In this document: piece after piece, positions 1 through 64,000 of the stretch
Position numbering within the stretch: the first letter of the stretch is position 1
How the letters are laid out: every line of letters starts with the position of its first letter
Assembly: GCF_019236175.1 (NCBI RefSeq)
Contig: NZ_JAFAJM010000004.1
Span: 124,001-188,000 of the forward strand
Reading direction: 5' to 3'
Length of the DNA: 64,000 nt
Origin: Chryseobacterium sp.
GTDB taxonomy: Bacteria; Bacteroidota; Bacteroidia; Flavobacteriales; Weeksellaceae
Notes under the pieces: generated by a model
The model's input: the letters and a program-made list of their open reading frames with translations, nothing else
Told to the model about the DNA's origin: nothing
The model's database searches: none
Translations under genes and position numbers: made by a program

Positions 1-1
1 C

Positions 2-265
2 AACCTGGGAGCATCAAAAACAATCTGGAAAGGAGACGGAACCATTTCTTTTAATATCCAGGATATTTTCAATACCAGAAGCAGAGAAGTATTAAGCTTT
101 AACAGTGATTATACACGAAGCAATTATATGCAATGGCAGCCGAGACAGTTTTCTATCTCTTTAACCTACAGGTTTAAACAGGGAGAAAGAATAGAGCAGC
201 CTAAGAAGAAAAAAGACATTAACTCCAATGCAGCGGGAGACGACCAGCAAGGTGGCCCGATGTAA
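2..265 (+). CDS. outer-membrane beta-barrel family protein, C-terminal end (partial)
   Basis: Only the last 87 codons are present; the gene starts to the left of the window. The piece reads as alternating polar and aromatic beta strands (a strand with SFNIQDIFNTR, then RQFSISLTYRF near the end), which is the closing part of a TonB-dependent or OMP_b-brl_3-type barrel. After the last strand there is an unusual charged tail, about 30 residues, with a lysine run (PKKKKD) and a Gly-Gln-rich end. Such periplasm-facing tails are common in Chryseobacterium barrel proteins of this class. Function and substrate cannot be judged from this fragment. A strong hairpin follows the stop within 10 bases. Confidence 0.7.
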   Translation, partial: NLGASKTIWKGDGTISFNIQDIFNTRSREVLSFNSDYTRSNYMQWQPRQFSISLTYRFKQGERIEQPKKKKDINSNAAGDDQQGGPM

Positions 266-274
266 TTAAAATAA

Positions 275-306
275 AATCCCGAAAATTTCTTTTCGGGATT
301 TTTTTA
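275..306. terminator. bidirectional intrinsic terminator
   Basis: An 11-bp stem (AATCCCGAAAA with TTTTCGGGATT) and a 4-nt loop are followed by a T run on the plus strand and preceded by an A-rich stretch for the minus strand. It lies between two convergent genes and probably ends both. Confidence 0.85.
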
Positions 307-312
307 TTGTTT

Positions 313-765
313 TTATTTTACGGTTTCTTTTCTTTCTACTTTTTCCTTTTCAGCTTCATAGATTCTTTTTCTCAGGTCGCTGGTAGAAAATCTGTGATCT
401 CTTTTGTTGTAAAAGATTTCAATTCCTTTTTCTTCACAATACTGTTTTCCGGTAAAGTCTCTGTCCATATAATCATCCCCGATGATTCTTACATCGATGA
501 CAAAAGATTTTAAAATATCTAAAAGATCTTCTTCTGTGTAGTAAGGAACAATTTCATCTACAGCATTCACTGCTTTGAGCTGAATATACCTTTCAACAAT
601 GGTCTGGCTCGGTCTGTTCTTGTTGGGACGGTCATGAGACGGGTCAATCTGAAGTCCGACGATCAAATAATCGCATACCGTTTTTGCTTCTTCAAGCATT
701 TTAATGTGTCCTGCATGCAATAGATCAAATGAGGAAAATGTAATACCTATTCTTTGTGTCTTCAT
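313..765 (-). CDS. adenylyltransferase/cytidyltransferase family protein (TagD-like)
   Basis: A nucleotidyltransferase of 150 residues. The N-terminus has the HxGH signature in FDLLHAGHIKMLEEA (about residues 13-27). The C-terminal RFSTSDLRKRI corresponds to the family's ISTT-type motif that contacts the nucleotide. Size and motifs match glycerol-3-phosphate cytidylyltransferase-like enzymes, which transfer CMP or AMP from CTP or ATP to a phosphorylated alcohol or sugar. It is the last gene of a five-gene minus-strand operon with a GalE and a sugar aminotransferase, so activation of a surface-glycan building block is likely. The true substrate cannot be read from sequence. Confidence 0.85.
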   Translation of the reverse strand: MKTQRIGITFSSFDLLHAGHIKMLEEAKTVCDYLIVGLQIDPSHDRPNKNRPSQTIVERYIQLKAVNAVDEIVPYYTEEDLLDILKSFVIDVRIIGDDYMDRDFTGKQYCEEKGIEIFYNKRDHRFSTSDLRKRIYEAEKEKVERKETVK

Positions 766-778
766 ATTAATTTTTAGG

Positions 779-1543
779 TTAAAACTTCGCTGAAATAAAA
801 GTTCTTTTAAACGGATAAAAGACTGGTGATTCAGGGAAGATGTTTTGTAATTCTAGTTTATAATCGTTTTTAAATTGTTCTTTCATATCCTCCGGAAGTC
901 TTTCGATATACGGAAGCATGGCTGTTCCTGAAGCCCAAGTAAATATTGCTTCGGCATTTTCAAGAACATGTGGAAATACTTTTTCATAAACGGTAATTTC
1001 TCTCCCGTTATGATTAAACAATATTCCTGCATAATCTTCTATTTTCAGCACTGTATATTCTCTTTCCCAAGAGTTATAGGCTGTTTTATAAGGCTCAGAG
1101 CCGGCAATTTTCCTTAGAAGCTGGTGTACAATATATTCATGATTGGACGGAACCTGTACGGCTAATTGTCCTCCTGCTTTAATTTTACTGATAATCCTTG
1201 GAAACAGCTCTTTATGGTTGCTGCACCATTGAATGGCAGCATTAGAAATAATCAGATCATAGGTATCCCCAAGATGCAGCTGCTCTTCAATACTTCTTTT
1301 CTCAAAGTGAAGTCTGCTGGTTTTAAAATGAGCTGCTTTTTCAAGCATTTCCTCGGATGAATCAATTCCTAAAACCTTAGAGTCTTCAAGATAATCCAAA
1401 AGTCTGGACGTAAGTTCACCGGTTCCGCATCCCAAATCTATAACAGACAAATCCGATCTTGACTCAACAAGATTTAATAATTCATAAAAAGGCGCTGAAC
1501 GCTCTTCTTTAAACTGGTCGTATACCTCAGGATTCCAAGCCAT
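779..1543 (-). CDS. tam: trans-aconitate 2-methyltransferase-like SAM methyltransferase
   Basis: A class I SAM-dependent methyltransferase of 254 residues, about the length of E. coli Tam (252). It keeps the Tam hallmarks: WNPEVYDQFKEER at the N-terminus, the SAM-binding VIDLGCGTGELTSRL (about residues 34-48), then GIDSSEEML, and the NAAIQWCSNHKELFP stretch (Tam has NASLQWLPDHYELFP). Known Tam methylates trans-aconitate, a spontaneous by-product of the TCA cycle. It sits 13-14 bases from its neighbours in an operon otherwise aimed at sugar nucleotides, which is an odd place for Tam, so the substrate here could differ. Confidence 0.75.
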   Translation of the reverse strand: MAWNPEVYDQFKEERSAPFYELLNLVESRSDLSVIDLGCGTGELTSRLLDYLEDSKVLGIDSSEEMLEKAAHFKTSRLHFEKRSIEEQLHLGDTYDLIISNAAIQWCSNHKELFPRIISKIKAGGQLAVQVPSNHEYIVHQLLRKIAGSEPYKTAYNSWEREYTVLKIEDYAGILFNHNGREITVYEKVFPHVLENAEAIFTWASGTAMLPYIERLPEDMKEQFKNDYKLELQNIFPESPVFYPFKRTFISAKF

Positions 1544-1555
1544 AATATAATGATT

Positions 1556-2578
1556 TTAAGAGTTTCTGCTATTTAAATATTTCTGCCACTCCCAGGTCGT
1601 TCTCAATGATTCTTCCAATGAAGTTTCTGATTTCCAGCCCAGTTCTTTCTCGGCTTTAGAGGGATCTGCGTAAGCAATTGTAATATCGCCTGCTCTTCTC
1701 GGGCAAATCTGATAGGGAACTTTTACATGATTGGCTGTTTCAAAAGCTTTTACGACTTCCAGAACTGATGACCCCTGACCTGTTCCCAGATTATACGTAT
1801 CGATAACGGATTCTTCAGAAGGGTCTTCCATTAATTTTTTCAAAGCAGCAACATGGGCTTTTGCCAGATCAACTATATAAATATAATCTCTGATTGGGGT
1901 TCCGTCCTTTGTATCATAGTCATTACCCCAAATGTTTAATTTTTCACGAATTCCTGCTGCTGTCTGCATTACATAAGGAACCAGGTTATTAGGAACCCCC
2001 AAAGGCAATTCTCCGATCTTTGAAGACGGATGGGCTCCGATAGGATTAAAGTATCTTAATAATGAGATTTTACGATGGTATGCTTTTGCGAAATCCATTA
2101 AGATCTGTTCACCCATCTGTTTCGTCTTGCCGTATACACTTTCAGGCGTTTTTAAAGGGGTATTTTCATCAATGGGCATCACATCAGCCTGTCCATAAAC
2201 CGTACATGAAGAACTGAAAATAAAGTTTGAAATTTCTCTTTGCTTAAACTCCTGAAGAATATTGATTAGGGAAAACAAATTATTTTCGTAGTAATCAACA
2301 GGTTTTACCTGGCTCTCTCCTACGGCTTTTGAAGCTGCAAAATTAATACAACCATCAATCTGGTGCGCCTCAAAAACCTGATGAAGCAATTCTTTTCTTT
2401 TTAAATCAAAAGGATAAAAAATCGGTTTTTTACCCGTGATTTCTTCAATATTATTTAAAATAAACCTTTCCGAATTGGACAGGTCATCAACAATAACCAC
2501 TTCAAAGCCGTTATTGATAAGTTCTACTACGGTGTGGGAACCGATATATCCAAGTCCGCCTGTAACAAGTATTGCCAT
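1556..2578 (-). CDS. galE: UDP-glucose 4-epimerase
   Basis: An extended short-chain dehydrogenase of 340 residues. It starts with the NAD-binding GGLGYIGSHT (about residues 7-16). SSSCTVYG and the catalytic YxxxK (YGKTK, about residues 148-152) follow. Later come RYFNPIGAHPS and the substrate-side RDYIYIVDLAKAH, all typical of GalE. It interconverts UDP-glucose and UDP-galactose (or the N-acetyl forms) in the cytoplasm. The gene lies 9 bases after the membrane protein gene and 12 before tam, in the same operon. With the DegT aminotransferase upstream it points to glycan precursor supply. Confidence 0.95.
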   Translation of the reverse strand: MAILVTGGLGYIGSHTVVELINNGFEVVIVDDLSNSERFILNNIEEITGKKPIFYPFDLKRKELLHQVFEAHQIDGCINFAASKAVGESQVKPVDYYENNLFSLINILQEFKQREISNFIFSSSCTVYGQADVMPIDENTPLKTPESVYGKTKQMGEQILMDFAKAYHRKISLLRYFNPIGAHPSSKIGELPLGVPNNLVPYVMQTAAGIREKLNIWGNDYDTKDGTPIRDYIYIVDLAKAHVAALKKLMEDPSEESVIDTYNLGTGQGSSVLEVVKAFETANHVKVPYQICPRRAGDITIAYADPSKAEKELGWKSETSLEESLRTTWEWQKYLNSRNS

Positions 2579-2587
2579 TTTTATTTT

Positions 2588-3031
2588 TTAATCTTCGTGT
2601 TTTCCTATATTTTCTATTTCATCTTTTGCCGGATAGTGCTTAAAATATCTTATGAGCAATAAGGGACCTGCCACTAAAAAAACTATAAAAAACAGAAAAG
2701 AAGACCAATAGGCATTCATTCCTTCATGATAGGTTTTAAAAAAGTTTACCGACCACAACAGACAGATCAAAGCAGCTGAAATGTTGAGGTAAATAAATGT
2801 CTTTCCGGACTCTTTAAAAACATTTACAAAGGTGACAGCAAGCAATATAAAGGTAGCAAAAATCAATAAAAAGATTGGAATCTGAATTGCTTTATACTGC
2901 TCGGTTATCCCATAATTTTTAAATAAAATATTAAAAACAACGCACCCATAATAAATCATCCAGCACAGGACAAAGATAATTGTAAAAAAATAGGCAAATT
3001 TATTCTTTAATATTCTCTCTTCGTGAAGCAT
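2588..3031 (-). CDS. small four-helix membrane protein, function unknown
   Basis: 147 residues with four hydrophobic segments at about 13-33, 48-68, 78-98 and 108-128, short charged loops and a charged C-terminal tail (KDEIENIGKHED). I recognise no family. The start codon lies 3 bases after the aminotransferase stop, so the two are probably translationally coupled. Its place between a sugar aminotransferase and GalE suggests a helper role in membrane-linked glycan synthesis, but this is guilt by association only. Confidence 0.7.
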   Translation of the reverse strand: MLHEERILKNKFAYFFTIIFVLCWMIYYGCVVFNILFKNYGITEQYKAIQIPIFLLIFATFILLAVTFVNVFKESGKTFIYLNISAALICLLWSVNFFKTYHEGMNAYWSSFLFFIVFLVAGPLLLIRYFKHYPAKDEIENIGKHED

Positions 3032-3034
3032 AGC

Positions 3035-4159
3035 TTATCCCATAAACTCAAGCACTGCATCGGTAATATACTTCAGCTGCTCTTCGTCAAGTTCGGTATG
3101 CATCGGTAAAGAAATCACCTGATCCAAAAGCTTGTCTGTATTGATAAAATCCGCATCATTACTTTCCTGGAAATAGGCTTTCTGTTTTCTTAATGCTACC
3201 GGGTAATAGATCATGGCCGGAATTTCTTTCTCCGTCAGGAACTTTTGAAGTTCATTACGTTTTCCGTTCAGAATTCTTAAAGTATACTGGTGGAATACGT
3301 GCGTAGAATCTTCACTTCTTTTTGGAGTAAGGATATTAGGGTTTCCGGCAAATGCTTCATCATAATAATCGGCTGCCTTTCTTCTTGCTTCGTTATAAGA
3401 ATCAAGATGAGGAAGTTTTTTTCTTAAAACTGCCGCCTGAATACTGTCTAAACGGGAGTTTACTCCTACTTCGTCATGATAGTATCTTTCATACATTCCA
3501 TGGTTTACGATTCCTCTTAAACGGTGTGCTAATTCATCATTATTGGTAAAAATAGCCCCTCCGTCACCGTAGCATCCTAAATTCTTTGAAGGAAAGAAAG
3601 ATGTTGTTCCCACAGTAGCCATCGTACCAGCGTATTTTACCGTTCCGTCTGAAAATGTATATTCGGCACCAATAGCCTGTGCATTATCTTCAATAACATA
3701 TAAATTGTGCTCTTCAGCAATTTTTAAAATTTCCTCCATATTGGCACATTGTCCGAATAAATGTACAGGAATAATTGCTTTTGTTCTTGGTGTAATTGCT
3801 TTTCTTAAGTCTTCGGTTGAGATTGTGAATGTATCATAATCTACATCTACCAAAACCGATTTTAATTTAAGCAAATGAATCACCTCTACTGTTGCAGCAA
3901 AAGTGAAATCAGCGGTAATCACCTCATCTCCTTCTTTCAGATCCAGCGCCATAAGGGCAATCTGCAATGCATCTGTTCCATTTGCGCATGGAATCACATG
4001 TTTTACGTCTAAATAAGACTCCAATTCATTCTGGAAAGACTTTACTTCAGGACCGTTGATAAAAGCCGCAGAATCCATTACATTTAAAACTGCATTGTCT
4101 ACATCATTCTTTATTTTGTAATACTGACTTTGCAAGTCAACCATCTGAATTTTTTTCAT
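3035..4159 (-). CDS. DegT/DnrJ/EryC1/StrS family PLP aminotransferase
   Basis: 374 residues, full length for sugar aminotransferases such as WecE, ArnB or PglE. Visible marks: QSQYYKIKNDVDNAV near the start, CANGTDALQIALMAL (PLP phosphate side), VIEDNAQAIGA (the Asp that pairs with the PLP nitrogen), and the Schiff-base lysine in FFPSKNLGCYGDGG. HQYTLRI and the QKAYFQ region complete the fold. These enzymes aminate a keto-sugar nucleotide. It is the first gene of the minus-strand operon running down to 313. The exact sugar is unknown. Confidence 0.9.
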   Translation of the reverse strand: MKKIQMVDLQSQYYKIKNDVDNAVLNVMDSAAFINGPEVKSFQNELESYLDVKHVIPCANGTDALQIALMALDLKEGDEVITADFTFAATVEVIHLLKLKSVLVDVDYDTFTISTEDLRKAITPRTKAIIPVHLFGQCANMEEILKIAEEHNLYVIEDNAQAIGAEYTFSDGTVKYAGTMATVGTTSFFPSKNLGCYGDGGAIFTNNDELAHRLRGIVNHGMYERYYHDEVGVNSRLDSIQAAVLRKKLPHLDSYNEARRKAADYYDEAFAGNPNILTPKRSEDSTHVFHQYTLRILNGKRNELQKFLTEKEIPAMIYYPVALRKQKAYFQESNDADFINTDKLLDQVISLPMHTELDEEQLKYITDAVLEFMG

Positions 4160-4247
4160 AAAGTAAATATTTCTGTAAAAATAAGGAATTTAATATCCCA
4201 TCAAAAATTTTATTGATTTTGTTTTTATCTTTATACAAAATAATACT

Positions 4248-5855
4248 ATGAAAAAGCTTTTACTCTTTTGTTTGTTAACGGGTTATTCCATTGCATCAGC
4301 TCAAACCCAGCTTGTTTTTGTTTATTTTACTGACAAACCCAATAAAGCTGCTTTTTTTGCCAATCCTTTATCAGAGCTTTCTCAAAAATCACTCAACAGA
4401 CGTACTGCATTAGGAATTTCCCTTAATGATGAGGATGCCCCTATAGAAACATCTTATCTTCAGAATTTACAAAATCTGGGATTTACTGTCACCGATTATT
4501 CCAAATGGCTTAACGGAGCTGCTGTAAATGCTACCCCTTCACAAATAATCAATCTGCAGGCTCTTCCTTTCGTACAGTCTGTACAAAGCTTTGCAAGAAA
4601 CGCATCCGCTGTCCCGAAAATAACTCCTGTTGCTCAACGGAAAAACAATTCGGATACCGGTAAGACCCTCACCACGTTTGATTACGGGTCGGGAGCCGCA
4701 CAGATAGATCAGGTGAACATCCGGCCACTTCATCTGGCCGGCTATACAGGAACCGGAATCTCGATTGCCGTTATTGATGCCGGCTTTCCGTTTGTCAATA
4801 CCGGAACTGCATTTTCAAGGTTATGGGCCAATAACCAGATTAAAGCCGGGTATGATTTCGTTACTAAAACCACTGATATTTACAATACCTCTTTAAGCCA
4901 GCATGGCTCGGTAGTATTAGGCGCTATTGGCGGTTATCTGGAAAACACTTTTGTAGGATCTGCTCCGGATGCTGATTTCTATCTTTATCGCAGCGAAAAT
5001 GCGGCAGTAGAAATTCCTGAGGAAGAAGTATATTGGATTGAGGCAGCTGAGGAAGCTGACAGAAAAGGTGTGGAAATCATCTCAACGTCTCTCGGATATA
5101 ATGTTTTTGATGATTCTCAGTATGATTACAGCTATTCCGATATGAACGGTACAACCTCCTTCATTGCAAAAGCGGCACAAATTGCTGCGGAAAAAGGAAT
5201 TTTTGTTCTTGTAGCCGCTGGTAATTCCGGAACCCTGCCGTGGCATTACCTTCTGACACCTTCCGATAATGCTAAAGTATTTTCAATAGGAGCGGTAGAC
5301 AGTGCAGGGAATTCATCTTCATTTTCTTCTTACGGACCTAATTCCTCAGGAGTTGTAAAACCGGATGGAAGTGCACAGGGAACTTCCACCACAACAGTTA
5401 ATAACAATACGACTGTTACGGTAAGCGGAACTTCTATTGCGACTCCTATAGCTTCAGGAGGAGTAGCTTGTTTTATTCAGGCATTTCCAACGATGAACAG
5501 AGACCAAATCATGATAAAATTAAGACAAACAGCATCACTTTATCCTAACCATACGGATCAGATGGGATACGGCATTCTTAACTTTGGAAGTTTATATAAT
5601 AATGCTGTTTTAGGTACTTCTGAAACGGCAAAAACAGAGGGAATTAAAATCTATCCTAATCCGGTTACCAACATTTTAAGCATTCAATCTGAATATGACA
5701 TTAAGTCTCTGGAAATTTATGATAACCTGGGAAGACTGATCCGCAAAAACAGCCAACAAAAAGCGGTACATGTAGAGAACCTTTCCAAAGGAATTTATTA
5801 CCTGAAAATCCAGATAAAAGATAAAATCTACTATGAGAAATTTATAAAAGAATAA
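4248..5855 (+). CDS. S8 family serine peptidase with type IX secretion C-terminal domain
   Basis: 535 residues. A signal peptide (MKKLLLFCLLTGYSIASAQ) precedes an inhibitor-like prodomain (about 20-140) and a subtilisin catalytic domain. The triad is visible: Asp177 in IAVIDAGFP, His219 in SQHGSV, Ser396 in SGTSIATP, with oxyanion Asn326 in AAGNSG. The last ~75 residues start with IKIYPNPVTNILSI and form a type A T9SS sorting domain, ending in YYEKFIKE. The protein should be exported by Sec, carried across the outer membrane by the T9SS and anchored or released. The ATG follows a TATCTTTA box (about 4226-4233), a variant of the usual TAnnTTTG. Confidence 0.93.
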   Translation: MKKLLLFCLLTGYSIASAQTQLVFVYFTDKPNKAAFFANPLSELSQKSLNRRTALGISLNDEDAPIETSYLQNLQNLGFTVTDYSKWLNGAAVNATPSQIINLQALPFVQSVQSFARNASAVPKITPVAQRKNNSDTGKTLTTFDYGSGAAQIDQVNIRPLHLAGYTGTGISIAVIDAGFPFVNTGTAFSRLWANNQIKAGYDFVTKTTDIYNTSLSQHGSVVLGAIGGYLENTFVGSAPDADFYLYRSENAAVEIPEEEVYWIEAAEEADRKGVEIISTSLGYNVFDDSQYDYSYSDMNGTTSFIAKAAQIAAEKGIFVLVAAGNSGTLPWHYLLTPSDNAKVFSIGAVDSAGNSSSFSSYGPNSSGVVKPDGSAQGTSTTTVNNNTTVTVSGTSIATPIASGGVACFIQAFPTMNRDQIMIKLRQTASLYPNHTDQMGYGILNFGSLYNNAVLGTSETAKTEGIKIYPNPVTNILSIQSEYDIKSLEIYDNLGRLIRKNSQQKAVHVENLSKGIYYLKIQIKDKIYYEKFIKE

Positions 5856-5863
5856 ATGTTTCA

Positions 5864-5917
5864 GCTAAAGCCTGTAGAGGTATTTTAAAATACAGAAACG
5901 GGCTGAAGCCCGTTTCT
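5864..5917. repeat. REP-like dispersed repeat (copy 1), also a convergent terminator
   Basis: A half element GCTAAAGCC (5864-5872) is followed by a spacer and an 11-bp perfect stem AGAAACGGGCT-ga-AGCCCGTTTCT (5894-5917). The same architecture recurs at 13881-13946 (inverted), 29695-29746 and 32736-32789. Here it lies between two converging genes and would end transcription from both sides. Confidence 0.8.
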
Positions 5918-5941
5918 AATGATTGACATAATATGATAAAA

Positions 5942-8476
5942 TTATGCTGAGTTTCTGCTCGCATTAATATTTCCAAACAAAGAACGGGTCACGAGTTTCT
6001 CATACGTTTCTTTGTTGCCTTCTCCTTTCTGTATTTTCATTAAGGCATACTGTTGAATACTCAACAAAGGGAGTACTATCTTCTCACGGATCTTCACTGA
6101 TTTTCGGGATAACGGATCTTCTTCCTGGAGCATTTTAAAACCTGTCAGTTCCAGCATGATCTCCTTTGATAATTCGTACTCACTGAAAAGAATATTCCAG
6201 AATGCTCCGAACTTCGGATTGTTTTTGATATAATAAGTCAATGGAAAATATGATTTATTCATGCTCATCATCGAGTTCAGCACCAATGTTTTAAAGAAGT
6301 CTGATCCTTTGTACAATTCCTTTACTTCCTCAAACCGTCCCTGTTCTTTCAACTGTTGCATAGCATATCCAAAACCGAAAAATCCGGGAACATTCTGCTT
6401 CAACTGTGACCATGAACCTACGAACGGGATAGCTCTTAAATCCTCAAACCTCAGCTCACTTCCGTTTCCTCTTTTCGACGGGCGGCTTCCGATATTTGTT
6501 TTTCCGTAATATTCCAGCGTACTCATTTCCTGAAGATAAGGTACAAACATAGGATGAGCTTTCAGGTCGGAATATTTTTTATAACTGATATCTGCCAGTT
6601 CGATGATCAGAGATCTTTCTTTTTCGGTGAGATCTTTTTTTGCATTTTTGAATACGTCATTCTCTACACCAGCCGTTAAAAGCTGTTCAAAATTATATTT
6701 GGCCTGTTCTTTATTTCCAAAAATACTGGTAATGGTCTGCCCCTGAATGGTCAGTTCTATCTTATTATTGGCAATTGTTTTTCCCTGTGAAGCATAAAAA
6801 TCGTGAGTTTTTCCTCCTCCTCTTGCAGGCGGACCTCCACGACCATCGAAGAATACTACTTTGATGTTATTTTGCTCAGAAAGTCTGGTAAGTACTTCTT
6901 TCGCTTTATAAATTTCCCAGTTGGCTTTAAGATAGCCACCGTCTTTTGTTCCGTCTGAAAATCCAAGCATAATAGTCTGCTGATTGCCTCTTTTTTGGAG
7001 GTGTTTCTGATAGACAGGGTGATGGTAAAGCTCATTCATTACATTTTCAGCATTGGCAAGTCCTTCCATGGTTTCAAAAAGCGGAACAATATCCATATTG
7101 ATTTCTTCATCCTCATAACCACAGATTTTGAAAAATGCATATACATTCATAACATCTTTCACGGCATCTGAATTGGAAATAATGTAGCGATTCATTCCTC
7201 TCTGCCCGTTTAAATTCTGAATTTCTGAAACCTGTGAAACCGTTAGCAAAGTATCTCTTACAATATCCTGAAAATCTTCAGGGTTTACTTTTTCAGAAAT
7301 CTGAATCAGCTTGCTGAACTTTTTTCCGGCATCTGCTTCTTCATTTCCGTATACTTTTAAAAAAACCTCATCAATGACGGACTGATGAATTCTGCTATCC
7401 TGTCTGATGTCCAAAGTAGCAAAGTGGGTTCCAAAAATTTTCACACGGTCTCTGAAGTTGATCAAAAGATCCAGAAATAAAGAATTATGTTCATTAACCA
7501 GAATTTTTTCAGCGTCATCCGTCTTCTTTAAAATATCTTCTGCGGTGATCTCTTTTCCGTCAAAAATAGCAGCATATAAGTCCTCACTTAGCTGTGTTAA
7601 GACTTCAGCCACTCCTCTGAAACTTAACCTTCTCCTGATATATTTTAAATGGCTGTAGTATGATTTCAGAATGGCAGAACGCAGCTCTTCAGAAACTTTT
7701 TTGGTGACATCAGCAGTCACAAACGGATTTCCGTCTCTGTCGCCTCCGGGCCAGAATCCGAGCTGGATAATATCTTCATGCAGATGGAAATGTCCGTTTC
7801 CAAAAGTCTTTTTAATCTTTGTAAATAATTCGCCAATGGTATCATAGTATACATACCTCAGATAAGAGATAATACTTAATGCTTCATCTATCGGGGTAGG
7901 TTTTTCTTTATTTACAAAAGGTGTTTTTCCCAATTGCTGCAGCAGGGTATCAATCTGCGTCACAGAATCACTGGTAATGGCTCCTCTCAAATCCTGAATA
8001 ATTCTTTGTACCGAACTTGGATAAAACTGTGTCGGGTGTGCCGTAAATACAACTTTCACGGTAAAATCCTTCAGTTTTTCGCGTACTTTTTCAATTTTAT
8101 GATCCTGGAATGAGCGTTCAAAAAGATTGGTTACTGTTCCGCTATCACTTTCGGAATGGAGATTCGGGAATGCAGCATCTTCTATACTGTCAAATAAAAC
8201 CACCTGTCTTTCGATATACTGAATGATTTTAAAAAGCAACTCCAGTTTTTGTTCTTCCGTATCAAGATCTGTATGGCTTTTAAAAAACTCTTCAATGATT
8301 TCTTCCGGGGTCTTCCCTGCCTCATAACCGGTTCTGCTTTCCTCATAAAGAAAGGGAAGCAACATCCCGATATTGGTCATTTTATCATAGGGCAGGCTCA
8401 TAAATAATGAATTGTAGATCTGGAACTTATTCTCCACGATCTGCCTGAACTTTTCTGCGCGTTGGTCGTGTATCAT
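5942..8476 (-). CDS. ppc: phosphoenolpyruvate carboxylase
   Basis: 844 residues, near the usual 850-950. Both family signatures are present: VFTAHPTQ (catalytic His, about residue 149) and GFSDGTKDGGYLKANW (about 500-515), as well as the PEP-binding FFDGRGGPPARGGG loop. The C-terminus ends NINASRNSA; most PEPCs end in QNTG, so the last residues are unusual. The enzyme makes oxaloacetate from PEP and bicarbonate to refill the TCA cycle. A TACATTTG box (minus strand, 8489-8482) lies 5 bases before the ATG, so the mRNA may be leaderless. Confidence 0.95.
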   Translation of the reverse strand: MIHDQRAEKFRQIVENKFQIYNSLFMSLPYDKMTNIGMLLPFLYEESRTGYEAGKTPEEIIEEFFKSHTDLDTEEQKLELLFKIIQYIERQVVLFDSIEDAAFPNLHSESDSGTVTNLFERSFQDHKIEKVREKLKDFTVKVVFTAHPTQFYPSSVQRIIQDLRGAITSDSVTQIDTLLQQLGKTPFVNKEKPTPIDEALSIISYLRYVYYDTIGELFTKIKKTFGNGHFHLHEDIIQLGFWPGGDRDGNPFVTADVTKKVSEELRSAILKSYYSHLKYIRRRLSFRGVAEVLTQLSEDLYAAIFDGKEITAEDILKKTDDAEKILVNEHNSLFLDLLINFRDRVKIFGTHFATLDIRQDSRIHQSVIDEVFLKVYGNEEADAGKKFSKLIQISEKVNPEDFQDIVRDTLLTVSQVSEIQNLNGQRGMNRYIISNSDAVKDVMNVYAFFKICGYEDEEINMDIVPLFETMEGLANAENVMNELYHHPVYQKHLQKRGNQQTIMLGFSDGTKDGGYLKANWEIYKAKEVLTRLSEQNNIKVVFFDGRGGPPARGGGKTHDFYASQGKTIANNKIELTIQGQTITSIFGNKEQAKYNFEQLLTAGVENDVFKNAKKDLTEKERSLIIELADISYKKYSDLKAHPMFVPYLQEMSTLEYYGKTNIGSRPSKRGNGSELRFEDLRAIPFVGSWSQLKQNVPGFFGFGYAMQQLKEQGRFEEVKELYKGSDFFKTLVLNSMMSMNKSYFPLTYYIKNNPKFGAFWNILFSEYELSKEIMLELTGFKMLQEEDPLSRKSVKIREKIVLPLLSIQQYALMKIQKGEGNKETYEKLVTRSLFGNINASRNSA

Positions 8477-8481
8477 ACTAA

Positions 8482-8489
8482 CAAATGTA
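8482..8489 (-). promoter_or_regulatory. -7 promoter box of ppc
   Basis: TACATTTG on the minus strand fits the Bacteroidetes TAnnTTTG consensus. It ends 5 bases before the ppc ATG. A matching -33 TTG at the normal distance is not evident. Confidence 0.5.
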
Positions 8490-8580
8490 ACTGTTTTTTG
8501 GAATTAAATAAATTGACAAATGACAAAAAAACAAATGATCCCGGAAAAATAGCCATGCTTTCACCTCCGTAAACATTTCG

Positions 8581-8588
8581 TACCTTTG
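8581..8588 (+). promoter_or_regulatory. -7 promoter box upstream of the Crp/Fnr gene
   Basis: TACCTTTG matches TAnnTTTG. Transcription would start near 8593, leaving a leader of about 65 bases before the ATG at 8660. Confidence 0.5.
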
Positions 8589-8659
8589 TCTTCACATTAA
8601 TCCTTTAAATATAACTAATAATATTGTTGAGGTTACAGTAAAATAATTCAAAAATTTCT

Positions 8660-9226
8660 ATGGGTTACATCAGAGAATATTACGAACAGATCGTCAAACT
8701 AAAGGAATCGGAATGGACATTTATAGCAAGACATTTTCACAGAAAGGTTTTTGCTAAAAATAAAGTCATTACCCAACACGGTGAGACGGAGAAGTATCTG
8801 TCCTTCATAGAATCGGGACTGGTAAGGTTTTATATTCCGGATGATGAATACGGCTATACTTTTAGTTTTGGTTTTGAAAAGGAATTTACCTGTGCCTATG
8901 ATTCTTTTCTTACCCAGACTCCTTCAGAATATGAAATGCAGGCCTTAACGGAAACTGTGGTATGGCAGATTTCTTATAATGATTTACAGCAGGTTTATAA
9001 TCATACGAATGTGGGAAACCATTTAGGGCGCTTTGCCTCCGAGAAGTTATTTTTAGCCAAAAGCAAAAGAGAAATGTCTTTACTCAAACTTACAGCCAGA
9101 GAACGTTATTTAAAATTATTTACCGAACAGCCTGAAATGCTCAGACTTGTTCCGCTGAAATACATTGCTTCTTATATCGGAATCACTCCACAGGCTTTAA
9201 GCAGAATCCGCAGACAGATTAATTAA
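8660..9226 (+). CDS. Crp/Fnr family transcriptional regulator
   Basis: 188 residues: an N-terminal cyclic-nucleotide-binding-like beta roll (about 25-115, with KVITQHGETEKYLSFIESGLVRFYI) and a C-terminal winged helix (about 140-188). The recognition helix lies around LKYIASYIGITPQALSRIRRQI. The ITPQALSRIR helix is typical of the Bacteroidetes branch. The canonical cAMP-binding residues are not obvious, so the ligand is unknown. It precedes the deformylase gene, with a separate promoter-like box before the latter. Confidence 0.9.
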   Translation: MGYIREYYEQIVKLKESEWTFIARHFHRKVFAKNKVITQHGETEKYLSFIESGLVRFYIPDDEYGYTFSFGFEKEFTCAYDSFLTQTPSEYEMQALTETVVWQISYNDLQQVYNHTNVGNHLGRFASEKLFLAKSKREMSLLKLTARERYLKLFTEQPEMLRLVPLKYIASYIGITPQALSRIRRQIN

Positions 9227-9282
9227 CATAGGTTCATTGTATATCTTTTCTCTTCTGCTGAACTTTGCAGAAAATTATTTTA

Positions 9283-9864
9283 ATGAATTTACCTATTGTA
9301 GCCTATGGAAATCGCATTTTAAAACAAAAATGCATAAAGATCCCCGAAAACAGTCAGGAAGTCCGGGATCTTATTACCAATATGTGGGAAACTATGGAAA
9401 ATGCCAGCGGATGCGGCCTCTCCTCCTCACAAATAGGAAATCCTCTTCAGCTTTTCATCGTTGACAGCTGTACTATATTTGAAAACTTTGATACAGAGGA
9501 TCAGCTCGTCTATTTTGAAAAAAATGACCGCGGAATACACGAAACTTTTATTAATGCTAACATTATTGATTATTCAGCGGAAATATGGGAAGATTATGAA
9601 GGCTGTCTAAGTATTCCCGGTCTCTCCCAAAAGGTAAAACGATCCTGGGCCATCACCATTGAATACTTTGATAAAGACTTTAACCGGCAGGTTAAGACAT
9701 TCTCAGGCATGACAGCAAGAGTCATCCAGCATGAATATGACCATACACAAGGTATTTTATATATTGATCATCTGAAACCATTAACCAAAAAGCTCATGGA
9801 ATCAAAGTTGAAAAAAATTGCAACCGGAAATATCAATACCGGCTACGGGATGAAATTTTCATAG
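9283..9864 (+). CDS. def: peptide deformylase
   Basis: Removes the formyl group from new proteins. All three motifs are present: GCGLSSSQIG (variant of GxGLAAxQ), EGCLSIPG (metal-binding Cys) and QHEYDHTQG (HExxH). The frame is open from a TTG at 9265, but I prefer the ATG at 9283 (193 residues, MNLPIVAYG). That start fits the usual deformylase N-terminus, and a TTTG-type promoter element (TGAACTTTG, 9259-9267) would put the mRNA start near 9272. Active-site residues are intact, so it should work, though the Ser-Ser in motif 1 suggests a secondary copy rather than the housekeeping one. Confidence 0.9.
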   Translation: MNLPIVAYGNRILKQKCIKIPENSQEVRDLITNMWETMENASGCGLSSSQIGNPLQLFIVDSCTIFENFDTEDQLVYFEKNDRGIHETFINANIIDYSAEIWEDYEGCLSIPGLSQKVKRSWAITIEYFDKDFNRQVKTFSGMTARVIQHEYDHTQGILYIDHLKPLTKKLMESKLKKIATGNINTGYGMKFS

Positions 9865-9924
9865 CGTATAAGATCTCAGATACATTACTAATTTTTGTAA
9901 ATTTGTCCTGAAAACACTTTCTTT

Positions 9925-10542
9925 ATGAAAATTATCATCGTCTGTTCCCTGATCCTTTCTAATCTGTTCTGTGCCCAGATCACGGTTCCTGATGATTATA
10001 AAAAAATTCCCGATATCCTGGATACTTCAGATTACCTCTACCCTTTTATTATTCCGGATAAGGGCTACGAATACTGGAGAGTTCTCAGCAATGATACAGA
10101 TTCTGATAAAGCGGTAATCTACGAAAGTCAGATGCCGGATTTCATGACGATCAATGAGCCGGTTCCGGAAAAAGGTTTTTTCCAGAAATGTATCGGTAAT
10201 CATTGTTTTTCCTACATTCTGGCGTGTAAAGACAGCAGATCTGTTTATTTTTCCAATGAACAACAGTTGAGAGATTTTATCGGAACGGTTGATAATCTTC
10301 CCGAAGCTCTCCTGATTGCGCAAACTTACGGATATTCGTTTGATACAAAAAACAGATTTACGGGTTCTTATAAAATTGACAACAAATACATCTCTATATA
10401 CGTTTTACAAGCCAGAGGATGCCCTGTTACCAAAGAATCATTTCTGGTCAGAATCAACAGAAAAACCGGAAAACTGGACGCGAAAACTAACGGAATATAT
10501 TCAAAAAACGAGGACTGTGCCGCTTTAACAGTACCTCAATAA
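9925..10542 (+). CDS. exported protein of unknown function
   Basis: 205 residues with a clear signal peptide (MKIIIVCSLILSNLFCAQ). The cleaved part is acidic and aromatic, with a central Cys pair (KCIGNHCFSYILAC) and two later Cys (RGCP, EDCAA), so disulfides in the periplasm are likely. The C-terminal half (SFLVRINRKTGKLDAKTNGIYSKNEDC) is beta-rich. No family is recognised. It stands alone, with a 60-base gap after def and a palindromic element after its stop. Confidence 0.75.
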   Translation: MKIIIVCSLILSNLFCAQITVPDDYKKIPDILDTSDYLYPFIIPDKGYEYWRVLSNDTDSDKAVIYESQMPDFMTINEPVPEKGFFQKCIGNHCFSYILACKDSRSVYFSNEQQLRDFIGTVDNLPEALLIAQTYGYSFDTKNRFTGSYKIDNKYISIYVLQARGCPVTKESFLVRINRKTGKLDAKTNGIYSKNEDCAALTVPQ

Positions 10543-10581
10543 TCTTTTATCTTTACTACTTCAATCAAGTATTCTTGTTTT

Positions 10582-10624
10582 TTGCCACGAATGCATAAAT
10601 AAGATATTCGTGTATTCGTGGCAA
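10582..10624. repeat. GCCACGAAT palindromic intergenic element, likely terminator
   Basis: TTGCCACGAAT (10582-10592) pairs perfectly with ATTCGTGGCAA (10614-10624), with a further ATTCGTG copy inside the loop (10606-10612). It separates two convergent genes. Similar TGCCACGAAT...ATTCGTGGCA elements are familiar between genes in Chryseobacterium (recollection, not a search). Confidence 0.65.
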
Positions 10625-10641
10625 TTTAAAAAATCAGTACA

Positions 10642-12042
10642 TCAGATGTTCACAGCGCCCTGCCCTGATGCTATCAGATAAGCTTCCTTCAAGGTTTCTG
10701 AATACGTCGGATGGGCATAGGAAATACGGAACATATCTTCAGCAGTTACTTCATATTCCTGGGCAATTACTCCCTGGGCAATCAGATCGGCGGCTCTGGC
10801 TCCAATGATATGAATTCCTAATATTTCTCCGTATTTAGGATCTACCAGCACTTTTGAAAATCCATCTGAATCCATAGAAGCACGTGCTCTTGCGCTGGCC
10901 GAGAACGGAAACTTTCCCACATTATAGGCTATATTATTTTTTTTGAGATATTCTTCAGTATATCCTACGGATGCTACTTCCGGCCATGTATATACGACGG
11001 AAGGGATACGATCATAATGAATATGGCGCTTTTGTCCATTGATGGTTTCTGCCACAAAAACGCCTTCCTCTTCTGCTTTATGTGCCAACATTACTCCTCC
11101 GATAACATCGCCAATCGCATAGATCGTGGGAATATTTGTCTGATTCTTTTCATTCACTCTGATAAATCCGCGATGATCGAGTTCCACTCCGGTATTTTCA
11201 AGACCTAAATCTTTTGTATACGGACTTCTGCCTACTGCAACCAGAATGTATTCAGCTTCCAGCTCATTTTCGATTCCTTTTTGATCCTTAAAAAAGACCT
11301 TAGCGGCTGATCCTGTATTTTCAGCTTTATAAACAGCCTGATTCAGGCGGATATCAATTCCCTCTTTCTTTAAAATCCTCTGAAGGCTTTTCCCCAGTTC
11401 ATGATCCATTGCGGCAATCAGATGGTCAGCATATTCCAGAATGGTGACCTGAGTTCCGATACGGTTAAAAATAGAAGCCATTTCAACGCCAATCACTCCG
11501 CCTCCGATGATTACCATAGATTTTGGTTTTCCTTTCAAAGCTAAGGCTTCGGTAGAAGTAATAATTCTTCGTTTATCAATTTCCACTCCCGGAAGAACCG
11601 AAGGCTTTGATCCTGTAGCAATTATATAATTTTCTGCAGTAATCATAACCTTTTCCGTGTCATTTACCACCTGTAAGGTTGTATTATTGACAAAACCTGC
11701 CGTCCCCTGGATACGGGTGATTTTATTTTTACTCATCAGGAAATTAAGTCCGTCGGTATTTTTTGAAACCACTTCCGATTTTCTTTTATACATCTGTGAA
11801 AAATCCAGCTCTATCCGATCCAGATTAATCCCGTGTTCCTTAAACTGATGATGTGCTTCCGAATAATGATGGGTACTGTCCAACAGTGCTTTTGTAGGAA
11901 TACACCCCACATTGGTACAGGTACCTCCCAGTGTATCATATTTTTCTATAATTACGGTTTTATATCCAAGCTGTGCACTTCTGATGGCTGCCACATATCC
12001 TCCGGGGCCTGAGCCGATTACGGCGATGTCAAAATTTTCCAT
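10642..12042 (-). CDS. lpdA: dihydrolipoyl dehydrogenase
   Basis: 466 residues. FAD-binding VIGSGPGGYVAAIRSAQLG at the start, redox-active disulfide GGTCTNVGCIP (about residues 39-49), NAD-binding VIGGGVIGVEMAS, and the catalytic His-Glu in SYAHPTYSETLKEA near the C-terminus. This is the E3 subunit that reoxidises lipoamide in 2-oxoacid dehydrogenase or glycine-cleavage complexes. No E1 or E2 gene is nearby. It is divergent from an HxlR regulator across a large inverted repeat, so it is probably redox- or electrophile-regulated. Confidence 0.93.
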   Translation of the reverse strand: MENFDIAVIGSGPGGYVAAIRSAQLGYKTVIIEKYDTLGGTCTNVGCIPTKALLDSTHHYSEAHHQFKEHGINLDRIELDFSQMYKRKSEVVSKNTDGLNFLMSKNKITRIQGTAGFVNNTTLQVVNDTEKVMITAENYIIATGSKPSVLPGVEIDKRRIITSTEALALKGKPKSMVIIGGGVIGVEMASIFNRIGTQVTILEYADHLIAAMDHELGKSLQRILKKEGIDIRLNQAVYKAENTGSAAKVFFKDQKGIENELEAEYILVAVGRSPYTKDLGLENTGVELDHRGFIRVNEKNQTNIPTIYAIGDVIGGVMLAHKAEEEGVFVAETINGQKRHIHYDRIPSVVYTWPEVASVGYTEEYLKKNNIAYNVGKFPFSASARARASMDSDGFSKVLVDPKYGEILGIHIIGARAADLIAQGVIAQEYEVTAEDMFRISYAHPTYSETLKEAYLIASGQGAVNI

Positions 12043-12071
12043 TTGATTAATTCATTTTTTATGATTAAATT

Positions 12072-12122
12072 TACTTGCAAAACGAAAGTAAAATTAAAAC
12101 AAATACTTTCATTTTGCAAGTA
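12072..12122. promoter_or_regulatory. large inverted repeat, probable HxlR operator pair
   Basis: TACTTGCAAAACGAAAGTA (12072-12090) and TACTTTCATTTTGCAAGTA (12104-12122) are inverted copies with one mismatch over 19 bases. Each arm is itself a dyad of the form TACTT-N9-AAGTA. They fill the gap between lpdA (minus) and the hxlR-like gene (plus) and cover the likely promoters of both. Confidence 0.75.
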
Positions 12123-12141
12123 TTATTTAAAAATTAATGGT

Positions 12142-12549
12142 ATGAGTAAAAAAAGATCAGACTGTCCCATCAGCTGTTCTCTTGAAATCTGGGGTGATAA
12201 ATGGTCCTTATTAATCATTCGGGATCTGATGCTTAAAAAAGAATGCACCTATGGAGAACTTCAGAAAGCTGATGAAAAAATAGCTTCCAATATTCTGGCT
12301 TCCAAGCTTCAGCATTTATTGGAGAATGGAATTATTGATAAAAAAAATCATCCTGAAAATAAGCTAAAGATTCTTTATCATCTTACAGAAAAAGGCATAG
12401 ATCTTATTCCTGTGATCGTTGAAATCAATCTTTGGGGAGATCAGTACCTGACTATTCCTGAAGACCGTAAAAAACTTCTGGAAGACCTCAAACGAGATAA
12501 AGAAAGTTTTATTAAAAAAGCAAAAGCATATCTTTCTGAAGGACTTTAA
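12142..12549 (+). CDS. HxlR family winged-helix transcriptional regulator
   Basis: 135 residues from the ATG at 12142. The frame is open further upstream, but that part would run through the operator and does not look like protein. MSKKRSDCPISCSLEIWGDKWSLLIIRDLML is the classic HxlR start, with a Cys near residue 8, the position that senses electrophiles or thiol stress in YodB/HypR relatives, and a second Cys at 12. The wing and dimer helices follow (ILYHLTEKGIDLIPVI). It probably represses itself and the divergent lpdA; yqhD downstream may also be a target, since that enzyme removes toxic aldehydes. Confidence 0.9.
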   Translation: MSKKRSDCPISCSLEIWGDKWSLLIIRDLMLKKECTYGELQKADEKIASNILASKLQHLLENGIIDKKNHPENKLKILYHLTEKGIDLIPVIVEINLWGDQYLTIPEDRKKLLEDLKRDKESFIKKAKAYLSEGL

Positions 12550-12652
12550 AACAGCACGTCGTTTTGAAATATAAAATATTATAATAGCTTTCATTAAAAT
12601 AAATCATAGTAATTTTAAAATTTCATTAACTCAATTTTCCTTTTTCATTCCG

Positions 12653-12660
12653 TAAATTTG
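12653..12660 (+). promoter_or_regulatory. -7 promoter box of the yqhD-like gene
   Basis: TAAATTTG matches TAnnTTTG exactly. It overlaps a possible TTG start at 12658 and thereby argues for the downstream ATG at 12682. Confidence 0.6.
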
Positions 12661-12681
12661 GCTTACAATAAATTTAGAACA

Positions 12682-13845
12682 ATGCTTAATTTCGAGTTTA
12701 AAAACCCAACAAAAATACTTTTCGGAAAAGGTGAAATCGCTAAAATTTCCAATGAGATACCTAAAGACGCTAAGATATTAATGATCTACGGTGGCGGAAG
12801 TATTAAAAACAACGGTGTTTATGATCAGGTAAAAGAAGCCTTAAAAGATCATGAAGTCTATGAGTTCGGCGGAGTTCCTGCCAATCCTGAATATGAAGTA
12901 CTTATTAATGCAGTACGCTTTATCAAGGAAAAAAATATTAATTATCTTCTTGCTGTAGGAGGCGGATCCGTGATCGACGGTACCAAATTCATTTCAGCAG
13001 CAGCTCATTATGACGGGGAGCCATGGGATATTCTCAGAAAACAGGTTAGAACTTTTGAAGGAGAAGGAATGCCTTTCGGTAGTATTTTAACACTTCCTGC
13101 AACAGGTTCTGAAATGAATTCGGGCTATGTCATCTCAAGAAGGGAGACGAATGAAAAATTATCCTCAGGAGGTCCGGGACTTTTCCCTCAGTTTTCTGTT
13201 TTAGATCCTGAAGTGATCAGATCAATTCCTAAAAACCAGATCGTTAACGGAATCACTGACGCTTATACCCACGTTCTTGAACAGTATATGACAGCTCCGT
13301 CTTCTGCAGATCTTCAGGAAAGAATTGCAGAAAGTATTCTGATCAGCCTTCAGGAGACTGCTCCGAAAGTATTGGCTGATGATTTTAATTATGATGCTGC
13401 CGGAAATTTTATGTGGTGCTGTACAATGGCTTTAAACGGGTTGATTCAGAAAGGAGTGATCACAGACTGGGCCGTACATGCAATGGGACATGAATTAACC
13501 GCTTACTTTGGTATTGACCATGCAAGAACACTGGCAATCATTGCCCCTTCCCATTACCGTTATAACTTTGAAGATAAAAAAGGGAAGCTGGCACAGTATG
13601 CGGAGAGAGTCTGGGGAATTAAGGAAGGTACAACAGAAGAAAAAGCGGAACTTGGAATTAAAAAGCTTGAAGAGTTCTTCCACAGCCTTCACATTAAAAC
13701 AAAACTTTCCGAGTATACGGAAGATTTCAAAGGAACTGCTGAAAGAGTAGAAAAAGCTTTTACAGACAGAAACTGGCTGGGCCTTGGAGAGTACAGAAAA
13801 CTAACTCCTCAGGATGCTCATAAGATTGTAGAAATGAGCTATTAA
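12682..13845 (+). CDS. yqhD: iron-containing alcohol dehydrogenase (YqhD/BdhA type)
   Basis: 387 residues from the ATG at 12682, the same length as E. coli YqhD, and alignable throughout: PTKILFGKGEIAKI, LMIYGGGSIKNNGVYDQV, LLAVGGGSVIDGTKFI, LTLPATGSEMNSG. Metal ligands sit in NGITDAYTHVLEQY (Asp), MGHELTA and IDHARTLAI (His). YqhD is an NADPH-dependent aldehyde reductase that uses zinc or iron and detoxifies short aldehydes and lipid-peroxidation products. The frame opens at 12658, but the TAAATTTG promoter box covers that point. The neighbouring HxlR regulator suggests an electrophile-defence pair. Confidence 0.93.
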   Translation: MLNFEFKNPTKILFGKGEIAKISNEIPKDAKILMIYGGGSIKNNGVYDQVKEALKDHEVYEFGGVPANPEYEVLINAVRFIKEKNINYLLAVGGGSVIDGTKFISAAAHYDGEPWDILRKQVRTFEGEGMPFGSILTLPATGSEMNSGYVISRRETNEKLSSGGPGLFPQFSVLDPEVIRSIPKNQIVNGITDAYTHVLEQYMTAPSSADLQERIAESILISLQETAPKVLADDFNYDAAGNFMWCCTMALNGLIQKGVITDWAVHAMGHELTAYFGIDHARTLAIIAPSHYRYNFEDKKGKLAQYAERVWGIKEGTTEEKAELGIKKLEEFFHSLHIKTKLSEYTEDFKGTAERVEKAFTDRNWLGLGEYRKLTPQDAHKIVEMSY

Positions 13846-13880
13846 GAAAGAATTCAGAGGTTAAAGCTCAATATATAAGG

Positions 13881-13946
13881 TTAAAGCCTTTAAGCTTTGG
13901 CTCTATGAATTTGTTTGTATATTTTTAGGTGGGCTTCAGCCCACCT
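13881..13946. repeat. REP-like dispersed repeat (copy 2, inverted)
   Basis: TTAAAGCC (13881-13888) is followed by TAAGCTTTGGCTC and then the stem AGGTGGGCT-tc-AGCCCACCT (13927-13946). The loop dinucleotide and order show it is inverted relative to the copy at 5864. It lies between two plus-strand genes. Confidence 0.7.
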
Positions 13947-14069
13947 TTATTAATTCGGCTAAGTACGTAAAGGAACTTTTGCAGAAATCACCTTATTTGT
14001 AAACATTTGTTTAAAAAATAGCGATTTCATTACGGATATATCAAATTTATTTATATTTTAGCATATTCT

Positions 14070-14077
14070 TAAATTTG
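14070..14077 (+). promoter_or_regulatory. -7 promoter box of the lipoprotein gene
   Basis: TAAATTTG ends 5 bases before the ATG at 14083, so the transcript may start at or next to the initiation codon. Confidence 0.55.
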
Positions 14078-14082
14078 TGAAA

Positions 14083-14550
14083 ATGAAAAAACAGCTACTA
14101 TTTTTATTTGCCTTTTCTGCTTTGGCACTTACTTCCTGTAAAGATGATGATATGCAAGCCTATGAAATGGAGATTATTAAAGGAGATTGGAAAGAAGTCA
14201 AAAGAGAAGTTATTTCCGGAAAAGATAATAAAACAGTACTTTCTTCCTCTACACCGAGTGGATGTGATGCTAAAAACTTACTATTCTTCAGAACCGACTT
14301 TTATGTAAGCTATACCGCTTATACAGGATCCGGAGGGGCAGATTGTCAGGTGAACGGAAAAAGTGAAGGAAAGTACACCTATGATGCAGATGCTAAAATT
14401 TTAGGAATTAAGTTTGATAAGGATGATAACAGAAACTACAGAGTAGATATACTGTCGAGTTCAGAACTTAGAATCGCACAACAATTTGGGAATTATGATC
14501 AGGACGGAGATAAAATTCCGGATGTCACTTATATTTCCTACAAGAGATAA
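14083..14550 (+). CDS. lipocalin-like lipoprotein
   Basis: 155 residues from the ATG at 14083; a GTG 6 bases earlier lies inside the promoter box. Lipoprotein signal with lipobox LALTSC, mature end at CKDDD. The mature part starts with a WKEVKREV strand (lipocalin-like GXW position: GDWKEV) and ends with an Asp-rich YDQDGDKIPDVTYISYKR strand. This matches the many small lipocalin-family lipoproteins of Flavobacteriia, which bind unknown ligands. The acidic residues after the Cys resemble the surface-export signal known for Bacteroidetes lipoproteins, so exposure on the outer surface is possible. Confidence 0.75.
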   Translation: MKKQLLFLFAFSALALTSCKDDDMQAYEMEIIKGDWKEVKREVISGKDNKTVLSSSTPSGCDAKNLLFFRTDFYVSYTAYTGSGGADCQVNGKSEGKYTYDADAKILGIKFDKDDNRNYRVDILSSSELRIAQQFGNYDQDGDKIPDVTYISYKR

Positions 14551-14555
14551 ATGAT

Positions 14556-14583
14556 AAACTCCCGTTGAATCGGGAGTTTTTTT
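14556..14583 (+). terminator. intrinsic terminator
   Basis: AAACTCCCG (14556-14564) pairs with CGGGAGTTT (14571-14579) over a 6-nt loop and is followed by a T run. Confidence 0.85.
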
Positions 14584-14617
14584 ATTACTTTTATTACCTG
14601 AATTAAAATTTGAAACA

Positions 14618-15274
14618 ATGAAGAAGATTCTATCAGCATTTTTATTGCTATTTTTTGTTATTTCCTTTTCACAGGAAAAAAAGCCAATGTTCTGGCAGGA
14701 TATCCAAAACTTTAAAAAGGAAGATCAGCAGACCCCGCCTCCTAAAAACGCCATTTTACTGGTGGGAAGTTCATCATTTACAAAATGGACGGATGTAGCC
14801 AGTTATTTCCCTGACAAAACCATTATCAACAGAGGTTTTGGCGGATCCAGACTTACTGACCTCAACTATTTTGCTGATGATTTATTAAGTCCTTATCAGC
14901 CTAAACAGATTATTGTATACTGTGGTGAAAATGATTTTGCAGATAATCACAATTTAAAAGCGGAAAAAGTGGTGGAACGGTATAAAACATTCTACAAAAA
15001 AATTCGGGCTAGGTTTCCTAATATTGAAGTAGATTATATCTCAATAAAATATTCTCCAAGCAGAGAAGAACTTTGGCCTCAAATGAAAGAAGCAAACAGA
15101 AAAATTGCTGCTTTCATGAAGAAACAACCGAACTCCAAATTTATTGATGTTACTAAGGCAATGGAAGACTCCAACGGAAATGTAAGAAAAGATATTTTCG
15201 TAGAGGATATGCTCCACTTAACTCCTGAAGGATATCAGATCTGGAAAAAAGTAATGGATCCTTACATGAAATAA
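14618..15274 (+). CDS. exported GDSL/SGNH-type esterase
   Basis: 218 residues with a signal peptide (ending at SFSQ). SGNH blocks are visible: ILLVGSSSFTKW (block I, Ser nucleophile, with GSS in place of GDS), RGFGGSRL (block II, Gly), CGENDFAD (block III, Asn) and DMLHLTPEGYQIW (block V, Asp and His). This is the GSSS subgroup seen in bacterial acetylhydrolase-like lipases of about 200 residues. Likely a periplasmic deacetylase or esterase; substrate unknown. It is followed by a strong hairpin shared with the convergent helicase gene. Confidence 0.88.
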   Translation: MKKILSAFLLLFFVISFSQEKKPMFWQDIQNFKKEDQQTPPPKNAILLVGSSSFTKWTDVASYFPDKTIINRGFGGSRLTDLNYFADDLLSPYQPKQIIVYCGENDFADNHNLKAEKVVERYKTFYKKIRARFPNIEVDYISIKYSPSREELWPQMKEANRKIAAFMKKQPNSKFIDVTKAMEDSNGNVRKDIFVEDMLHLTPEGYQIWKKVMDPYMK

Positions 15275-15275
15275 T

Positions 15276-15313
15276 AAAAATAGCGGCTGTAAAAAACAGC
15301 CGCTATTTTTTTA
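15276..15313. terminator. bidirectional intrinsic terminator
   Basis: A 15-bp perfect stem, AAAAATAGCGGCTGT with ACAGCCGCTATTTTT, has a 5-nt loop and T/A runs on either side, between convergent genes. Confidence 0.9.
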
Positions 15314-15331
15314 TGTATTGAAATATAATCT

Positions 15332-16684
15332 TTATTTCTTTCTTTTCGATTTCGATTTAGCTTTCTGCTGGGCTCTGTTGGCTCCAAACTTCTTAGGCGC
15401 TTTTCTTTTGGAAGGTCCACCCCAGTTTTCCTTAGTATTTTTAGCTTTTTTCTCATGGAAAGCTCCTCCTCCGTCATTCAGTTTTACCTGTGCCGGATTT
15501 TTCATAACTACTTCATCTTTTTCTGAAGCAATTTTATTAGGGTTAATTTTCACCCCTTCAGGGAAGTCTACAAACTCCAGCTCTTTATCCATCAATAATT
15601 CGATATCTAAGACTAAAGGCTCTTCTTTTTTCGTAACAAAGGTGATCGCTTTACCGTCTTTATCTGCTCTACCGGTTCTACCGATTCTGTGAATATACTG
15701 TTCAGGAATATCGGGAGTTTCAAAATTAATCACATGGGTAATATCGGAGATATCAAGACCTCTTGCCATTACATCGGTGGTGATCAATCCTCTCACCTCT
15801 TCGTTCTCAAATCTCTTCATGGCTTTGAGCCTGTAATTTTGAGATTTATTGGAGTGGATTACATCAAACTGCCCAGGAAACAGCTCCTCAATTTTGGTAA
15901 AAAGCAAATCTGCATGTTTTTTATTATTATTGAATATCAGAACTTTGGACATGTCTGCTTTACTTTTCAATAAATGTTCAAGCAAATTGATTTTTGTATT
16001 GAAATTTTCAACTTTATAAGCTGTTTGTTCTATTTTTTCAAGAGGTGTTCCGGATTTTGCCAATGAAATTTCAATCGGATTGGCAAAGTATTCATCCAAC
16101 ATTTCATCAACAGCCTCTGTCATTGTAGCAGAGAAAAGAATATTCTGTCTTTTCTCTTTCATCATTTCAAAAATATGGGTAAGCTGAGGTCTGAATCCGA
16201 GGTTGAGCATTTCATCAAATTCATCAATAATAAGTCTCTGAACCTCTCTTAAAGAAATTGCATTATCGATTGAAAGGTCCATTACCCTTCCCGGTGTTCC
16301 TACTAAAATATCGCAACCATCATTAAACAAGAGTTTCTGAGTATTGATATTTTTCCCTCCATATATTCCGATTACTCTTGCAGTAATATTTTCTGTCAGT
16401 TTTTCCAGAATTTCAGTTACCTGAACTACAAGTTCTCTTGTAGGAACCAGCACCAAAACAGTTGGATTTCCTGTTTTACTGTATTTCCAGGTCTTAAGAA
16501 CGGGTAAAAGGTAAGCTAATGTTTTTCCGGTTCCGGTTTGTGCAATTCCCATCACATCTCTTCCGGAAAGGATAGGTTTTAAGCTCTTCTCCTGAATAGG
16601 AGTAGGTTCAAATAATTCCAAATCCGCCAAGACATCAAGAATTTTAACCGGCAGGTCAAAATCTGCAAAAGTGAGTTTTTCCAT
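15332..16684 (-). CDS. DEAD-box-type ATP-dependent RNA helicase (RhlE-like)
   Basis: 450 residues. Ordered motifs: Q motif (FEPTPIQEKSLKPIL), motif I AQTGTGKT, Ia PTRELVVQ, motif II IIDEFDEML, motif III SATM, motif V TTDVMARGLD, motif VI HRIGRTGR. Motif II reads DEFD instead of DEAD. A basic, disordered tail of about 60 residues (KRKAPKKFGANRAQQKAKSKSKRKK region) probably binds RNA. Such proteins remodel rRNA or mRNA in the cold. A TATCTTTG box lies 4 bases before the ATG, suggesting a leaderless mRNA. Confidence 0.92.
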   Translation of the reverse strand: MEKLTFADFDLPVKILDVLADLELFEPTPIQEKSLKPILSGRDVMGIAQTGTGKTLAYLLPVLKTWKYSKTGNPTVLVLVPTRELVVQVTEILEKLTENITARVIGIYGGKNINTQKLLFNDGCDILVGTPGRVMDLSIDNAISLREVQRLIIDEFDEMLNLGFRPQLTHIFEMMKEKRQNILFSATMTEAVDEMLDEYFANPIEISLAKSGTPLEKIEQTAYKVENFNTKINLLEHLLKSKADMSKVLIFNNNKKHADLLFTKIEELFPGQFDVIHSNKSQNYRLKAMKRFENEEVRGLITTDVMARGLDISDITHVINFETPDIPEQYIHRIGRTGRADKDGKAITFVTKKEEPLVLDIELLMDKELEFVDFPEGVKINPNKIASEKDEVVMKNPAQVKLNDGGGAFHEKKAKNTKENWGGPSKRKAPKKFGANRAQQKAKSKSKRKK

Positions 16685-16688
16685 TTTG

Positions 16689-16696
16689 CAAAGATA
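16689..16696 (-). promoter_or_regulatory. -7 promoter box of the helicase gene
   Basis: TATCTTTG on the minus strand, followed by CAAA and then the ATG. Confidence 0.55.
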
Positions 16697-16809
16697 AGTA
16701 TTTAATTAGAAGTTGGAAATCAGAAGTGAGAAGTTAGCAATTAACAGGCTATATAACAAGAAATCGTCTGTTTACAAATTAAGATATAAAGATATAGGAG
16801 GCTGAGTTA

Positions 16810-17277
16810 TTAGTTTAGCTTAAGACTTTTACTGATCATTTTTATATCATCATCCTTCCATTCGCTTGAAGTAATGATTAGATTTCCTTTCTTTTCCGGA
16901 TCTTTCCTGATTGGAAACTTATCTTCTTCCCACTGGTTGCAATGAGTAGGTATTGGTTTCACCAAAGGCTTCCAACCAGTTTTAGTTAAAGTGTATACAT
17001 AAAAAGGATGCCAGCAGCTGGTACACCAGTTGGGATAAAAACCAATCTCATCAGTGCCATCATTATTAAGGTCTCCGAGATTATACAGAGTCCCCTTGTT
17101 AGCGGGAGAAATAGTCAGTGGCTTTATTTTTTTATCGCTGAAACAGATGGTAGTTTCACATTTTCCTTCGCACTCATCCCCACAGTCGGAAACTTTTATA
17201 AATGTGTACTCCTTTGTTCCGTTACCGTCAAAATCCCCTGAAAGTCTCTCATTATGTCCTTCCTGAGCGATGATCAT
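16810..17277 (-). CDS. FG-GAP-like exported protein, N-terminus doubtful
   Basis: 155 residues from the only in-frame ATG. The body has Ca-binding-like repeats of the type DFDGNGTKEYTFIKV and DLNNDGTDEIGFYPN, as in VCBS/FG-GAP proteins, plus several Cys (DCGDECEGKCETTIC, NWCTSCW) typical of an exported protein. No full signal peptide is present, but the codons just upstream, and the first ones (…SLSMIIAQEG), look like the end of one; the frame is closed by a stop about 20 codons earlier. The gene may therefore be damaged at its 5' end or use a rare start. It follows the UbiB-like gene by 48 bases. Confidence 0.55.
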   Translation of the reverse strand: MIIAQEGHNERLSGDFDGNGTKEYTFIKVSDCGDECEGKCETTICFSDKKIKPLTISPANKGTLYNLGDLNNDGTDEIGFYPNWCTSCWHPFYVYTLTKTGWKPLVKPIPTHCNQWEEDKFPIRKDPEKKGNLIITSSEWKDDDIKMISKSLKLN

Positions 17278-17325
17278 GCTAAGTGAGTTATAAAAAATTG
17301 CGGTTGGCGGGATATGAGGTATATA

Positions 17326-18975
17326 TTATTTCCTCATCAGTCTCAGCAAAAGTATTAAAACTAAAATGACTGAAAAAACAAATCCCAGTACGGCTACCAG
17401 AGAAAGCTCCCCTATTCTGGGCCCGGTTTCTGAAGTAAAAACGATAGATGTTGCAATAATATTGGCTCCCAGAATCATTGCCAGAGCCAGATTGATAACA
17501 CTTGATTTTATCAGCTGATTGGTCTTTTCAATATTTTTAATTTCACTGGAAACGGTAAATTTATTTTCATCCAGTTTCTGAAGAACGGAACGAAGTTCTT
17601 TGGGGATTTCATCTACATTATCTGTAAAATTCATCATCCTGTCCATCCCTGTTTTTAAGAGATTTTTCGGATTGATCTTTTTGGTAAAGATTTTTCGGGT
17701 ATAAGGATGGAGACTTTTAACAATATCCAGGTCCGGATTAATATTTCTTCCTACTCCTTCTATCAGGCTTATTCCTTTAAACAAAAGATAAAAATAATCG
17801 GGCATATAGAGCCTGTTGTCTTTTAAAATATCTTTCATTTTGTTAATGATCACCTGAACATTAATTTCCCGCAGGGATGAGCTATGCACAAAATTGAGGA
17901 TATCTTCCACATCATTTTCAAACCTTCTCTCATCGGGAATTTCGTAGCTTACTGCCATTTTTTTGAGATACCGAACAATTTTATGTGTATTTTTTGCAAC
18001 AAAAGCGACAATCAGATTCTCAAGAATTTCTTTATCATTAGGCTGAATTTTACCTACTGCTCCAAAATCAATGAAAACAATTTTCCCGTCTTTTTTCACT
18101 AAAATATTTCCGGCATGGGGATCTGCATGAAAAAAGCCGTAATCTAAAATCTGTGATACAAAAAGTCTCAGTCCGGTTTCAGAAACTTTTACCGGATCAA
18201 TATTATTGGCCAGAAGTTCCGTTTTATCTGTCACCTTGATTCCATCAATAAACTCCATACAAAGAACATTGTTGTTTGAAAATTCTTCATATACTTTAGG
18301 AACACAGGTTTCTTTATTATTCTTAAAATTAAGACGAAACTGCTGGATATTATTTTTCTCGTTAAGCAGGGAAACTTCTTCCAGTAAAGATCTTTCAAAA
18401 GTAGAAATTGCCTGTTTGAGATTAAGCTTTTCACCTATTTCCGAATAAGCGGAGACCAAACGTTCCAGGTCTTTTATTAATAGTAAATCATCTTCAATCA
18501 CAGATTGTACATCCGGTTTTCGAAGCTTCAGAATAACCGGGCTTCCATCATTTAATACGGCTTTGTATACCTGAGCAATGGAGGCTGTAGCTAAAGGCTC
18601 TTTCTGAATTTCACGGAAATGATCTTTCACGGAAATACTAAATTCTGTTTCCAGGATTTCCTCTACATCCATTGTTATGGTTTCTACTTTATCCTGCAGC
18701 TTCTGCAGTTCCTGAATCAGTTCCGGCGGCAGGAGATCTTCCCTGCTGCTGAAGGTTTGTCCAAGCTTTACAAAGGTAGGTCCCAATTCTTCCAAAACCA
18801 GTCTTATTCTTTCGTATACGGTACCTTTTGAAATAATTTCATCAGAATTTGCGGAAGCTTCATCTTGTTTATTTCCTCCGTTCATTCTCGCCAGCATATC
18901 CTTAAAACCATATTTGCTCAATACGGAAATTAATCTGGCGGATCTTTTCAGTTTTCTTTGCTGTTTGTCAAACAT
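17326..18975 (-). CDS. ABC1/UbiB (AarF) family atypical kinase
   Basis: 549 residues. The family-specific KxGQ motif is in FVKLGQTFSSREDLLP (about residues 70-85), with the Ala-rich nucleotide loop TASIAQVYKA, the catalytic HADPHAGNILV and the metal-binding FIDFGAVGKI. Two C-terminal membrane helices (about 490-510 and 525-545) anchor it. UbiB homologues help make or deliver quinones by an ATPase activity; in this menaquinone-using group the client is probably menaquinone or another lipid (inference). Confidence 0.92.
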   Translation of the reverse strand: MFDKQQRKLKRSARLISVLSKYGFKDMLARMNGGNKQDEASANSDEIISKGTVYERIRLVLEELGPTFVKLGQTFSSREDLLPPELIQELQKLQDKVETITMDVEEILETEFSISVKDHFREIQKEPLATASIAQVYKAVLNDGSPVILKLRKPDVQSVIEDDLLLIKDLERLVSAYSEIGEKLNLKQAISTFERSLLEEVSLLNEKNNIQQFRLNFKNNKETCVPKVYEEFSNNNVLCMEFIDGIKVTDKTELLANNIDPVKVSETGLRLFVSQILDYGFFHADPHAGNILVKKDGKIVFIDFGAVGKIQPNDKEILENLIVAFVAKNTHKIVRYLKKMAVSYEIPDERRFENDVEDILNFVHSSSLREINVQVIINKMKDILKDNRLYMPDYFYLLFKGISLIEGVGRNINPDLDIVKSLHPYTRKIFTKKINPKNLLKTGMDRMMNFTDNVDEIPKELRSVLQKLDENKFTVSSEIKNIEKTNQLIKSSVINLALAMILGANIIATSIVFTSETGPRIGELSLVAVLGFVFSVILVLILLLRLMRK

Positions 18976-19247
18976 AATATATCAATAGTAGGTGCAATTT
19001 ACTCCAAAAACCGTTCCTAATGGAATTTTTATTCTGAATCAAAGGCTGTACAAACAATATTGATCCTGATCTTCAGTTGATACAAATACAGCATTTCATA
19101 CATTTATTTAAAAAAAAATCAAATAATCAATATTTCAAACCATTAAAAACAACAATAACAACAAAATACTATTATACATAAGAAAACCAACATATTTTTC
19201 TATATTTACAAAGTACAAATACAACCAACCTATAAAAGTATTACAAC

Positions 19248-19427
19248 ATGAAAAATTTACGTAACAACAAATTATCAAGAGAGCAGTTAAAAGGAATCGC
19301 AGGAAGCGGTCTTATTGACATTCAAATTCCAAACTGCTCAAACCAGTGCTGCCCTACAGACGGAAGGCCGAGATGTCCAAGACTGATCTGTCCTGCTGTA
19401 GTTTGCCCACAGTTAAATGCGATATAA
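19248..19427 (+). CDS. bacteriocin-like small peptide with Gly-type leader
   Basis: 59 residues, too short for many gene callers. The leader MKNLRNNKLSREQLKGIAGS ends in a GxG motif and has the L-S-R-E-Q-L-K-x-I-x-G pattern of double-glycine leaders and of the small bacteriocin-like peptides common in Chryseobacterium. The rest holds six Cys (positions 30, 34, 35, 43, 48, 53) and many Pro, so a disulfide-bonded or modified secreted peptide is likely. No C39-peptidase transporter or immunity gene is adjacent. A hairpin terminator follows at 19454. The role is unknown. Confidence 0.8.
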   Translation: MKNLRNNKLSREQLKGIAGSGLIDIQIPNCSNQCCPTDGRPRCPRLICPAVVCPQLNAI

Positions 19428-19453
19428 AATATTCTGAAAACAGTCCCTGTCTG

Positions 19454-19475
19454 AATCCTGTGAATTTCAGGATTT
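19454..19475 (+). terminator. intrinsic terminator of the small peptide gene
   Basis: AATCCTG (19454-19460) pairs with CAGGATT (19468-19474), followed by TTT. Confidence 0.7.
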
Positions 19476-19517
19476 TTATGACACTGAAGTCTTTCAGTAG
19501 GCAGAACGGATATAGAG

Positions 19518-19548
19518 AAGCCACCTCAGAGAGAGGTGGCTTTTATAT
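19518..19548. terminator. bidirectional intrinsic terminator
   Basis: AAGCCACCTC (19518-19527) pairs with GAGGTGGCTT (19533-19542), followed by a T-rich stretch. It ends the minus-strand GNAT/nitrilase gene and backs up the small peptide terminator. Confidence 0.8.
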
Positions 19549-19564
19549 TTTTTTAATGATTATG

Positions 19565-21067
19565 CTATTTCAGATAGGTTTCGTACAGGTCTTTTCTTCT
19601 GTCTTTCATCACCTGTACCGAGCCATTATGGTGCAGATCTTTCAATAAATTTAAATCTACATCTACAATTAAAGTCATTTCAGTATTCGGAGTAGCTTCT
19701 CCTTTTACGGCATTCGACGGAAAAGCAAAATCTGAAGGTGTAAATACGGCTGCCTGCCCAAACTGGATATCCATATTATTGACCTTCGGAAGATTTCCTA
19801 CACATCCTGCAATGGCAACATAACACTCATTCTCTATGGCTCTTGCTGCTGCACAATGGCGTACTCTCATATAGGCATTCTGAGTATCCGTTAAGTAAGG
19901 TACAAATAGTATTTTCATGCCCTGATCTGCCAGAATCCTTGGTAATTCAGGGAATTCCACATCATAGCAGATCACCAGTCCTATTTTCCCGCAGTCGGTA
20001 TCAAATACTTTGATTTCATTTCCTCCTTTCATTCCGTAATATCTCTTCTCATTCGGGGTGATATGGATTTTTCGGTATTCGTCCATACGACCATCCCGGT
20101 GAAGAAGGTAGCTCACGTTGTACAATTCATTGTTTTCAAAAACGGGCATACTTCCGGAAATAATATTGACATTATAACTGATGGCCAGTTCGGAAATCTT
20201 ATTTTTAATCTCTTCGGTAAGTTTCGATAGCTCGATCATACTGTCTCTTTCCGAAAGGTTATTGAAAGGAGCCAGCAAAGGGGTATTGAAAAGTTCCGGG
20301 AATAATACAAAATCTGATTTATAGTCTCCCATTACATTCACAAAAAACTCCACCTGTTCATAAAAAGCGTCAATATCTTTAAAGGTTCTCATCTGCCATT
20401 GGACCAGTCCTAGGCGGATGATACTATCCTGCATTGTATTGGGTCTTTTGCTGTAATAAATATTATTCCATTGTAAGAGGACTGCATTTTCTCTTGATGC
20501 CTCATCTTCGGGAAGATATTTTTTCAGGATTCTTATGGGAAGAAAATTATTGGAAAGCTGAAAAGACAATACCGGATCATAGATTTCCTTATCCCGGACT
20601 TTTCTAATGTATTCTCGCGGAGAAACCTCATGACTGTATTTGTGATAATTCGGGATTCTGCCACCCAGAACAATGGATTTCAGATTCAATAATTCACAAA
20701 GTTCTTTTCTGGCATCGTACAGTCTTCTTCCGAGACGCAATTCACGGTATTCCGGATCAACAAAGACTTCGATTCCGTATAACACATTTCCGGTGGAAGA
20801 ATGGGTATTGAAGGTATAATTTCCGGTAATATCACTATAGGTATGATCATCTCCGAATTCCTCATAATTCACAATAATGGAAAGGGCTACTGCGGCTAAT
20901 TTATCATCTACGGTGATACAGATCTGCCCGTTCGGAAATATTTTCGTCAGTTTTTCAATACTTTTTTTGGACCATATGGATTCAGACATCTGTGGGTATG
21001 CCCTTTTCATTGTTTCTGCCAGTTCATCATAATCCTGAACCGTCAGAGGTCTTGTTTCTATTTGCAT
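19565..21067 (-). CDS. GNAT N-acetyltransferase fused to a carbon-nitrogen hydrolase
   Basis: 500 residues with two domains. Residues 1-200: GNAT fold, with the acyl-CoA loop in YRELRLGRRLYDARKEL. Residues about 220-500: nitrilase superfamily, with the catalytic Glu in LFPELFNTPL, Lys in YRKIHITPNEKRYYG and Cys in IGLVICYDVEFPEL. This fusion is known as a family in Bacteroidetes and elsewhere. It probably cleaves an amide, perhaps one made or recognised by the GNAT domain; the substrate is not known. Both active sites look complete. Confidence 0.92.
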   Translation of the reverse strand: MQIETRPLTVQDYDELAETMKRAYPQMSESIWSKKSIEKLTKIFPNGQICITVDDKLAAVALSIIVNYEEFGDDHTYSDITGNYTFNTHSSTGNVLYGIEVFVDPEYRELRLGRRLYDARKELCELLNLKSIVLGGRIPNYHKYSHEVSPREYIRKVRDKEIYDPVLSFQLSNNFLPIRILKKYLPEDEASRENAVLLQWNNIYYSKRPNTMQDSIIRLGLVQWQMRTFKDIDAFYEQVEFFVNVMGDYKSDFVLFPELFNTPLLAPFNNLSERDSMIELSKLTEEIKNKISELAISYNVNIISGSMPVFENNELYNVSYLLHRDGRMDEYRKIHITPNEKRYYGMKGGNEIKVFDTDCGKIGLVICYDVEFPELPRILADQGMKILFVPYLTDTQNAYMRVRHCAAARAIENECYVAIAGCVGNLPKVNNMDIQFGQAAVFTPSDFAFPSNAVKGEATPNTEMTLIVDVDLNLLKDLHHNGSVQVMKDRRKDLYETYLK

Positions 21068-21159
21068 TTGATGTAATTTTACTTAAATTTAGTGAAAATT
21101 ACCTGAACAACACCAATGGATACATCCGTCTATTTATTTTTTTAATATATAATACAGCC

Positions 21160-21534
21160 ATGAAGCTCAATCTATTTTTTATGGCCAGCTTATTTCTTAC
21201 AGGTTGCAGTAAACCGGAAAAACAAAAAGTAACCCTATCCGAAGACAGCTCGACCTGGATGAGAGATTCTTTAGGCTGCCTGCAAGAGAGAAATTTTGAT
21301 ATGGCAGAGAGACTCCTTCTGGAGAATACATTGGAAAACAGCTCGACTGAAAAATTCAAAACCATCTTTGGAAAGCCCAATGAAATCAATCAGGATAGGA
21401 ATCATACTTCATTCACTTACTATGTGCAATCCATATGCAGTCACCATTCCATTCAAAAAGATTCTGACAAATGCTTTATAGTATTCACTTTTAAGAATAA
21501 TAAACTGATTGATCACAATAATGCTTGTGAGTAA
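21160..21534 (+). CDS. small lipoprotein of unknown function
   Basis: 124 residues from the ATG at 21160. The frame is open upstream into the divergent gene, but that part lacks protein character and the ATG at 21160 gives a perfect lipoprotein signal (MKLNLFFMASLFLTGC). The mature part is helical with charged residues (SLGCLQERNFDMAERLLLENT) and a C-terminal strand region (YYVQSICSHHS ... KCFIVFTFKNNKL). No family is recognised. It ends at a hairpin shared with guaA. Confidence 0.7.
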   Translation: MKLNLFFMASLFLTGCSKPEKQKVTLSEDSSTWMRDSLGCLQERNFDMAERLLLENTLENSSTEKFKTIFGKPNEINQDRNHTSFTYYVQSICSHHSIQKDSDKCFIVFTFKNNKLIDHNNACE

Positions 21535-21555
21535 ATGATAAGGTTTAACAATAAA

Positions 21556-21584
21556 AAATCCCACCCAAAAAACGGGCAGGATTT
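21556..21584. terminator. bidirectional intrinsic terminator
   Basis: AAATCC-CA-CCC and GGG-CA-GGATTT form an interrupted stem with A- and T-rich flanks, between convergent genes. Confidence 0.7.
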
Positions 21585-21607
21585 ATATTTTAAATTCAAG
21601 TCAGAAA

Positions 21608-23137
21608 TTATTCCCACTCAATCGTTGCAGGTGGTTTGCTTGAAATGTCGTAAGCTACTCTGTTGATTCCTCTTACTTCGTTGATGATTCTGCTTGATAC
21701 AGTATCTAAGAACTCATAAGGAAGTCTGCTCCACGTTGCCGTCATAAAGTCGATGGTGTTGGCAGAACGAACTACCGCAGTGTATTCGTAAGTTCTTTCG
21801 TCTCCCATTACACCTACTGATTTTACAGGAAGAAGTACTACAAATGCCTGAGATACTTTTTCGTAAAGATCATTTTTGTATAATTCTTCAATGAAGATAT
21901 CATCTGCCTCCTGAAGGATTCTTACTTTTTCAGCATCTACCGCTCCCAATACTCTGATTCCTAATCCGGGACCAGGGAAAGGGTGTCTGTATACCAAATG
22001 GTGAGGGATTCCCAATTCTTCTCCTACTCTTCTTACTTCGTCTTTGAAAAGCTCTCTTAACGGCTCTAATAACTCGAATTCCATATCTTCAGGAAGTCCT
22101 CCAACGTTGTGGTGGGACTTGATTACTGCTGATGGCCCGTTAACAGACTGGCTTTCGATAACGTCAGGATAGATGGTTCCCTGAGCTAAAAATTTAGCGC
22201 CTTCAATTTTATGAGATTCTTCATCGAATACGTGGATAAATTCGTTTCCGATGATTTTTCTTTTTGCTTCAGGATCGTCTACTCCGGCCAATTTTGAAAG
22301 GAATCTTTCTTTGGCATCTACCATCTTAATATTCATATGGAAATGCTCTCCATACTGATCCATTACTTTTTTACCTTCATCCTTTCTCAATAATCCTGTA
22401 TCTACGAAGATACAAGTCAACTGATCACCAATAGCTTTGTGGATTAAAACTGCTGCTACAGATGAGTCAACACCTCCTGAAAGACCAAGGATTACTTTGT
22501 TGTCTCCTACTTTCTCACGGATTTCCTCAACTGTTTTTTCAATATAGTTCGTCAGCTTCCAGTTTTTCTCCGAGTTACAGATTCCAAATACGAAGTTTTC
22601 AAGCATTTTACCGCCTTCTTCAGTATGAGAAACTTCCGGGTGGAACTGAACACAGAAGATTTTTTTATCTTCATTGGAAATAGAAGCAATTACTCCTGAT
22701 TTTGCATTTAATTCAAAACCTGCCGGCAATTCTCCTACTTCATCAAAGTGGCTCATCCAGACTACAGAATTCTGAGTTACTCCTTTTAATAAAGAGCTTT
22801 CTTTAACGATCTCAAGATTAGCCTTTCCGTATTCTCCTTTTTCTCCTTTGTTTACTTTTCCTCCTAAAAGGTGAGCTGTCATCTGCATTCCATAGCAAAT
22901 TCCCAGTACAGGAACTCCCTGCTCGTATAATTCTTTTTCAACCAGGTGAGCATTTTCTGCGTTGACAGAGCTTGGTCCTCCTGAAAGAATGATACCTTTT
23001 GGCTGTTTTGCTATAATATCTTGTAATGGTGTATTGAAAGGTAAGATTTCAGAATACACTCCCATCTCACGGATTCTTCTTCCGATAAGCTGGTTGTACT
23101 GGGATCCGAAATCTAAAATAATAATACCGTTGTTCAT
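21608..23137 (-). CDS. guaA: GMP synthase (glutamine-hydrolysing)
   Basis: 509 residues. N-terminal glutamine amidotransferase with GICYGMQ (Cys nucleophile, about residue 82) and a His-Glu pair in FHPEVSHTEEG; ATP-pyrophosphatase domain with the P-loop LGLSGGVDSSVAA (about 218-230); C-terminal dimerisation domain ending KPPATIEWE, the conserved GuaA end. It converts XMP to GMP with glutamine and ATP. It follows purD but is separated from it by a terminator and a repeat-rich gap, so it probably has its own promoter. Confidence 0.97.
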   Translation of the reverse strand: MNNGIIILDFGSQYNQLIGRRIREMGVYSEILPFNTPLQDIIAKQPKGIILSGGPSSVNAENAHLVEKELYEQGVPVLGICYGMQMTAHLLGGKVNKGEKGEYGKANLEIVKESSLLKGVTQNSVVWMSHFDEVGELPAGFELNAKSGVIASISNEDKKIFCVQFHPEVSHTEEGGKMLENFVFGICNSEKNWKLTNYIEKTVEEIREKVGDNKVILGLSGGVDSSVAAVLIHKAIGDQLTCIFVDTGLLRKDEGKKVMDQYGEHFHMNIKMVDAKERFLSKLAGVDDPEAKRKIIGNEFIHVFDEESHKIEGAKFLAQGTIYPDVIESQSVNGPSAVIKSHHNVGGLPEDMEFELLEPLRELFKDEVRRVGEELGIPHHLVYRHPFPGPGLGIRVLGAVDAEKVRILQEADDIFIEELYKNDLYEKVSQAFVVLLPVKSVGVMGDERTYEYTAVVRSANTIDFMTATWSRLPYEFLDTVSSRIINEVRGINRVAYDISSKPPATIEWE

Positions 23138-23167
23138 TTTGTAATGATTGATAAATGATGATTAATT

Positions 23168-23205
23168 TAAAAGCTTCAAGCGATAAGCTTTAAGCAGTAA
23201 GCTTT
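23168..23205. repeat. AAGCTT-rich intergenic repeat
   Basis: Between purD and guaA, AAGCTT recurs three times at 14-base steps (starting about 23170), separated by CAAGCGAT and TAAGCAGT. Further TTGCTTAC / GCTTAC copies follow to 23252. It looks like a degenerate dispersed repeat rather than coding sequence. Confidence 0.5.
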
Positions 23206-23267
23206 TTTATATTACAATATGCTTACAGCCTCTAGCCTAAGGCCTTTTGCTTACTTAACTGTTTTAC

Positions 23268-23301
23268 AAAAAAAGACTTGGAATGACTCCAAATCTTTTT
23301 T
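23268..23301 (-). terminator. terminator after purD
   Basis: AAAAGA-c-TTGGA and TCCAA-a-TCTTTT form a hairpin with A/T runs directly downstream of the purD stop. Confidence 0.7.
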
Positions 23302-23310
23302 CGTGATTTA

Positions 23311-24549
23311 TTAAAACTTTCCGATGTCTTCTCTGTAGAAGCCGTAATCGAAATGTACATGTCCTGCATCTTCGTAAACTTTCTTGCGGGCTTCTTCATA
23401 AGTAGCTCCTGTAGCTACAACATTCAGAACTCTACCGCCGTTGGAAACCACTTTGTCTCCTTTTCTTACAGCGCCGGCATATAATAGTTTACTGTATTTT
23501 AATTTGTCTTCGCCTACAATTTCGAAACCTGTTTCGAAGTTTCTAGGATAGCCTCCCGAACACATAACAAGACAAACTGCTTTTTCGTCTTTAAATGTAA
23601 GTTCTATATCTTTTCCTTCCATACAATCCTGAATAACATCAAGAAGATTGTTTTCCATAAGAGCCATCAGCACCTGAGTTTCAGGATCTCCGAATCTCAT
23701 GTTATATTCAAGAAGATAAGCTCCGTTTTTCGTCACCATTAATCCGAAGAAAATAATTCCTTTAAATCCGAAACCTTCTGCTTTAAGCCCTTTCACTGTA
23801 GGCTCTAAAATATTTTTTTCAAAATCTGCATAATGCTCCTGTGTAAATTCAGGGCTTGGTGCTACAGACCCCATTCCTCCGGTGTTAGGTCCGGAATCTC
23901 CGTTTCCTGCTTTTTTATAATCTTTAGCAGCAATACAAGGGAAAAGTTTATCACCATTTGAGAAAGCAATAATAGATGCTTCAAATCCCTGTAAATATTC
24001 TTCGATAACCAGACGGATCCCTGCATCGCCATAAATTCTTCTGATCATGAAATCATGGATGGTTGCTTCAGCCTCTTCCAGGTTGTCGCAAATTACCACT
24101 CCTTTTCCACCCGCTAAACCACTTGCCTTGATTACTAAAGGAAACTGTTGTTTTTGCACATATTCTATAGCTTCATTATATGAATCAAATACGACAGCTT
24201 TTGCTGTTTTGATATCATAGGTCTGCATAAATTTCTTAGAGAAAGCCTTACTTCCTTCCAGGCTTGCTACTTTTTGAGTAGGACCGAAAACTTTAAGATC
24301 ATGTTGCTTAAACTCATCCTTCAAACCAGCTACAAGAGGGGCTTCAGGACCTACAATCGTTAAATCAACTTTTTCTTTAATAGCGAAATCTCTAAGTTCT
24401 TTGATTTCTGATAAATGAACATTTTTCCCTATTACATCGGTAGTAGCATTTCCGTTAGCAAAAAACATTTTAGAAATTCTAGGGTCATTCTGAAGCTTTG
24501 CAGCTAAAGCAGATTCTCTACCGCCTTCACCTATGATTAATATTCTCAT
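23311..24549 (-). CDS. purD: phosphoribosylamine-glycine ligase (GAR synthetase)
   Basis: 412 residues. Starts with the dinucleotide-like loop IIGEGGRESALAAKL; ATP-grasp core with VIKASGLAGGKGVVIC; then DSGPNTGGMGSVAP and NMRFGDPETQVLM, the PurD signature. It joins glycine to phosphoribosylamine, the second step of purine synthesis. Last gene of the purM-purN-purH-purD run, 119 bases after purH, and followed by a terminator. Confidence 0.97.
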   Translation of the reverse strand: MRILIIGEGGRESALAAKLQNDPRISKMFFANGNATTDVIGKNVHLSEIKELRDFAIKEKVDLTIVGPEAPLVAGLKDEFKQHDLKVFGPTQKVASLEGSKAFSKKFMQTYDIKTAKAVVFDSYNEAIEYVQKQQFPLVIKASGLAGGKGVVICDNLEEAEATIHDFMIRRIYGDAGIRLVIEEYLQGFEASIIAFSNGDKLFPCIAAKDYKKAGNGDSGPNTGGMGSVAPSPEFTQEHYADFEKNILEPTVKGLKAEGFGFKGIIFFGLMVTKNGAYLLEYNMRFGDPETQVLMALMENNLLDVIQDCMEGKDIELTFKDEKAVCLVMCSGGYPRNFETGFEIVGEDKLKYSKLLYAGAVRKGDKVVSNGGRVLNVVATGATYEEARKKVYEDAGHVHFDYGFYREDIGKF

Positions 24550-24668
24550 ACTTTATTTATTATCTAGTCTAATTTACAAATATATAATTTTCCAATCAAG
24601 AAATTAAGTGATTTAGGAATTTAGAGAATACTAATTTCTTAATCGTTTAATTTATTAATTCTATTGAA

Positions 24669-26186
24669 TTAGTGAAAAAAGTGTCTCACTCCTGTAAACA
24701 TCATTGGGATATTGTGTTCATTGGCAGCTTCTATACTGTCCTGATCTTTCACACTTCCTCCAGGCTGAATAATTGCTGTGATACCTTCCTGAGCGCAGAA
24801 ATCTACTACATCACGGAAAGGGAAAAATGCATCAGAAGCCAATACTAAATCTCCTGTGAATTTTTCTTTAGCTCTTTCAATAGCCTGTTGTGTAGCCCAA
24901 ATTCTGTTTACCTGTCCGCCTCCGATTCCGAAAGCCTGGATCCCGTTGGAAACAACAATAGCATTTGACTTCACATATTTCACGACTCTCTGAGAGAAAA
25001 GCAATGCTTTTTTCTGCTCTTCTGTAGGCTGTACTTCTGTAACCACCCTGATATCATCAGAGAAATGAGTATCATTATCCTGAACCAAGATACCACCATC
25101 CACTTTCACCCAGGTTTGTTTATCAGAAACAGGATTCACGATTTTGATGATTCTTAAGTTTTTCTTTTTTCTTAAAACTTCCAGTGCTTCTTCATCGAAC
25201 TCCGGAGCCATTACAATCTCAAGGAATGTTTTGTTTAATTCTTCAGCTGTTGCAGCATCAATTTTATAATTCATTGCAACAATTCCGCCAAAGATAGAAA
25301 CCGGATCACATTCAAATGTTTTCTGGTAAGTTTGCAATGCTGAAGTTCCGATCGCAACCCCGCAAGGTGTTGAGTGTTTCACGGCGCAACAGGCCATTTC
25401 TTCTTTGAATTCAGTGACTACTTTCCAGCAAAGATCCATATCACGGAGGTTGTTGAAAGAAAGCTCTTTACCGCCAAGCTGTTCGAAATCTTTCATTGCA
25501 CCGTTCTCGAAAGTAGAAACATAATAAGCTGCCGTCTGATGAGGGTTTTCACCGTATCTTAAATCAGACACTTTTTTATAAGACGCATTTAAATAGGTGG
25601 GATATTCCTCATCTAAAAGCATTCTTGAAATAGCGGCGTCATAAGCTGAAGTAAGGTTAAATACTTTTCCTGCAAGCTTTTTACGTGTTTCAATGTAAGT
25701 GTCACCATTCTGCTCCATTTCCAGCTTCACTATTGTATAGTCTTCCACATCGGTAATTACCGTTACAGAATCAAAGTTTTTGGCTGCAGAACGTAGCATT
25801 GAAGGACCTCCGATATCGATAAACTCTACCTTTTCATGAAGAGAAATGTTTTTGTTCACATTTTCAAAGAAAGGATAAAGGTTTACGATAACCATGTCAA
25901 TCAGACCAATTCCGTGTTCCTGAACGGTTTTCATATGCTCTTCGTTGTTACGAACAGCCAATAATCCTCCATGAACTTTCGGGTGTAACGTTTTCACTCG
26001 TCCGTCCAGCATTTCAGGGAAATCGGTTACCTCATCAATCTGAATGGGATTTAAACCAGCGTCTTTCAAATGTTTGAACGTGCCTCCTGTGGAGATCAGC
26101 TCATAATTCTGGGCCTCCAAAAACTGTGCGAATTCAATTAATCCACTTTTGTCAGAAACACTGATTAAAACTCTCTTTTTACTCAT
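24669..26186 (-). CDS. purH: bifunctional AICAR transformylase / IMP cyclohydrolase
   Basis: 505 residues. N-terminal IMP cyclohydrolase (about 1-195: [31 protein letters not shown]) and C-terminal formyltransferase with the catalytic KHSTPCG (Lys-His) and GIGGGQVNR, ending in TGVRHFFH as expected. It catalyses the last two steps to IMP. 97 bases separate it from purN. Confidence 0.97.
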
Positions 26187-26283
26187 TTTACTTTCAATTT
26201 TTTACTTTTCACAGCTATTTCAAACTGTATCCGGGTCTTTCACCTCCGAATTTACTTTTTATTTTACTTAGATTTTTTTTATA

Positions 26284-26847
26284 TCAGTTTCCCAGGACCT
26301 TATTGATCGCTAGTGGAAATATCTCATATTCAATCTGGTGAACTTTCCGGGCTAATGTTTCAGCAGTATCATCAGCTGTTACTTCAAAAGATTTCTGAAG
26401 AATAGCTTCTCCTTCATCAATACCGGGAGTTACAAAATGTACTGTTGCCCCGCTTTCCGTTTCTTGAGCTTCAATAACAGCATTATGAACGTTCATTCCC
26501 CACATTCCTTTTCCGCCGAATTTTGGAAGTAACGCAGGATGAATATTAATAATTTTACCGTTCCAGTTTTCACAAAACTCAGATTTTAAAATAGATAAGA
26601 ATCCTGCCAATACAATAAGGTCTGTATTTTGCGGAATTACTTTCGCCAGTTCACTGCTGAAGTTTTTTCCTCTCGGAATCAGTAGGGTTTCTATATTGTG
26701 ATTCTTTGCTCTTTCCAGCCCGAAGCATTCTCTGTCAGCGACTACCAAATTTACTTTTGCATTCTGGATTTCTCCTGCTTCAATGGTATCAATAATTCTC
26801 TGCAGATTGGTTCCTGAACCGGATACGAGTACAACAATGTTTTTCAT
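26284..26847 (-). CDS. purN: phosphoribosylglycinamide formyltransferase
   Basis: 187 residues, typical size. VSGSGTNLQRIID at the start, the active-site stretch INIHPALLPKFGGKGM (Asn and His) and SGATVHFVTPGIDEGEAIL (Asp). It transfers formyl from 10-formyl-THF to GAR. 64 bases after purM, a gap that holds an ATCAGAT-type hairpin. Confidence 0.96.
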   Translation of the reverse strand: MKNIVVLVSGSGTNLQRIIDTIEAGEIQNAKVNLVVADRECFGLERAKNHNIETLLIPRGKNFSSELAKVIPQNTDLIVLAGFLSILKSEFCENWNGKIINIHPALLPKFGGKGMWGMNVHNAVIEAQETESGATVHFVTPGIDEGEAILQKSFEVTADDTAETLARKVHQIEYEIFPLAINKVLGN

Positions 26848-26857
26848 TATTCAGATG

Positions 26858-26906
26858 GTAGATATCAGATTACAGACTTAATAACGTCTGGTATCTGAAA
26901 TCTGAT
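26858..26906. repeat. ATCAGAT hairpin repeat
   Basis: ATCAGATTacagAC and GTctggtatctgAAATCTGAT form an imperfect hairpin in the purM-purN gap. Related CAGATTTCAGATT and CAGATAACAGATAACAG stretches occur at 27930-27965 and 61610-61640. Confidence 0.5.
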
Positions 26907-26911
26907 GTCAT

Positions 26912-27904
26912 TTAAAATTTCAAATCGATTTTCTCTGCTCCTTCAGTAATTTCTCCGATTTCGTAAGCATCATCTAAAAGGTGTAATACTTTTTCAGCAT
27001 GTTCGGCGTCTACTACGATTACCATACCTACACCCATATTGAATGTTCCGAACATTTCTTCACGTGCTACGCCACCTCTTTTCTCCAGTTCAAGCATAAC
27101 GCTAGGGATTCTTACTTTTGCAGCGTCTATAGAAGCACAAAGTCCTTCAGGTATAATTCTCGGAACGTTTTCATAAAGACCGCCTCCTGTAATGTGAGCA
27201 ATACCACTTACTTTTACTTCTTCTAATACTTTATGAATGTCTTTATAATAGAGTCTTGTAGGAACTAAAAGAGTTTCATATAAAGGCTTTCCTTCAAACT
27301 CTTCTTCGAAGTTCGGGAATACCTTTCTTACTAAAGAGAACCCGTTTGAGTGGAATCCTGAGCTTGGTAATGCAATAATTTTATTTCCTGCTTTAATTTT
27401 AGTTCCGTCAATAATTTGATCTTTTTCTACGATTCCTACACAGAATCCTGCAACATCATAATCTCCCGGCTGATACATTCCCGGCATTTCAGCAGTTTCT
27501 CCGCCGATCAATGCACAGTTGTTATCTTTACAAGCATTTACCATTCCTAAAACGATTTCTGCGGCAATTTCAGAGTCCAGTTTTCCACAAGCTAAGTAAT
27601 CTAAGAAGAATAAAGGTTTTGCTCCGTGACAAAGGATATCGTTGGCACACATTGCGAAACAGTCGATACCGATAGAGTCGTATTTCTTAGTGTCTAAAGC
27701 TACTTTCAATTTTGTTCCTACTCCATCTGTTCCTGAAACAAGAACCGGATTTTTGTATCCCCCGATTTCATAGAAAGCACCAAAACTTCCCAAATGGTTC
27801 AATACATTGGCATTGTGGGTTTCTCCGACCGCTTTCTTGATCTTGTCAACCGTTTTGTATCCTTCTTCTTTGTCTACTCCTGCTGATTTGTAAGTGTTGC
27901 TCAT
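26912..27904 (-). CDS. purM: phosphoribosylformylglycinamidine cyclo-ligase
   Basis: 330 residues. Typical PurM features: SYKSAGVDKEEGYK-type start, VSGTDGVGTKLKVAL (ATP binding), IGGETAEMPGMY and GIAHITGGGLYENVPRI. It closes the imidazole ring to give AIR. It is the first gene of the pur run. 240 bases upstream lies a promoter, but a terminator sits between that promoter and purM (see the RNA at 28022-28145), so purM expression may depend on read-through or on a second, unseen promoter. Confidence 0.97.
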   Translation of the reverse strand: MSNTYKSAGVDKEEGYKTVDKIKKAVGETHNANVLNHLGSFGAFYEIGGYKNPVLVSGTDGVGTKLKVALDTKKYDSIGIDCFAMCANDILCHGAKPLFFLDYLACGKLDSEIAAEIVLGMVNACKDNNCALIGGETAEMPGMYQPGDYDVAGFCVGIVEKDQIIDGTKIKAGNKIIALPSSGFHSNGFSLVRKVFPNFEEEFEGKPLYETLLVPTRLYYKDIHKVLEEVKVSGIAHITGGGLYENVPRIIPEGLCASIDAAKVRIPSVMLELEKRGGVAREEMFGTFNMGVGMVIVVDAEHAEKVLHLLDDAYEIGEITEGAEKIDLKF

Positions 27905-28021
27905 GTCTGCTTAGATTTTTAGATATTGGATTTCAGATTTCAGATTATTTGAGTCTAGTATCTGCCGTCTGGCATCTTTTTATCTTTTATATTTTTACTT
28001 TTTATATTCGATTTAGAAAAC

Positions 28022-28145
28022 AAAAAAGCCGACAATCTTTTCAGATTATCGGCCGTTATTTTATCTCAGAATTTCAGAGCCCACAATTTTCCCTTTATGA
28101 GAAAAACATTGTTTATAGGAGGTCTGAATTTTCATCTCTTTTCTT
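28022..28145 (-). ncRNA. structured small RNA or leader with own promoter and terminator
   Basis: A promoter (28150-28180) starts a transcript of about 120 nt that ends in the hairpin 28028-28053 and a U run. The body can fold: AATTCAGA pairs with TCTGAAATT, CC with GG just inside, and ACAAT with ATTGT further in, making a long stem with internal loops. A 24-codon ORF (ATG at 28135, stop to 28061) overlaps it and might be chance. Candidates are a 6S-type RNA (the Rfam 6S-Flavo family should be tested), a purine-responsive leader, or a tiny gene. Structure was judged by eye only. Confidence 0.5.
28028..28053 (-). terminator. intrinsic terminator upstream of purM
   Basis: On the minus strand GCCGATAATCT pairs with AGATTGTCGGC over a GAAA loop (one G-U pair) and is followed by TTTTTT (28027-28022). 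Confidence 0.85.
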
Positions 28146-28149
28146 TTTG

Positions 28150-28180
28150 CAAAAATAGTAATTTTAAATGAATATTCAAA
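28150..28180 (-). promoter_or_regulatory. full Bacteroidetes promoter for the 28145-28022 transcript
   Basis: On the minus strand TTTG (28180-28177) and TATTTTTG (28157-28150) are spaced by 19 bases, matching the TTG-N19-TAnnTTTG consensus. Confidence 0.7.
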
Positions 28181-28182
28181 TT

Positions 28183-28734
28183 CTATTTTTCAAGGATTGT
28201 TTCAATGGCTGCAATCTTCTTAATTTTCTCCTTTAATTCGCTGTTTTTCTCTTCGTTAGAAATTTTTTGTTCAGCTTTATCAAAGTTATCATTGAAGAAA
28301 GGAAGTGAGAAAGTTTCTACCACATTTCCTCCGTGGAAAGGGAAACGCTTAGATGCGGCTTCCAAAACTCCGGCTCCGCCTCTGCCTCCCGGAGATGTAG
28401 ACATCAATAACATTGGCACTTCATTCCATACGGTTCTGTCCTTGATTCTTGATACCCAGTCGAACACATTTTTAAATGCAGTAGAATAGGTTCCGTTATG
28501 TTCTCCCAAAGAAACCAACAACACGTTTGCCCCGTCAATTTTTGCTGCAAAATCATGTGCTTGCTGAGGAACTCCACCTGCCAGTTCTCTTTCATGCTTA
28601 TAGATTGGCATTTCATAAGGATTTAAATCGATAACGTCTATTTCTGCATTTTCAAATAATGTTGCTGCATAAGCTACCAGTTGTTTATTCATAGAAGTTT
28701 CTGAGTTACTCCCTGCTATTGCTAAAATTTTCAT
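28183..28734 (-). CDS. NADPH-dependent FMN reductase
   Basis: 183 residues from the ATG at 28734 (seven extra codons upstream do not add a plausible N-terminus). Flavodoxin-like: KILAIAGSNSETSMNKQLV binds the FMN phosphate, SLGEHNGTYSTAFKNVFDWVSR and LLMSTSPGGRGG are the other family motifs. It reduces FMN or quinones with NAD(P)H. It lies 88 bases after the pirin gene on the same strand; pirin and a flavin reductase together are a common pair in oxidative-stress responses. Confidence 0.92.
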   Translation of the reverse strand: MKILAIAGSNSETSMNKQLVAYAATLFENAEIDVIDLNPYEMPIYKHERELAGGVPQQAHDFAAKIDGANVLLVSLGEHNGTYSTAFKNVFDWVSRIKDRTVWNEVPMLLMSTSPGGRGGAGVLEAASKRFPFHGGNVVETFSLPFFNDNFDKAEQKISNEEKNSELKEKIKKIAAIETILEK

Positions 28735-28822
28735 ATGTAGATATTTTTTATTCATGAAACCTTCATTTCCGTCTCAGGTCCTGATCATTTCATTCTATTT
28801 TTAAGGTTACAAATTTAGTTTT

Positions 28823-29551
28823 TTATTTAAGATAAGATGGCAATTCCATAGGGACTTCCATTAATAATATTTCAGTGTCTTCTGCAGCTTCTATATTAAA
28901 ACTTTGTGTATCCCAGATTCCCAATCCGTCTCTTTCATTTAAAACACGGTCTCCCACTTTAGCACTTCCTTTTAAAACAAATGCATAGACTCCGTTTTCT
29001 TTTTTGTGCAGCATATAATTTTTACCGTTTCCTTTTTTGAAGTTGGCTAAATTGAACCATGCATCCTGATGAATCCAGACTCCGTCATCATTTTTATCCG
29101 GTGATAAGATTTGCTGGAATCCATTGATTTTTTCTCCGTCTTTGATACTTTTCTGATCATATCTGGGTTCTACATCCAGTTCTCTTGGAAAAACCCAGAT
29201 CTGTAGAAATTTCACCTCTTCATCTTTATTTTTATTGTACTCACTGTGTTTCACTCCCGTTCCTGCACTCATCACCTGAATTTCTCCTTTTCTGATCACG
29301 GCTGTAGTTCCCATGGAATCTTTATGCTCCAGATCTCCCTCCAAAGGAATAGATATAATTTCCATATCTCTATGAGGGTGTGTTCCGAATCCCATTCCCT
29401 GTGAAACGGTGTCATCATTCAATACTCTTAAAACACCAAAATTCGTTCTGTCTCTGTTCTGATAGTTCGCAAAACTGAATGTGTGGTAAGAATTTAACCA
29501 TCCGTGGTTGGCATGGCCTCTTGAATCTGCTTTATGATATACTGTTTTCAT
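28823..29551 (-). CDS. pirin family protein
   Basis: 242 residues from the ATG at 29551; the open frame reaches 29575 but there it runs into the promoter box. The cupin metal ligands are intact: GTHPHRDMEI (two His) and GTGVKHSEYN (His and Glu). Length and pattern match YhhW-type pirins, some of which cleave quercetin in vitro. Probable cytoplasmic redox-linked protein. Confidence 0.92.
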   Translation of the reverse strand: MKTVYHKADSRGHANHGWLNSYHTFSFANYQNRDRTNFGVLRVLNDDTVSQGMGFGTHPHRDMEIISIPLEGDLEHKDSMGTTAVIRKGEIQVMSAGTGVKHSEYNKNKDEEVKFLQIWVFPRELDVEPRYDQKSIKDGEKINGFQQILSPDKNDDGVWIHQDAWFNLANFKKGNGKNYMLHKKENGVYAFVLKGSAKVGDRVLNERDGLGIWDTQSFNIEAAEDTEILLMEVPMELPSYLK

Positions 29552-29572
29552 TTCTGTGATTATTTTATGGTA

Positions 29573-29580
29573 CAAATGTA
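29573..29580 (-). promoter_or_regulatory. -7 promoter box of the pirin gene
   Basis: TACATTTG on the minus strand, 21 bases before the ATG at 29551. It overlaps an upstream in-frame ATG and so supports the shorter start. Confidence 0.55.
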
Positions 29581-29694
29581 CGGGATGTCATAAGAAAAGA
29601 AGTTGATGTAGGATAAGAAAGGATTTTCATTATAAATTTGAGGTCATTCAGCTTTTATTATAGCCTTCATTAAGCATTGTTGTATACAGGTTCT

Positions 29695-29746
29695 GGCTAA
29701 AGCCAATCGGTACATATTTGAATACAACAGCGGGCTAAAGCCCGCT
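29695..29746. repeat. REP-like dispersed repeat (copy 3)
   Basis: GGCTAAAGCC (29695-29704), a spacer of 24 bases, then AGCGGGCT-aa-AGCCCGCT (29729-29746). It lies in the gap between the MFS and pirin genes, with T-rich sequence after it. Confidence 0.8.
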
Positions 29747-29784
29747 TCTATTGCTTTTTAACATTCCATATTATCGTTTTTTTC

Positions 29785-30951
29785 TTAGAATGCGTCTTTT
29801 ATTCTGGAGTCTCGTTTAAGATAAAAAAACAACATACAGATCAACAGCATAAAAGCTGTCAGAATTTCAAGAATAACAGATATCTGATTTGAAAAATACC
29901 CTAAAACATTGGTAGCGGCTCCAGTTCCTATTTGATTCGCTGCCATCAAAAAACCGGAAACAACCACTGAGTATGCAGGAAACTCTACGGTTCCCCAGCC
30001 AATTGAGCCGGGAAATATACTTCCCATAAAAAAACCTATCAGAAACATTATCAATAAAAGAACATGAATACCAGGATCTACTAATAAGAATCCAAGCACA
30101 ACGGCTACACAAAGCGGAGAAATAAGAAAAAAGAAGGATAAATCATATCTTTTTGCCAATATTCCGAACAAAAGACGGTTCAAAGCGATTCCTCCCCAAA
30201 ATAAAGACAATCCTAGACTTGCTTTATTATTATCCAGTCCTTTATCTCTAAGAATAATCCCTCCGAAGCTTCCAAAAGTTCCTTCTATACACCCGTATAA
30301 AATAATTACTGCAAAAAACACCCATAGTTTCGCCGGAATCCGGAAATGATCAGGAAGTCGGAAAAATTTTCCTTTTTCAATTTTTAAAAACAGAAAGAGG
30401 ATAAATACAATACTCACTGCTACAAATATACCTGCGGGAACATACCTCCAGTTTTTAACGTCTCCAATCAGATTCATCATTAAAGGCGAAGTGGATGTAC
30501 CCAATCCCACCAGAAACTGAAGGATTAAAATCGCTGAGGAATTTTCTTTTTCAAATAAACTTGCTGCTAAGGGATTTAATGTGGTAATAGCCAATCCAAA
30601 TCCTGTTCCTGTAAAAGCTACCAAAACCATTAATAAGGAAAATAATGATGATTTTACGCCAACAAAATAATGCATTGCCCACAAGGCACCTGTTGACACC
30701 AACATCAGCACAATACCTATAGTCAAAACCCTTTTCGGTCCCCATTGATTTACAAGAAATGGAGCTCCCAAACATGAAAGAATGATACAGATCACCTGAG
30801 GAATAAAAAGATTTCCAAACTGAGACGGGGAAAGCCCAAATAGAGAAGGATCTGTAAAAGCTGTTCCCAATGCTGGAAAAACCACAAAATTAACTCCTGT
30901 CAGAAAGGCCAATAAAAAAACGATTATAATGATGAATTTTTCGGAATTCAT
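29785..30951 (-). CDS. MFS transporter
   Basis: 388 residues with about 12 hydrophobic segments. The loop between helices 2 and 3 carries FLVNQWGPKRVLTIG, a variant of the MFS GxxxDRxGRR motif. No further specificity marks are clear. It starts 4 bases after the GMC oxidoreductase stop, so the two form an operon, and it probably imports or exports the substrate or product of that enzyme. Confidence 0.85.
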   Translation of the reverse strand: MNSEKFIIIIVFLLAFLTGVNFVVFPALGTAFTDPSLFGLSPSQFGNLFIPQVICIILSCLGAPFLVNQWGPKRVLTIGIVLMLVSTGALWAMHYFVGVKSSLFSLLMVLVAFTGTGFGLAITTLNPLAASLFEKENSSAILILQFLVGLGTSTSPLMMNLIGDVKNWRYVPAGIFVAVSIVFILFLFLKIEKGKFFRLPDHFRIPAKLWVFFAVIILYGCIEGTFGSFGGIILRDKGLDNNKASLGLSLFWGGIALNRLLFGILAKRYDLSFFFLISPLCVAVVLGFLLVDPGIHVLLLIMFLIGFFMGSIFPGSIGWGTVEFPAYSVVVSGFLMAANQIGTGAATNVLGYFSNQISVILEILTAFMLLICMLFFYLKRDSRIKDAF

Positions 30952-30955
30952 ACTT

Positions 30956-32485
30956 TTATTTCAAAATATTGTTCTTAAGATAGCTGCCCACTCTTAATGC
31001 CATGGCAATAATCGTAAGCGCGGGATTCACAGCACCGCTTGAAACAAAAAAGCCCCCATCCACGATGTATAGGTTTTCCAGATCATGAGTTTTACAATTG
31101 ACATCCACTACGGATGTTTCAGGATCCAGTCCCATTTTTGTTGTTCCGTTTTGATGAGCCGGAGAGGCAATATTCATCCCTTTACTGAAATAGTATCCTT
31201 TAAACAGAAAGCTTTCAAATTTTCCTGATGCTTTCAAAGCCTTAATTAACTCTGCTTTGAGCAGCTCATGACCTTTTTGATTATTATCCGTATAGCTTAT
31301 TTTAATTTGTCCGTTTTCTACTGTCACTCTGTTTTCGGGATCCGGTAAATCTTCTGAGGTAAGCCAGAAATCAACGGCATGCTTTGCCATTAATTCGAAA
31401 GTAAAACCGGGAGCAGGTACAGGACTGTCTGCTTTAATCTGATTTTCATCTGACTTACCCAGCATCTGGATATGCCCCAGTGGAAATTCATATCCTCTGG
31501 CGGCATGGTAGAAATCATTGATTCCAAAGGTTTTTCCAAATTTAGTAGGATTGAGTTCCGTGTACAGTGCTATTAATGCGGTATTCTGATGAAACATATA
31601 ATTTCTGCCCACCTGATCTGAATGATTAGCCAGTCCATTGGGGAAGTGTTCATTTTTACTTTCCAGCAGTAATGCAGCAGAATTAACCGCACCTGCTGAG
31701 AGAATAACAAGATCAGCCGTCAGTATTTCTGACGTTCCGTTTCGTTCTATAATCACTTCAGTAATTTTCTTCCCTAAGCTATCTGTATTTAGTTTAGTAA
31801 CCTTTGCATGAGTCATTAATTCAACATTGGGATATTCCAGCGCTTTTGACAATGCACAAAGATGAGCATCTCCCTTTCTTTCAGATGCATCAGGAAAACC
31901 ATCGAAGCGGTCTAAAGTATAGGGAGCATTAGCTGTAGAATGAGGACTAAAATTGACTCCGACCGGTAGCTCAAAAGGCTGTAAGCCATAACCGGTAAGT
32001 TCGTCAAAAATCTCCTGAATCCTCGGTTCATGAGGCAATGGCGGATTAGGGTAAGGTTCGGAGTCAAAAGGTTCTGTAGGATCAGACCCTCTTTTACCGT
32101 GTACATGAAACAGTTTTTCAGCTTCAAGATAATATTCTTTTAAATCTTCATACTGAATAGGCCATGCAGGAGATACACCTCCATAATGCTGAATTTCTTT
32201 AAAGTCTTCTTCCCTCAGACGAAACAAAGCTGCTCCGTAAAATTTGGTATTTCCTCCTACATTATAGTGCATTCCGGGGCGAAAAGATTGTCCATGTTTA
32301 TCCAGCCAGATTTCTGTAGTGGTATATCTGTTTTTCAGAAAAACTTCTTCGGAACTCCAGTTTTCTTTTTCTACGGGAACATAATCTCCTCTTTCAAGAA
32401 TTAATATTTTCTTACCGCTATCAGCCAATTTATAAGCCATAGCAGAACCTCCAGCTCCAGTTCCTATGATGATAATATCGTACAT
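30956..32485 (-). CDS. GMC family FAD-dependent oxidoreductase
   Basis: 509 residues. FAD-binding DIIIIGTGAGGSAMAYKLADSGKKILILERG at the N-terminus; YNVGGNTKFYGAALFRL corresponds to the GMC signature region; C-terminal HQNGTTKMG and SSGAVNPALTIIAMALRVG carry the conserved His and Asn that abstract hydride from the alcohol. GMC enzymes oxidise alcohols, sugars or sterols. No Tat or Sec signal is seen, so it acts in the cytoplasm. Operon with the MFS transporter. Confidence 0.92.
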   Translation of the reverse strand: MYDIIIIGTGAGGSAMAYKLADSGKKILILERGDYVPVEKENWSSEEVFLKNRYTTTEIWLDKHGQSFRPGMHYNVGGNTKFYGAALFRLREEDFKEIQHYGGVSPAWPIQYEDLKEYYLEAEKLFHVHGKRGSDPTEPFDSEPYPNPPLPHEPRIQEIFDELTGYGLQPFELPVGVNFSPHSTANAPYTLDRFDGFPDASERKGDAHLCALSKALEYPNVELMTHAKVTKLNTDSLGKKITEVIIERNGTSEILTADLVILSAGAVNSAALLLESKNEHFPNGLANHSDQVGRNYMFHQNTALIALYTELNPTKFGKTFGINDFYHAARGYEFPLGHIQMLGKSDENQIKADSPVPAPGFTFELMAKHAVDFWLTSEDLPDPENRVTVENGQIKISYTDNNQKGHELLKAELIKALKASGKFESFLFKGYYFSKGMNIASPAHQNGTTKMGLDPETSVVDVNCKTHDLENLYIVDGGFFVSSGAVNPALTIIAMALRVGSYLKNNILK

Positions 32486-32855
32486 TTATTAGAATTTGGT
32501 AACTCTAATTTAGAGATAAAAAAAGCAGAATCAGCTTAACAAAATGTTAATTTTCAATCTATTGAATCTATTTGAAATATAAAAACTGATGCTAAGTTTA
32601 TATAAGACATTTTATTTCTCACAGATCACACAGATTTCGTAGATTTTCACCTGAGTAATAAGGGATTACTCAATTTAATTTTTAATCCAATCTGCGAGGC
32701 GATCAAACAACATATTGAAAAATGATATAGGTTTTGGCTAAAGCCGCTTGAGGATATATAAAATATGAAAGCGGGCTAAAGCCCGCTTTTATTGAATTTT
32801 AATACTATTATTTTATCGACATTACGACTGTCGTTTGTCGACTTTTTATATGTCA
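32486..32855. other. 370-base intergenic region rich in short palindromes
   Basis: No gene is visible. Contents, in order: TTAACA-aaa-TGTTAA dyad (about 32536-32550), a CTCACAGATCACACAGATTT ... AATCTGCGAG inverted element (about 32618-32700), and a REP-like repeat (32736-32789). The dyad is 50-65 bases before the GMC start and might be an operator for that operon. Confidence 0.6.
32736..32789. repeat. REP-like dispersed repeat (copy 4)
   Basis: GGCTAAAGCC (32736-32745) then AAAGCGGGCT-aa-AGCCCGCTTT (32768-32789), the longest perfect copy by arm sequence. It follows the MFS sugar transporter gene and may terminate that operon. Confidence 0.8.
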
Positions 32856-34274
32856 CTAAAAATGCACCTGTTTAATTTCTTCTTCAATCTCCTTTGGAGT
32901 TTCATTTTCTGATTTCACAAAAAGCATCGTTACCAAAGCTCCGATCAGCATGCAGACTCCTCCTACCACGACATAATCCATAGCCTGTTTACCAAAGATT
33001 CCACTTACAACCGGTCCTCCAAACAACCCGTTAATGATTTGCGGAATAACGATAAAGAAATTGAAGATTCCCATATAAACACCCATTTTTCTCTGTGGAA
33101 TTACTTCTATCAACATTGCGTAAGGCATTGCCAGAATGCTTGCCCAGGCAAATCCTAATCCGATCATTGAGATCCATAAATTATCTACATTTCTGATGAA
33201 ATACATGGAGATCAATCCTAATCCGCCACACAACAAAGCTAAGGCATGGGTTTGCTTTTTACCGATCCATTTAGCAATAGGAGTTAATAAAAAAGCAAAT
33301 GGGATTGCCCAGAGGTTATACATTCCAAAGAGTTTCCCCGTTAAATCTCCGGCATCATTGAATTCCTTTGAGTGGGTATCTTCCGGAGAAAGACCTAAAT
33401 GATGAGTAGCCAGCGCACTGGTAGTAAACACCCACATCGTAAACAGAGCAAACCATGAGAAAAACTGAACAATACCCAGCTTTTTCATCTGTGCAGGAAT
33501 GGCTGCAAAATCTTTAAAAATATCTGAAAATTTAGATTTTTCATGTTCTATTTCTTTGCCATCTTCAAACGCTGCAAATTCTTCCGGAGAATATTCTTTA
33601 GTAGTAACGATGGTGTACAGAATAGAAATAATCAGCAATACTGCTCCTACATAAAACGAATAGATTACGTTATCAGCAACAAAACCTTTAGGCGCAACAT
33701 TAGAAACGCCTAGTTTTGTAAGCCAATCCGGCAGGTAGGACCCCAATACTGCTCCAAATCCGATCAGAATCGTTTGCACGGAAAAACCTACGGTTCCCTG
33801 ATGTTTTGGAAGCATATCTCCCACTAATGCACGAAAAGGTTCCATTGCAACGTTCACTGAGGCATCCATCATGGCCAGGAAAATCACAGCTAATAAAAGT
33901 GCATTCGCAGCAAACATCTGGGTTACAGAAGCTGCATTAGGAAGCAACACCAATCCTATCGCACATAAGATGGCTCCAATCAGAAAATAAGGTTTTCTTC
34001 TTCCTAAAGGACTCCAGGTATTATCTCCCATGTGGCCAATAATAGGCTGAACTATAAGTCCTGTAATCGGAGCTACCAGCCAGAACCACGACAGTTCGTG
34101 AACATCCGCTCCTAAATTGGCAAGAATACGGCTTGCATTCCCGTTCTGTAAACCAAAAGCCATCTGAATTCCCAGAAATCCCATACTCATATTAATAATC
34201 TGGAGCATGGATAAATCCGGTTTTTTTCTTCTTTCAAATGCGCCCGAATTATATTTTCCTGCCGTTTCTGCCAT
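32856..34274 (-). CDS. SLC45/GPH-type MFS sugar transporter (maltose-type)
   Basis: 472 residues, 12 hydrophobic segments. Its pattern is that of the SLC45-like MFS carriers next to maltose operons in Flavobacteriia: QMAFGLQNGNASRILANLGA in helix 1, PIIGHMGDNTWSPLGRRKPYFLIG in the 2-3 loop. It probably takes maltose or short maltodextrins from the periplasm into the cell by cation symport. It overlaps the NTF2-like gene by one base and lies in an operon with the GH13 amylase. Confidence 0.88.
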   Translation of the reverse strand: MAETAGKYNSGAFERRKKPDLSMLQIINMSMGFLGIQMAFGLQNGNASRILANLGADVHELSWFWLVAPITGLIVQPIIGHMGDNTWSPLGRRKPYFLIGAILCAIGLVLLPNAASVTQMFAANALLLAVIFLAMMDASVNVAMEPFRALVGDMLPKHQGTVGFSVQTILIGFGAVLGSYLPDWLTKLGVSNVAPKGFVADNVIYSFYVGAVLLIISILYTIVTTKEYSPEEFAAFEDGKEIEHEKSKFSDIFKDFAAIPAQMKKLGIVQFFSWFALFTMWVFTTSALATHHLGLSPEDTHSKEFNDAGDLTGKLFGMYNLWAIPFAFLLTPIAKWIGKKQTHALALLCGGLGLISMYFIRNVDNLWISMIGLGFAWASILAMPYAMLIEVIPQRKMGVYMGIFNFFIVIPQIINGLFGGPVVSGIFGKQAMDYVVVGGVCMLIGALVTMLFVKSENETPKEIEEEIKQVHF

Positions 34275-34792
34275 TATGACTTCAGTTTTTGGATTAAAGC
34301 ATCTTCGATGGGTGCTTTTTCAGGAACCACTTTATCTACCACTTCATTAGGAACTGTCATGGAAAGTACATACTGTTTTACCTTCCAGTTTCCGTTGATC
34401 TTTTCTACGACTCCTGAGCCTCTGCAGATTTTCATCTGGGTATCCAGTAATTCATCAAACCAAGCCAGCTTCCCGTCGTTACTGAAATAAATATTTCTTT
34501 TAAGGGAAGTAAAATTCCAGGTTTTCTTTTTATCGAAATGGGGTTTTGCCCATACCATAAATTCTTTTTTATTCCAAATTTCTGTAGCATCCGTTCCGAT
34601 AAACGTAGATTCATCTGCAAAATAATTAAAATAGGCTGTATAATCTGCTTTAGCTGCTGCTGTATTGAAAGCATCCAACATAGCTCCTATTTCAGTCTTT
34701 TCTTTTTCAAATCCTTTTTTTGACTGTGCTGAAAGTACAGAAAATCCGAATAAAAACAGGATTAGCGTATGAATGGTTAGTAATTTTTTCAT
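34274..34792 (-). CDS. exported NTF2-like (SnoaL-type) protein
   Basis: 172 residues with a signal peptide (ending VLSAQSKK). The mature part is one NTF2 cone: ALIGAMLDAFNTAAAKADYTAYFNYFADESTFIGTDATEIW-type helix and strand order, ending in WKVKQYVLSMTVPNEVV. In this fold the pocket can bind small ligands, but catalytic residues are not evident. It sits between the amylase and the transporter, with an ATGA-like overlap to the latter, so a role in periplasmic maltodextrin use is possible but unproven. Confidence 0.8.
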   Translation of the reverse strand: MKKLLTIHTLILFLFGFSVLSAQSKKGFEKEKTEIGAMLDAFNTAAAKADYTAYFNYFADESTFIGTDATEIWNKKEFMVWAKPHFDKKKTWNFTSLKRNIYFSNDGKLAWFDELLDTQMKICRGSGVVEKINGNWKVKQYVLSMTVPNEVVDKVVPEKAPIEDALIQKLKS

Positions 34793-34851
34793 AGGTTAGT
34801 TATAGATTGTTTTTTAAGTCGTATAGAATCCCTTATCTTAGAGCTTTGGGA

Positions 34852-36714
34852 TTATTCTTCAAGTTCAATGATCAGTGGTGTTTTCGCAGGAATTGTCATT
34901 GTATTTTGCAGACTGAATTCTTTTCCCGAAATCACTTCTTTTCCTTTTGAAAATCCTTTTAGTGATTCTTCAAAGCGCTTTAGGTTTAACGTTTCATCTT
35001 TTTCATTATTGTTAATGATCACCATGACTGCTTCTTTTTCATTATATCTGAAATAGGTAAAGATTCCGTCCTGAGGAACATAATTTTTCGTTTTCCCGTT
35101 GTGAATTACCTCTTTGCCTTTTCTCCAATTCAGCAATTTCCGGGTAAACCGGAAGAATTCTTTTTGTTCAGCAGTTTGTTCTGAAGGGTTGAATGCATTT
35201 CTCTGATCAGACTTCCAGCCCCCCGGAAAGTCTCTTCTGATGTCTGCATCTCCTCCTTTTTCTTTATCACCACGCATTCCGATTTCGGATCCGTAATAAA
35301 TCTGTGGGATTCCGCGAACCGTAGCAATCAGAGCTAATCCTGTTTTGTATGCTTTTGGATCTGCCTTGAAGATTTCGTTCCATCTTTCTGTATCATGATT
35401 TTCAAAGAATACCATTACATTATTGATATCCGGATAAAGAAAATCACTGGTAAAAGAATCATAAATTTTTATCAAACCGGTATTCCAGCCTTCTTTTTCT
35501 TTTAAAGCTTTGGGTAAATCTCCAAACAACATAAAGTCCATTACCGACGGAAGGTTTGAATTATATCCTGCTGCTTCTCCGGTTTTTGAGTTTTTCTGCC
35601 ATGCCGAGATCTGTCCTGCTGTGTAAAGCCATGTTTCTCCTACAATATTAAATTTCGGATATTCATCTGTAATCGCTTTGGCCCACTTTGCCATAGCCTC
35701 TTTATCGTTATAGGGATAGGTGTCTACTCTGAATCCGCCCAGTTCAGCATATTCAATCCACCAGATTGCATTCTGGGTTAAATATTTTAAAACCAAAGGA
35801 TTTTTCTGATTGATATCCGGCATTGTCTTATCAAACCATCCGTCCAGAGCCGATCTTTTATCAATATCAGATGCGTTGGTATCAAACTGGGTTGTTGTTT
35901 TATAATTGGATCTTTTGAATCCGTTTTCGCCGTCGTTAAACCAGTGGATCCAGTCTTTTGCAGGAAGATCTTTGATCATCCAGTGAGAAATACCCCAGTG
36001 ATTGGTTACATAATCCATCACCAGTTTCATATTTCTTTTATTCAGTTCACGGGAAAGATTTCTGTACTCTTCGTTGGTCCCGTAGCGGGCATCAATTTTA
36101 TACAGATCGGTCTGAGCATAGCCATGATAGGAATACACTTTTTCATTGTCTTCGTTCACGGGTGTTAACCACACAGCCGTTGCACCAAGATTCTGAATAT
36201 AATCTAGATTATTTATAATTCCCCGGAGGTCTCCGCCATGCCTTCCGTTAGGTAGGCTACGATTAGCTTTTTCAGTCAGGCCTAAAACAGAGTCATTTTT
36301 TTCATCTCCATTGGCAAAACGATCAGGCATGATGAGGTACATTACATCCTTTGAAGTATAGGATTCCCTGTCTGCAGATCCGGAATTCCTCTGTTTCAAT
36401 TCATAAGAGTAAGAACCAAGATTCTTTTTACCTTTTTGAACATTGATGGTAAACTTCGGAACATTAATTTCATCAGTATTGACTGTAATGAAAATATAAT
36501 TTGGATTATCTACCTTCTGAATGTCCTTGATTTGTATACCATTTGACAAACTGATGTCATTATTGGCAATTCCTTTTCCATAAACAAGAATCTGAAGTTC
36601 AGGATTTTTCATTCCCTTCCACCAGAAAGCCGGTTCTACCTTTTCCAATGTTTTTGATTGTGAAAAAGCAAATGAAGCTATGGAAAGAGTGAGTGCTGCA
36701 TATATTGTCTTCAT
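34852..36714 (-). CDS. GH13 alpha-amylase / neopullulanase (SusA-like)
   Basis: 620 residues from the ATG at 36714 (MKTIYAALTLSIASFAFSQ signal peptide; an ATG four codons earlier gives a less typical start). An N-terminal immunoglobulin-like domain (about 20-120) of cyclomaltodextrinase type precedes the barrel. Catalytic regions: DYVTNHWG (region I), GGFRVDTYPY (Asp nucleophile), IVGETWLY (Glu acid-base), FFENHDTERW (Asp). It should cut starch, pullulan or cyclodextrins in the periplasm. Together with the GH97 and SusCD genes at 44676-52479 it completes a starch locus. Confidence 0.93.
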   Translation of the reverse strand: MKTIYAALTLSIASFAFSQSKTLEKVEPAFWWKGMKNPELQILVYGKGIANNDISLSNGIQIKDIQKVDNPNYIFITVNTDEINVPKFTINVQKGKKNLGSYSYELKQRNSGSADRESYTSKDVMYLIMPDRFANGDEKNDSVLGLTEKANRSLPNGRHGGDLRGIINNLDYIQNLGATAVWLTPVNEDNEKVYSYHGYAQTDLYKIDARYGTNEEYRNLSRELNKRNMKLVMDYVTNHWGISHWMIKDLPAKDWIHWFNDGENGFKRSNYKTTTQFDTNASDIDKRSALDGWFDKTMPDINQKNPLVLKYLTQNAIWWIEYAELGGFRVDTYPYNDKEAMAKWAKAITDEYPKFNIVGETWLYTAGQISAWQKNSKTGEAAGYNSNLPSVMDFMLFGDLPKALKEKEGWNTGLIKIYDSFTSDFLYPDINNVMVFFENHDTERWNEIFKADPKAYKTGLALIATVRGIPQIYYGSEIGMRGDKEKGGDADIRRDFPGGWKSDQRNAFNPSEQTAEQKEFFRFTRKLLNWRKGKEVIHNGKTKNYVPQDGIFTYFRYNEKEAVMVIINNNEKDETLNLKRFEESLKGFSKGKEVISGKEFSLQNTMTIPAKTPLIIELEE

Positions 36715-36889
36715 ATTAGAGTTCAATTTAGCATTAAATTTTTATATATTCTTACCACTTATTAGAATTCATCACTTTTATTTTATTTTTTAATTAAAAA
36801 GTCCAAATACAATGTATTTAGACTTTTTATTCAGTTGATCAAATCAAAACTGTATATCTGAAGATTAATAATTCCCAGCAAACTAACCA

Positions 36890-37903
36890 CTATAAAGAAA
36901 TTACAATTTTACCAATCATATTACCACTTTCCAGTCTTTGATATGCGCTTACTACCTCTTCTAAAGTATATATTGTATCAATAACCGGATGAATATTATT
37001 CACTTCAATAGCACGATTCATTTTCGAAAAACTTTCAGCATCTCCTGTAGCAAGCCCTTGAATTCGGATAAATGACAAATTAATGGAATGTTTATGGATA
37101 TCAATAGGCAATCCAGATCCTGATATAAAACCTGCTGTTGCCAGAAAGCCGTTTTCTTTAAGAGCCAATAAAGATTGTTCTATAGTCTTTGTCCCTGCAA
37201 TATCTAAAGTTATATCTACTCCTTTTCCGTCATTTAGACGTAAAACTTCCTGATGCCAATCAGGATATTGAATATAATTAACCACTGCATCTGCTCCCAA
37301 TTGTAATAACTTTTGTGCTTTTTGTTCAGTGCTTGTAGTCGCTATTACTTTTGCTCCTGCAGCCTTTGCCAACTGCAGTGCAAAAATAGAAACACCTCCG
37401 GTGCCTTGTGTTAGAACAGTTTGCCCCAACTGAAGTTTGGCCTGATTAAACAATGCGTACCAGGCTGTTAAAGCTGCAATAGGTAAAGTAGATACTTCTT
37501 CAAAACTTAGGTTTTCAGGAGCTTTTACAATTCCATATTCAGGAAGGCATACATATTCTGCCAAAACGCCCTGGGTTTGCCATGCAACTCTTGTATTGTG
37601 TTCTGCATTAAAGTCCCCTTTGATCCAATTCTGTACATATTGAACAGCTACCCGGTCACCAGCTTTCCATCCTTTAACGTCTTCTCCTAATTCTTCAATA
37701 ATCCCTGCACCATCTGAGGCAGGTGTATAAGGAAAACCGGGAAGTTTATTGCCAAAGTTACCATTTGCCAATAAAATGTCCAGGTAATTCAATGAAACAG
37801 CTTTTATACGAACCAATACTTCCCCGCGTTTGGGACTTGGTTTCTTAACGTCTTCTATTTTTAAATTTTCAATGCCGAATTGGCTTAACTGTACTGCTTT
37901 CAT
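36890..37903 (-). CDS. zinc-binding-type alcohol dehydrogenase (quinone oxidoreductase-like MDR)
   Basis: 337 residues from the ATG at 37903 (MKAVQLSQFG is the standard MDR start; the seven codons before it are dispensable). GroES-like N-terminus (SLNYLDILLANGNFG, PASDGAGIIEELGEDVKGWKAGDRVAV) and Rossmann domain with GTGGVSIFALQLAKAAGAKVIATT. The catalytic zinc Cys is absent from the usual place (LNYLD instead of CHTD), so it belongs to the zinc-free quinone oxidoreductase-like branch. Divergent from an AraC regulator 123 bases away, which probably controls it. Confidence 0.9.
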   Translation of the reverse strand: MKAVQLSQFGIENLKIEDVKKPSPKRGEVLVRIKAVSLNYLDILLANGNFGNKLPGFPYTPASDGAGIIEELGEDVKGWKAGDRVAVQYVQNWIKGDFNAEHNTRVAWQTQGVLAEYVCLPEYGIVKAPENLSFEEVSTLPIAALTAWYALFNQAKLQLGQTVLTQGTGGVSIFALQLAKAAGAKVIATTSTEQKAQKLLQLGADAVVNYIQYPDWHQEVLRLNDGKGVDITLDIAGTKTIEQSLLALKENGFLATAGFISGSGLPIDIHKHSINLSFIRIQGLATGDAESFSKMNRAIEVNNIHPVIDTIYTLEEVVSAYQRLESGNMIGKIVISL

Positions 37904-38014
37904 ACATCTTTTATTTTTCAACAAAATTGAAGATGTTCAGCTCAAAAACAAGGTAATATTGTTTGATAAAACAGTAAGATTATTGGAAATTAACTTTTGA
38001 AAATCAAAAAATAA

Positions 38015-38022
38015 TAATTTTG
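38015..38022 (+). promoter_or_regulatory. -7 promoter box of the AraC gene
   Basis: TAATTTTG ends 4 bases before the ATG at 38027. The transcript may be leaderless, or start at the second ATG (38036). Confidence 0.55.
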
Positions 38023-38026
38023 TATC

Positions 38027-38869
38027 ATGGATGTAATGCACGATACCTTTTCAATTGAAATCGTTGAATACGATGAATGGAAAAACAGAAACCGCAAAAA
38101 CAATTATTTTGAATTGGTTTATATTCTCAATGGCAAAGGTTTTCATAGAGTAAATGATACAGACTACGCTTATGAAAAAAGCGGTATCTTTCTACTGCCT
38201 GCAGCTAAATGTCATCAATACATCATTGAAAAACCCACCCGTTTTTTGTTCATTAGGTTTGTAGGATCTTATTTTCTGCCTGATTCTAATAGTTATATTG
38301 ATTACAGCAACTGGTTTAGCCGTTTAAATTTTATTATGGGTAACCATCATCATCTTGCAGGAGAGCTCATCAACCATCCTGATGATAAAAAACAACTGAA
38401 AAGGCTATTAGATGTTATCCTGTATGAGTACAATCAAAAAGATATTTGCTCTGCATTTATCATTCAAAATATATTAGTATCCGTACTTGCAGTTATTTGC
38501 AGAAATATTCAACACCGGAACTGGGGTGGAAGAACTTTTAATGATGATAAGTTTGTTGATCTGCTCAACTTTATCAGTTTCAACATTCTGGATCCACAAA
38601 AATTAAGTGTAAAATATTTGTCTCAGCAGTTTCATATTTCCGAAACTTACTTTAGTGAATATTTTAAACGAAATTCTTCAGAAAGATTTCAAGACTATTT
38701 ATTAAAGTCTAAATTAAGAATTGCCCAATCCAGGGCAAAGTTTACTGATCTTCCTATACAGGAAATTGCTTTAGATCTGGGATTTACAGACAGCAGCCAT
38801 CTTAACAGAATGATGAAAAATCATTTTGGAAAAGGGATGCGTGAAATAAGAAAAGAAATGCAGGAATAG
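38027..38869 (+). CDS. AraC family transcriptional regulator
   Basis: 280 residues. N-terminal cupin-like sensor (about 10-90: FELVYILNGKGFHRVNDTDYAYEKSGIFLLPAAKCHQYII) and a C-terminal double helix-turn-helix (about 185-280) with QQFHISETYFSEYFKR and IAQSRAKFTDLPIQEIALDLGFTDSSHLNRMMKNHFG. A second in-frame ATG (38036) is also possible. It is divergent from the dehydrogenase gene and likely regulates it in response to a small molecule. Confidence 0.92.
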   Translation: MDVMHDTFSIEIVEYDEWKNRNRKNNYFELVYILNGKGFHRVNDTDYAYEKSGIFLLPAAKCHQYIIEKPTRFLFIRFVGSYFLPDSNSYIDYSNWFSRLNFIMGNHHHLAGELINHPDDKKQLKRLLDVILYEYNQKDICSAFIIQNILVSVLAVICRNIQHRNWGGRTFNDDKFVDLLNFISFNILDPQKLSVKYLSQQFHISETYFSEYFKRNSSERFQDYLLKSKLRIAQSRAKFTDLPIQEIALDLGFTDSSHLNRMMKNHFGKGMREIRKEMQE

Positions 38870-39014
38870 GTTATTTCTATTTTAAACAATTAGATATATC
38901 ACAAAAACCTTTATTAATTTTTTCATATTTTATCAAAAGTCAATAAAATGTACCTAAACAAAAACAAGATTTAATACAAAATAACATAATTTATGTTTAG
39001 TTTTACAGAAAAAA

Positions 39015-39989
39015 ATGTTTGATTTTAGTAAAATGTTTGAAAGTGATGGGCCGGATATTGTGTATCCCTGGGCTATTCCTATGTTTGCGGGTATTATCTT
39101 TATAGAGATGGCCTATAGCCATTTCAATAAAGAAAAGCTTTATGAAACCAAAGATGTGGCTACCAATGTACTCTTAGCCCTTTTAAATTATAGCCTGGAT
39201 ATCATCATGAAAGGGTTCTCTATGCTGGTCATGATGTTCTTTTACTATCATCGTATTTTTGATTGGGAAGTTGGGATATGGTACTGGATTGCGGTATTTC
39301 TGGCTCAGGATTTTGCCTATTACGTCCATCATTATGTAGATCATCATTCCCGTGTATTCTGGGCAGTACATATTACCCATCATAATTCTGATTATTTCAA
39401 TATTACTACAGGATTCAGAAGTCCTGTATTTCAGCCTTTGTACAGATATTTATTCTTCTCCCCTCTGGCATTCATAGGATTTCACCCTCTGCATGTTATG
39501 GTAGCTTATTCTGCTATTCAGATCTATGGAACTTTCGTCCATACACAATCCATCAAAAGTATGGGCTTTCTGGAATATATTCTGGTAACGCCTTCCCACC
39601 ACCGTGTACATCACGCGTGTAATATCAAATACCTGGACCGTAATATGGGTATGGGCCTGATTATCTGGGATAAAATCTTCGGGACCTTTGAAAAAGAAGA
39701 TCCTGAAGTACCGGTTAAGTATGGAATATATCCTAAAATGGAGTCTAAAGACCCTGCCACAGTTCTGTTTTACGAATGGAGAAGAATAGGAAAAGATATC
39801 AGACAACCCGGCATTTCTTTTATAACCAGAATAAAATATCTTTTTTATTCACCGGGATGGAGACATGACGGTACCGGAAAAACGGTTAAACAGTATCAAA
39901 AGGAATACAGTGAAAAAATAAAAAAGAAACAGCAACCCACTGTACCTCAACAGTCTGAAACCTCAGAACCTGAATACATTTCAAGTTAG
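39015..39989 (+). CDS. sterol desaturase / fatty acid hydroxylase family membrane protein
   Basis: 324 residues. The di-iron histidine clusters are complete: YYVHHYVDHHSRVFW, HITHHNSDYFN, HTQS and PSHHRVHHACNIKYLDRN. About four to six membrane segments surround them. The family oxidises membrane lipids (hydroxylation or desaturation). The C-terminus after about residue 300 is charged and disordered (KKKQQPTVPQQSETSEPE). No operon partner; it ends at a strong terminator shared with the RiPP cluster. Confidence 0.9.
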   Translation: MFDFSKMFESDGPDIVYPWAIPMFAGIIFIEMAYSHFNKEKLYETKDVATNVLLALLNYSLDIIMKGFSMLVMMFFYYHRIFDWEVGIWYWIAVFLAQDFAYYVHHYVDHHSRVFWAVHITHHNSDYFNITTGFRSPVFQPLYRYLFFSPLAFIGFHPLHVMVAYSAIQIYGTFVHTQSIKSMGFLEYILVTPSHHRVHHACNIKYLDRNMGMGLIIWDKIFGTFEKEDPEVPVKYGIYPKMESKDPATVLFYEWRRIGKDIRQPGISFITRIKYLFYSPGWRHDGTGKTVKQYQKEYSEKIKKKQQPTVPQQSETSEPEYISS

Positions 39990-39992
39990 AGT

Positions 39993-40030
39993 AAAAAATC
40001 CTTAAAGACGGAAGCCTTTAAGGATTTTTT
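39993..40030. terminator. bidirectional intrinsic terminator
   Basis: AAAAAATCCTTAAAG pairs perfectly with CTTTAAGGATTTTTT (15 bp, 8-nt loop), between the desaturase gene and the last gene of the RiPP cluster, which converge. Confidence 0.9.
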
Positions 40031-40058
40031 ATTTGAGCTATTTCTTTATACCGGCTTA

Positions 40059-41216
40059 TTATTGTTTTTCAATATAGCCTTCATTAAACAATGTATTGGG
40101 CTTTATATAAACAGTATTAGTCTGAAAATCCAGAAAAACATTAAACCTTTTAAGAATTTCATTTCCCAGAATATTCATTTTTTTATCATTAACCGGTCTG
40201 CTTTCAGAAAGCAACTGGGCCGGAATATTGTTGAGGCTGTATTTACCCAGACTAAGGGTTTCAAGATTGGCGGTAACAACCGGAATTTCGTTTCCTTTAG
40301 CTCCTCTCATCATCACTTTCTTTATAACCTTCATCTTATCGGTAGGAAATTTTTGTTCTCTTAGTAAAGGACCATCCAGCATTACGGTTCTCTGATAACC
40401 GGTATCAAACAGGAACCAATCTTTATTTTTCACAGCCCCCTGTTGTATTGTTGTTTCTACAAAAAATAATTTATCATAAAAAGTAAGGTTTAATTTTTCA
40501 TACGCTTTATCTTTTCTCACTTTTTCCGGAAGCTGAGAATGTACAATCATATTTCCCAGGTCATAATTAAGCTCTACCACCATTCCATCAAAGAGATCCC
40601 AGCCAAATCTTCCATCTGTACCATGTCCTGTCAGTTCTACTTTATAAATTCTGAAATCCTGATATTTTTTATTTCCGAGAGACAGAATATTTACGCCTGA
40701 TTTTAAGGATTGTTTAATTTTATTCTGTAAAGCTTCCTGAGTAAGAGAGAGGTTACTGCTTCCCGTATCGAAATTCAATGTAAGAGAGTCTGTTTTGTTT
40801 AGAGCTGCTTTTACAAACATTGTATTCTGTTCGTTAATTCCCATACGTATAGTATCATGGAAAGCAGGCTTTACACTACTAAAATCTTTAGAGGGTGCAC
40901 ACTCAATCCTTGTCATACATGAATCTTTGCCTTTCAGAAGTATAATAAAATCTTTTTTCTCACCTTTTTTTATTGTTATTCTGAGGGAATCAATATCTGT
41001 TTTCACCTTTATTATTTTCGAGCTGTTTACCATTCTGGAAACAGTATAGATATCAGGTTTTAGAGACGGATCAATATTCCAGTCTGTTTTCAGGCCATTA
41101 TCTTCTTCAATGAAAATTGCTTTGGAAGAATTGGCCTTCAATATGGGAAGTTTTTTCTGAGCCATTATCTGAAGGATTGAAAAAAATGATACTAAAAAAG
41201 CCAGTGTATATTTCAT
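40059..41216 (-). CDS. exported retropepsin-like aspartyl protease with two DTG motifs (RiPP cluster)
   Basis: 385 residues from the ATG at 41216, which gives a standard signal peptide (MKYTLAFLVSFFSILQIMAQ); an ATG at 41231 adds five codons and overlaps the previous stop as TAATG. Two aspartyl-protease motifs are visible, LNFDTGSSNLS (Asp about 150) and WFLFDTGYQRT (Asp about 271), each with a later hydrophobic-hydrophobic-Gly strand (NILGNEIL near the end), so the chain may make a whole active site by itself. Last gene of the radical-SAM peptide operon; plausibly cuts the peptide leader or the mature product in the periplasm. This role is inference. Confidence 0.8.
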   Translation of the reverse strand: MKYTLAFLVSFFSILQIMAQKKLPILKANSSKAIFIEEDNGLKTDWNIDPSLKPDIYTVSRMVNSSKIIKVKTDIDSLRITIKKGEKKDFIILLKGKDSCMTRIECAPSKDFSSVKPAFHDTIRMGINEQNTMFVKAALNKTDSLTLNFDTGSSNLSLTQEALQNKIKQSLKSGVNILSLGNKKYQDFRIYKVELTGHGTDGRFGWDLFDGMVVELNYDLGNMIVHSQLPEKVRKDKAYEKLNLTFYDKLFFVETTIQQGAVKNKDWFLFDTGYQRTVMLDGPLLREQKFPTDKMKVIKKVMMRGAKGNEIPVVTANLETLSLGKYSLNNIPAQLLSESRPVNDKKMNILGNEILKRFNVFLDFQTNTVYIKPNTLFNEGYIEKQ

Positions 41217-41230
41217 ATTAAAAGAGGGCA

Positions 41231-42106
41231 TTAAATTAAAAACTTTCCGAGATAGGTCATAAGAATATCAAGAGAACGGTTTCCCATCGTAGATCCGTCA
41301 TGAAAACAATTATCTGTAGGAGCTATATAATAATGATAAGGTTTATGCTCTATTCTTAAAACCGGATAATCAGGAAAAAGCTTAAAAAAATAAGAAGTAA
41401 TATTTTTATTGTTCACTTCATTTTCTTTAATATCAATTTTCTTTTTGATCATGTTATAAACCTGAAGCATGGAAAGATTAATAATGAGTAAATATCTCGA
41501 TTCTTTTCCCAGATTGAATGCAATACGGTTGCCGAATTTATGGGCCGTATGCAGCGTCATATCTTTGGAACTGTCTTTATGTACTCCTATAAATCTGACT
41601 TCATTAGCAGTATATCCTGAGGGCAGGTTTCTTTTATCTAAAGAAACTATTTCACTGTTTGCAAAATTAGCCGCCAGACTCATCAGTTTAAACGGGGCCA
41701 GAGAAATACTCTCCAGAAATGTATTTAATTTACCATTAATCTGATTGACCAGCATTTCGTTTTTCCTGAATCGATCATATACTTCAGCTTCTGTCTCTGC
41801 AGTCTGTAAATCCAGTTTAATAAAAAGTTCTTTGATATCATCAGAAATTTTTCCTGTAAAAACAGAATTATAATCCTTTTTATTTTTGTGATCTCCTGTA
41901 AAAATTTTATATTCCTCTACAGTAGGTGTACGCCAGTCTCTTTTAGGAAGGTACGCCTCCGGTTCATATCTTTGAACAAATTTTTCATTTTTAAAAATAA
42001 TCTCGTTCGGCGTTTGCTCAGAGTGATGTAGGGTACCTGAATTGATCTGAACGGTCTCTTCATGTCCATTCAGGTATATCTTAATTCCCGGTTTTAGTTT
42101 TTTCAT
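41231..42106 (-). CDS. RiPP-cluster protein A, putative HxD...H oxygenase-like
   Basis: 291 residues, no family recognised with certainty. Paralogous to the next gene upstream (42136-42966): both have a DWR(T/M)xTxxEY block near residue 57, an H-x-D (His176, Asp178), an NRI-x-N ... R-x-L-x-x-INL stretch, and the nearly identical C-terminal YPVLR(I/L)E-KPY-YYIAPTDN--HDG-T-GN (His269, Arg277). His-x-Asp, distal His and a basic residue 8 later is the pattern of Fe(II)/2-oxoglutarate oxygenases. A peptide hydroxylase role is inferred. Ends in an overlap with the protease gene; 29 bases after protein B. Confidence 0.75.
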   Translation of the reverse strand: MKKLKPGIKIYLNGHEETVQINSGTLHHSEQTPNEIIFKNEKFVQRYEPEAYLPKRDWRTPTVEEYKIFTGDHKNKKDYNSVFTGKISDDIKELFIKLDLQTAETEAEVYDRFRKNEMLVNQINGKLNTFLESISLAPFKLMSLAANFANSEIVSLDKRNLPSGYTANEVRFIGVHKDSSKDMTLHTAHKFGNRIAFNLGKESRYLLIINLSMLQVYNMIKKKIDIKENEVNNKNITSYFFKLFPDYPVLRIEHKPYHYYIAPTDNCFHDGSTMGNRSLDILMTYLGKFLI

Positions 42107-42135
42107 ATTGAGTTTCTTGCTATTTGCAGGTATAT

Positions 42136-42966
42136 CTAGTATTTATCAAATACACCTGTATAAACCATGGTAATATCAAAGAATTTATTTCCTAATGTGG
42201 TCCCGTCATGAATAAGGTTATCCGTGGGCGCAATATAATATTGATAGGGTTTTATTTCCAGTCTCAAAACAGGGTAATCAGGGTAAAGCTTAAAAAATTC
42301 TTCAACAATATTTTCGGACGTAATTTTTTCTGATTTTTTTTTCTGAATTTTAGTAAAAATCTGCCTTAGCGTGAGATTAATAAAATAGAGAAAACGGGGT
42401 TCAGTACTGATATTAATTGAAATTCTGTTATCTGATTTATACGCCGTATGAGGAGTAAAAAAAATACTTTTATCAATATGTAATCCTGTATATTTAAAAG
42501 TATTATGACCAGTATGATGAAAAGTTGTGCTTTGCATATCGGGCAATGATCTGGCAATTCTGTGGAATTTATATTTCCCGGCTGCAGATTTCTGATCCAA
42601 AAAAGCATTCAATTCCTGATTAAGCTTTTTAATAAGCTCTTCATTTTTTTCAAATTGCTTCGGAACATCAAAAAGCGACTCACATTCACTGAGTTTCAGA
42701 CTTTTAAATAAATGCTCTAAAGATAACGGAATGACTCCCATTCCCAAAGTATTAAACATTCGACTGTCCTCATTCGCTGTAAAAATTCTTCTGTATTCCT
42801 GATCAGTCAGCATTCGCCAATCTGAATTGGGTAAATAAGCATTGTGGTAATATTCAATCTCAGGATCATTATTTTCAACAGGTACAACCCCTGAATTGAT
42901 ACTGATCTGATCTTTTATATTATCAATCTGCCGATTGTAAACTCTAATACCTTCTTTTAAATTCAT
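42136..42966 (-). CDS. RiPP-cluster protein B, paralogue of protein A
   Basis: 276 residues. Aligns with protein A over most of its length, most closely in the last 50 residues. The putative metal residues are kept (His163, Asp165, His253); the downstream basic residue is Lys261 where A has Arg277. No signal peptide or membrane segment, so it acts in the cytoplasm. The start codon overlaps the radical SAM stop (ATGA), so the two proteins are made together. Tandem divergent paralogues suggest two sites or residues on the same peptide being modified, or a heterodimer. Confidence 0.75.
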   Translation of the reverse strand: MNLKEGIRVYNRQIDNIKDQISINSGVVPVENNDPEIEYYHNAYLPNSDWRMLTDQEYRRIFTANEDSRMFNTLGMGVIPLSLEHLFKSLKLSECESLFDVPKQFEKNEELIKKLNQELNAFLDQKSAAGKYKFHRIARSLPDMQSTTFHHTGHNTFKYTGLHIDKSIFFTPHTAYKSDNRISINISTEPRFLYFINLTLRQIFTKIQKKKSEKITSENIVEEFFKLYPDYPVLRLEIKPYQYYIAPTDNLIHDGTTLGNKFFDITMVYTGVFDKY

Positions 42967-44204
42967 ACTAAACTATAGGCTAATAATTTTTCTTTTATCT
43001 CCTGCTGCGGATCATTATAAGGCATGTTTTCCAGTTCCGCTACAATTTCATCATACGAAACTTTGGTAAGTTTCATGTCTTCACAAATATCTTCCGGAAG
43101 ACTATCGATAAGATCATTCTGTATATGGCTCACCAGCTTTATCATATCATGGCAGTAAATCGTAGGATTGTCGAACCCATTTTCTTCTGAATATCTGTTG
43201 AGCAGAAAACCACCGCCACAAATTTCATAAATCGGACACTGACTGCATTTCACATTGACCATCTGATGAGAATGGATATAAATATCAAAAAGAGGATCTT
43301 CCAGGACAGCTGCAATTTCATGAGTATGAATATTAATATCATTCCTGGTAATCCCTTCATAACAGGCTCTTATAGAATCTGCTACTTCCAGATTCCCGTT
43401 GGTTTCCACTACTGCTACTCCATTTTTTTTCAGACCTACCATCTGATCTCCAATTTCTTCACCGGCAACAAGCTGAATAAGAGTTTTGAAGAACCTCATA
43501 TTAGGTCTTTCCGGATCACTTTTCCATATTTCAAACAACTCTATGAGCCAATCTGCAAAAGGCGTATAGCCATAGGTATTTACCTTTTCACGAAGTATTC
43601 CGTCAGGCAATTTATCAAAATGTCCATCCGGAAGGAGAAGATTAAAACTCGGAATAGCAAGGTTTTTAAACTCCTGATAAAGTTCTGAAGGAATAATAGC
43701 AAGGTTAACGACAGACAGAACTCCATGCATCCCGTTATCCAGTCCAAGCTGAATAGCATTCCGCACATCATCATAGGATCCTTTACCGTTATGAAAAACA
43801 CGGTATTTATCGTGATATTCTTTAGGTCCGTCTATACTGATTCCGACGCGAATATTCAGTTCTTTAAAGAGGCTGTACCATTCTTCATTTAATCCGACAC
43901 CGTTGGTCTGAATTACAAAATCAAAATAGGAATCATTGAGTGTTTCTCTAAATATCCTTATACTTTCTCTGTAAAATTCTTTGGGGAAAAGCAAAGGTTC
44001 TCCTCCATGAAATACAATCTGAAAAGCTTTTATTCCATTTTCAGTACTATATCGTGATAATTTTTCAACGAATGTTTTTACAGTCTTTATGGACATTAAT
44101 TTAGGCTGCTCCAAATATGTTTTGTCTCCTAAATTATACATATAACAATAAGAACAGTTGAGGTTGCATCTGCTTGCAACCTTTAGAACAAAAGAAGTAA
44201 CCAT
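42963..44204 (-). CDS. radical SAM/SPASM peptide maturase (FxsB/XyeB-like, cyclophane-forming type)
   Basis: 413 residues. The radical SAM cluster motif CNLNCSYC gives Cys13, Cys17 and Cys20; FHGGEPLL and GISIDGPKEYHDKYR follow. A C-terminal SPASM region has Cys281, Cys320, Cys323, Cys329 and Cys351, with NVKCSQCPIYEICGGG and the FxsB-like stretch GFDNPTIYCHD. These traits, and LKVASRCNLNCSYCYMYN with LLPDGHFD, place it near the maturases that make three-residue cyclophanes (triceptides). It follows the precursor gene after a 71-base gap containing a hairpin. Confidence 0.9.
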   Translation of the reverse strand: MVTSFVLKVASRCNLNCSYCYMYNLGDKTYLEQPKLMSIKTVKTFVEKLSRYSTENGIKAFQIVFHGGEPLLFPKEFYRESIRIFRETLNDSYFDFVIQTNGVGLNEEWYSLFKELNIRVGISIDGPKEYHDKYRVFHNGKGSYDDVRNAIQLGLDNGMHGVLSVVNLAIIPSELYQEFKNLAIPSFNLLLPDGHFDKLPDGILREKVNTYGYTPFADWLIELFEIWKSDPERPNMRFFKTLIQLVAGEEIGDQMVGLKKNGVAVVETNGNLEVADSIRACYEGITRNDINIHTHEIAAVLEDPLFDIYIHSHQMVNVKCSQCPIYEICGGGFLLNRYSEENGFDNPTIYCHDMIKLVSHIQNDLIDSLPEDICEDMKLTKVSYDEIVAELENMPYNDPQQEIKEKLLAYSLV

Positions 44205-44220
44205 ATCTCTATTAATAATA

Positions 44221-44252
44221 AAGTTCTTCGCTATTTAACTAACGAAGAACTT
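44221..44252 (-). promoter_or_regulatory. stem-loop between precursor and maturase genes
   Basis: AAGTTCTTCG and CGAAGAACTT form a perfect 10-bp stem with a 12-nt loop. Only a weak T-rich tail (TATTATT) follows on the minus strand, so it is probably a leaky terminator or an mRNA-stabilising hairpin that keeps precursor above maturase. Confidence 0.6.
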
Positions 44253-44275
44253 AAATTTTTTAAAAAACAGTAATT

Positions 44276-44497
44276 TTAAGCTCTTAAAAAAGTATCGATA
44301 ACTCTATCGTATGCTGCGGAAGCTCCTGTAACAGCAACTACACCACAATTATCACCCGGAAGAACGATACCGATATTACCACGGCCTCCAAAAATAGATT
44401 TGTAAAGATCCACATTTTCTTTTTCAGAGTTCTGGATTGATTTTTTAAGAATTTCTTTTTGTTCTAGATTACTGGAAATTTGAAGTTTCTTTTTCAT
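44276..44497 (-). CDS. RiPP precursor peptide
   Basis: 73 residues. The first 34 are a charged, helical leader (Lys/Glu-rich, LEQKEILKKSIQNSEKENVD). Then come FGGRGNIGIVLPGDNCGVVAVTGASAA, Gly- and Ala-rich with one Cys (residue 51), and a C-terminal AAYDRVIDTFLRA. The two aromatic-x-x triplets Tyr63-Asp64-Arg65 and Phe70-Leu71-Arg72 fit the aromatic-X-(basic or polar) pattern that cyclophane maturases join. It is first in the operon, with a full promoter close by. Precursor status is inferred from size, position next to the maturase and composition. Confidence 0.8.
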   Translation of the reverse strand: MKKKLQISSNLEQKEILKKSIQNSEKENVDLYKSIFGGRGNIGIVLPGDNCGVVAVTGASAAYDRVIDTFLRA

Positions 44498-44500
44498 GTT

Positions 44501-44581
44501 AAAATAATTTTTGATTAATAGTTTTCTTATATCACCAAATATAGATAAATATTTTAAAAAACAAAATAATTTTTGATTAAT
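44501..44581. repeat. 19-bp direct repeat flanking the precursor promoter
   Basis: The 19-base sequence AAAATAATTTTTGATTAAT occurs at 44501-44519 and again at 44563-44581, 62 bases apart and in the same orientation. One copy abuts the precursor start codon, the other covers the -33 element. A regulator could bind both. Confidence 0.6.
44536..44566 (-). promoter_or_regulatory. promoter of the RiPP operon
   Basis: On the minus strand TTTTG (44566-44562), 18 bases, then TATATTTG (44543-44536), a full match to the Bacteroidetes consensus. The leader to the precursor ATG (44497) would be about 35 bases. Confidence 0.7.
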
Positions 44582-44626
44582 TATTTATTTTTTTTAACTG
44601 AAAAACAAAATGTTATTATAAAAAAC

Positions 44627-44658
44627 AAAATCCCCGGCTCTGCGAGCCGGGGATTTTT
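44627..44658 (-). terminator. intrinsic terminator after the GH97 gene
   Basis: AAAATCCCCGGCTC pairs with GAGCCGGGGATTTT over a TGC loop, with T-rich sequence beyond it on the minus strand. It closes the susC-susD-susE-GH97 operon and insulates the RiPP operon promoter. Confidence 0.9.
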
Positions 44659-44675
44659 ATGATTGCTGTTACAAT

Positions 44676-46832
44676 TTATTTTACAGGTTTAATGGAGATA
44701 GCGAAACCACCACTTCTTACCATTTTAAAATTAATTTTTGATTTGCCTGTAATCTCTTTTTTATAGATATGATAGCTTTGAGGATTATCGATATAATCTG
44801 CATCTTTTCCATCTTCATAGATCGTTGCTTCATATTTTTTTCCTTTATCCAGGAATGAGAAGTCTACCGTGTAATCGCGTTTGTTTTCATCCGTAATTCC
44901 TCCCACAAACCAGTTTTCCGTTCCTTTTGCTTTTCTTGCCGTGATGACATAATCTCCCGGTTCTGCGGCTAAGATCTTCGTATCATCCCAGTCTGCCGCT
45001 ACATCTTTGATAAACTGAAATGCATCCATATGCTTCTTATAATTTTCAGGAAGATCTGCGGCCATCTGAAGCGGCATATACATCGTTACATATAATGCAA
45101 GCTGTTTAGCCAGTGTTGTTTTCACAGAACGATTATCTCCAGGGAAATAATAGTCTAATTTGGTCTCGAAAATTCCTGGTGTATAGTCCATTGAACCTCC
45201 CATCCATCTTGTAAACGGAAGAACGGTCTGATGGTCTGGTTTGTTTCCACCGAAAGCTTCATATTCCGTACCACGGGCTGCTTCCGCAGAGATATAGTTC
45301 GGATAGGTACGGCTTTCTCCTGTAGGGCGTACGGACTCATGAGAATTGACCATGATTTTATATTCATTTGCTTTTTCAGCAATTCTGTAATAATGGTTGA
45401 TCATCCATTGAGAATAATGATGTTCTCCTCTGGGAATAATATCTCCTACATATCCAGTTTTCACAGCATCATAGCCATATTTGTTCATCAGCTGGAATGC
45501 TTTGTCAGACCACCTTTCATAGTTTGCCGCAGAACCTGATGTTTCATGGTGCATGATCAGCTTAATACCTTTAGAATGGGCATACTCGTTCAACATTTTG
45601 ATATCAAAATCCGGGTAAGGTGTAATGAAATCGAAAACAAAATCTTTAGAATGTCCGAACCAGTCTTCCCAACCGATATTCCATCCTTCGATCAATAATC
45701 CCTGAAAGCCGTTTTCAGCTGCAAAGTCAATATATTCTTTAACTTTTGTGTTGTTAGCGGCATGCTTTCCATTAGGCGTTAATTTGGTGAAGTCTGTTTT
45801 ATCGATATGAACATTTTCAGCAGTAGAATATGCCCATTGTGATTTTCCGATGATCATTTCCCACCATACCCCCATATATTTTGTAGGGTGGATATAAGAG
45901 GTATCTTTATATTTCGTCGGCTCATTAAGGTTGAAAATCATTTTAGAGTCCATCACCTGTTCTGCTTTCGGAGCTACAATGATTGTTCTCCACGGTGTTG
46001 TAGAAGGAGTCTGGATATATCCTTTAGCTCCTTGTCTGTCTGCTGTTAAATGCGTCTTGAACTTAAAATTCTGTGCATCTACTTCTAAATGAGAAGCCGG
46101 ATAATCTAATACGGCTGCCTCCGCAACATTAATATACAAAGGTTCTTTTCCTTCTCTTTTAAGCATCAACGGTGACTGAACTGCATTTTTCACCAATGTC
46201 TGAGAAGCATTAGCATCATACGCCTGAGCCCATTTTGACGGAATTTCAGAAACTTTTGTTTCCTGATACTGATATTCCTGAGAGTCATAGTCCGCTACGA
46301 TCCACCATGCTTTCATATCGGTAGGAAAATCAATTTCCGAGTCTTCTTCTCTGATGACAAAATAATTAAGATTTTTCTGCTGCGGGAATTCGTATCTGAA
46401 CCCCAGTCCGTCATTGAACAATCTGAATTTTACGACAATACTTCTGTCTGTAGAAGCCTGATTCAGGGTAACAGCCAGTTCATTATAATTATTGATATAA
46501 TTTTTCTTTTCTCCAAGAACCGGTTGCCATTTTTCATTTTTGGAGTCTCTTTTTTCCTCTACTTTGGCAAAACCGTTATTAAGATCGAATTTTGCATCTT
46601 CTGGTTTCGCAATTTCGGAAGCAAATTTAATAGCAGTGTCTTTAAATAATCTTAACCCTAATTTAGAATCTTCAACTACTACTCCTCCGTTGTATTTAAG
46701 GTTGTAGTAAGGTACTCCGTCTTTCAGCTGAAAATTCATTTCGAACTTACCGTCCGGAGATTTTAAAGATTGTGCTTTCACACCTACAAACATCATTGAG
46801 AGCAAAAGGGCTCCAACTGTAATTTTCTTCAT
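44676..46832 (-). CDS. susB: GH97 alpha-glucosidase (SusB-like, inverting type)
   Basis: 718 residues with a signal peptide (ends GVKAQ). N-terminal beta-sandwich, central barrel, C-terminal sheet. The catalytic Glu residues of the inverting SusB subgroup are all in place: MHHETSGS (Glu430), VNSHESVRPTG (Glu499) and RGTEYEAFGG (Glu523), at a constant offset of nine from SusB. It releases glucose from maltodextrins in the periplasm. Fourth gene of the Sus operon, 78 bases after the SusE-like gene, and followed by a strong terminator. Confidence 0.95.
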   Translation of the reverse strand: MKKITVGALLLSMMFVGVKAQSLKSPDGKFEMNFQLKDGVPYYNLKYNGGVVVEDSKLGLRLFKDTAIKFASEIAKPEDAKFDLNNGFAKVEEKRDSKNEKWQPVLGEKKNYINNYNELAVTLNQASTDRSIVVKFRLFNDGLGFRYEFPQQKNLNYFVIREEDSEIDFPTDMKAWWIVADYDSQEYQYQETKVSEIPSKWAQAYDANASQTLVKNAVQSPLMLKREGKEPLYINVAEAAVLDYPASHLEVDAQNFKFKTHLTADRQGAKGYIQTPSTTPWRTIIVAPKAEQVMDSKMIFNLNEPTKYKDTSYIHPTKYMGVWWEMIIGKSQWAYSTAENVHIDKTDFTKLTPNGKHAANNTKVKEYIDFAAENGFQGLLIEGWNIGWEDWFGHSKDFVFDFITPYPDFDIKMLNEYAHSKGIKLIMHHETSGSAANYERWSDKAFQLMNKYGYDAVKTGYVGDIIPRGEHHYSQWMINHYYRIAEKANEYKIMVNSHESVRPTGESRTYPNYISAEAARGTEYEAFGGNKPDHQTVLPFTRWMGGSMDYTPGIFETKLDYYFPGDNRSVKTTLAKQLALYVTMYMPLQMAADLPENYKKHMDAFQFIKDVAADWDDTKILAAEPGDYVITARKAKGTENWFVGGITDENKRDYTVDFSFLDKGKKYEATIYEDGKDADYIDNPQSYHIYKKEITGKSKINFKMVRSGGFAISIKPVK

Positions 46833-46910
46833 AATGACTATTTATTAACTTTAAAACAGACAAAGTACTGCTTTACTGCAGCACTCTGCCATTTATAATT
46901 TGATTTTTAT

Positions 46911-48029
46911 TTACAATTTTGTAACAGTTAATTTATAATAAGCTGAGTTATGCAAATCCAGCTCTATTTTATAATTACCCGCCTGTGAAACTTTATATCC
47001 TGAATCTCCTGTTACTGTTCCTTCTGAATTTAAATACGATTGTACACTCATTCCGGAAACCAGAGTCTGATCAGCATCTTTTGGCTGAAATTTCATCACC
47101 CAGTCATCATTTGCTCTGAATTTAAACACGCCATTATTCGTCAGGGCAATTGAATTAATTATATAAGTCTTACTAATGGGATTGTATACAAAGTCTGTAT
47201 CAGAATCCCAACCCGTAGGTGTAGCATCACCAATAATCCCAAAGTTTGCAATAACATTAGAATAGGTATTAGCAGCCCAGTCTACTTTAACATAATACGT
47301 TCCGGTTACCGATGACTTAATGTTTGAACCTCCTAAAAGAAGTTTCCCTGAATTAGTTCCGTCATCTCCTTTATTCTCTGACCAGCTTTCATTAATTGTA
47401 AACTTATACTGTCCGTTTTCTCCTGTCAGATCGGTAATATAAAGAAATCCTCTGTATTTATCATTTTTCTCAGGAGAGAATAAATTAGCAGTATTGGTAG
47501 GTTCCCAATTTGCATATCCGGCAGCTCCACCGAATCCGCCCGGTACATTAATTTTAGGATAAATCAGATCCGGGTTTGGAGCATATCCAGTAATATTAAT
47601 CGTTAATACATTAGAATAATACACAGTGGTAGCATTTAAAGCTGATTTTAATCTGACTTCAATAGCTTTTGCAGCATTGGGCGCAACATTTAATGTCCCT
47701 AGAATTGTATTTAGCTGTAGATGGGTTAATGAGAATGTCTTTTGATCCATTGATACAGTTTGAGCTGCACTTGATTTAAAATTAGTTCCTGCTACTGCAA
47801 ATTCTACAGAGTTTGCAAAAACTACATTAGGATTAAAAGTCGGATTTGTATACGTAAAATTTAAAGCAGCTTCATTAGCTAAAGTCTCATCTAAAACAAT
47901 GGCCGTTTTATTGACTGTTAAGCTTCCGTTTGATGTATTATTAAGAACAATTTTATCATCATCTTCTCTACAGGAAACAATGAGATAACTCACTATTCCT
48001 ATTAGAAATATTTTAAAAATATTTTTCAT
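46911..48029 (-). CDS. SusE/SusF-like outer-membrane starch-binding lipoprotein
   Basis: 372 residues. Lipobox YLIVSCRED with acidic residues after the Cys, typical of surface-exposed Bacteroidetes lipoproteins. An N-terminal SusE domain (about 35-155, SLTVNKTAIVLDETLANEAALNFTYTNP) is followed by starch-binding modules (about 170-270 and 275-372, each with Trp and aromatic residues). It should hold starch at the cell surface for SusC/D. 17 bases after susD, in the same operon. Confidence 0.88.
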   Translation of the reverse strand: MKNIFKIFLIGIVSYLIVSCREDDDKIVLNNTSNGSLTVNKTAIVLDETLANEAALNFTYTNPTFNPNVVFANSVEFAVAGTNFKSSAAQTVSMDQKTFSLTHLQLNTILGTLNVAPNAAKAIEVRLKSALNATTVYYSNVLTINITGYAPNPDLIYPKINVPGGFGGAAGYANWEPTNTANLFSPEKNDKYRGFLYITDLTGENGQYKFTINESWSENKGDDGTNSGKLLLGGSNIKSSVTGTYYVKVDWAANTYSNVIANFGIIGDATPTGWDSDTDFVYNPISKTYIINSIALTNNGVFKFRANDDWVMKFQPKDADQTLVSGMSVQSYLNSEGTVTGDSGYKVSQAGNYKIELDLHNSAYYKLTVTKL

Positions 48030-48046
48030 TTTAATTCAATTTTAAA

Positions 48047-49606
48047 TTAATAGCCAGGATTTTGAGTTAAATTAGGATTCGCCTGCAAAGCACTGCTTGG
48101 AATTGGGAATATTTTATAGTTATCTGAAATTGAAGTTCCATTTTTCACACCCCCTTTCCATGGCCATACATATGTTCCTCCCGTAAATTTACCAAATCGG
48201 ATAAGATCCTGTCTTCTCATTCCTTCAAAATTCAATTCTCTGGCTCTCTCATCCAAAACTATATCTAAATTTATTGAACTCAATTGTGTAGCTCCTGCTC
48301 TTGCTCTTACCTGATTTAGATAGATAAGCCCCTGAGGAACTGTCACTCCTGATGCGCCTCTTAAAGCACACTCAGCATACATCAGATAGACATCAGCAAG
48401 TCTGAATAGCGGAAAATCTGTTGAAGAGAAATCTGTCGCACCTCCGACACCATTTGAATCTTTATTCCAAAACTTATCTGAAGGAAGTCCGTCAGACCAT
48501 GTTTTATAATCGTTCATTTCCCAGTTGTGACCTTGGGTCCAGAATAGTTTTGCTCTTTTATCAGGGCTTGCCTGAAGATCCGCAATACTGTTACCAAATA
48601 ATCCGTACCAGGCTTTAGTAGCTCTGTGACCGGCCCATCCTTGTTTAGCTCCAAAATCCGCAGGTACCATAGTATCTGTACTTATACTTCCATTAACAAG
48701 GTAAGTGGTATTTCCAAAACTCTGGCTGGATACCGCATCTGCTAAAAGTGGAAAAATGATTTCCTTGGAAGTATTATTATCCGATGAGAAATTTTTTCTG
48801 ATATTGGCTTCCAACTGATACCCTCCTTCGTTAATAATTTTATTGATCAAACTTGCAGCATCATTATATCTCGCCGTTCCTGTATATACTTCCGCGTTAA
48901 GATATAATTTAGCTAAAAGCATTCTTGCGCAAGACTTATTGGCTCTACCATAGGAATTCGTCGCAGGCAGTGAAGCTTCTATCGCCAGTAATTCACTTTC
49001 AACATAATTGAACAGATCTTTTCTTGACATTTCCGGTAAAAGTGCACTTGTATTGAAATTGTCATCATTTACCAATACTCCCTTTCCAAATAAATCTATT
49101 AAATAATAATAAGATAAAGCTCTTAAAAATCTCAATTCATCTACAACTTGATTTTTATTTGCATAATTCACCTTATCACTTTTCATAATAAGAATTAAAT
49201 TCGTTGCCTGTGGAATTGTATAATAGATTCTGTCATAAACATACTTGAAAAATTTATTATTCGAAGTCCAGTTGGTAGTTGTTGTTAACTGGTCCAGCCC
49301 ATTATCACCCCATCTATTTTTCATATCATCTGCAGTAAAATCCTGCAGGTTGACGAGCCCTCTTACGAATGGTGACTCTCCCGGATCAGCTCCTGAAATA
49401 TCAGATTTATCTGGTCCTTCCACACTTGAAAGTGCAAAACTAGCATATAACCTTGATAATAAGCCCTCTACTGCATTTGGATCTGCTGCCAATAGGTTTT
49501 CTAAAGTTTGTTCTACTTTAGGTTCTGTATTTAAATCATTAAGACAAGATGTATTCACAGCCAAGAAAGCCAGAAGAACCAGTACTTTATATTTAGTATT
49601 TTTCAT
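48047..49606 (-). CDS. susD: SusD/RagB-type nutrient-binding lipoprotein
   Basis: 519 residues, lipobox LAVNTSCLNDLNTEP. Typical SusD path: TPR-like helices (LRALSYYYLIDLFGKGVLV, FRLADVYLMYAECALRGA), RARAG, ELNFEGMRRQDLIRFGKF and the C-terminal FPIPSSALQANPNLTQNPGY. It forms the lid of the SusC transporter and binds maltodextrins. 11 bases after susC; translationally close. Confidence 0.93.
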   Translation of the reverse strand: MKNTKYKVLVLLAFLAVNTSCLNDLNTEPKVEQTLENLLAADPNAVEGLLSRLYASFALSSVEGPDKSDISGADPGESPFVRGLVNLQDFTADDMKNRWGDNGLDQLTTTTNWTSNNKFFKYVYDRIYYTIPQATNLILIMKSDKVNYANKNQVVDELRFLRALSYYYLIDLFGKGVLVNDDNFNTSALLPEMSRKDLFNYVESELLAIEASLPATNSYGRANKSCARMLLAKLYLNAEVYTGTARYNDAASLINKIINEGGYQLEANIRKNFSSDNNTSKEIIFPLLADAVSSQSFGNTTYLVNGSISTDTMVPADFGAKQGWAGHRATKAWYGLFGNSIADLQASPDKRAKLFWTQGHNWEMNDYKTWSDGLPSDKFWNKDSNGVGGATDFSSTDFPLFRLADVYLMYAECALRGASGVTVPQGLIYLNQVRARAGATQLSSINLDIVLDERARELNFEGMRRQDLIRFGKFTGGTYVWPWKGGVKNGTSISDNYKIFPIPSSALQANPNLTQNPGY

Positions 49607-49617
49607 TTTTAATGCTT

Positions 49618-52479
49618 TTAGAAATTAAAATTAAATCCAATAGTATACGTTCGTGGTCTTGGATAGAAATTATTATCAATACCAGTAAAGTTTTCAGGAT
49701 CCTGTCCTGAATAATTTGTCCAAGTATAGACATTATTGACAGAAGCGTATACTCTTACATTTGTATTTTTAAACACATTTTTAAATAAATAACCTACTGT
49801 TACATTATCAAGTTTCAGGAATGTTGCATCTTCTAAAAAATAGTCTGAGAAGTAAAGGTTATCCGACAATGTAAATGGAGAATCTGCAGTGGAAGCTAAA
49901 ACATTATTTAAGTTTTGTGAATTTTGAGGTACCGTATAACTCTTAAAACCTTGTGCTAATTTTCTTGTATTATAAATCAATCCTCCTATCTGTCCTCTGA
50001 ATGCAGCATTAAAATCCCAGTTTTTATAAGTTAAAGAAGTACTGAAACCATAGGTCCATCTAGGTCTTATTGCTTTATAATATCTATCTTTTTCATTGAT
50101 AACTCCATCATTATTTCTATCTACATATACATTATCAAGAGGTCTGCCGTTAGCGTCATAAACCTGTTCCAATACCCATGCAGAATAAGGCTGATATCCT
50201 ATAGCATTGTTGGCAATCTTAATACCTGTTCCAATAGGAAGAGTACTGGAATTATCAGGGAAATAACTGACATCTCCCAGGCTTAATATTTTAGAATCAT
50301 TATATCCTATATTACCTGATACCGACCAGTTTACATTCTCATTCTTTACAGGAACTACCGTTACATTAAATTCAACTCCTTTATTTTCGAGAGAGCCGAC
50401 ATTAGTGGTAAACTCATTACTTAAACCCTGTCCTGCAGGCAACGGTACCTTTGCTAAAAGATTTGTAGTTTTTCTTTTATAAACATCAATGCTACCTGTT
50501 ACTCTCTCTTGTCTGAAGAATGAAAAATCAATACCTCCGTTCCAGGTATCTGTAGTTTCCCATGTCAGACCTGGATTGAACGGTAATGCACTATATGTTC
50601 CAACACCGGGAAAATATTGGGAGTTTGCCCCACCAATAGAAAAATATGGACTTGAAGGATAGAATCCTGCAACACTTACAATATCAGCATTTCCTGTTCT
50701 ACCCCAGCCTAATCTCAATTTAAGATCTCTTACAGATGAAGAATCAGTAAAGAAGTCTTTATTAATCTTCCAGGCAAATCCTACTCCGGGAAAGTACCCC
50801 CATCTTTCCCCCTTTTGAAACAAAGAAGAAGCATCTGCTCTGAAGTTCAGGGTAAATAAATATTTATCATAGAAGTCAATATTTGCTCTTCCTATGAAAG
50901 ACTGTAAGTTCAGTACATTATAATATCTGTTGGTTGGGTTTAAAGCAGTCCCCGGATTGGAAACTCTTTTTCCGGTCACATCATCATATCTGTATTGCTC
51001 CTTATAACCATCATTTTTAAAGTTCTGATAAGAATACCCTCCCTGAACCAGAAAATGAGAAAGAAAACCTGAATATTTTTTCTCATATACTAAATAAGCA
51101 TCCATGGTCTGATTGACAATATTCTGATGTTCAGCATAATCAACACCCGGACTGAACACATAATCGTTCGGAACAAACAGATTTTGCGGATTCCTGTACG
51201 TTGCAATTGCATTGTCTGAATACACTGTTTTCAGATTAGATCTCGAAGCTTCCAAACCTAAATTAACAATAGCTCTTAAATCAGGCAAAAAATGAAATTT
51301 ATAATTAATCTCAGCATTTCCTAGAAACTTAGCAATCTTCTGAGGAGAAGTCCTCTGCATAAGAATTGCCAAAGGATTGCTCTGTCCCTGAATAAGGTAT
51401 TGATTCCCTTTCAGAACAGTATTCTGATAATATCCGCCAAATCTGTTATACGGATCCCCCGTTAAACTGGTTTGAGCCTGATAAATCGGTAATGTTGGAT
51501 TCATATTAATAGCGCCTCCGATTGCTCCGCCATCATCAATTGCATTCAGATTTGAAAATAACCCTTTCAAACTGACATCCACTTTTAAATGATTATCAAA
51601 AAAAGAAGGTGTAATATTTAAACCGGCTGAAAATCTTTCATAATCACTGGTTTTAATCACCCCTTCAGTTCTGTTATATCCAACTGATAATCTTGTAGGA
51701 ACCTTATTAAATAGACTCCCGGAAACACTTAGGTTATTATCTGAAGAAACAGAATTTCTGTAAATCGCTTTCTGCCAGTCTGTATTATAGATCTTCCCCG
51801 GCTGGGTTGGGTTTGCTGAATTGCCTCCTACACCCAGTAAATAATTATAATTAGGGTAATTCTGATTGACGAATTTTGTAAATTCATCGGCATTCATCAC
51901 ATCAATATACCTTGTTACCGTACCCACAGAGACATTCGTACTTAAATTCACCTTAAGCTTTCCGCCTCCTCTTTTCGTCTTGATGATAATAACCCCATTT
52001 GAACCTCTGTTTCCGTAAATTGCCGTTGCAGAAGCATCTTTTAATATTGAAAAAGATTCAATATCATTAGGATTTATCAAATTTAGGGGATTACCTACAC
52101 CTGCAGGATTATTGGTATCCAGCGGCACTCCGTCGATTACAATTAAGGGATTGTTATTAGCACTAAAGGAAGAACCTCCTCTGATTCTGATATTTGGAGC
52201 AGAATCCGGTGATCCACCGGCATTTGTAATCCTTACTCCGGGAGCCTTACCTGTAATTAATTGATCTGCAGATACAATTGCCCCTTTGTTAAAATCCTTT
52301 TCAGAAACAGCAGTAATAGATCCCGTAAGATCAGATTTTTTCTGTTTTCCATACCCTACTAAAACAACCTCTTCAATTTTCTTTTCCTTTGTGACAGAGT
52401 CTTTTGTCTGCGCGTGCATTATTGTACTGGCCAATAAAAAAGCGGGCGCAACTTTTAATACCGTTGTAAAATTCTTCAC
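49618..52479 (-). CDS. susC: SusC/RagA-type TonB-dependent transporter
   Basis: 953 residues. The start is GTG (52479): no ATG exists in frame upstream, and the peptide MKNFTTVLKVAPAFLLASTIMHAQ is a good signal sequence. Short form, lacking the carboxypeptidase-like N-terminal domain: the signal is followed at once by EEVVLVGYGKQKKSDLTGS and the plug domain (GAPGVRITNAGGSPDSAPNIRIRGG), then the barrel, ending YTIGFNFNF. It imports maltodextrins across the outer membrane. A hairpin (52515-52529) and a 28-bp palindrome (52681-52708) lie upstream. Confidence 0.93.
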   Translation of the reverse strand: MKNFTTVLKVAPAFLLASTIMHAQTKDSVTKEKKIEEVVLVGYGKQKKSDLTGSITAVSEKDFNKGAIVSADQLITGKAPGVRITNAGGSPDSAPNIRIRGGSSFSANNNPLIVIDGVPLDTNNPAGVGNPLNLINPNDIESFSILKDASATAIYGNRGSNGVIIIKTKRGGGKLKVNLSTNVSVGTVTRYIDVMNADEFTKFVNQNYPNYNYLLGVGGNSANPTQPGKIYNTDWQKAIYRNSVSSDNNLSVSGSLFNKVPTRLSVGYNRTEGVIKTSDYERFSAGLNITPSFFDNHLKVDVSLKGLFSNLNAIDDGGAIGGAINMNPTLPIYQAQTSLTGDPYNRFGGYYQNTVLKGNQYLIQGQSNPLAILMQRTSPQKIAKFLGNAEINYKFHFLPDLRAIVNLGLEASRSNLKTVYSDNAIATYRNPQNLFVPNDYVFSPGVDYAEHQNIVNQTMDAYLVYEKKYSGFLSHFLVQGGYSYQNFKNDGYKEQYRYDDVTGKRVSNPGTALNPTNRYYNVLNLQSFIGRANIDFYDKYLFTLNFRADASSLFQKGERWGYFPGVGFAWKINKDFFTDSSSVRDLKLRLGWGRTGNADIVSVAGFYPSSPYFSIGGANSQYFPGVGTYSALPFNPGLTWETTDTWNGGIDFSFFRQERVTGSIDVYKRKTTNLLAKVPLPAGQGLSNEFTTNVGSLENKGVEFNVTVVPVKNENVNWSVSGNIGYNDSKILSLGDVSYFPDNSSTLPIGTGIKIANNAIGYQPYSAWVLEQVYDANGRPLDNVYVDRNNDGVINEKDRYYKAIRPRWTYGFSTSLTYKNWDFNAAFRGQIGGLIYNTRKLAQGFKSYTVPQNSQNLNNVLASTADSPFTLSDNLYFSDYFLEDATFLKLDNVTVGYLFKNVFKNTNVRVYASVNNVYTWTNYSGQDPENFTGIDNNFYPRPRTYTIGFNFNF

Positions 52480-52680
52480 AATCTTATTTTTATATAGTTT
52501 CGTTTTTGTTCATTCTGGCTTGCAGCCAGTTTTGCAATTTATAAAAAAAATATAATTATCATAAAATTAATATAAATTAGGATAAAATTATGTATATTAC
52601 GATACTTTATTAAATTAATTATCTAAATTTCAACAATTTACCAGACGCTATGTTTTGCATAATATAAACACAGCTTTAAC

Positions 52681-52708
52681 ATAAAGTTAAACAAATGTTT
52701 AACTTTAT
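52681..52708. promoter_or_regulatory. 28-bp perfect palindrome, candidate operator
   Basis: ATAAAGTTAAACA and TGTTTAACTTTAT are exact inverse complements around AA. There is no T run beyond it and both flanking genes point away, so an operator is more likely than a terminator. It could serve susC (202 bases away) or metG (103 bases away). Confidence 0.65.
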
Positions 52709-52783
52709 TTCACTTTCAACCGCTAAAAAAGGGCTCTACAATCATAATAACTCCACAAAGAGCGGTATTCAACAGATAATCCT

Positions 52784-52791
52784 TATCTTTG
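52784..52791 (+). promoter_or_regulatory. -7 promoter box of metG
   Basis: TATCTTTG, 20 bases before the metG ATG, matching TAnnTTTG. Confidence 0.6.
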
Positions 52792-52811
52792 CAGTCAAAA
52801 CTTTACTATAA

Positions 52812-54848
52812 ATGTCAAACAGAAAGATGATTACGGCAGCTTTGCCTTATGCAAACGGACCGGTTCATATAGGACATTTGGCAGGTGTTTATATTCCTGC
52901 GGATGTTTACGCAAGATTTCAGAGAAGATTAGGAAAAGATGTAGCGTTTATCTGTGGTTCAGATGAACATGGGATTCCTATCACCATAAGAGCTAAAAAA
53001 GAAGGAGTTACTCCACAGGATATCGTGGATAAATATCACGGAATCATCAAAAAATCCTTTTCTGACCTTGGAATCTCATTTGATGAATACTCAAGAACAA
53101 CGTCTAAAAAACATTATGAAACCAGCCAGGATTTCTTTAAGGTTTTATATGAAAAAGGAAAATTCACTGAAGAAATGTCCGAACAGTATTTCGATGAGCA
53201 GGCAGGAGAATTCCTTGCGGACCGATATATTGTAGGAACATGTCCGAATTGTGGAAATGAAAACGCCTATGGAGACCAGTGTGAGAAATGCGGTTCTACC
53301 CTTTCTCCTTCAGAGCTGATCAACCCTAAATCCATGTTAAGCGGAAATGTGCCGGTTCTTAAAGAAACCAAAAACTGGTATCTGCCTTTAAATGAATATG
53401 AAGATTTCCTCAATGAATGGATTATTGAAGGTCATAAAGACGACTGGAAACCGAATGTGTACGGACAAGTGAAATCATGGCTTAATGACGGTCTAAAACC
53501 ACGTGCCATGACCAGAGACCTGAACTGGGGTGTTCCGGTTCCGCTTCCGGATGCAGAAGGAAAAGTACTTTACGTCTGGTTTGATGCTCCCATCGGCTAT
53601 ATTTCTTTTACTCAGGAATGGGCAGAGAAAAACGGAAAAGACTGGAAAGATTACTGGCAAAATGAAAACAGTGATCTGGTACACTTTATCGGAAAGGATA
53701 ATATCGTATTCCACTGTATCATCTTCCCTGCCATGATGAAAGCACACGGAGACTATATCATGCCGAAAAATGTTCCTGCATTTGAATTCCTGAACCTTGA
53801 GAATGACAAAATCTCAACGTCAAGAAACTGGGCAGTATGGGCACACGAATATGTAGAAGACTTCCCGGGACAACAGGACGTTTTAAGATATGCGCTTCTT
53901 TCTTCAGCGCCTGAAACAAAAGATAACAACTTTACATGGAAAGATTTCCAGACGAAGAACAATTCCGAATTAGTAGGAATCTTCGGAAACTTCATCAACA
54001 GAGTTGCTGTTCTTATCCATAAATATTACGATGGCATTGTTCCTCAGGGAGACGCAAACAGTCCTGAATTACAGGAAATACGCAAATCAGCGAAAGAAAT
54101 TTCCACCTTCCTTGAAAACTACGAATTCAGAAATTCATTAACAGCTTTAATGAATCTTGCCCGCTTCGGAAACCAGTATCTCCAGACAGAAGAGCCGTGG
54201 AAGACCATCAAAGAACATCCTGAAAAAGCAGCGCAGTCCCTGTTTGTTGGAGCCCAGATCGCGGTAGCTCTGGCGCAGCTATGTGAACCTTTTATGCCGT
54301 TCAGCTCCGAAAAACTATTGAACATGTTCAATGTAGAAAAGAAAAGCTGGGAAACTATCGAAAACCAGTCGGTTTTAATTGAAACAGGCCACAAAATCAA
54401 CGAATCATCCCTTCTTTTCTCAAAAATCGAAGATGACGTGATTGAAGCGCAGATTCAGAAACTTGAAGACACTAAACAAAACAATAAAAAAACAAATCCT
54501 AACGCAAATCCTATGAAAGAAGAGATCACTTTTGATGATTTTACTAAAATAGACCTTAGAACAGCTACCATTACAGAAGCCGAAAAAGTAGAAAAAGCAG
54601 ATAAATTATTAAAACTTACCGTTGATACCGGTGTAGACGTAAGAACTGTTGTTTCAGGAATTGCAGAAAGCTTCACTCCGGAAGAACTAATCGGTAAGCA
54701 GGTGATGATTTTACTCAACCTTGCTCCAAGAAAAATCAGAGGCATTGAATCTCAGGGAATGTTATTATTAACAACAAAACCAGACGGAAAATTATCTTTC
54801 GTAACACCGGACGACAGCAATGTTGAAAACGGTATTGAAATCGGATAA
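52812..54848 (+). CDS. metG: methionine-tRNA ligase
   Basis: 678 residues. Class I synthetase: [18 protein letters not shown] (HIGH motif), a zinc-knuckle pair [35 protein letters not shown] (KMSKS equivalent is KISTS), anticodon domain, and a C-terminal tRNA-binding EMAP-II-like domain (about 565-678: [30 protein letters not shown]) that dimerises MetG. Essential for translation. KISTS in place of KMSKS is the form seen in one MetG subclass. Confidence 0.96.
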
Positions 54849-54871
54849 TTAAAGTCCCGTACAAATAACAC

Positions 54872-54902
54872 AGGCTGTTTCTATCAGAAGCAGCCTTTTT
54901 AA
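54872..54902 (+). terminator. intrinsic terminator of metG
   Basis: AGGCTGTTTCT pairs with AGAAGCAGCCT (one G-U pair, ATC loop), followed by TTTTT. Confidence 0.8.
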
Positions 54903-54976
54903 ATCTTATCTGCTCTCTTTGAAATGATTTCACATATTGTATATATATTTATTTTACATTTGCCGCTATAATATTT

Positions 54977-55642
54977 ATGGTCAAGAGAAGCGTATTAAAG
55001 AAACTCTCCGATTCTGAACTGGAATACTATCTCAAAGCGGGCAATCGTTTTGTTCCGGAAGCCGTGCAGATCGCTTTTGAAATTTTAGAAGAAAGAGGAC
55101 GTGTATTCACCGGACAGGAAAAAACAGCCATTCAGCAGCTGATTCAACATAAAAAAGAAGCCCAAGAAGCAAAAATTGCCGAAGAGCAGGAAGTCTGGAA
55201 AGATCACATCACAGAAGATCCCAATGCAGTAAGACTGTATTCAAGAACCACCATCCTCATCAGCAGTATTTTTTTCACCCCGATTCCCGGTGCCGTTTTA
55301 CTCTCGCTGAATTTAATTAAATTAAAAAAATACACAGCTGCTTTTGCCAGCCTGACATTCGGTTTACTTTTCTTTATTTTCCAGAAATATATATTGTCAT
55401 CGCATTTTGATTCCGGTGCAACTTCCCGGTACAGCCCGGAAATGGGAGTTATTGCAGCAGGTGCAATCGGCATGCTCATTATATGGGTTATAAGTGTTCC
55501 CAAAAAACTACCCTACCGTCCGAAATCCTACCTGCTTCCTGTCATTGTATGTGCAGGTACTGCTGTTCTTATGTTTTTTTATTATGAAGAGTGGTTTTCC
55601 TATTTTCCGTTAGCCAGAATGATTCGGACACTTAGGAGCTGA
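54977..55642 (+). CDS. membrane protein of unknown function
   Basis: 221 residues. The N-terminal third is a soluble helical stretch (SDSELEYYLKAGNRFVPEAVQIAFEILEERG, then a Lys/Glu/Ala coiled-coil to about 75). Four membrane helices follow (about 90-112, 117-137, 152-172, 182-202). The N-terminal part resembles small domains seen in other Flavobacteriia membrane proteins, but no named family is recognised. The stop codon lies inside a repeat-like element (55636-55726). Confidence 0.75.
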   Translation: MVKRSVLKKLSDSELEYYLKAGNRFVPEAVQIAFEILEERGRVFTGQEKTAIQQLIQHKKEAQEAKIAEEQEVWKDHITEDPNAVRLYSRTTILISSIFFTPIPGAVLLSLNLIKLKKYTAAFASLTFGLLFFIFQKYILSSHFDSGATSRYSPEMGVIAAGAIGMLIIWVISVPKKLPYRPKSYLLPVIVCAGTAVLMFFYYEEWFSYFPLARMIRTLRS

Positions 55643-55726
55643 ATCCCGCTATCTGCTTTTACTCCTCGCGCTAACCCTTACAACCCGGGCCTGCTGTGGG
55701 GTAACCGCTCCTATCGGGGCTAGGAG
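55636..55726. repeat. CCCGCTATC...ATCGGGGCTAGG dispersed element
   Basis: A GC-richer block in AT-rich surroundings, beginning at the end of the preceding gene. Its ends pair loosely (CCCGC with GCGGGG-like, AGGAGC near the start and TAGGAG at the end), with CTCCTCGCGC and CGCTCCTATC inside. I recall similar sequence between genes in other Chryseobacterium, but cannot verify it here. Confidence 0.45.
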
Positions 55727-55744
55727 AAAGTTGGGTATACAAAA

Positions 55745-55773
55745 AATGTCATTCCGGTCTACAGAATGACATT
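55745..55773. terminator. bidirectional hairpin between convergent genes
   Basis: AATGTCATTC pairs perfectly with GAATGACATT (10 bp, 9-nt loop), with an A run before it. No long T run on the plus strand, so it is a better terminator for the minus-strand methyltransferase. Confidence 0.65.
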
Positions 55774-55824
55774 ATATAGGTATTGAGATGACCTCTCTTT
55801 CAGCACACAGCGAGTCTCTCTTTA

Positions 55825-56526
55825 TTATTTAGTTAGTTTGGCAAGAAAAGAATCTTCGTCCTTTACAACTTTCTCTATCTTAAAGCCATTATTCTCTGCT
55901 GCATTTTTCAAGGTATTAAAATCAAGGTAAAGCCATGTGATAGGCTCTTCAGATTCCCCTTTGTAATGAACAACATAGTCCAGTTCTCCGTAATACCCTC
56001 CGGCTGGAATATAAACTCCCCCATCTTTATCGCGGTCAAACATATAGAGAATATCCGTACTGTCAATTAAAATTTGTCCATTCTCATTTAATAAGGTATA
56101 TAATTTTTGAAAATAAGTATCAATTTTAGCCAGGCTTTCAAAAATCCCGGTCCCATTCATCAATAAGATAATGGTGTCAAAGGTTTCCCCTGAAAAATCA
56201 AGAATATTATTACTGATTGCTTTCTTAACACCTCTCAGTTGACATACTTCGATAGATTTCGGTGAAATATCCAGTGCTAAAACATCCAGAGCCTTTTCAT
56301 TTTGAAGATATAAAGCATGAGATCCCGCACCCGCACCAATATCCAGCACTTTTCCCTCAGATAATTGCAAAGCTTTTTGTTCAATTTTGTTCATCTCCTC
56401 AAAATCTCTGAACAAATAGTCTACCGGAAGTTCATCCAGTTCAGAAATCGAAGTTTCGGTTTGCAAATCTTCAGGATTTTCGTTGTGATAATAATCCCAG
56501 ATCGCTCGGCCCATTAAATCTTTCAT
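55825..56526 (-). CDS. class I SAM-dependent methyltransferase
   Basis: 233 residues from the ATG at 56526. The frame opens at 56562, but the promoter box TATCTTTG lies in between, so the shorter start is right. SAM motifs: VLDIGAGAGSHALYLQ (about residues 58-73), VLALDISPKSIEVC and DTIILLMNGTGIFESL. Starts with MKDLMGRAIWDYYHNENPEDLQT, a pattern common to one Bacteroidetes methyltransferase family of unknown substrate. Confidence 0.88.
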   Translation of the reverse strand: MKDLMGRAIWDYYHNENPEDLQTETSISELDELPVDYLFRDFEEMNKIEQKALQLSEGKVLDIGAGAGSHALYLQNEKALDVLALDISPKSIEVCQLRGVKKAISNNILDFSGETFDTIILLMNGTGIFESLAKIDTYFQKLYTLLNENGQILIDSTDILYMFDRDKDGGVYIPAGGYYGELDYVVHYKGESEEPITWLYLDFNTLKNAAENNGFKIEKVVKDEDSFLAKLTK

Positions 56527-56531
56527 AGATG

Positions 56532-56539
56532 CAAAGATA
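56532..56539 (-). promoter_or_regulatory. -7 promoter box of the methyltransferase gene
   Basis: TATCTTTG on the minus strand, 5 bases before the ATG at 56526, again consistent with a leaderless mRNA. Confidence 0.6.
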
Positions 56540-56627
56540 CAGCTTCGGAACACAAAGTTCAAAGTTTAACATATCAGATTAATTATTCCGGCTTTCACAA
56601 CGATAAGTCCGGACCTCAGGCGCTGTA

Positions 56628-57440
56628 CTATGCTATCGAATCCTTCTCCTTATGCCTGTCTGTTTGTGACTCATTTTCAGCGACTCCTGCTTTCCAGTAA
56701 GAATAGGCGTACAGCTCCTGTGAAGTCCAGCTCTTTTCTTTTCTAAGATACATACGGATTTCCTTGACACTTGAAAATTCACAGGCCACATACCCGAATC
56801 TGCTTTTCTCAGGAATAGCAAGACTTTTAACAGCTTCAGCAATCCCGCTCCCCAAATGAGGAGTCGCATTATAAAGCCATTGAATTTCAATATCTGCCTG
56901 AGTCTGCAAAACCTGCTCATCTTCTTTTCCATGTACTTCAATGATACACACTCCTTTTGCTGTCTGCGGCAAAGTTTCCAAAATAGTACTCAACACAGGA
57001 ATTGCAGTAGCATCTCCTGCCAATAAATACCATTCAGCTTCAGGATACAGCTCTTTTCCGTCCAGACGCATCATCACGCCAAGCTTTGAGCCTGCTTCAG
57101 CATCCCTGGCCCATCTGGAAGCCGGTCCTCCGTCTCCGTGATCCGCAAAATCAATCACCAGTTCATTCTTCTCCAGATCGATTCCTCTATGGGTATAGGT
57201 CCTGATTGCAGGAGCAAGCTCTTTCGCCGGATATACCCACTCATGATTGCTATCCAGTGTAGGAAAATGAATCTCATTTAAGCCCACAGGAGGAATTGCA
57301 ATTTTATTATTATCTCCTACCACCGTATTTTTAAATACATGAACTTCCGGTGAATAGAGATAAACCCTGATGAAATGATCAGTAATGTATTCTTTTCTGG
57401 TCACTTCGGCCACGATCTGCCCTGTTGAAATTTTTGCCAT
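56628..57440 (-). CDS. siderophore-interacting protein (ferric-siderophore reductase)
   Basis: 270 residues. FAD-binding N-terminal half (DHFIRVYLYSPEVH, RTYTHRGIDLEKNELVIDFADHGDGGPASRWA) and SIP C-terminal half (WYLLAGDATAIPVLSTILETLP, FGYVACEFSSVKEIRMYLR, YSYWKAG), as in ViuB/YqjH. It uses NAD(P)H through FAD to reduce iron in imported siderophores. 99 bases downstream of the IutA-like receptor gene on the same strand, so both probably form one iron-uptake unit. Confidence 0.93.
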   Translation of the reverse strand: MAKISTGQIVAEVTRKEYITDHFIRVYLYSPEVHVFKNTVVGDNNKIAIPPVGLNEIHFPTLDSNHEWVYPAKELAPAIRTYTHRGIDLEKNELVIDFADHGDGGPASRWARDAEAGSKLGVMMRLDGKELYPEAEWYLLAGDATAIPVLSTILETLPQTAKGVCIIEVHGKEDEQVLQTQADIEIQWLYNATPHLGSGIAEAVKSLAIPEKSRFGYVACEFSSVKEIRMYLRKEKSWTSQELYAYSYWKAGVAENESQTDRHKEKDSIA

Positions 57441-57539
57441 AACTGATTTTTTTTAATTATATCCGGCTTCCAATAATGATCAGAAACCGGATGAAATAGA
57501 AAGTATAGTTCAGATTAGAACCCTTGGCCCCAATCTATT

Positions 57540-59750
57540 TTAAAACTCAAATGTATAAGACAGATTAAATGTTCTCCCCCTTCCTTTATAATTAAACAAC
57601 TCAGGAAGACCGTAAGAAGAATAAAGAACCTGAGAGCGCTTACTCCATATAGTCTGATAATCCGTATTAAACAGGTTTTGGATTCCCAGATTAAATTTTC
57701 CCCAATGGAACCTGTAAGCAATCATAAGATCTGAAGTATTGTATCCTTCCACAACATTCTGAAGCTCATCCTTCTGCTTAAAATTCTGCAGAGACTGGAA
57801 TCTGAACGACCAGTTCTGAATATGATACCCGATATACGTTACCAGCTTTGAAGGAGAGGCATTATAAATTTCCTGTTTCTGCCATTCCCCTTTATTGCCA
57901 ACTTCCGATTTAATCAGAAGTCCGCTTGCTCCGAAATATACCCCGTTGGTGAAAGCATAAGAAACCTCAGCTTCAATACCCATATTTCTTAACTTAAGAT
58001 CATTGACCAGAATCTGAAATGTTTTTTTATCTACCGTAACCGTTTTGTCTGAATTGCTCAAAAATCCTGCAATCTGAGCCCTTAAACCGCCTTTATTGAT
58101 ACGGTATCCCACTTCAAACTGGTTTGTTTTGACAGCCTGTAAAGGCTGATCCTGTACATTCAGGCTTGATATGACATCCCAGTTTGTTCCGATCAGCTTA
58201 TAACTTCCGATTCCGTAAAATTTAGCCGGGTCTGCCAAGCTGGCTCCTTGAGAGAATGTTCCCCAAACCTGATGCTGTTCATTGAATTTATACAATAATC
58301 CCCCATTAAACAGAGAGACATTATAAGAACTCTTCCCTCCCGGAATTACAGACGCCGACTTTCCGTATCCCATAGCGACCTGAGTCTGCTGTTCGGAACC
58401 GACAAAATCATCCATTTTAACATTAATGTTCTGATAACGGACTCCCGCATTAAGCTGTAACTTCGGAAGAATATTATATTTTGCCTGAACATATCCTGCA
58501 TAGCTCTGCGAATGATTCGTAGGATATCTTCCCAGACGGTACTTTGTTTCATTCACCAGTCCGCCGCTTGCCATTGTTTTGGTAATATCATAAACCGACT
58601 GAGCTCCTTCAAATTTTTCAAAATCTATATCTGCTCCGTAGGTAACATTCAGCCCCCGCCATGATTTTGACAATAATGCCTTAATCCCTGAATAGTATGT
58701 ATCCTGCTGTGAAGATGACATATAGGCAATTTTACCGGTCTGCAAAGTTACATTGCCCGGGAAAGGATAAAATCCTAATTTTTCGCCACGGGTCGCCAGC
58801 TGTACATACAGGTCCTGTCCGCCCAGAATTCCATTTCCGGTATAAGCTACCGTTCCCATATAGCGCTCCGTTCCTACGTTTTTATCTGAAGAAAAGCCAT
58901 CTCTCATTTCCAGCAAGGAAGCATTTTTTGTAGTGAAAGCACTTAAATTTTCCCCTAAAAATAAACTCCTGTCTCCATTGAATTTAGAATTATAATATTG
59001 AAGAGATGCCGTAATTTTATGTTTATTATTAAACTGATAGCCTCCTGTTGCCAGGATATCAACCGACTGGTTGTACTGAAGATCGGTCTGGGTAATATCG
59101 GTAAAGAGCTGCTTCTGATCCGCACCATATACCCCGCCGTTTTGCTGATAAGCAATGCCTAGCCTGCCAAAGAATTTCTCTCCTTTTCCCGCAATAGACT
59201 GTGCCGCACGGAAATCATGGTCATCTTTTCCCATAAAGCCCGTACGTACTCCCAGTTCAGTCTCCCCGCTGATTCCTTTTTTGGAAGGGGTTTTTGTAAT
59301 AATATTAATGATTCCTCCGGTTGCATTTCCGCCATAAATGGAACTGGCTCCGGAAAGCACTTCAATTCTTTCTATATTAAAAGGATCAATAGCGTCCAGC
59401 TGACGACTGATGGCTCTGATGCTGTTCAGAGAAACTCCGTCGATCATCACTAAAGCAGAGCGTCCTCTCATATTCTGCCCGTAGTTGGTTCTGCCCTGAG
59501 GCCCGACATCCATACCCGGAATTAAAATAGAAAGCATTTCTTTAATAGGAACCCCGCTTTTTGCCTGCTCCTGAATTTTTTCTTTCTGTACAACCCAAAC
59601 CGTACCAGGAATTTCAGAAATTTTGGTGGGCTTTCTGGACGCCACAATGACAACATCATCAATACCTTTGGAGGTTATAGAATCTTTAACGGTCTGGGAA
59701 GCAAATAATCCCGAAACCAGCAGACCTATAAATGCATACTGCTTTTTCAT
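57540..59750 (-). CDS. TonB-dependent siderophore receptor (IutA-like)
   Basis: 736 residues from the ATG at 59750 (MKKQYAFIGLLVSGLFASQ signal); the longer frame to 59813 runs through the promoter box. The plug domain closely follows ferric-aerobactin receptor IutA: SGVPIKEMLSILIPGMDVGP, GRTNYGQNMRGRSALVMIDG, SRQLDAIDPFNIERIEVLSG, SIYGGNATGGIINIITK. C-terminal strand ends in FNLSYTFEF. It probably takes up a hydroxamate-citrate siderophore; no siderophore synthesis genes lie in the window, so foreign siderophores are the likely source. Confidence 0.92.
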   Translation of the reverse strand: MKKQYAFIGLLVSGLFASQTVKDSITSKGIDDVVIVASRKPTKISEIPGTVWVVQKEKIQEQAKSGVPIKEMLSILIPGMDVGPQGRTNYGQNMRGRSALVMIDGVSLNSIRAISRQLDAIDPFNIERIEVLSGASSIYGGNATGGIINIITKTPSKKGISGETELGVRTGFMGKDDHDFRAAQSIAGKGEKFFGRLGIAYQQNGGVYGADQKQLFTDITQTDLQYNQSVDILATGGYQFNNKHKITASLQYYNSKFNGDRSLFLGENLSAFTTKNASLLEMRDGFSSDKNVGTERYMGTVAYTGNGILGGQDLYVQLATRGEKLGFYPFPGNVTLQTGKIAYMSSSQQDTYYSGIKALLSKSWRGLNVTYGADIDFEKFEGAQSVYDITKTMASGGLVNETKYRLGRYPTNHSQSYAGYVQAKYNILPKLQLNAGVRYQNINVKMDDFVGSEQQTQVAMGYGKSASVIPGGKSSYNVSLFNGGLLYKFNEQHQVWGTFSQGASLADPAKFYGIGSYKLIGTNWDVISSLNVQDQPLQAVKTNQFEVGYRINKGGLRAQIAGFLSNSDKTVTVDKKTFQILVNDLKLRNMGIEAEVSYAFTNGVYFGASGLLIKSEVGNKGEWQKQEIYNASPSKLVTYIGYHIQNWSFRFQSLQNFKQKDELQNVVEGYNTSDLMIAYRFHWGKFNLGIQNLFNTDYQTIWSKRSQVLYSSYGLPELFNYKGRGRTFNLSYTFEF

Positions 59751-59778
59751 TCTTTTTATTCGAAGTTTTATAATACTG

Positions 59779-59786
59779 CAAATATA
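59779..59786 (-). promoter_or_regulatory. -7 promoter box of the siderophore receptor gene
   Basis: TATATTTG on the minus strand, 29 bases before the ATG at 59750. Just upstream, TTTAG-N5-ATAAA resembles half of a Fur-type dyad; too weak to call. Confidence 0.55.
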
Positions 59787-59880
59787 ATTTTTATTCTTTC
59801 TAAATAAAAACAACTATCAATGAATTTTTTCACTGTTTTAATAAAAAAGAACCGGACCATCAAAGTTCAGATGAATGTAA

Positions 59881-59900
59881 GCTAAAGCCTATTTCTATGG
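59881..59900. repeat. degenerate REP-like repeat remnant (copy 5)
   Basis: GCTAAAGCCTATTTCTATGG resembles one arm of the family (GCTAAAGCCCGCTTCTATTG at 29734-29753), but no partner arm remains. Confidence 0.4.
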
Positions 59901-59944
59901 ATACCCTGCATTAAAAACCGAACATACAACTCTCCTCAAAAGCG

Positions 59945-59978
59945 TAAAATCCCGGTCTGTATCAGATCCGGGATTTTA
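59945..59978 (-). terminator. terminator of the efflux operon
   Basis: TAAAATCCCGG-t-CTG and CAG-at-CCGGGATTTTA form a long hairpin downstream of the MFS gene at 60001 (minus strand). Confidence 0.85.
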
Positions 59979-60000
59979 CTAGTGAAAAACAAGGTATCTT

Positions 60001-61593
60001 TTATACTGCAGGCCCTGCAGCATCTTTTATTTCTTCTAATAATTTTTTCCTTTCTCGAAGTCTTCTTCTTGCAATGACAGATTTCCCCCCAAGAACTCTT
60101 ACAAATCTGAAATATTGAAAACGTTTGGCTCCAAAGTGATGGGAAGCAATATAAATCATCACTCCAAATCCAACTAAAATAATATATCCGAATATTTTTT
60201 TGGTCGCTACAATAATGGCATTCAACTGAATTGTTTTCATATTGGCAGCTACATTCTGAGGAGTAACGGTCATTCCATCCATATAAACGGCAAGATCTCC
60301 AATTGCTGTCACCTGAAACCGGTACTGAAACCAAGAGTACAGTGTTGAAAAAATTCCTACTGCAAGGAAAGTTCTCCAAACCAATACAAGTCCGATGGCA
60401 GCCAGCATCTCATCCATTTCCAGCTTATCCAGTGTATAAAACCATACGGAGATGAACAGGGAACACATTCCGTACCCTTTTAAAAACATAGGCAGATACC
60501 AGTTGTCATAATTGAACTCCAGTACCATAGAAAAGTACATAATAATGGCATATCCCATCATACCGGCAAAACCTGAGAAAATATACATCTTCAAGGGTTT
60601 CTCTTTTTTAAACCAGAAAATTGCAAGAATTCCGGCCAGAATAATTCCGGGAATCATGAGTAAACTCAGTCTGGTATTGGTCAATTGATCATAACCCAAA
60701 ACTCCCACCGCAAAAGTATTCTGTATAGAGGCTGTTCCAAGAAACATTCCCAGCCAGAAAAGCATAAACAAACCATGCTGTACGTTATTCTTTTTAAAAA
60801 TTTTAAACGAAAGATATGGTCGTTTTAATGTCAGCTGGCGAATAGAAAGCAATGCAAAACTTACAAAAGCAGCAATACTGGCATTCATGATATTCTTCGA
60901 ATTGAACCAGTCCTGTTGTCTTCCAAAAGAATAAACGTATGCTGAAAACATGAACGTTGAAATGAAAAGCAAAATACTCAACCAGTCAATATAATGAAGA
61001 GGAACTTTTAACGCAAAATATTTATTGTGCATAAAAATCCAGTGTATCAATGCTAAAATAAAGCATAAAACAGCTGTAAACAGATAAAACTGCTGCCAGT
61101 TATAAACCAGGGCAAACTCTGCTGCATAATAAGTAGCCACCTGATTCATCACAAGAACGAATGTATAGAAAGCGCCATAAAACATACCGCGGTTTCCAAT
61201 CATAACCATCAGGGGCAGGAAAAGCTCTATAGTGATCATCATTTTCATAAATCCGATCAGCAAAGAAGTAAAAACGAAGATCATGGGCTGTAAAGTAGTG
61301 GCATTGATGTAACTCAACAGGCCTAAAAGAACCAGCAACATTACCATTTTATCTCTTACCTTAAATCTCATCTTCATTCTGAGAACGACAGGCATACACG
61401 CCCCCATTCCAATAGTGGTTGCATAATTAGCCCACATAAAATATTCTGTCAGCGCACCGGTACCGCTTACCAAATAGCTTATATTTCCTGTATACACTCC
61501 ACCGAGAGGCATTACTACGGCAAGCAGCAATACAATCAGCAGAAGCTGTACGGGTTTTGGCACCCAGTCGTTATATAATCCTTTATTGTACAT
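60001..61593 (-). CDS. MFS efflux transporter, DHA2/EmrB-like
   Basis: 530 residues with about 14 hydrophobic segments, the number typical of the DHA2 drug-exporter branch. VYTGNISYLVSGTGALTEYFMWANYATTIGMGACMPVVLRMKMRFKVRDKMV covers helices 1-3 and the 2-3 loop. A basic cytoplasmic tail (RRRLRERKKLLEEIKD) ends the protein. Third gene of the TolC-HlyD-MFS operon; pumps a toxic compound through the membrane-fusion protein and outer-membrane channel. Confidence 0.87.
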   Translation of the reverse strand: MYNKGLYNDWVPKPVQLLLIVLLLAVVMPLGGVYTGNISYLVSGTGALTEYFMWANYATTIGMGACMPVVLRMKMRFKVRDKMVMLLVLLGLLSYINATTLQPMIFVFTSLLIGFMKMMITIELFLPLMVMIGNRGMFYGAFYTFVLVMNQVATYYAAEFALVYNWQQFYLFTAVLCFILALIHWIFMHNKYFALKVPLHYIDWLSILLFISTFMFSAYVYSFGRQQDWFNSKNIMNASIAAFVSFALLSIRQLTLKRPYLSFKIFKKNNVQHGLFMLFWLGMFLGTASIQNTFAVGVLGYDQLTNTRLSLLMIPGIILAGILAIFWFKKEKPLKMYIFSGFAGMMGYAIIMYFSMVLEFNYDNWYLPMFLKGYGMCSLFISVWFYTLDKLEMDEMLAAIGLVLVWRTFLAVGIFSTLYSWFQYRFQVTAIGDLAVYMDGMTVTPQNVAANMKTIQLNAIIVATKKIFGYIILVGFGVMIYIASHHFGAKRFQYFRFVRVLGGKSVIARRRLRERKKLLEEIKDAAGPAV

Positions 61594-61702
61594 GTTTTTA
61601 GCTCATTAGATTTCAGATAACAGATAACAGACGGCAGATCTTCAATTTTCAGCCTCAGCTTTCCATACCGTATCATGTCCGGAGTCCGATATCCTGTGTC
61701 TT

Positions 61703-62821
61703 CTAGTCTTTATTAATATTCACGTTCATGTTCATTCCTGCACTCAGTTTATTAAGATCTTCTTTTTTATTGGAAGCTGTAAACTCTATTCTCACTGGTA
61801 TTCTCTGCTGTACTTTAATGAAGTTTCCGGTAGAGTTATCCGTTGGTACGCTTGAATATCTTGATCCGGTAGCCGCAGAAACCGCAGTGACCACACCTTC
61901 GAATTGTTTACCTCCTAAAGCATCCGCTGTCATGGAAATTTTTTCTCCAATTTTGATATTCGGCATCTGGCTTTCCAGGAAGTTGGCGGTTACCCATTTC
62001 TGTCCGTTCAATACAATCGTGGCGACCTGTTGTCCCGGCTGGATCAGTTGCCCTTCGGAAATTGTTCTTCTTCCCATTATCCCGTCATAAGGAGCTGTAA
62101 TTACCGTATAAGAAAGATTGATTCTTGCCATATCCAGAGCAGACTTTGTTCTTTTAATTTCAGCATCATTGATTCCTAATTTGCTTTTTACCTCCGTCGT
62201 GGAGAGATGAGCAGACTGCTTTTGATTCACTAAAGTTTCATAGGCTGCTTTCTGGGCATCATATTCTGTTTTCACCTGGTCATATTGCTGTCTTGTTACC
62301 GCTTCCGCAGTCAGGAGGTTCTTGTATCGGTTCAGGTTCTGTTCAGCATTCCAAAGTCGGGCTTTCGCTCCGGCAATATTAGACTCCATTACGCTCACAT
62401 TATTGGAAACTGTATTCACAGAAGAACTTGTCGCCGTTTTTTGGGCCATTGCGTTCTGATACGCTGCTTCAGCCTGTCCCAACTGAGTAATGATTTCACG
62501 GTTATCCAAAATCACCAACGTATCTCCTTTCTTTACTTTCTGGTGCTCTATAAATTTGATATCTTTAATATAAGCAGAAACCCTTGTATTGATAGGGTTA
62601 ATGAACTCCTCTACCTGAGCAGCTTCTGTATATGTTTTATTTCCGATATGGAAATATTCACGGATCAGCCAGAATAGTCCGAATCCTATCACCAGAAAAA
62701 CGATGATATTGGAAATGATGGCTCTGATCTTATTTTTTCTGTTCTGTTTTTTCTTGCCCTCTCCGCCTGGTCTTGCCGGAGTTTGGGTTGTATTTTGAGT
62801 AGTTTGTTCCTTGTTTTCCAT
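61703..62821 (-). CDS. HlyD/EmrA family membrane-fusion protein
   Basis: 372 residues. A cytoplasmic Gln/Thr/Lys-rich start (about 1-30), one membrane helix (about 33-55), barrel-sandwich hybrid halves (KGDTLVILDNREI and ISEGQLIQPGQQVATIV) around a long coiled-coil hairpin (about 115-220, AEAAYQNAMAQKTATSSSVN ... KSALDMARINLSYTVI), then a beta barrel. It links the MFS pump with TolC. 24 bases after the TolC-family gene; 109 bases before the MFS gene, a gap holding an ATCAGAT-type repeat (61610-61640). Confidence 0.93.
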   Translation of the reverse strand: MENKEQTTQNTTQTPARPGGEGKKKQNRKNKIRAIISNIIVFLVIGFGLFWLIREYFHIGNKTYTEAAQVEEFINPINTRVSAYIKDIKFIEHQKVKKGDTLVILDNREIITQLGQAEAAYQNAMAQKTATSSSVNTVSNNVSVMESNIAGAKARLWNAEQNLNRYKNLLTAEAVTRQQYDQVKTEYDAQKAAYETLVNQKQSAHLSTTEVKSKLGINDAEIKRTKSALDMARINLSYTVITAPYDGIMGRRTISEGQLIQPGQQVATIVLNGQKWVTANFLESQMPNIKIGEKISMTADALGGKQFEGVVTAVSAATGSRYSSVPTDNSTGNFIKVQQRIPVRIEFTASNKKEDLNKLSAGMNMNVNINKD

Positions 62822-62845
62822 TGTGTTGATTTTCAGTTTTAAAAA

Positions 62846-64000
62846 TTAAAGTGTTCCTGTAGATTTCAAAAGGTTATAATATTGATACAAAACATTGATC
62901 TCAGCATTCGCATAATCAAGCTCCGACTGCAGTTTCTGATTTTGTGCATCAATCATTTCAGCCTGTACTGCCAGTTGATTCAGATATTTGGCTTCTGTAA
63001 TCTTATAGTTTTCTTCGGCCAGTCTTTTGGAATCATTAAGAATATCTGCCTGCTGAATTGCTTCCTGATATTTGGTATAGGCAGCATTCACTCCCATATC
63101 GATATTCTGCTCGGTTAAAGTTCTGGCATCACTGGCCTGATTCTTCTGCAGTTCACCTAATTTTATTTTTTCTTTCGTTCTGTACAGATTATCTATATTA
63201 TAACTAAGAGAAACACCGGTCTGCCATCCTCCGGAATACATATCGAGAACAGGATTTCTGGTCGTAATCGGTCTTTGCAGTGTATATCCTCCAAATCCGG
63301 CTACAGTAGGCATATTATCTGTTCTAATAATTTCAATATTCTTATCCGCTATAGCTATATTTTTATTGGCAGACTTCAGCATAGGATTGCTTTCATGAGC
63401 AAGATCCAGATAATAATCCATTCCGATTCCCGCGGCTTTATTGTCCAGACTTTCAGTAGGGATGATTTCCGTATCAGACGATAAGCCCAAGGCAATATTT
63501 AAATTATAATTAAGGATTTTTTTATTGTTGGAAAGCGTCAGAATTCCCTGATCCAGGTTTTTAATCGCCAGTTCACCACGGATTACCTCATTCCGGGTTA
63601 CCATTCCCTGCTGATAAAACTTCTGAATATTTTTAAGGCGTTCCTGAGCCAGTTTTTTATTATTCCGGAATACATCTTCCTGGTTCAGGATTTTATAAAC
63701 ATCCAGATAATTCGAAATCACCAAAAATTTCACATCCTGTTTATTTTTTTCAAGATCCAGTTCGGAAATCTGCTCACGAAGTCCTGCCATTTCAATAGAC
63801 TTATTGACCAGTCCTCCTTTGAAAATCAGCTGTGTGGCCTGTACTGCATAAGAACTTCCGTAATGCGGCATCGGGATGGTTGTAGAATTTGAAAAATCTT
63901 TATCAATCGCTACGGCGTCTCCCAAATAGAACTGGCTTGTAGAAGCTGTAATAGTGGGAAGTTTCTGAAGTTTTACAACATTGGTATTCTGTTTGGCAAT
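62846..64000 (-). CDS. TolC family outer-membrane efflux channel, partial
   Basis: 385 codons are visible; the gene continues past 64000. A TTG at 63925 is not the start, since the frame stays open to the edge with sensible protein (VVKLQKLPTITASTSQFYLGD). The TolC pattern is clear: long helices with LEKNKQDVKFLVISNYLDVYKILNQEDVFRNNKKLAQERLKNIQKFYQQGMVTRNEV, then NMPTVAGFGGYTLQRP at the repeat junction, and a second helical half with QQADILNDSKRLAEENYKITEAKYLNQLAVQAEMIDAQ. First gene seen of the efflux operon. Confidence 0.9.
   Translation of the reverse strand: MAKQNTNVVKLQKLPTITASTSQFYLGDAVAIDKDFSNSTTIPMPHYGSSYAVQATQLIFKGGLVNKSIEMAGLREQISELDLEKNKQDVKFLVISNYLDVYKILNQEDVFRNNKKLAQERLKNIQKFYQQGMVTRNEVIRGELAIKNLDQGILTLSNNKKILNYNLNIALGLSSDTEIIPTESLDNKAAGIGMDYYLDLAHESNPMLKSANKNIAIADKNIEIIRTDNMPTVAGFGGYTLQRPITTRNPVLDMYSGGWQTGVSLSYNIDNLYRTKEKIKLGELQKNQASDARTLTEQNIDMGVNAAYTKYQEAIQQADILNDSKRLAEENYKITEAKYLNQLAVQAEMIDAQNQKLQSELDYANAEINVLYQYYNLLKSTGTL

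Follow-up and report, generated by a model that had tools for sequence, protein, structure and literature searches.

A five-gene Chryseobacterium operon that probably encodes a cyclophane-type RiPP tailored by a tandem pair of alpha-ketoglutarate/Fe(II) oxygenases

A compact set of five minus-strand genes in a Chryseobacterium genome, led by a gene for a 73 aa peptide, raises the question of what product these genes make together. The window (the whole 64-kb stretch of DNA that was analysed) was checked for ORFs, and all five were found with the strand, lengths and close spacing first described: the precursor (44276–44497, 73 aa), a radical SAM/SPASM maturase (42963–44204, 413 aa), the paralogues OxyA (42136–42966, 276 aa) and OxyB (41231–42106, 291 aa), and the protease AspP (40059–41231, 390 aa). 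The maturase and OxyA genes overlap by 4 bases, OxyA and OxyB are separated by 29 bases, and OxyB and AspP share one base. The operon occupies a single chromosomal slot beside a GH97 glucosidase gene in 22 of 173 genomes of the genus, its own included. A Bacteroidota-type promoter, TTTG-N18-TATATTTG (44536–44565, minus strand), lies 38 bases upstream of the precursor ATG. A single match to this pattern is within chance (five in the window versus 3.1 expected), but every one of the 21 same-slot relatives retains the TATATTTG element at about the same place, roughly 39 bases ahead of its precursor gene. The original prediction of a RiPP system is supported by the precursor, maturase and oxygenase evidence, and as judged from sequence there is a good probability that the operon is a cyclophane-type (triceptide-like) cluster tailored by a tandem alpha-ketoglutarate (alpha-KG)/Fe(II) oxygenase pair, for which a full pathway can be proposed.

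The precursor has a leader ending in DLYKSIFGG (GG at residues 37–38), followed by a variable linker and the conserved core NCGVVAVTGASAAYDRVIDTFLRA. Two segments of the core fit the aromatic-X-X3 pattern of triceptides. The first predicted three-residue cyclophane motif, Tyr-Asp-Arg (residues 63–65, codons at 44303–44311, minus strand), is kept across relatives as Y-[DNS]-[RK]. The second, Phe-Leu-Arg (residues 70–72, 44282–44290, minus strand), has Arg, Leu, Gln or Lys at its third position in relatives, and since a large clade carries Phe-Leu-Leu or Phe-Leu-Gln, the second ring is less certain. All 26 collected cores linked to YhhB-like maturases contain aromatic-x-[Arg/Lys], with 41 motifs versus 5.7 ± 2.1 in shuffled cores, an excess that is not to be read as a P value because the cores are related. 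Cysteine (Cys51 here) occurs in 24 of the 26, and tyrosine in almost all. Between the precursor and maturase genes is a hairpin with a 12-bp stem (44221–44251, minus strand) that shows covariation: 99.5% of alignment cells are paired, and four pairs have compensatory changes. In two other Chryseobacterium cassettes (L059 and L060) this position is taken by a stem whose sequence is unrelated, and the hairpin is likely to be a partial terminator or an RNA-stabilising stem. A cassette-specific 28-nt element is also present upstream of the precursors of relatives; an Rfam search with it gave no match.

The double-glycine leader end (IFGG) is found in the precursor of the window and in all GH97-slot relatives, with AG and GK variants in L085 and L080. 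The lack of a transporter noted originally is correct for the window, as a search of its operon for a C39-ABC gene found none. The corollary that export must use a host system can now be narrowed: C39 peptidase-ABC exporters are encoded inside three related clusters (L077, L082 and L095), and four occur elsewhere in this genome.

AspP resembles aspartic proteases, has two domains and is exported; the aspartates of its two DTG motifs (D155 and D276) do not vary among 13 aligned rows. It matches Pfam Asp_protease_2 (clan AA) with 32.8 bits, above the cut-off of 24.3, and its model (pLDDT 75.8) matches pepsins. The protease had been presented as a core part of the system, which the comparison does not support: cassettes examined from other genera have no AspP-type protease, Aquimarina excepted, nor do L059 and L060; the reading frame is broken in three of 22 cassettes (G052, G101 and G016), and in four genomes AspP stands alone without the other cassette genes. 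It is a lineage-specific accessory, which may still act on the peptide. We regard it as possible, though not probable, that AspP is instead a dedicated enzyme, performing either the last step of the pathway or self-protection by destroying the exported peptide. Its place in the operon, with the one-base overlap with OxyB, speaks for such a role, as do its presence at the GH97 slot in 22 cassette genomes versus none of 33 sampled genomes without the cassette there, and a homologue (38% identity) that precedes the Aquimarina cassette by about 1 kb; the four genomes with AspP alone are what resistant non-producers might look like. The absences and broken frames argue the other way, and homologues at 25–45% identity are common in the genus without linkage to the cassette. 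The simple notion of a resident protease with the cassette inserted in front of it is not supported, as the 33 sampled genomes with no cassette at this slot lack the protease there too.

OxyA and OxyB share 38% identity, and searches of Pfam and NCBIfam assigned neither to a family. Both match, over its full length, the solved alpha-KG/iron oxygenase MicC (PDB 9vkm; profile search, E = 4.6e-64, profile positions 2–277), after which weak matches of the paralogues to cystathionine gamma-lyase, YxiJ and FAR-17a were dismissed as chance. OxyA and MicC have the same HxD...H triad region but only 23% identity over 278 aligned positions. The triad of OxyA (H163, D165 and H253) is invariant in 65 sequences, and the corresponding residues of OxyB are H176, D178 and H269. 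R181 and R191, candidates for the basic residue that would bind the alpha-KG carboxylate, are likewise invariant in the 65-row alignment; in MicC R191 is kept and position 181 is Ile. The AlphaFold2 model of OxyA (pLDDT 95.7) has a double-stranded beta-helix fold, and its best Foldseek matches (E from 1.3e-4) are alpha-KG dioxygenases, KdoO and GriE among them. VIA-align Z scores reach 9.7, compared with 7–8 for models without clear relatives, and its list held no families beyond alpha-KG oxygenases, although a family missing there is not evidence. At the level of the model, OxyA bears a genuine but distant structural likeness (TM about 0.4) to known oxygenases, and the paralogues, first called oxygenase-like, are predicted by structure to have a non-heme iron oxygenase fold. 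The HExxH motif of alpha-KG-HExxH hydroxylases (IPR026337) was not found in either sequence. As for the claim that the system is undescribed, the literature searched did not contain the cluster, but MicC, a member of the oxygenase family, has a deposited structure; plasmids were searched for the origin of MicC, which was not found.

In 62 of 75 loci, representing five phyla, a cyclophane-type maturase gene is found no more than 1.5 kb from a member of the oxygenase family, which occurs in one to four tandem copies. One cyanobacterium (L111) encodes two tandem maturase-oxygenase fusions, and in six cyanobacterial loci no maturase lies near the oxygenase. GrrM maturases also adjoin this family, in Nostoc, Novosphingobium and one genome each of Acidobacteriota and Saprospiraceae among others, and their precursors carry Trp-[Asp/Asn]-[Asn/Asp] repeats in place of aromatic-x-[Arg/Lys]. 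Since it is found beside ring-forming enzymes in at least five phyla, the family looks like a general second step, and it is probable that it commonly serves as such in cyclophane-peptide biosynthesis, independently of the known HExxH hydroxylases.

In the present operon, OxyA and OxyB likely hydroxylate the ringed core, hydroxylation being the commonest alpha-KG reaction in RiPPs (PMC12636437). That frequency weighs against a different outcome, in which one or both enzymes would make a further oxidative cross-link or a desaturation, for example between Cys51 and Tyr63 or at ring carbons, to give a polycyclic product. The near-constant Cys and Tyr of the cores would suit such a link, and PMC12636437 cites Xia et al. 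(2025) as reporting a RiPP in which an alpha-KG dioxygenase cross-links Cys and Tyr. The oxygenases also occur as two to four non-redundant paralogues, and cores from clusters with three or four copies are longer between Cys and Tyr. However, cores lacking Cys (L094, L095 and the GrrM-type precursors) are served by the same family, which excludes a Cys-Tyr link as the reaction common to all its members, and we consider this alternative unlikely. A broader idea, rather doubtful for now, is that the OxyA and OxyB types form a separate alpha-KG oxygenase lineage for cyclophane peptides, installing both cross-links (e.g., to Cys) and hydroxyls, and that, as cores grow longer, tandem duplication of OxyB supplies additional rings or hydroxyls; copy number would then predict product structure. 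The simpler rule of one oxygenase per cyclophane motif was not supported, as clusters with two, three and four copies all have two motifs.

The maturase has the radical SAM motif CNLNCSYC (CxxxCxxC) at residue 13 and SPASM cysteines from residue 320 (C320, C323, C329 and C351, invariant in 37 sequences). It had been likened to FxsB/XyeB, but its nearest NCBIfam model is YhhB (NF041707), with 353 bits over the whole model length, which is 92 bits under the curated cut-off of 445 and so outside the equivalog; the FxsB subfamily (TIGR04269) follows the same pattern, at 316 bits versus 370. No cyclophane model scores the maturase above its curated cut-off, but the three top-scoring models are all of this kind and lead the best-placed thioether-type model by over 80 bits, in agreement with the cyclophane type proposed originally, and the closest solved structure by sequence is the radical SAM domain of the cyclophane synthase ChlB. 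The maturase very probably ties the precursor into tight rings. YhhB is reported to join C3 of Tyr to the beta carbon of Arg (PMC11002830), and the enzyme may work like YhhB without being classified as such. Within the maturase family, homologues do lie beside such peptides, and the claim survives this test. Another radical modification (thioether, epimerisation or a beta-carbon linkage to Cys), with the oxygenases acting on a linear peptide, would accommodate the sub-threshold scores and the conserved core Cys, but the ranking of models, the likeness to ChlB and the aromatic-x-[RK] motif common to all 26 cores make it very improbable.

The gene set is more than a chance association, because 21 further genomes of the genus have the identical order, another two retain four of the genes at a different location, and dN/dS is 0.03–0.16 for every gene in all computable pairs (0.06–0.15 for the precursor); purifying selection acts on the five genes, which are real and conserved. 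Stops in the maturase and protease of G052 might suggest a decaying or non-functional island, but the low dN/dS, the intact frames in the window, and the conserved promoter and hairpin leave next to no likelihood of this.

In the pathway we propose, the hairpin 3' of the precursor gene would probably set a high ratio of precursor to enzyme. The maturase would bind the leader and join a ring carbon of Tyr63 to the beta carbon of Arg65, giving a three-residue cyclophane, and would probably also join Phe70 to Arg72; both rings are proposed from YhhB, the nearest characterised enzyme, and from motif conservation. OxyA and OxyB would act next, oxidising particular residues of the ringed core. The analysis supports their fold, triad and linkage, and we infer the reaction, most simply hydroxylation of beta carbons within or adjoining the rings, with each enzyme responsible for one site or step. 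Leader removal after Gly38 and export of the product would fall to a C39 peptidase-ABC exporter whose gene lies elsewhere in the genome, as proposed from the GG motif and from relatives with such an exporter in the operon. Finally, and speculatively, exported AspP, encoded behind the cassette, may shorten the variable linker ahead of the core or else break the peptide down.

Like YhhB-type triceptide systems, the operon combines a radical SAM/SPASM maturase with a short precursor carrying Tyr-x-Arg, the residues that YhhB is reported to link (PMC11002830), and it differs from them in the sub-threshold maturase score, the two oxygenases and protease, and the conserved core Cys. What triceptides do biologically is not yet known (PMC12257519). 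ChlB-type fusions of a radical SAM enzyme and an alpha-KG-HExxH hydroxylase, which also supply the nearest solved maturase, follow the same logic of cyclophane formation and then alpha-KG-dependent beta-hydroxylation of the ringed core (PMC12636437); their hydroxylase, however, has a zincin-like HExxH fold, unrelated to the tandem-duplicated, double-stranded beta-helix HxD...H type of OxyA and OxyB. GrrM/OscB clusters share the oxygenase family but have Trp-repeat precursors and a single oxygenase.

An unannotated oxygenase family is thus tied to cyclophane-peptide biosynthesis by linkage in five phyla and by fusion. The small Chryseobacterium operon, with one precursor, one maturase and two oxygenases, is a convenient system for studying what these oxygenases do, and the series of two, three and four oxygenase copies in Bacteroidota permits a direct test of whether there is one enzyme per site.

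All five ORFs of the original prediction were present in the window as described (minus strand, 40059-44566), coding for a precursor peptide (73 aa), a radical SAM/SPASM maturase, two paralogous oxygenase-like proteins (OxyA and OxyB) and an aspartic protease-like protein (AspP). The genes for the maturase and OxyA overlap by 4 bases, those for OxyA and OxyB are separated by 29 bases, and OxyB overlaps AspP by 1 base. The genome belongs to Chryseobacterium or to something very close, as Chryseobacterium supplied the nearest loci with a name. Of 173 genomes of the genus, 27 have an OxyA homologue. In 22 of these (the window's own genome included), the genes are found in this order at one common slot, arranged as SusE-like, GH97 glucosidase, cassette and AspP, usually followed by a 620-aa gene from this locus. 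GH97 itself was found in 172 of the 173 genomes. The GH97 and SusE-like genes of the window lie at 44676-48029, and the cassette is situated within a locus of the starch-use type. A four-gene cassette without AspP is present at other sites in two genomes (loci L059 and L060), and in three more the maturase is accompanied by only one oxygenase (L061-L063). One of the 22, G052, has stops in the maturase and protease genes of its cassette (L039), and an additional, single-oxygenase cluster (L064). Comparison of the window with five relatives gave dN/dS values of 0.03-0.16 for every gene, including the precursor, in all computable pairs (one OxyA comparison was saturated).

The precursor has a conserved leader ending in DLYKSIFGG, followed by a linker of variable length and the core, which in most relatives of the genus reads NC-x-V...[ST]-G-A-S-A-A-Y-[DN]-[RK]...FL. 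Relatives in Mucilaginibacter, Longitalea, Niastella, Chitinophaga, Flavobacterium, Tenacibaculum, Aquimarina and Kordia show C-x-V...[AG]-Y-D-[KR]...F-L-[RQKL]. With other partners the motif is YVK, YVR, YIR/YEK or WVK/FSK. An aromatic-x-[RK] motif is present in 26/26 cores compared, with 41 occurrences against 5.7 ± 2.1 in shuffled cores, a count that is descriptive only because the core sequences are related. Cyclophanes would form at Tyr63-Arg65 and Phe70-Arg72; of the two, the former is the better supported site and the latter the weaker, since many relatives have Leu or Gln in place of the Arg.

The best NCBIfam models for the maturase were YhhB (353 bits, cut-off 445), FxsB (316, cut-off 370) and XyeB (199, cut-off 450). 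As all three scores fall below their cut-offs, it is classed as a putative cyclophane-type SPASM maturase by resemblance, outside the curated membership of all three families. YhhB has been reported to make two kinds of link to C-beta of Arg, one from C3 of Tyr and one from C2 of His (PMC11002830). Among solved chains, the radical SAM domain of ChlB comes closest (2.6e-59).

OxyA and OxyB share 38% identity, and neither matched a family in Pfam or NCBIfam. A 65-sequence profile gave a full-length match (4.6e-64) to MicC (PDB 9vkm), an 'alpha-ketoglutarate-dependent non-heme iron oxygenase'. Residues G161, H163, D165, R181, N185, R191, Y244, A246, T248 and H253 are invariant across the 65 sequences, but R181 is missing from MicC. 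The top structural matches of the AF2 model (pLDDT 95.7) were alpha-KG dioxygenases (e.g., KdoO and GriE), with modest scores. The MicC match and the predicted fold and triad lend good support to OxyA and OxyB being iron/alpha-KG oxygenases, which would oxidize the ringed core. Bacteroidota cassettes carry two, three or four tandem oxygenases. The first gene in the multi-copy cassettes sampled is an OxyA orthologue (96/90 tree support). Chryseobacterium OxyB is sister to a clade (100/95) within which the B, C and D copies diverged. The Cys-to-Tyr stretch of the core is at least three residues longer where copies are more numerous. A simple rule by which copy number equals ring number is not supported, as cores of all copy classes carry two aromatic motifs.

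A scan of 84,980 species, using one conserved peptide pattern as query (relatives without it therefore escaped), returned 76 loci in Bacteroidota, Cyanobacteriota, Acidobacteriota, Pseudomonadota and Actinomycetota. In 62 of 75 loci the oxygenase has a SPASM maturase no more than 1.5 kb away, and three of the other 13 (L078, L097 and L130) are close to the end of the available sequence. In a Thermosynechococcaceae MAG (L111), tandem ORFs at 5738-7897 and 7894-10110 each encode a SPASM maturase fused to a MicC-family oxygenase. The partner maturases tested were YhhB/FxsB-like, or GrrM/OscB above cut-off; precursors beside GrrM-type partners, e.g., in Nostoc (L035) and Saprospiraceae (L115), carry Trp-[Asp/Asn]-[Asn/Asp] repeats. 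The same logic of maturase plus alpha-KG enzyme is known from the ChlB system (PMC12636437), although its alpha-KG enzyme is an HExxH hydroxylase unrelated to the MicC-family oxygenases described here. Family members without a nearby maturase were seen at cyanobacterial loci L101, L107, L108, L110, L112 and L118; in the three inspected (L101, L107 and L110) the oxygenase is flanked by a TPR-containing gene and a conserved gene of 220-320 aa. These may have a different role, or a precursor at a distance. A relative on a Methylocystis parvus plasmid (L037:5854-6867) lies within a TonB/iron-ABC uptake set, without a maturase and with a nitrogenase component 1-like gene nearby.

AspP scores above the Pfam Asp_protease_2 cut-off and has two DTG motifs, both Asp being invariant in a 13-row alignment. 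Its model is moderate (pLDDT 75.8), with matches to pepsins and to a putative endopeptidase of Bacteroides fragilis. All 22 cassette genomes have AspP at the GH97 slot; none of the 33 genomes sampled that lack a cassette at this position has it there. AspP stands alone beside GH97, with the rest of the cassette lacking, in a single clade of four genomes (L145-L148), which are candidate resistant non-producers or remnants. The AspP frame is broken in G052, G101 and G016, and the Aquimarina cassette (L088) has a 38% homologue nearby. A lineage-specific accessory is the description that fits AspP best; a role in trimming or self-protection is speculative.

Export of the peptide is likely to proceed by a C39 peptidase-ABC route, given the GG leader and the presence of such exporters both in the clusters of relatives (L077, L082 and L095) and in the window's own genome, which has four, all outside the cassette and 27-42% identical to the cassette types. 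Another is close by in cyanobacterial L100. A TonB-type outer-membrane beta-barrel gene is immediately upstream in many cassettes of other genera, and no such gene adjoins the window cassette. The product (OMP_b-brl_3/TonB-type, about 800 aa) is encoded directly 5' of the precursor in the majority of cassettes from other Bacteroidota genera (e.g., L082:2929-5337 and L086:2885-5296). On contig C5 of the window's genome, a second radical SAM gene (L003) is grouped with a C39-ABC exporter (L144) and a gene for an outer-membrane beta-barrel protein at about 5653-11467 (L003, L144 and L190), and this is probably another RiPP cluster.

The gap between precursor and maturase genes contains a 12-bp hairpin (99.5% of cells paired, four compensatory pairs), with a T-rich run behind it in some relatives; in L059/L060 its position is taken by a stem of different sequence. 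The hairpin probably sets the ratio of precursor to enzyme. Relatives outside the GH97 slot, from many Bacteroidota genera, have a 28-nt element, GGGCNNTYGYCATGTCCTTACTGATGRC, shortly 5' of the precursor ATG (L059:3530-3560, L082:5408-5440, L086:5350-5382 and about ten more loci). It was not found in the window, has no match in Rfam, and occurs once among 395 Bacteroidota genomes, in the only one sampled outside the genus that also has a cassette. An H-type pseudoknot fold is possible for it (97% of cells paired, with a single covarying pair), and it may be such a structure or a dyad operator.

The window operon is best read as one for a cyclophane-type RiPP, carrying two MicC-family oxygenases in tandem.

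Follow-up and report, generated by a model that had tools for sequence, protein, structure and literature searches.

Tandem paralogues predicted to be Fe(II)/2-oxoglutarate oxygenases in a putative cyclophane peptide operon of Chryseobacterium

The window, that is the whole stretch of 64,000 nucleotides that was analysed, belongs to a Chryseobacterium genome (next best match in the genome scan: C. phosphatilyticum) and carries a small RiPP operon with two adjacent genes, named A and B here, beside the gene of a radical SAM maturase. The locus raises the question of what kind of enzymes A and B are and on what they act. Taken as a whole, the probable answer is that the two are paired 2-oxoglutarate (2OG) oxygenases which oxidise the core of a cyclophane peptide made by the maturase. 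The genes concerned are the following.

44276-44497, minus strand: precursor peptide, 73 aa, with a double-glycine leader and a short core
42963-44204, minus strand: radical SAM/SPASM peptide maturase, 413 aa, nearest NCBIfam models YhhB and the FxsB family
42136-42966, minus strand: protein B, predicted Fe(II)/2OG oxygenase, 276 aa, first of the tandem pair (homology, fold, triad)
41231-42106, minus strand: protein A, predicted Fe(II)/2OG oxygenase, 291 aa, second of the tandem pair (homology, fold, invariant triad)
40059-41231, minus strand: aspartic protease, 390 aa, with an N-terminal signal-like segment (Asp_protease_2, 32.8 bits against a cut-off of 24.3)

Transcription on the minus strand runs from the precursor through the maturase, B and A to the aspartic protease. 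The precursor and the maturase are separated by a 71-base gap, the maturase and B overlap by 4 bases, B and A are 29 bases apart, and A overlaps the protease by 1 base. Since the maturase, B, A and the protease are packed this tightly, with short gaps and overlaps, they were read as an operon, and the gene coordinates agree with the preliminary description, which had placed the pair between maturase and protease. A run of genes like those for starch utilisation (large glycosidase, lipoprotein, SusD-like and SusC-like proteins) occupies window positions 44676-52479 on the minus strand, upstream of the RiPP operon; a comparable run adjoins the RiPP operon of C. phosphatilyticum.

A and B are 38% identical (BLASTP, E 2e-60) and are thus tandem paralogues, as had been proposed. 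Their AlphaFold models reached a pLDDT of 95.0 (A) and 94.9 (B) with a pTM of 0.92, and in the structural comparison (VIA) the best 50 rows for A and for B were all Fe(II)/2OG oxygenases. The top match was KdoO (A: Z 9.3, 194 residues aligned, 4.6 A; B: Z 10.3, 194 residues aligned, 4.4 A), followed by WelO5, FtmOx1, ALKBH7, JMJD7 and others, with alignments spanning nearly the whole model. Plain Foldseek searches returned weak E-values, yet mostly the same kind of enzyme. Both predicted models fit the double-stranded beta-helix of the 2OG oxygenases over nearly their full length, the fold that the preliminary description had expected. Searching with a profile of 75 homologues brought up a single protein of solved structure, PDB 9vkm, whose deposited name is "alpha-ketoglutarate-dependent non-heme iron oxygenase MicC". 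The profile matched it at E 1.7e-55 and B alone at E 7.5e-22; 9vkm was absent among the structural-comparison matches of the two models. With MicC as a full-length homologue, the earlier statement that the pair resembles nothing that could be named has to be withdrawn, while the oxygenase reading itself is borne out by the fold matches and by the name under which this homologue was deposited.

No Pfam or NCBIfam model detected A, B or the 75 relatives beyond chance-level matches, and the Pfam models 2OG-FeII_Oxy, JmjC and Cupin_8 gave no match over cut-off in any of the 75 members; A and B are not assigned to those families. A Variovorax protein (L093:7965-9554) combines the family domain with a canonical 2OG-FeII_Oxy_3 domain at its C-terminus (29.5 bits against a cut-off of 27), a fusion which was counted in favour of the 2OG oxygenase reading. 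Judged from homology and from the predicted models, A and B are almost certainly Fe(II)/2OG oxygenases.

All eight residues singled out earlier are in place (A: His176, Asp178, His269 and Arg277; B: His163, Asp165, His253 and Lys261), and the APTDN..HDG.T.GN block is indeed common to the two proteins. The codons of the putative active site are as follows.

41579-41581, 41573-41575 and 41300-41302, minus strand: A triad codons, His176, Asp178 and His269
41525-41527 and 41495-41497, minus strand: A invariant arginine codons, Arg194 and Arg204
42478-42480, 42472-42474 and 42208-42210, minus strand: B triad codons, His163, Asp165 and His253
42424-42426 and 42394-42396, minus strand: B invariant arginine codons, Arg181 and Arg191

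In the family alignment the His-x-Asp...His pattern (His176, Asp178 and His269 of A) was kept in 75 of 75 homologues. Since these span Bacteroidota, Cyanobacteriota, Actinomycetota, Acidobacteriota and Pseudomonadota, such invariance over five phyla puts the pattern beyond chance. Gly174, Asn193, Arg194, Asn198, Arg204, Tyr260, Thr264 and Asp270 (A numbering) were equally invariant. The signature of the 2OG halogenases is Gly or Ala in place of the triad Asp; with Asp178 present in all 75 members, halogenation was rejected as a reading of the family. The basic residue eight positions after the last His, on which the preliminary description had also relied, is present in A and B but is not conserved in the family, where the position of Arg277/Lys261 is variable (T 29, K 18, Q 7, N 4, S 4, E 3, R 2 and others among the 75 homologues). 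This residue is thus unlikely to anchor 2OG, and as a family-wide anchor it was rejected. The last predicted strand (280-287) holds no basic residue. Arg204 opens the predicted strand 204-208, and of the two invariant arginines it is the one shared by MicC; in position it would resemble the lysine of JmjC enzymes. From the alignment we infer that Arg194 or Arg204 is a better candidate for the 2OG anchor than the +8 residue, Arg204 being the likelier of the two.

The maturase of the window gave its top score of all NCBIfam models with YhhB (NF041707; 353.2 bits, below the cut-off of 445), and reached 316 bits with the FxsB family, below the cut-off of 370; both are cyclophane-forming families. 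A genome scan of 84,980 species yielded 42 loci, of which 38 were testable after 2 short remnants and 2 contig-end loci had been dropped. A radical SAM protein related to the window maturase was found near the oxygenase genes in 38 of 38 loci, directly adjacent in all but two, where it was about 1.8 and 3.1 kb off. The ten partner maturases sampled against NCBIfam were YhhB/FxsB-like, GrrM/OscB, XyeB-like or, once, nearest to DynA, and a GrrM/OscB match over cut-off was obtained in four loci; by these profile scores the partners are mostly of cyclophane-forming types. Of the 296 Weeksellaceae genomes covered, 21 contain a maturase of at least 61% identity, and in these same 21 the oxygenase pair adjoins it (21/21); the other maturase matches in this family of bacteria reach 44% identity at most and come without the oxygenase family, save in two species with a single gene.

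The preliminary description had asked whether the oxygenase family always accompanies this type of maturase. In the scan loci it did throughout, but a few distant members depart from this: no radical SAM protein lay in the stretch examined in Methylocystis parvus, Streptomyces NBC_01454 and two cyanobacteria, which indicates that use of the family is not limited to cyclophane peptides. The M. parvus member, on plasmid pMpar-1 (L108:5869-6882), is flanked by TonB/ABC iron-uptake genes and has a nitrogenase-like gene close by; in two cyanobacterial genomes a member has as neighbours a TPR-sulfotransferase and a conserved protein of 220 aa that no Pfam model matches. In C. pennipullorum and C. 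vrystaatense, and at two further loci, a precursor with WVK/FSK motifs is accompanied by a YhhB-like maturase, one oxygenase and a glycosyltransferase of family 9, a composition which suggests a glycosylated cyclophane peptide; the C. pennipullorum variant of this operon adds a C39-type exporter. Viral contigs held no relatives of the A/B family. A match of 32 residues to the C-terminal block alone was seen in Kaistella, Cloacibacterium and other genera, at a contig end or with an IS-type transposase nearby, and looks like the remnant of a decayed gene; a 43-aa open frame matching this block, considered at first as a possible precursor, was reread in the same way.

The precursor of the window is present in single copy in the genome. 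Its leader ends in the double-glycine site DLYKSIFGG, its core is RGNIGIVLPGDNCGVVAVTGASAAYDRVIDTFLRA, and Tyr63-Asp64-Arg65 and Phe70-Leu71-Arg72 are candidate three-residue cyclophane motifs. In nearly all Bacteroidota loci with oxygenase arrays an open reading frame of 67-106 aa with a double-glycine leader adjoins the maturase on its upstream side, and the cores follow the pattern C.VVA...[AG]Y[DNS][KR]..D..FL. Precursors beside GrrM/OscB-type maturases contain Trp/Phe-x-Asn triplets, as in described triceptides. In Chitinophaga and at other loci a C39-peptidase exporter adjoins the array. The window operon has none, four being encoded elsewhere in the genome, and in the window and its close kin the aspartic protease is found in its place; this enzyme is possibly the processing protease of the RiPP.

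On this basis the following course of events is proposed. The 73-aa precursor would be made with its double-glycine leader, which is seen in the sequence. The YhhB-like maturase would then close a three-residue cyclophane between Tyr63 and Arg65, and perhaps another between Phe70 and Arg72. This cross-link is proposed from the precedent of YhhB, which is reported to join Tyr C3 to Arg C-beta (PMC11002830), and its chemistry in the window is an extrapolation since the YhhB score lies under the model cut-off. B and A, with Fe(II) bound by His-x-Asp...His, would use 2OG and O2 on a C-H bond of the core, each at its own position and most likely by beta-hydroxylation. The leader would be cut at Gly-Gly, and further trimming by the aspartic protease may follow. 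Each paralogue would in this way oxidise, and probably hydroxylate, a C-H bond of the core ...CGVVAVTGASAAYDRVIDTFLRA, with Asp64, Asp68 and Arg65/Arg72 as candidate residues; the maturase product as substrate, the site and the hydroxylated product are what we infer, as are a separate site for each paralogue and the role of the protease.

The number of oxygenase genes differs between loci: over the 38 loci, one gene was found in 11, two in 13, three in 5 and four in 9. The tree places gene 1 of each multi-gene array, to which B of the window corresponds, apart from all genes at later positions, A and its relatives, with a support of 100/98 for the later-gene clade and a weaker 88/76 for the gene-1 clade. 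In the larger arrays the second and the fourth gene largely group by position across Chitinophagaceae, Flavobacteriaceae and Sphingobacteriaceae. The split and these groups together indicate that the duplications are old and that gene order has largely been kept. In this phylogeny B and A represent two old lineages common to several Bacteroidota families; B would descend from the lineage of array gene 1, and A from the lineage which in other Bacteroidota gave rise to as many as three additional genes. The triad was kept in every array copy sampled, and old, ordered, triad-bearing copies fit one enzyme per site, short of proof. Ahead of the Tyr of the core, the Arg-containing stretch is usually longer in loci with three or four genes than in those with two. 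Copy number may track core sequence, but this is only a hint, since the two-gene loci all come from one family. An ordered oxidation line, in which up to four old 2OG oxygenases in conserved order each oxidise their own core residue and the gene count dictates how many oxidations take place, can be put forward tentatively.

Other roles of the pair have to be weighed against this model. One paralogue could be catalytic and the other its partner or substrate-binding subunit, the pair forming a heterodimer. The strict keeping of two-gene pairs in Chryseobacterium and the presence of the solved TlxIJ heterodimer among the fold matches of both A and B would agree with such an arrangement; however, every copy in every array retains the full triad and the invariant arginines, and the existence of single-gene systems means that a partner is not generally required, so we regard the heterodimer as unlikely. 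Slightly less likely again is that A and B act on the RiPP by desaturation, oxidative crosslinking, backbone cleavage or decarboxylation and not by plain hydroxylation. The residues of A and B alone cannot separate hydroxylation from these other reactions, all of which 2OG enzymes as a class perform, and an alpha-ketoglutarate (alpha-KG) HEXXH enzyme cleaving the peptide backbone is a precedent among RiPPs; the alpha-KG enzymes characterised in RiPP pathways are nevertheless largely hydroxylases (PMC12636437), and the invariant Asp178 leaves the family without the halogenase signature.

The substrate could also be something else than the precursor, for example a sugar, a lipid or a free amino acid. 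KdoO, the top fold match, is a sugar hydroxylase, and some distant members occur in non-RiPP contexts such as the TonB/ABC iron-uptake region; but the likeness to KdoO is slight (11-13% identity, 4.3-4.6 A rmsd) and the pair is linked one-to-one with the RiPP maturase and precursor, which makes this explanation very improbable. That A and B act on the RiPP of their own operon is, conversely, probable.

Oxygenation of cyclophane peptides by alpha-KG enzymes was known already through an unrelated fold (ChlH, PMC12636437), and MicC has a solved structure. The literature search returned nothing relevant on MicC or on tandem oxygenases in cyclophane pathways, and the family as such, together with its grouping into ordered arrays with as many as four paralogues, appears undescribed within the literature searched. 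A tandem 2OG oxygenase pair, PcpX/PcpY, reportedly occurs in a triceptide pathway, and the novelty would be lower if it belonged to the same family. The results give a likely function to a family which is unrecognised by Pfam and NCBIfam and called hypothetical in annotated plasmid records, and the cyclophane (triceptide) RiPP pathways would gain a second oxidative step. Loci with one, two, three or four paralogues and similar cores form a natural series in which site selectivity is directly testable, and they are flagged for genome mining of oxidised cyclophane peptides.

Among known systems MicC (PDB 9vkm) stands closest, with full-length homology, His-x-Asp...His, Asn193, Asn198, Arg204, Tyr260, Ala262, Pro263 and the HDGST block in common with A and B. 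It differs in its identity of only about 25% and in having Ile for Arg194 and Ala for Thr264, and since it lacks these two residues the 2OG-anchoring residue is not fixed. KdoO, WelO5, FtmOx1, ALKBH7, KanJ and JMJD7 share the double-stranded beta-helix and the order of the iron triad, but their identity is 7-13%, their genomic context is another one, and A has no basic residue in the last predicted strand (280-287). The YhhB, FxsB and GrrM/OscB cyclophane (triceptide) pathways resemble the window in having a precursor followed by a radical SAM/SPASM maturase, with Tyr-x-Arg or Trp/Phe-x-Asn motifs in the core; in contrast to them, loci of the window type add one to four oxygenase genes, and the window maturase stays under the YhhB and FxsB cut-offs. 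The alpha-KG HEXXH hydroxylases of the ChlH type also act after a cyclophane maturase and beta-hydroxylate Asp and His (PMC12636437). Their HEXXH site lies on a zincin-like fold, whereas A and B are predicted to carry His-x-Asp...His on a beta-helix, so the two would be analogous solutions of unrelated origin.
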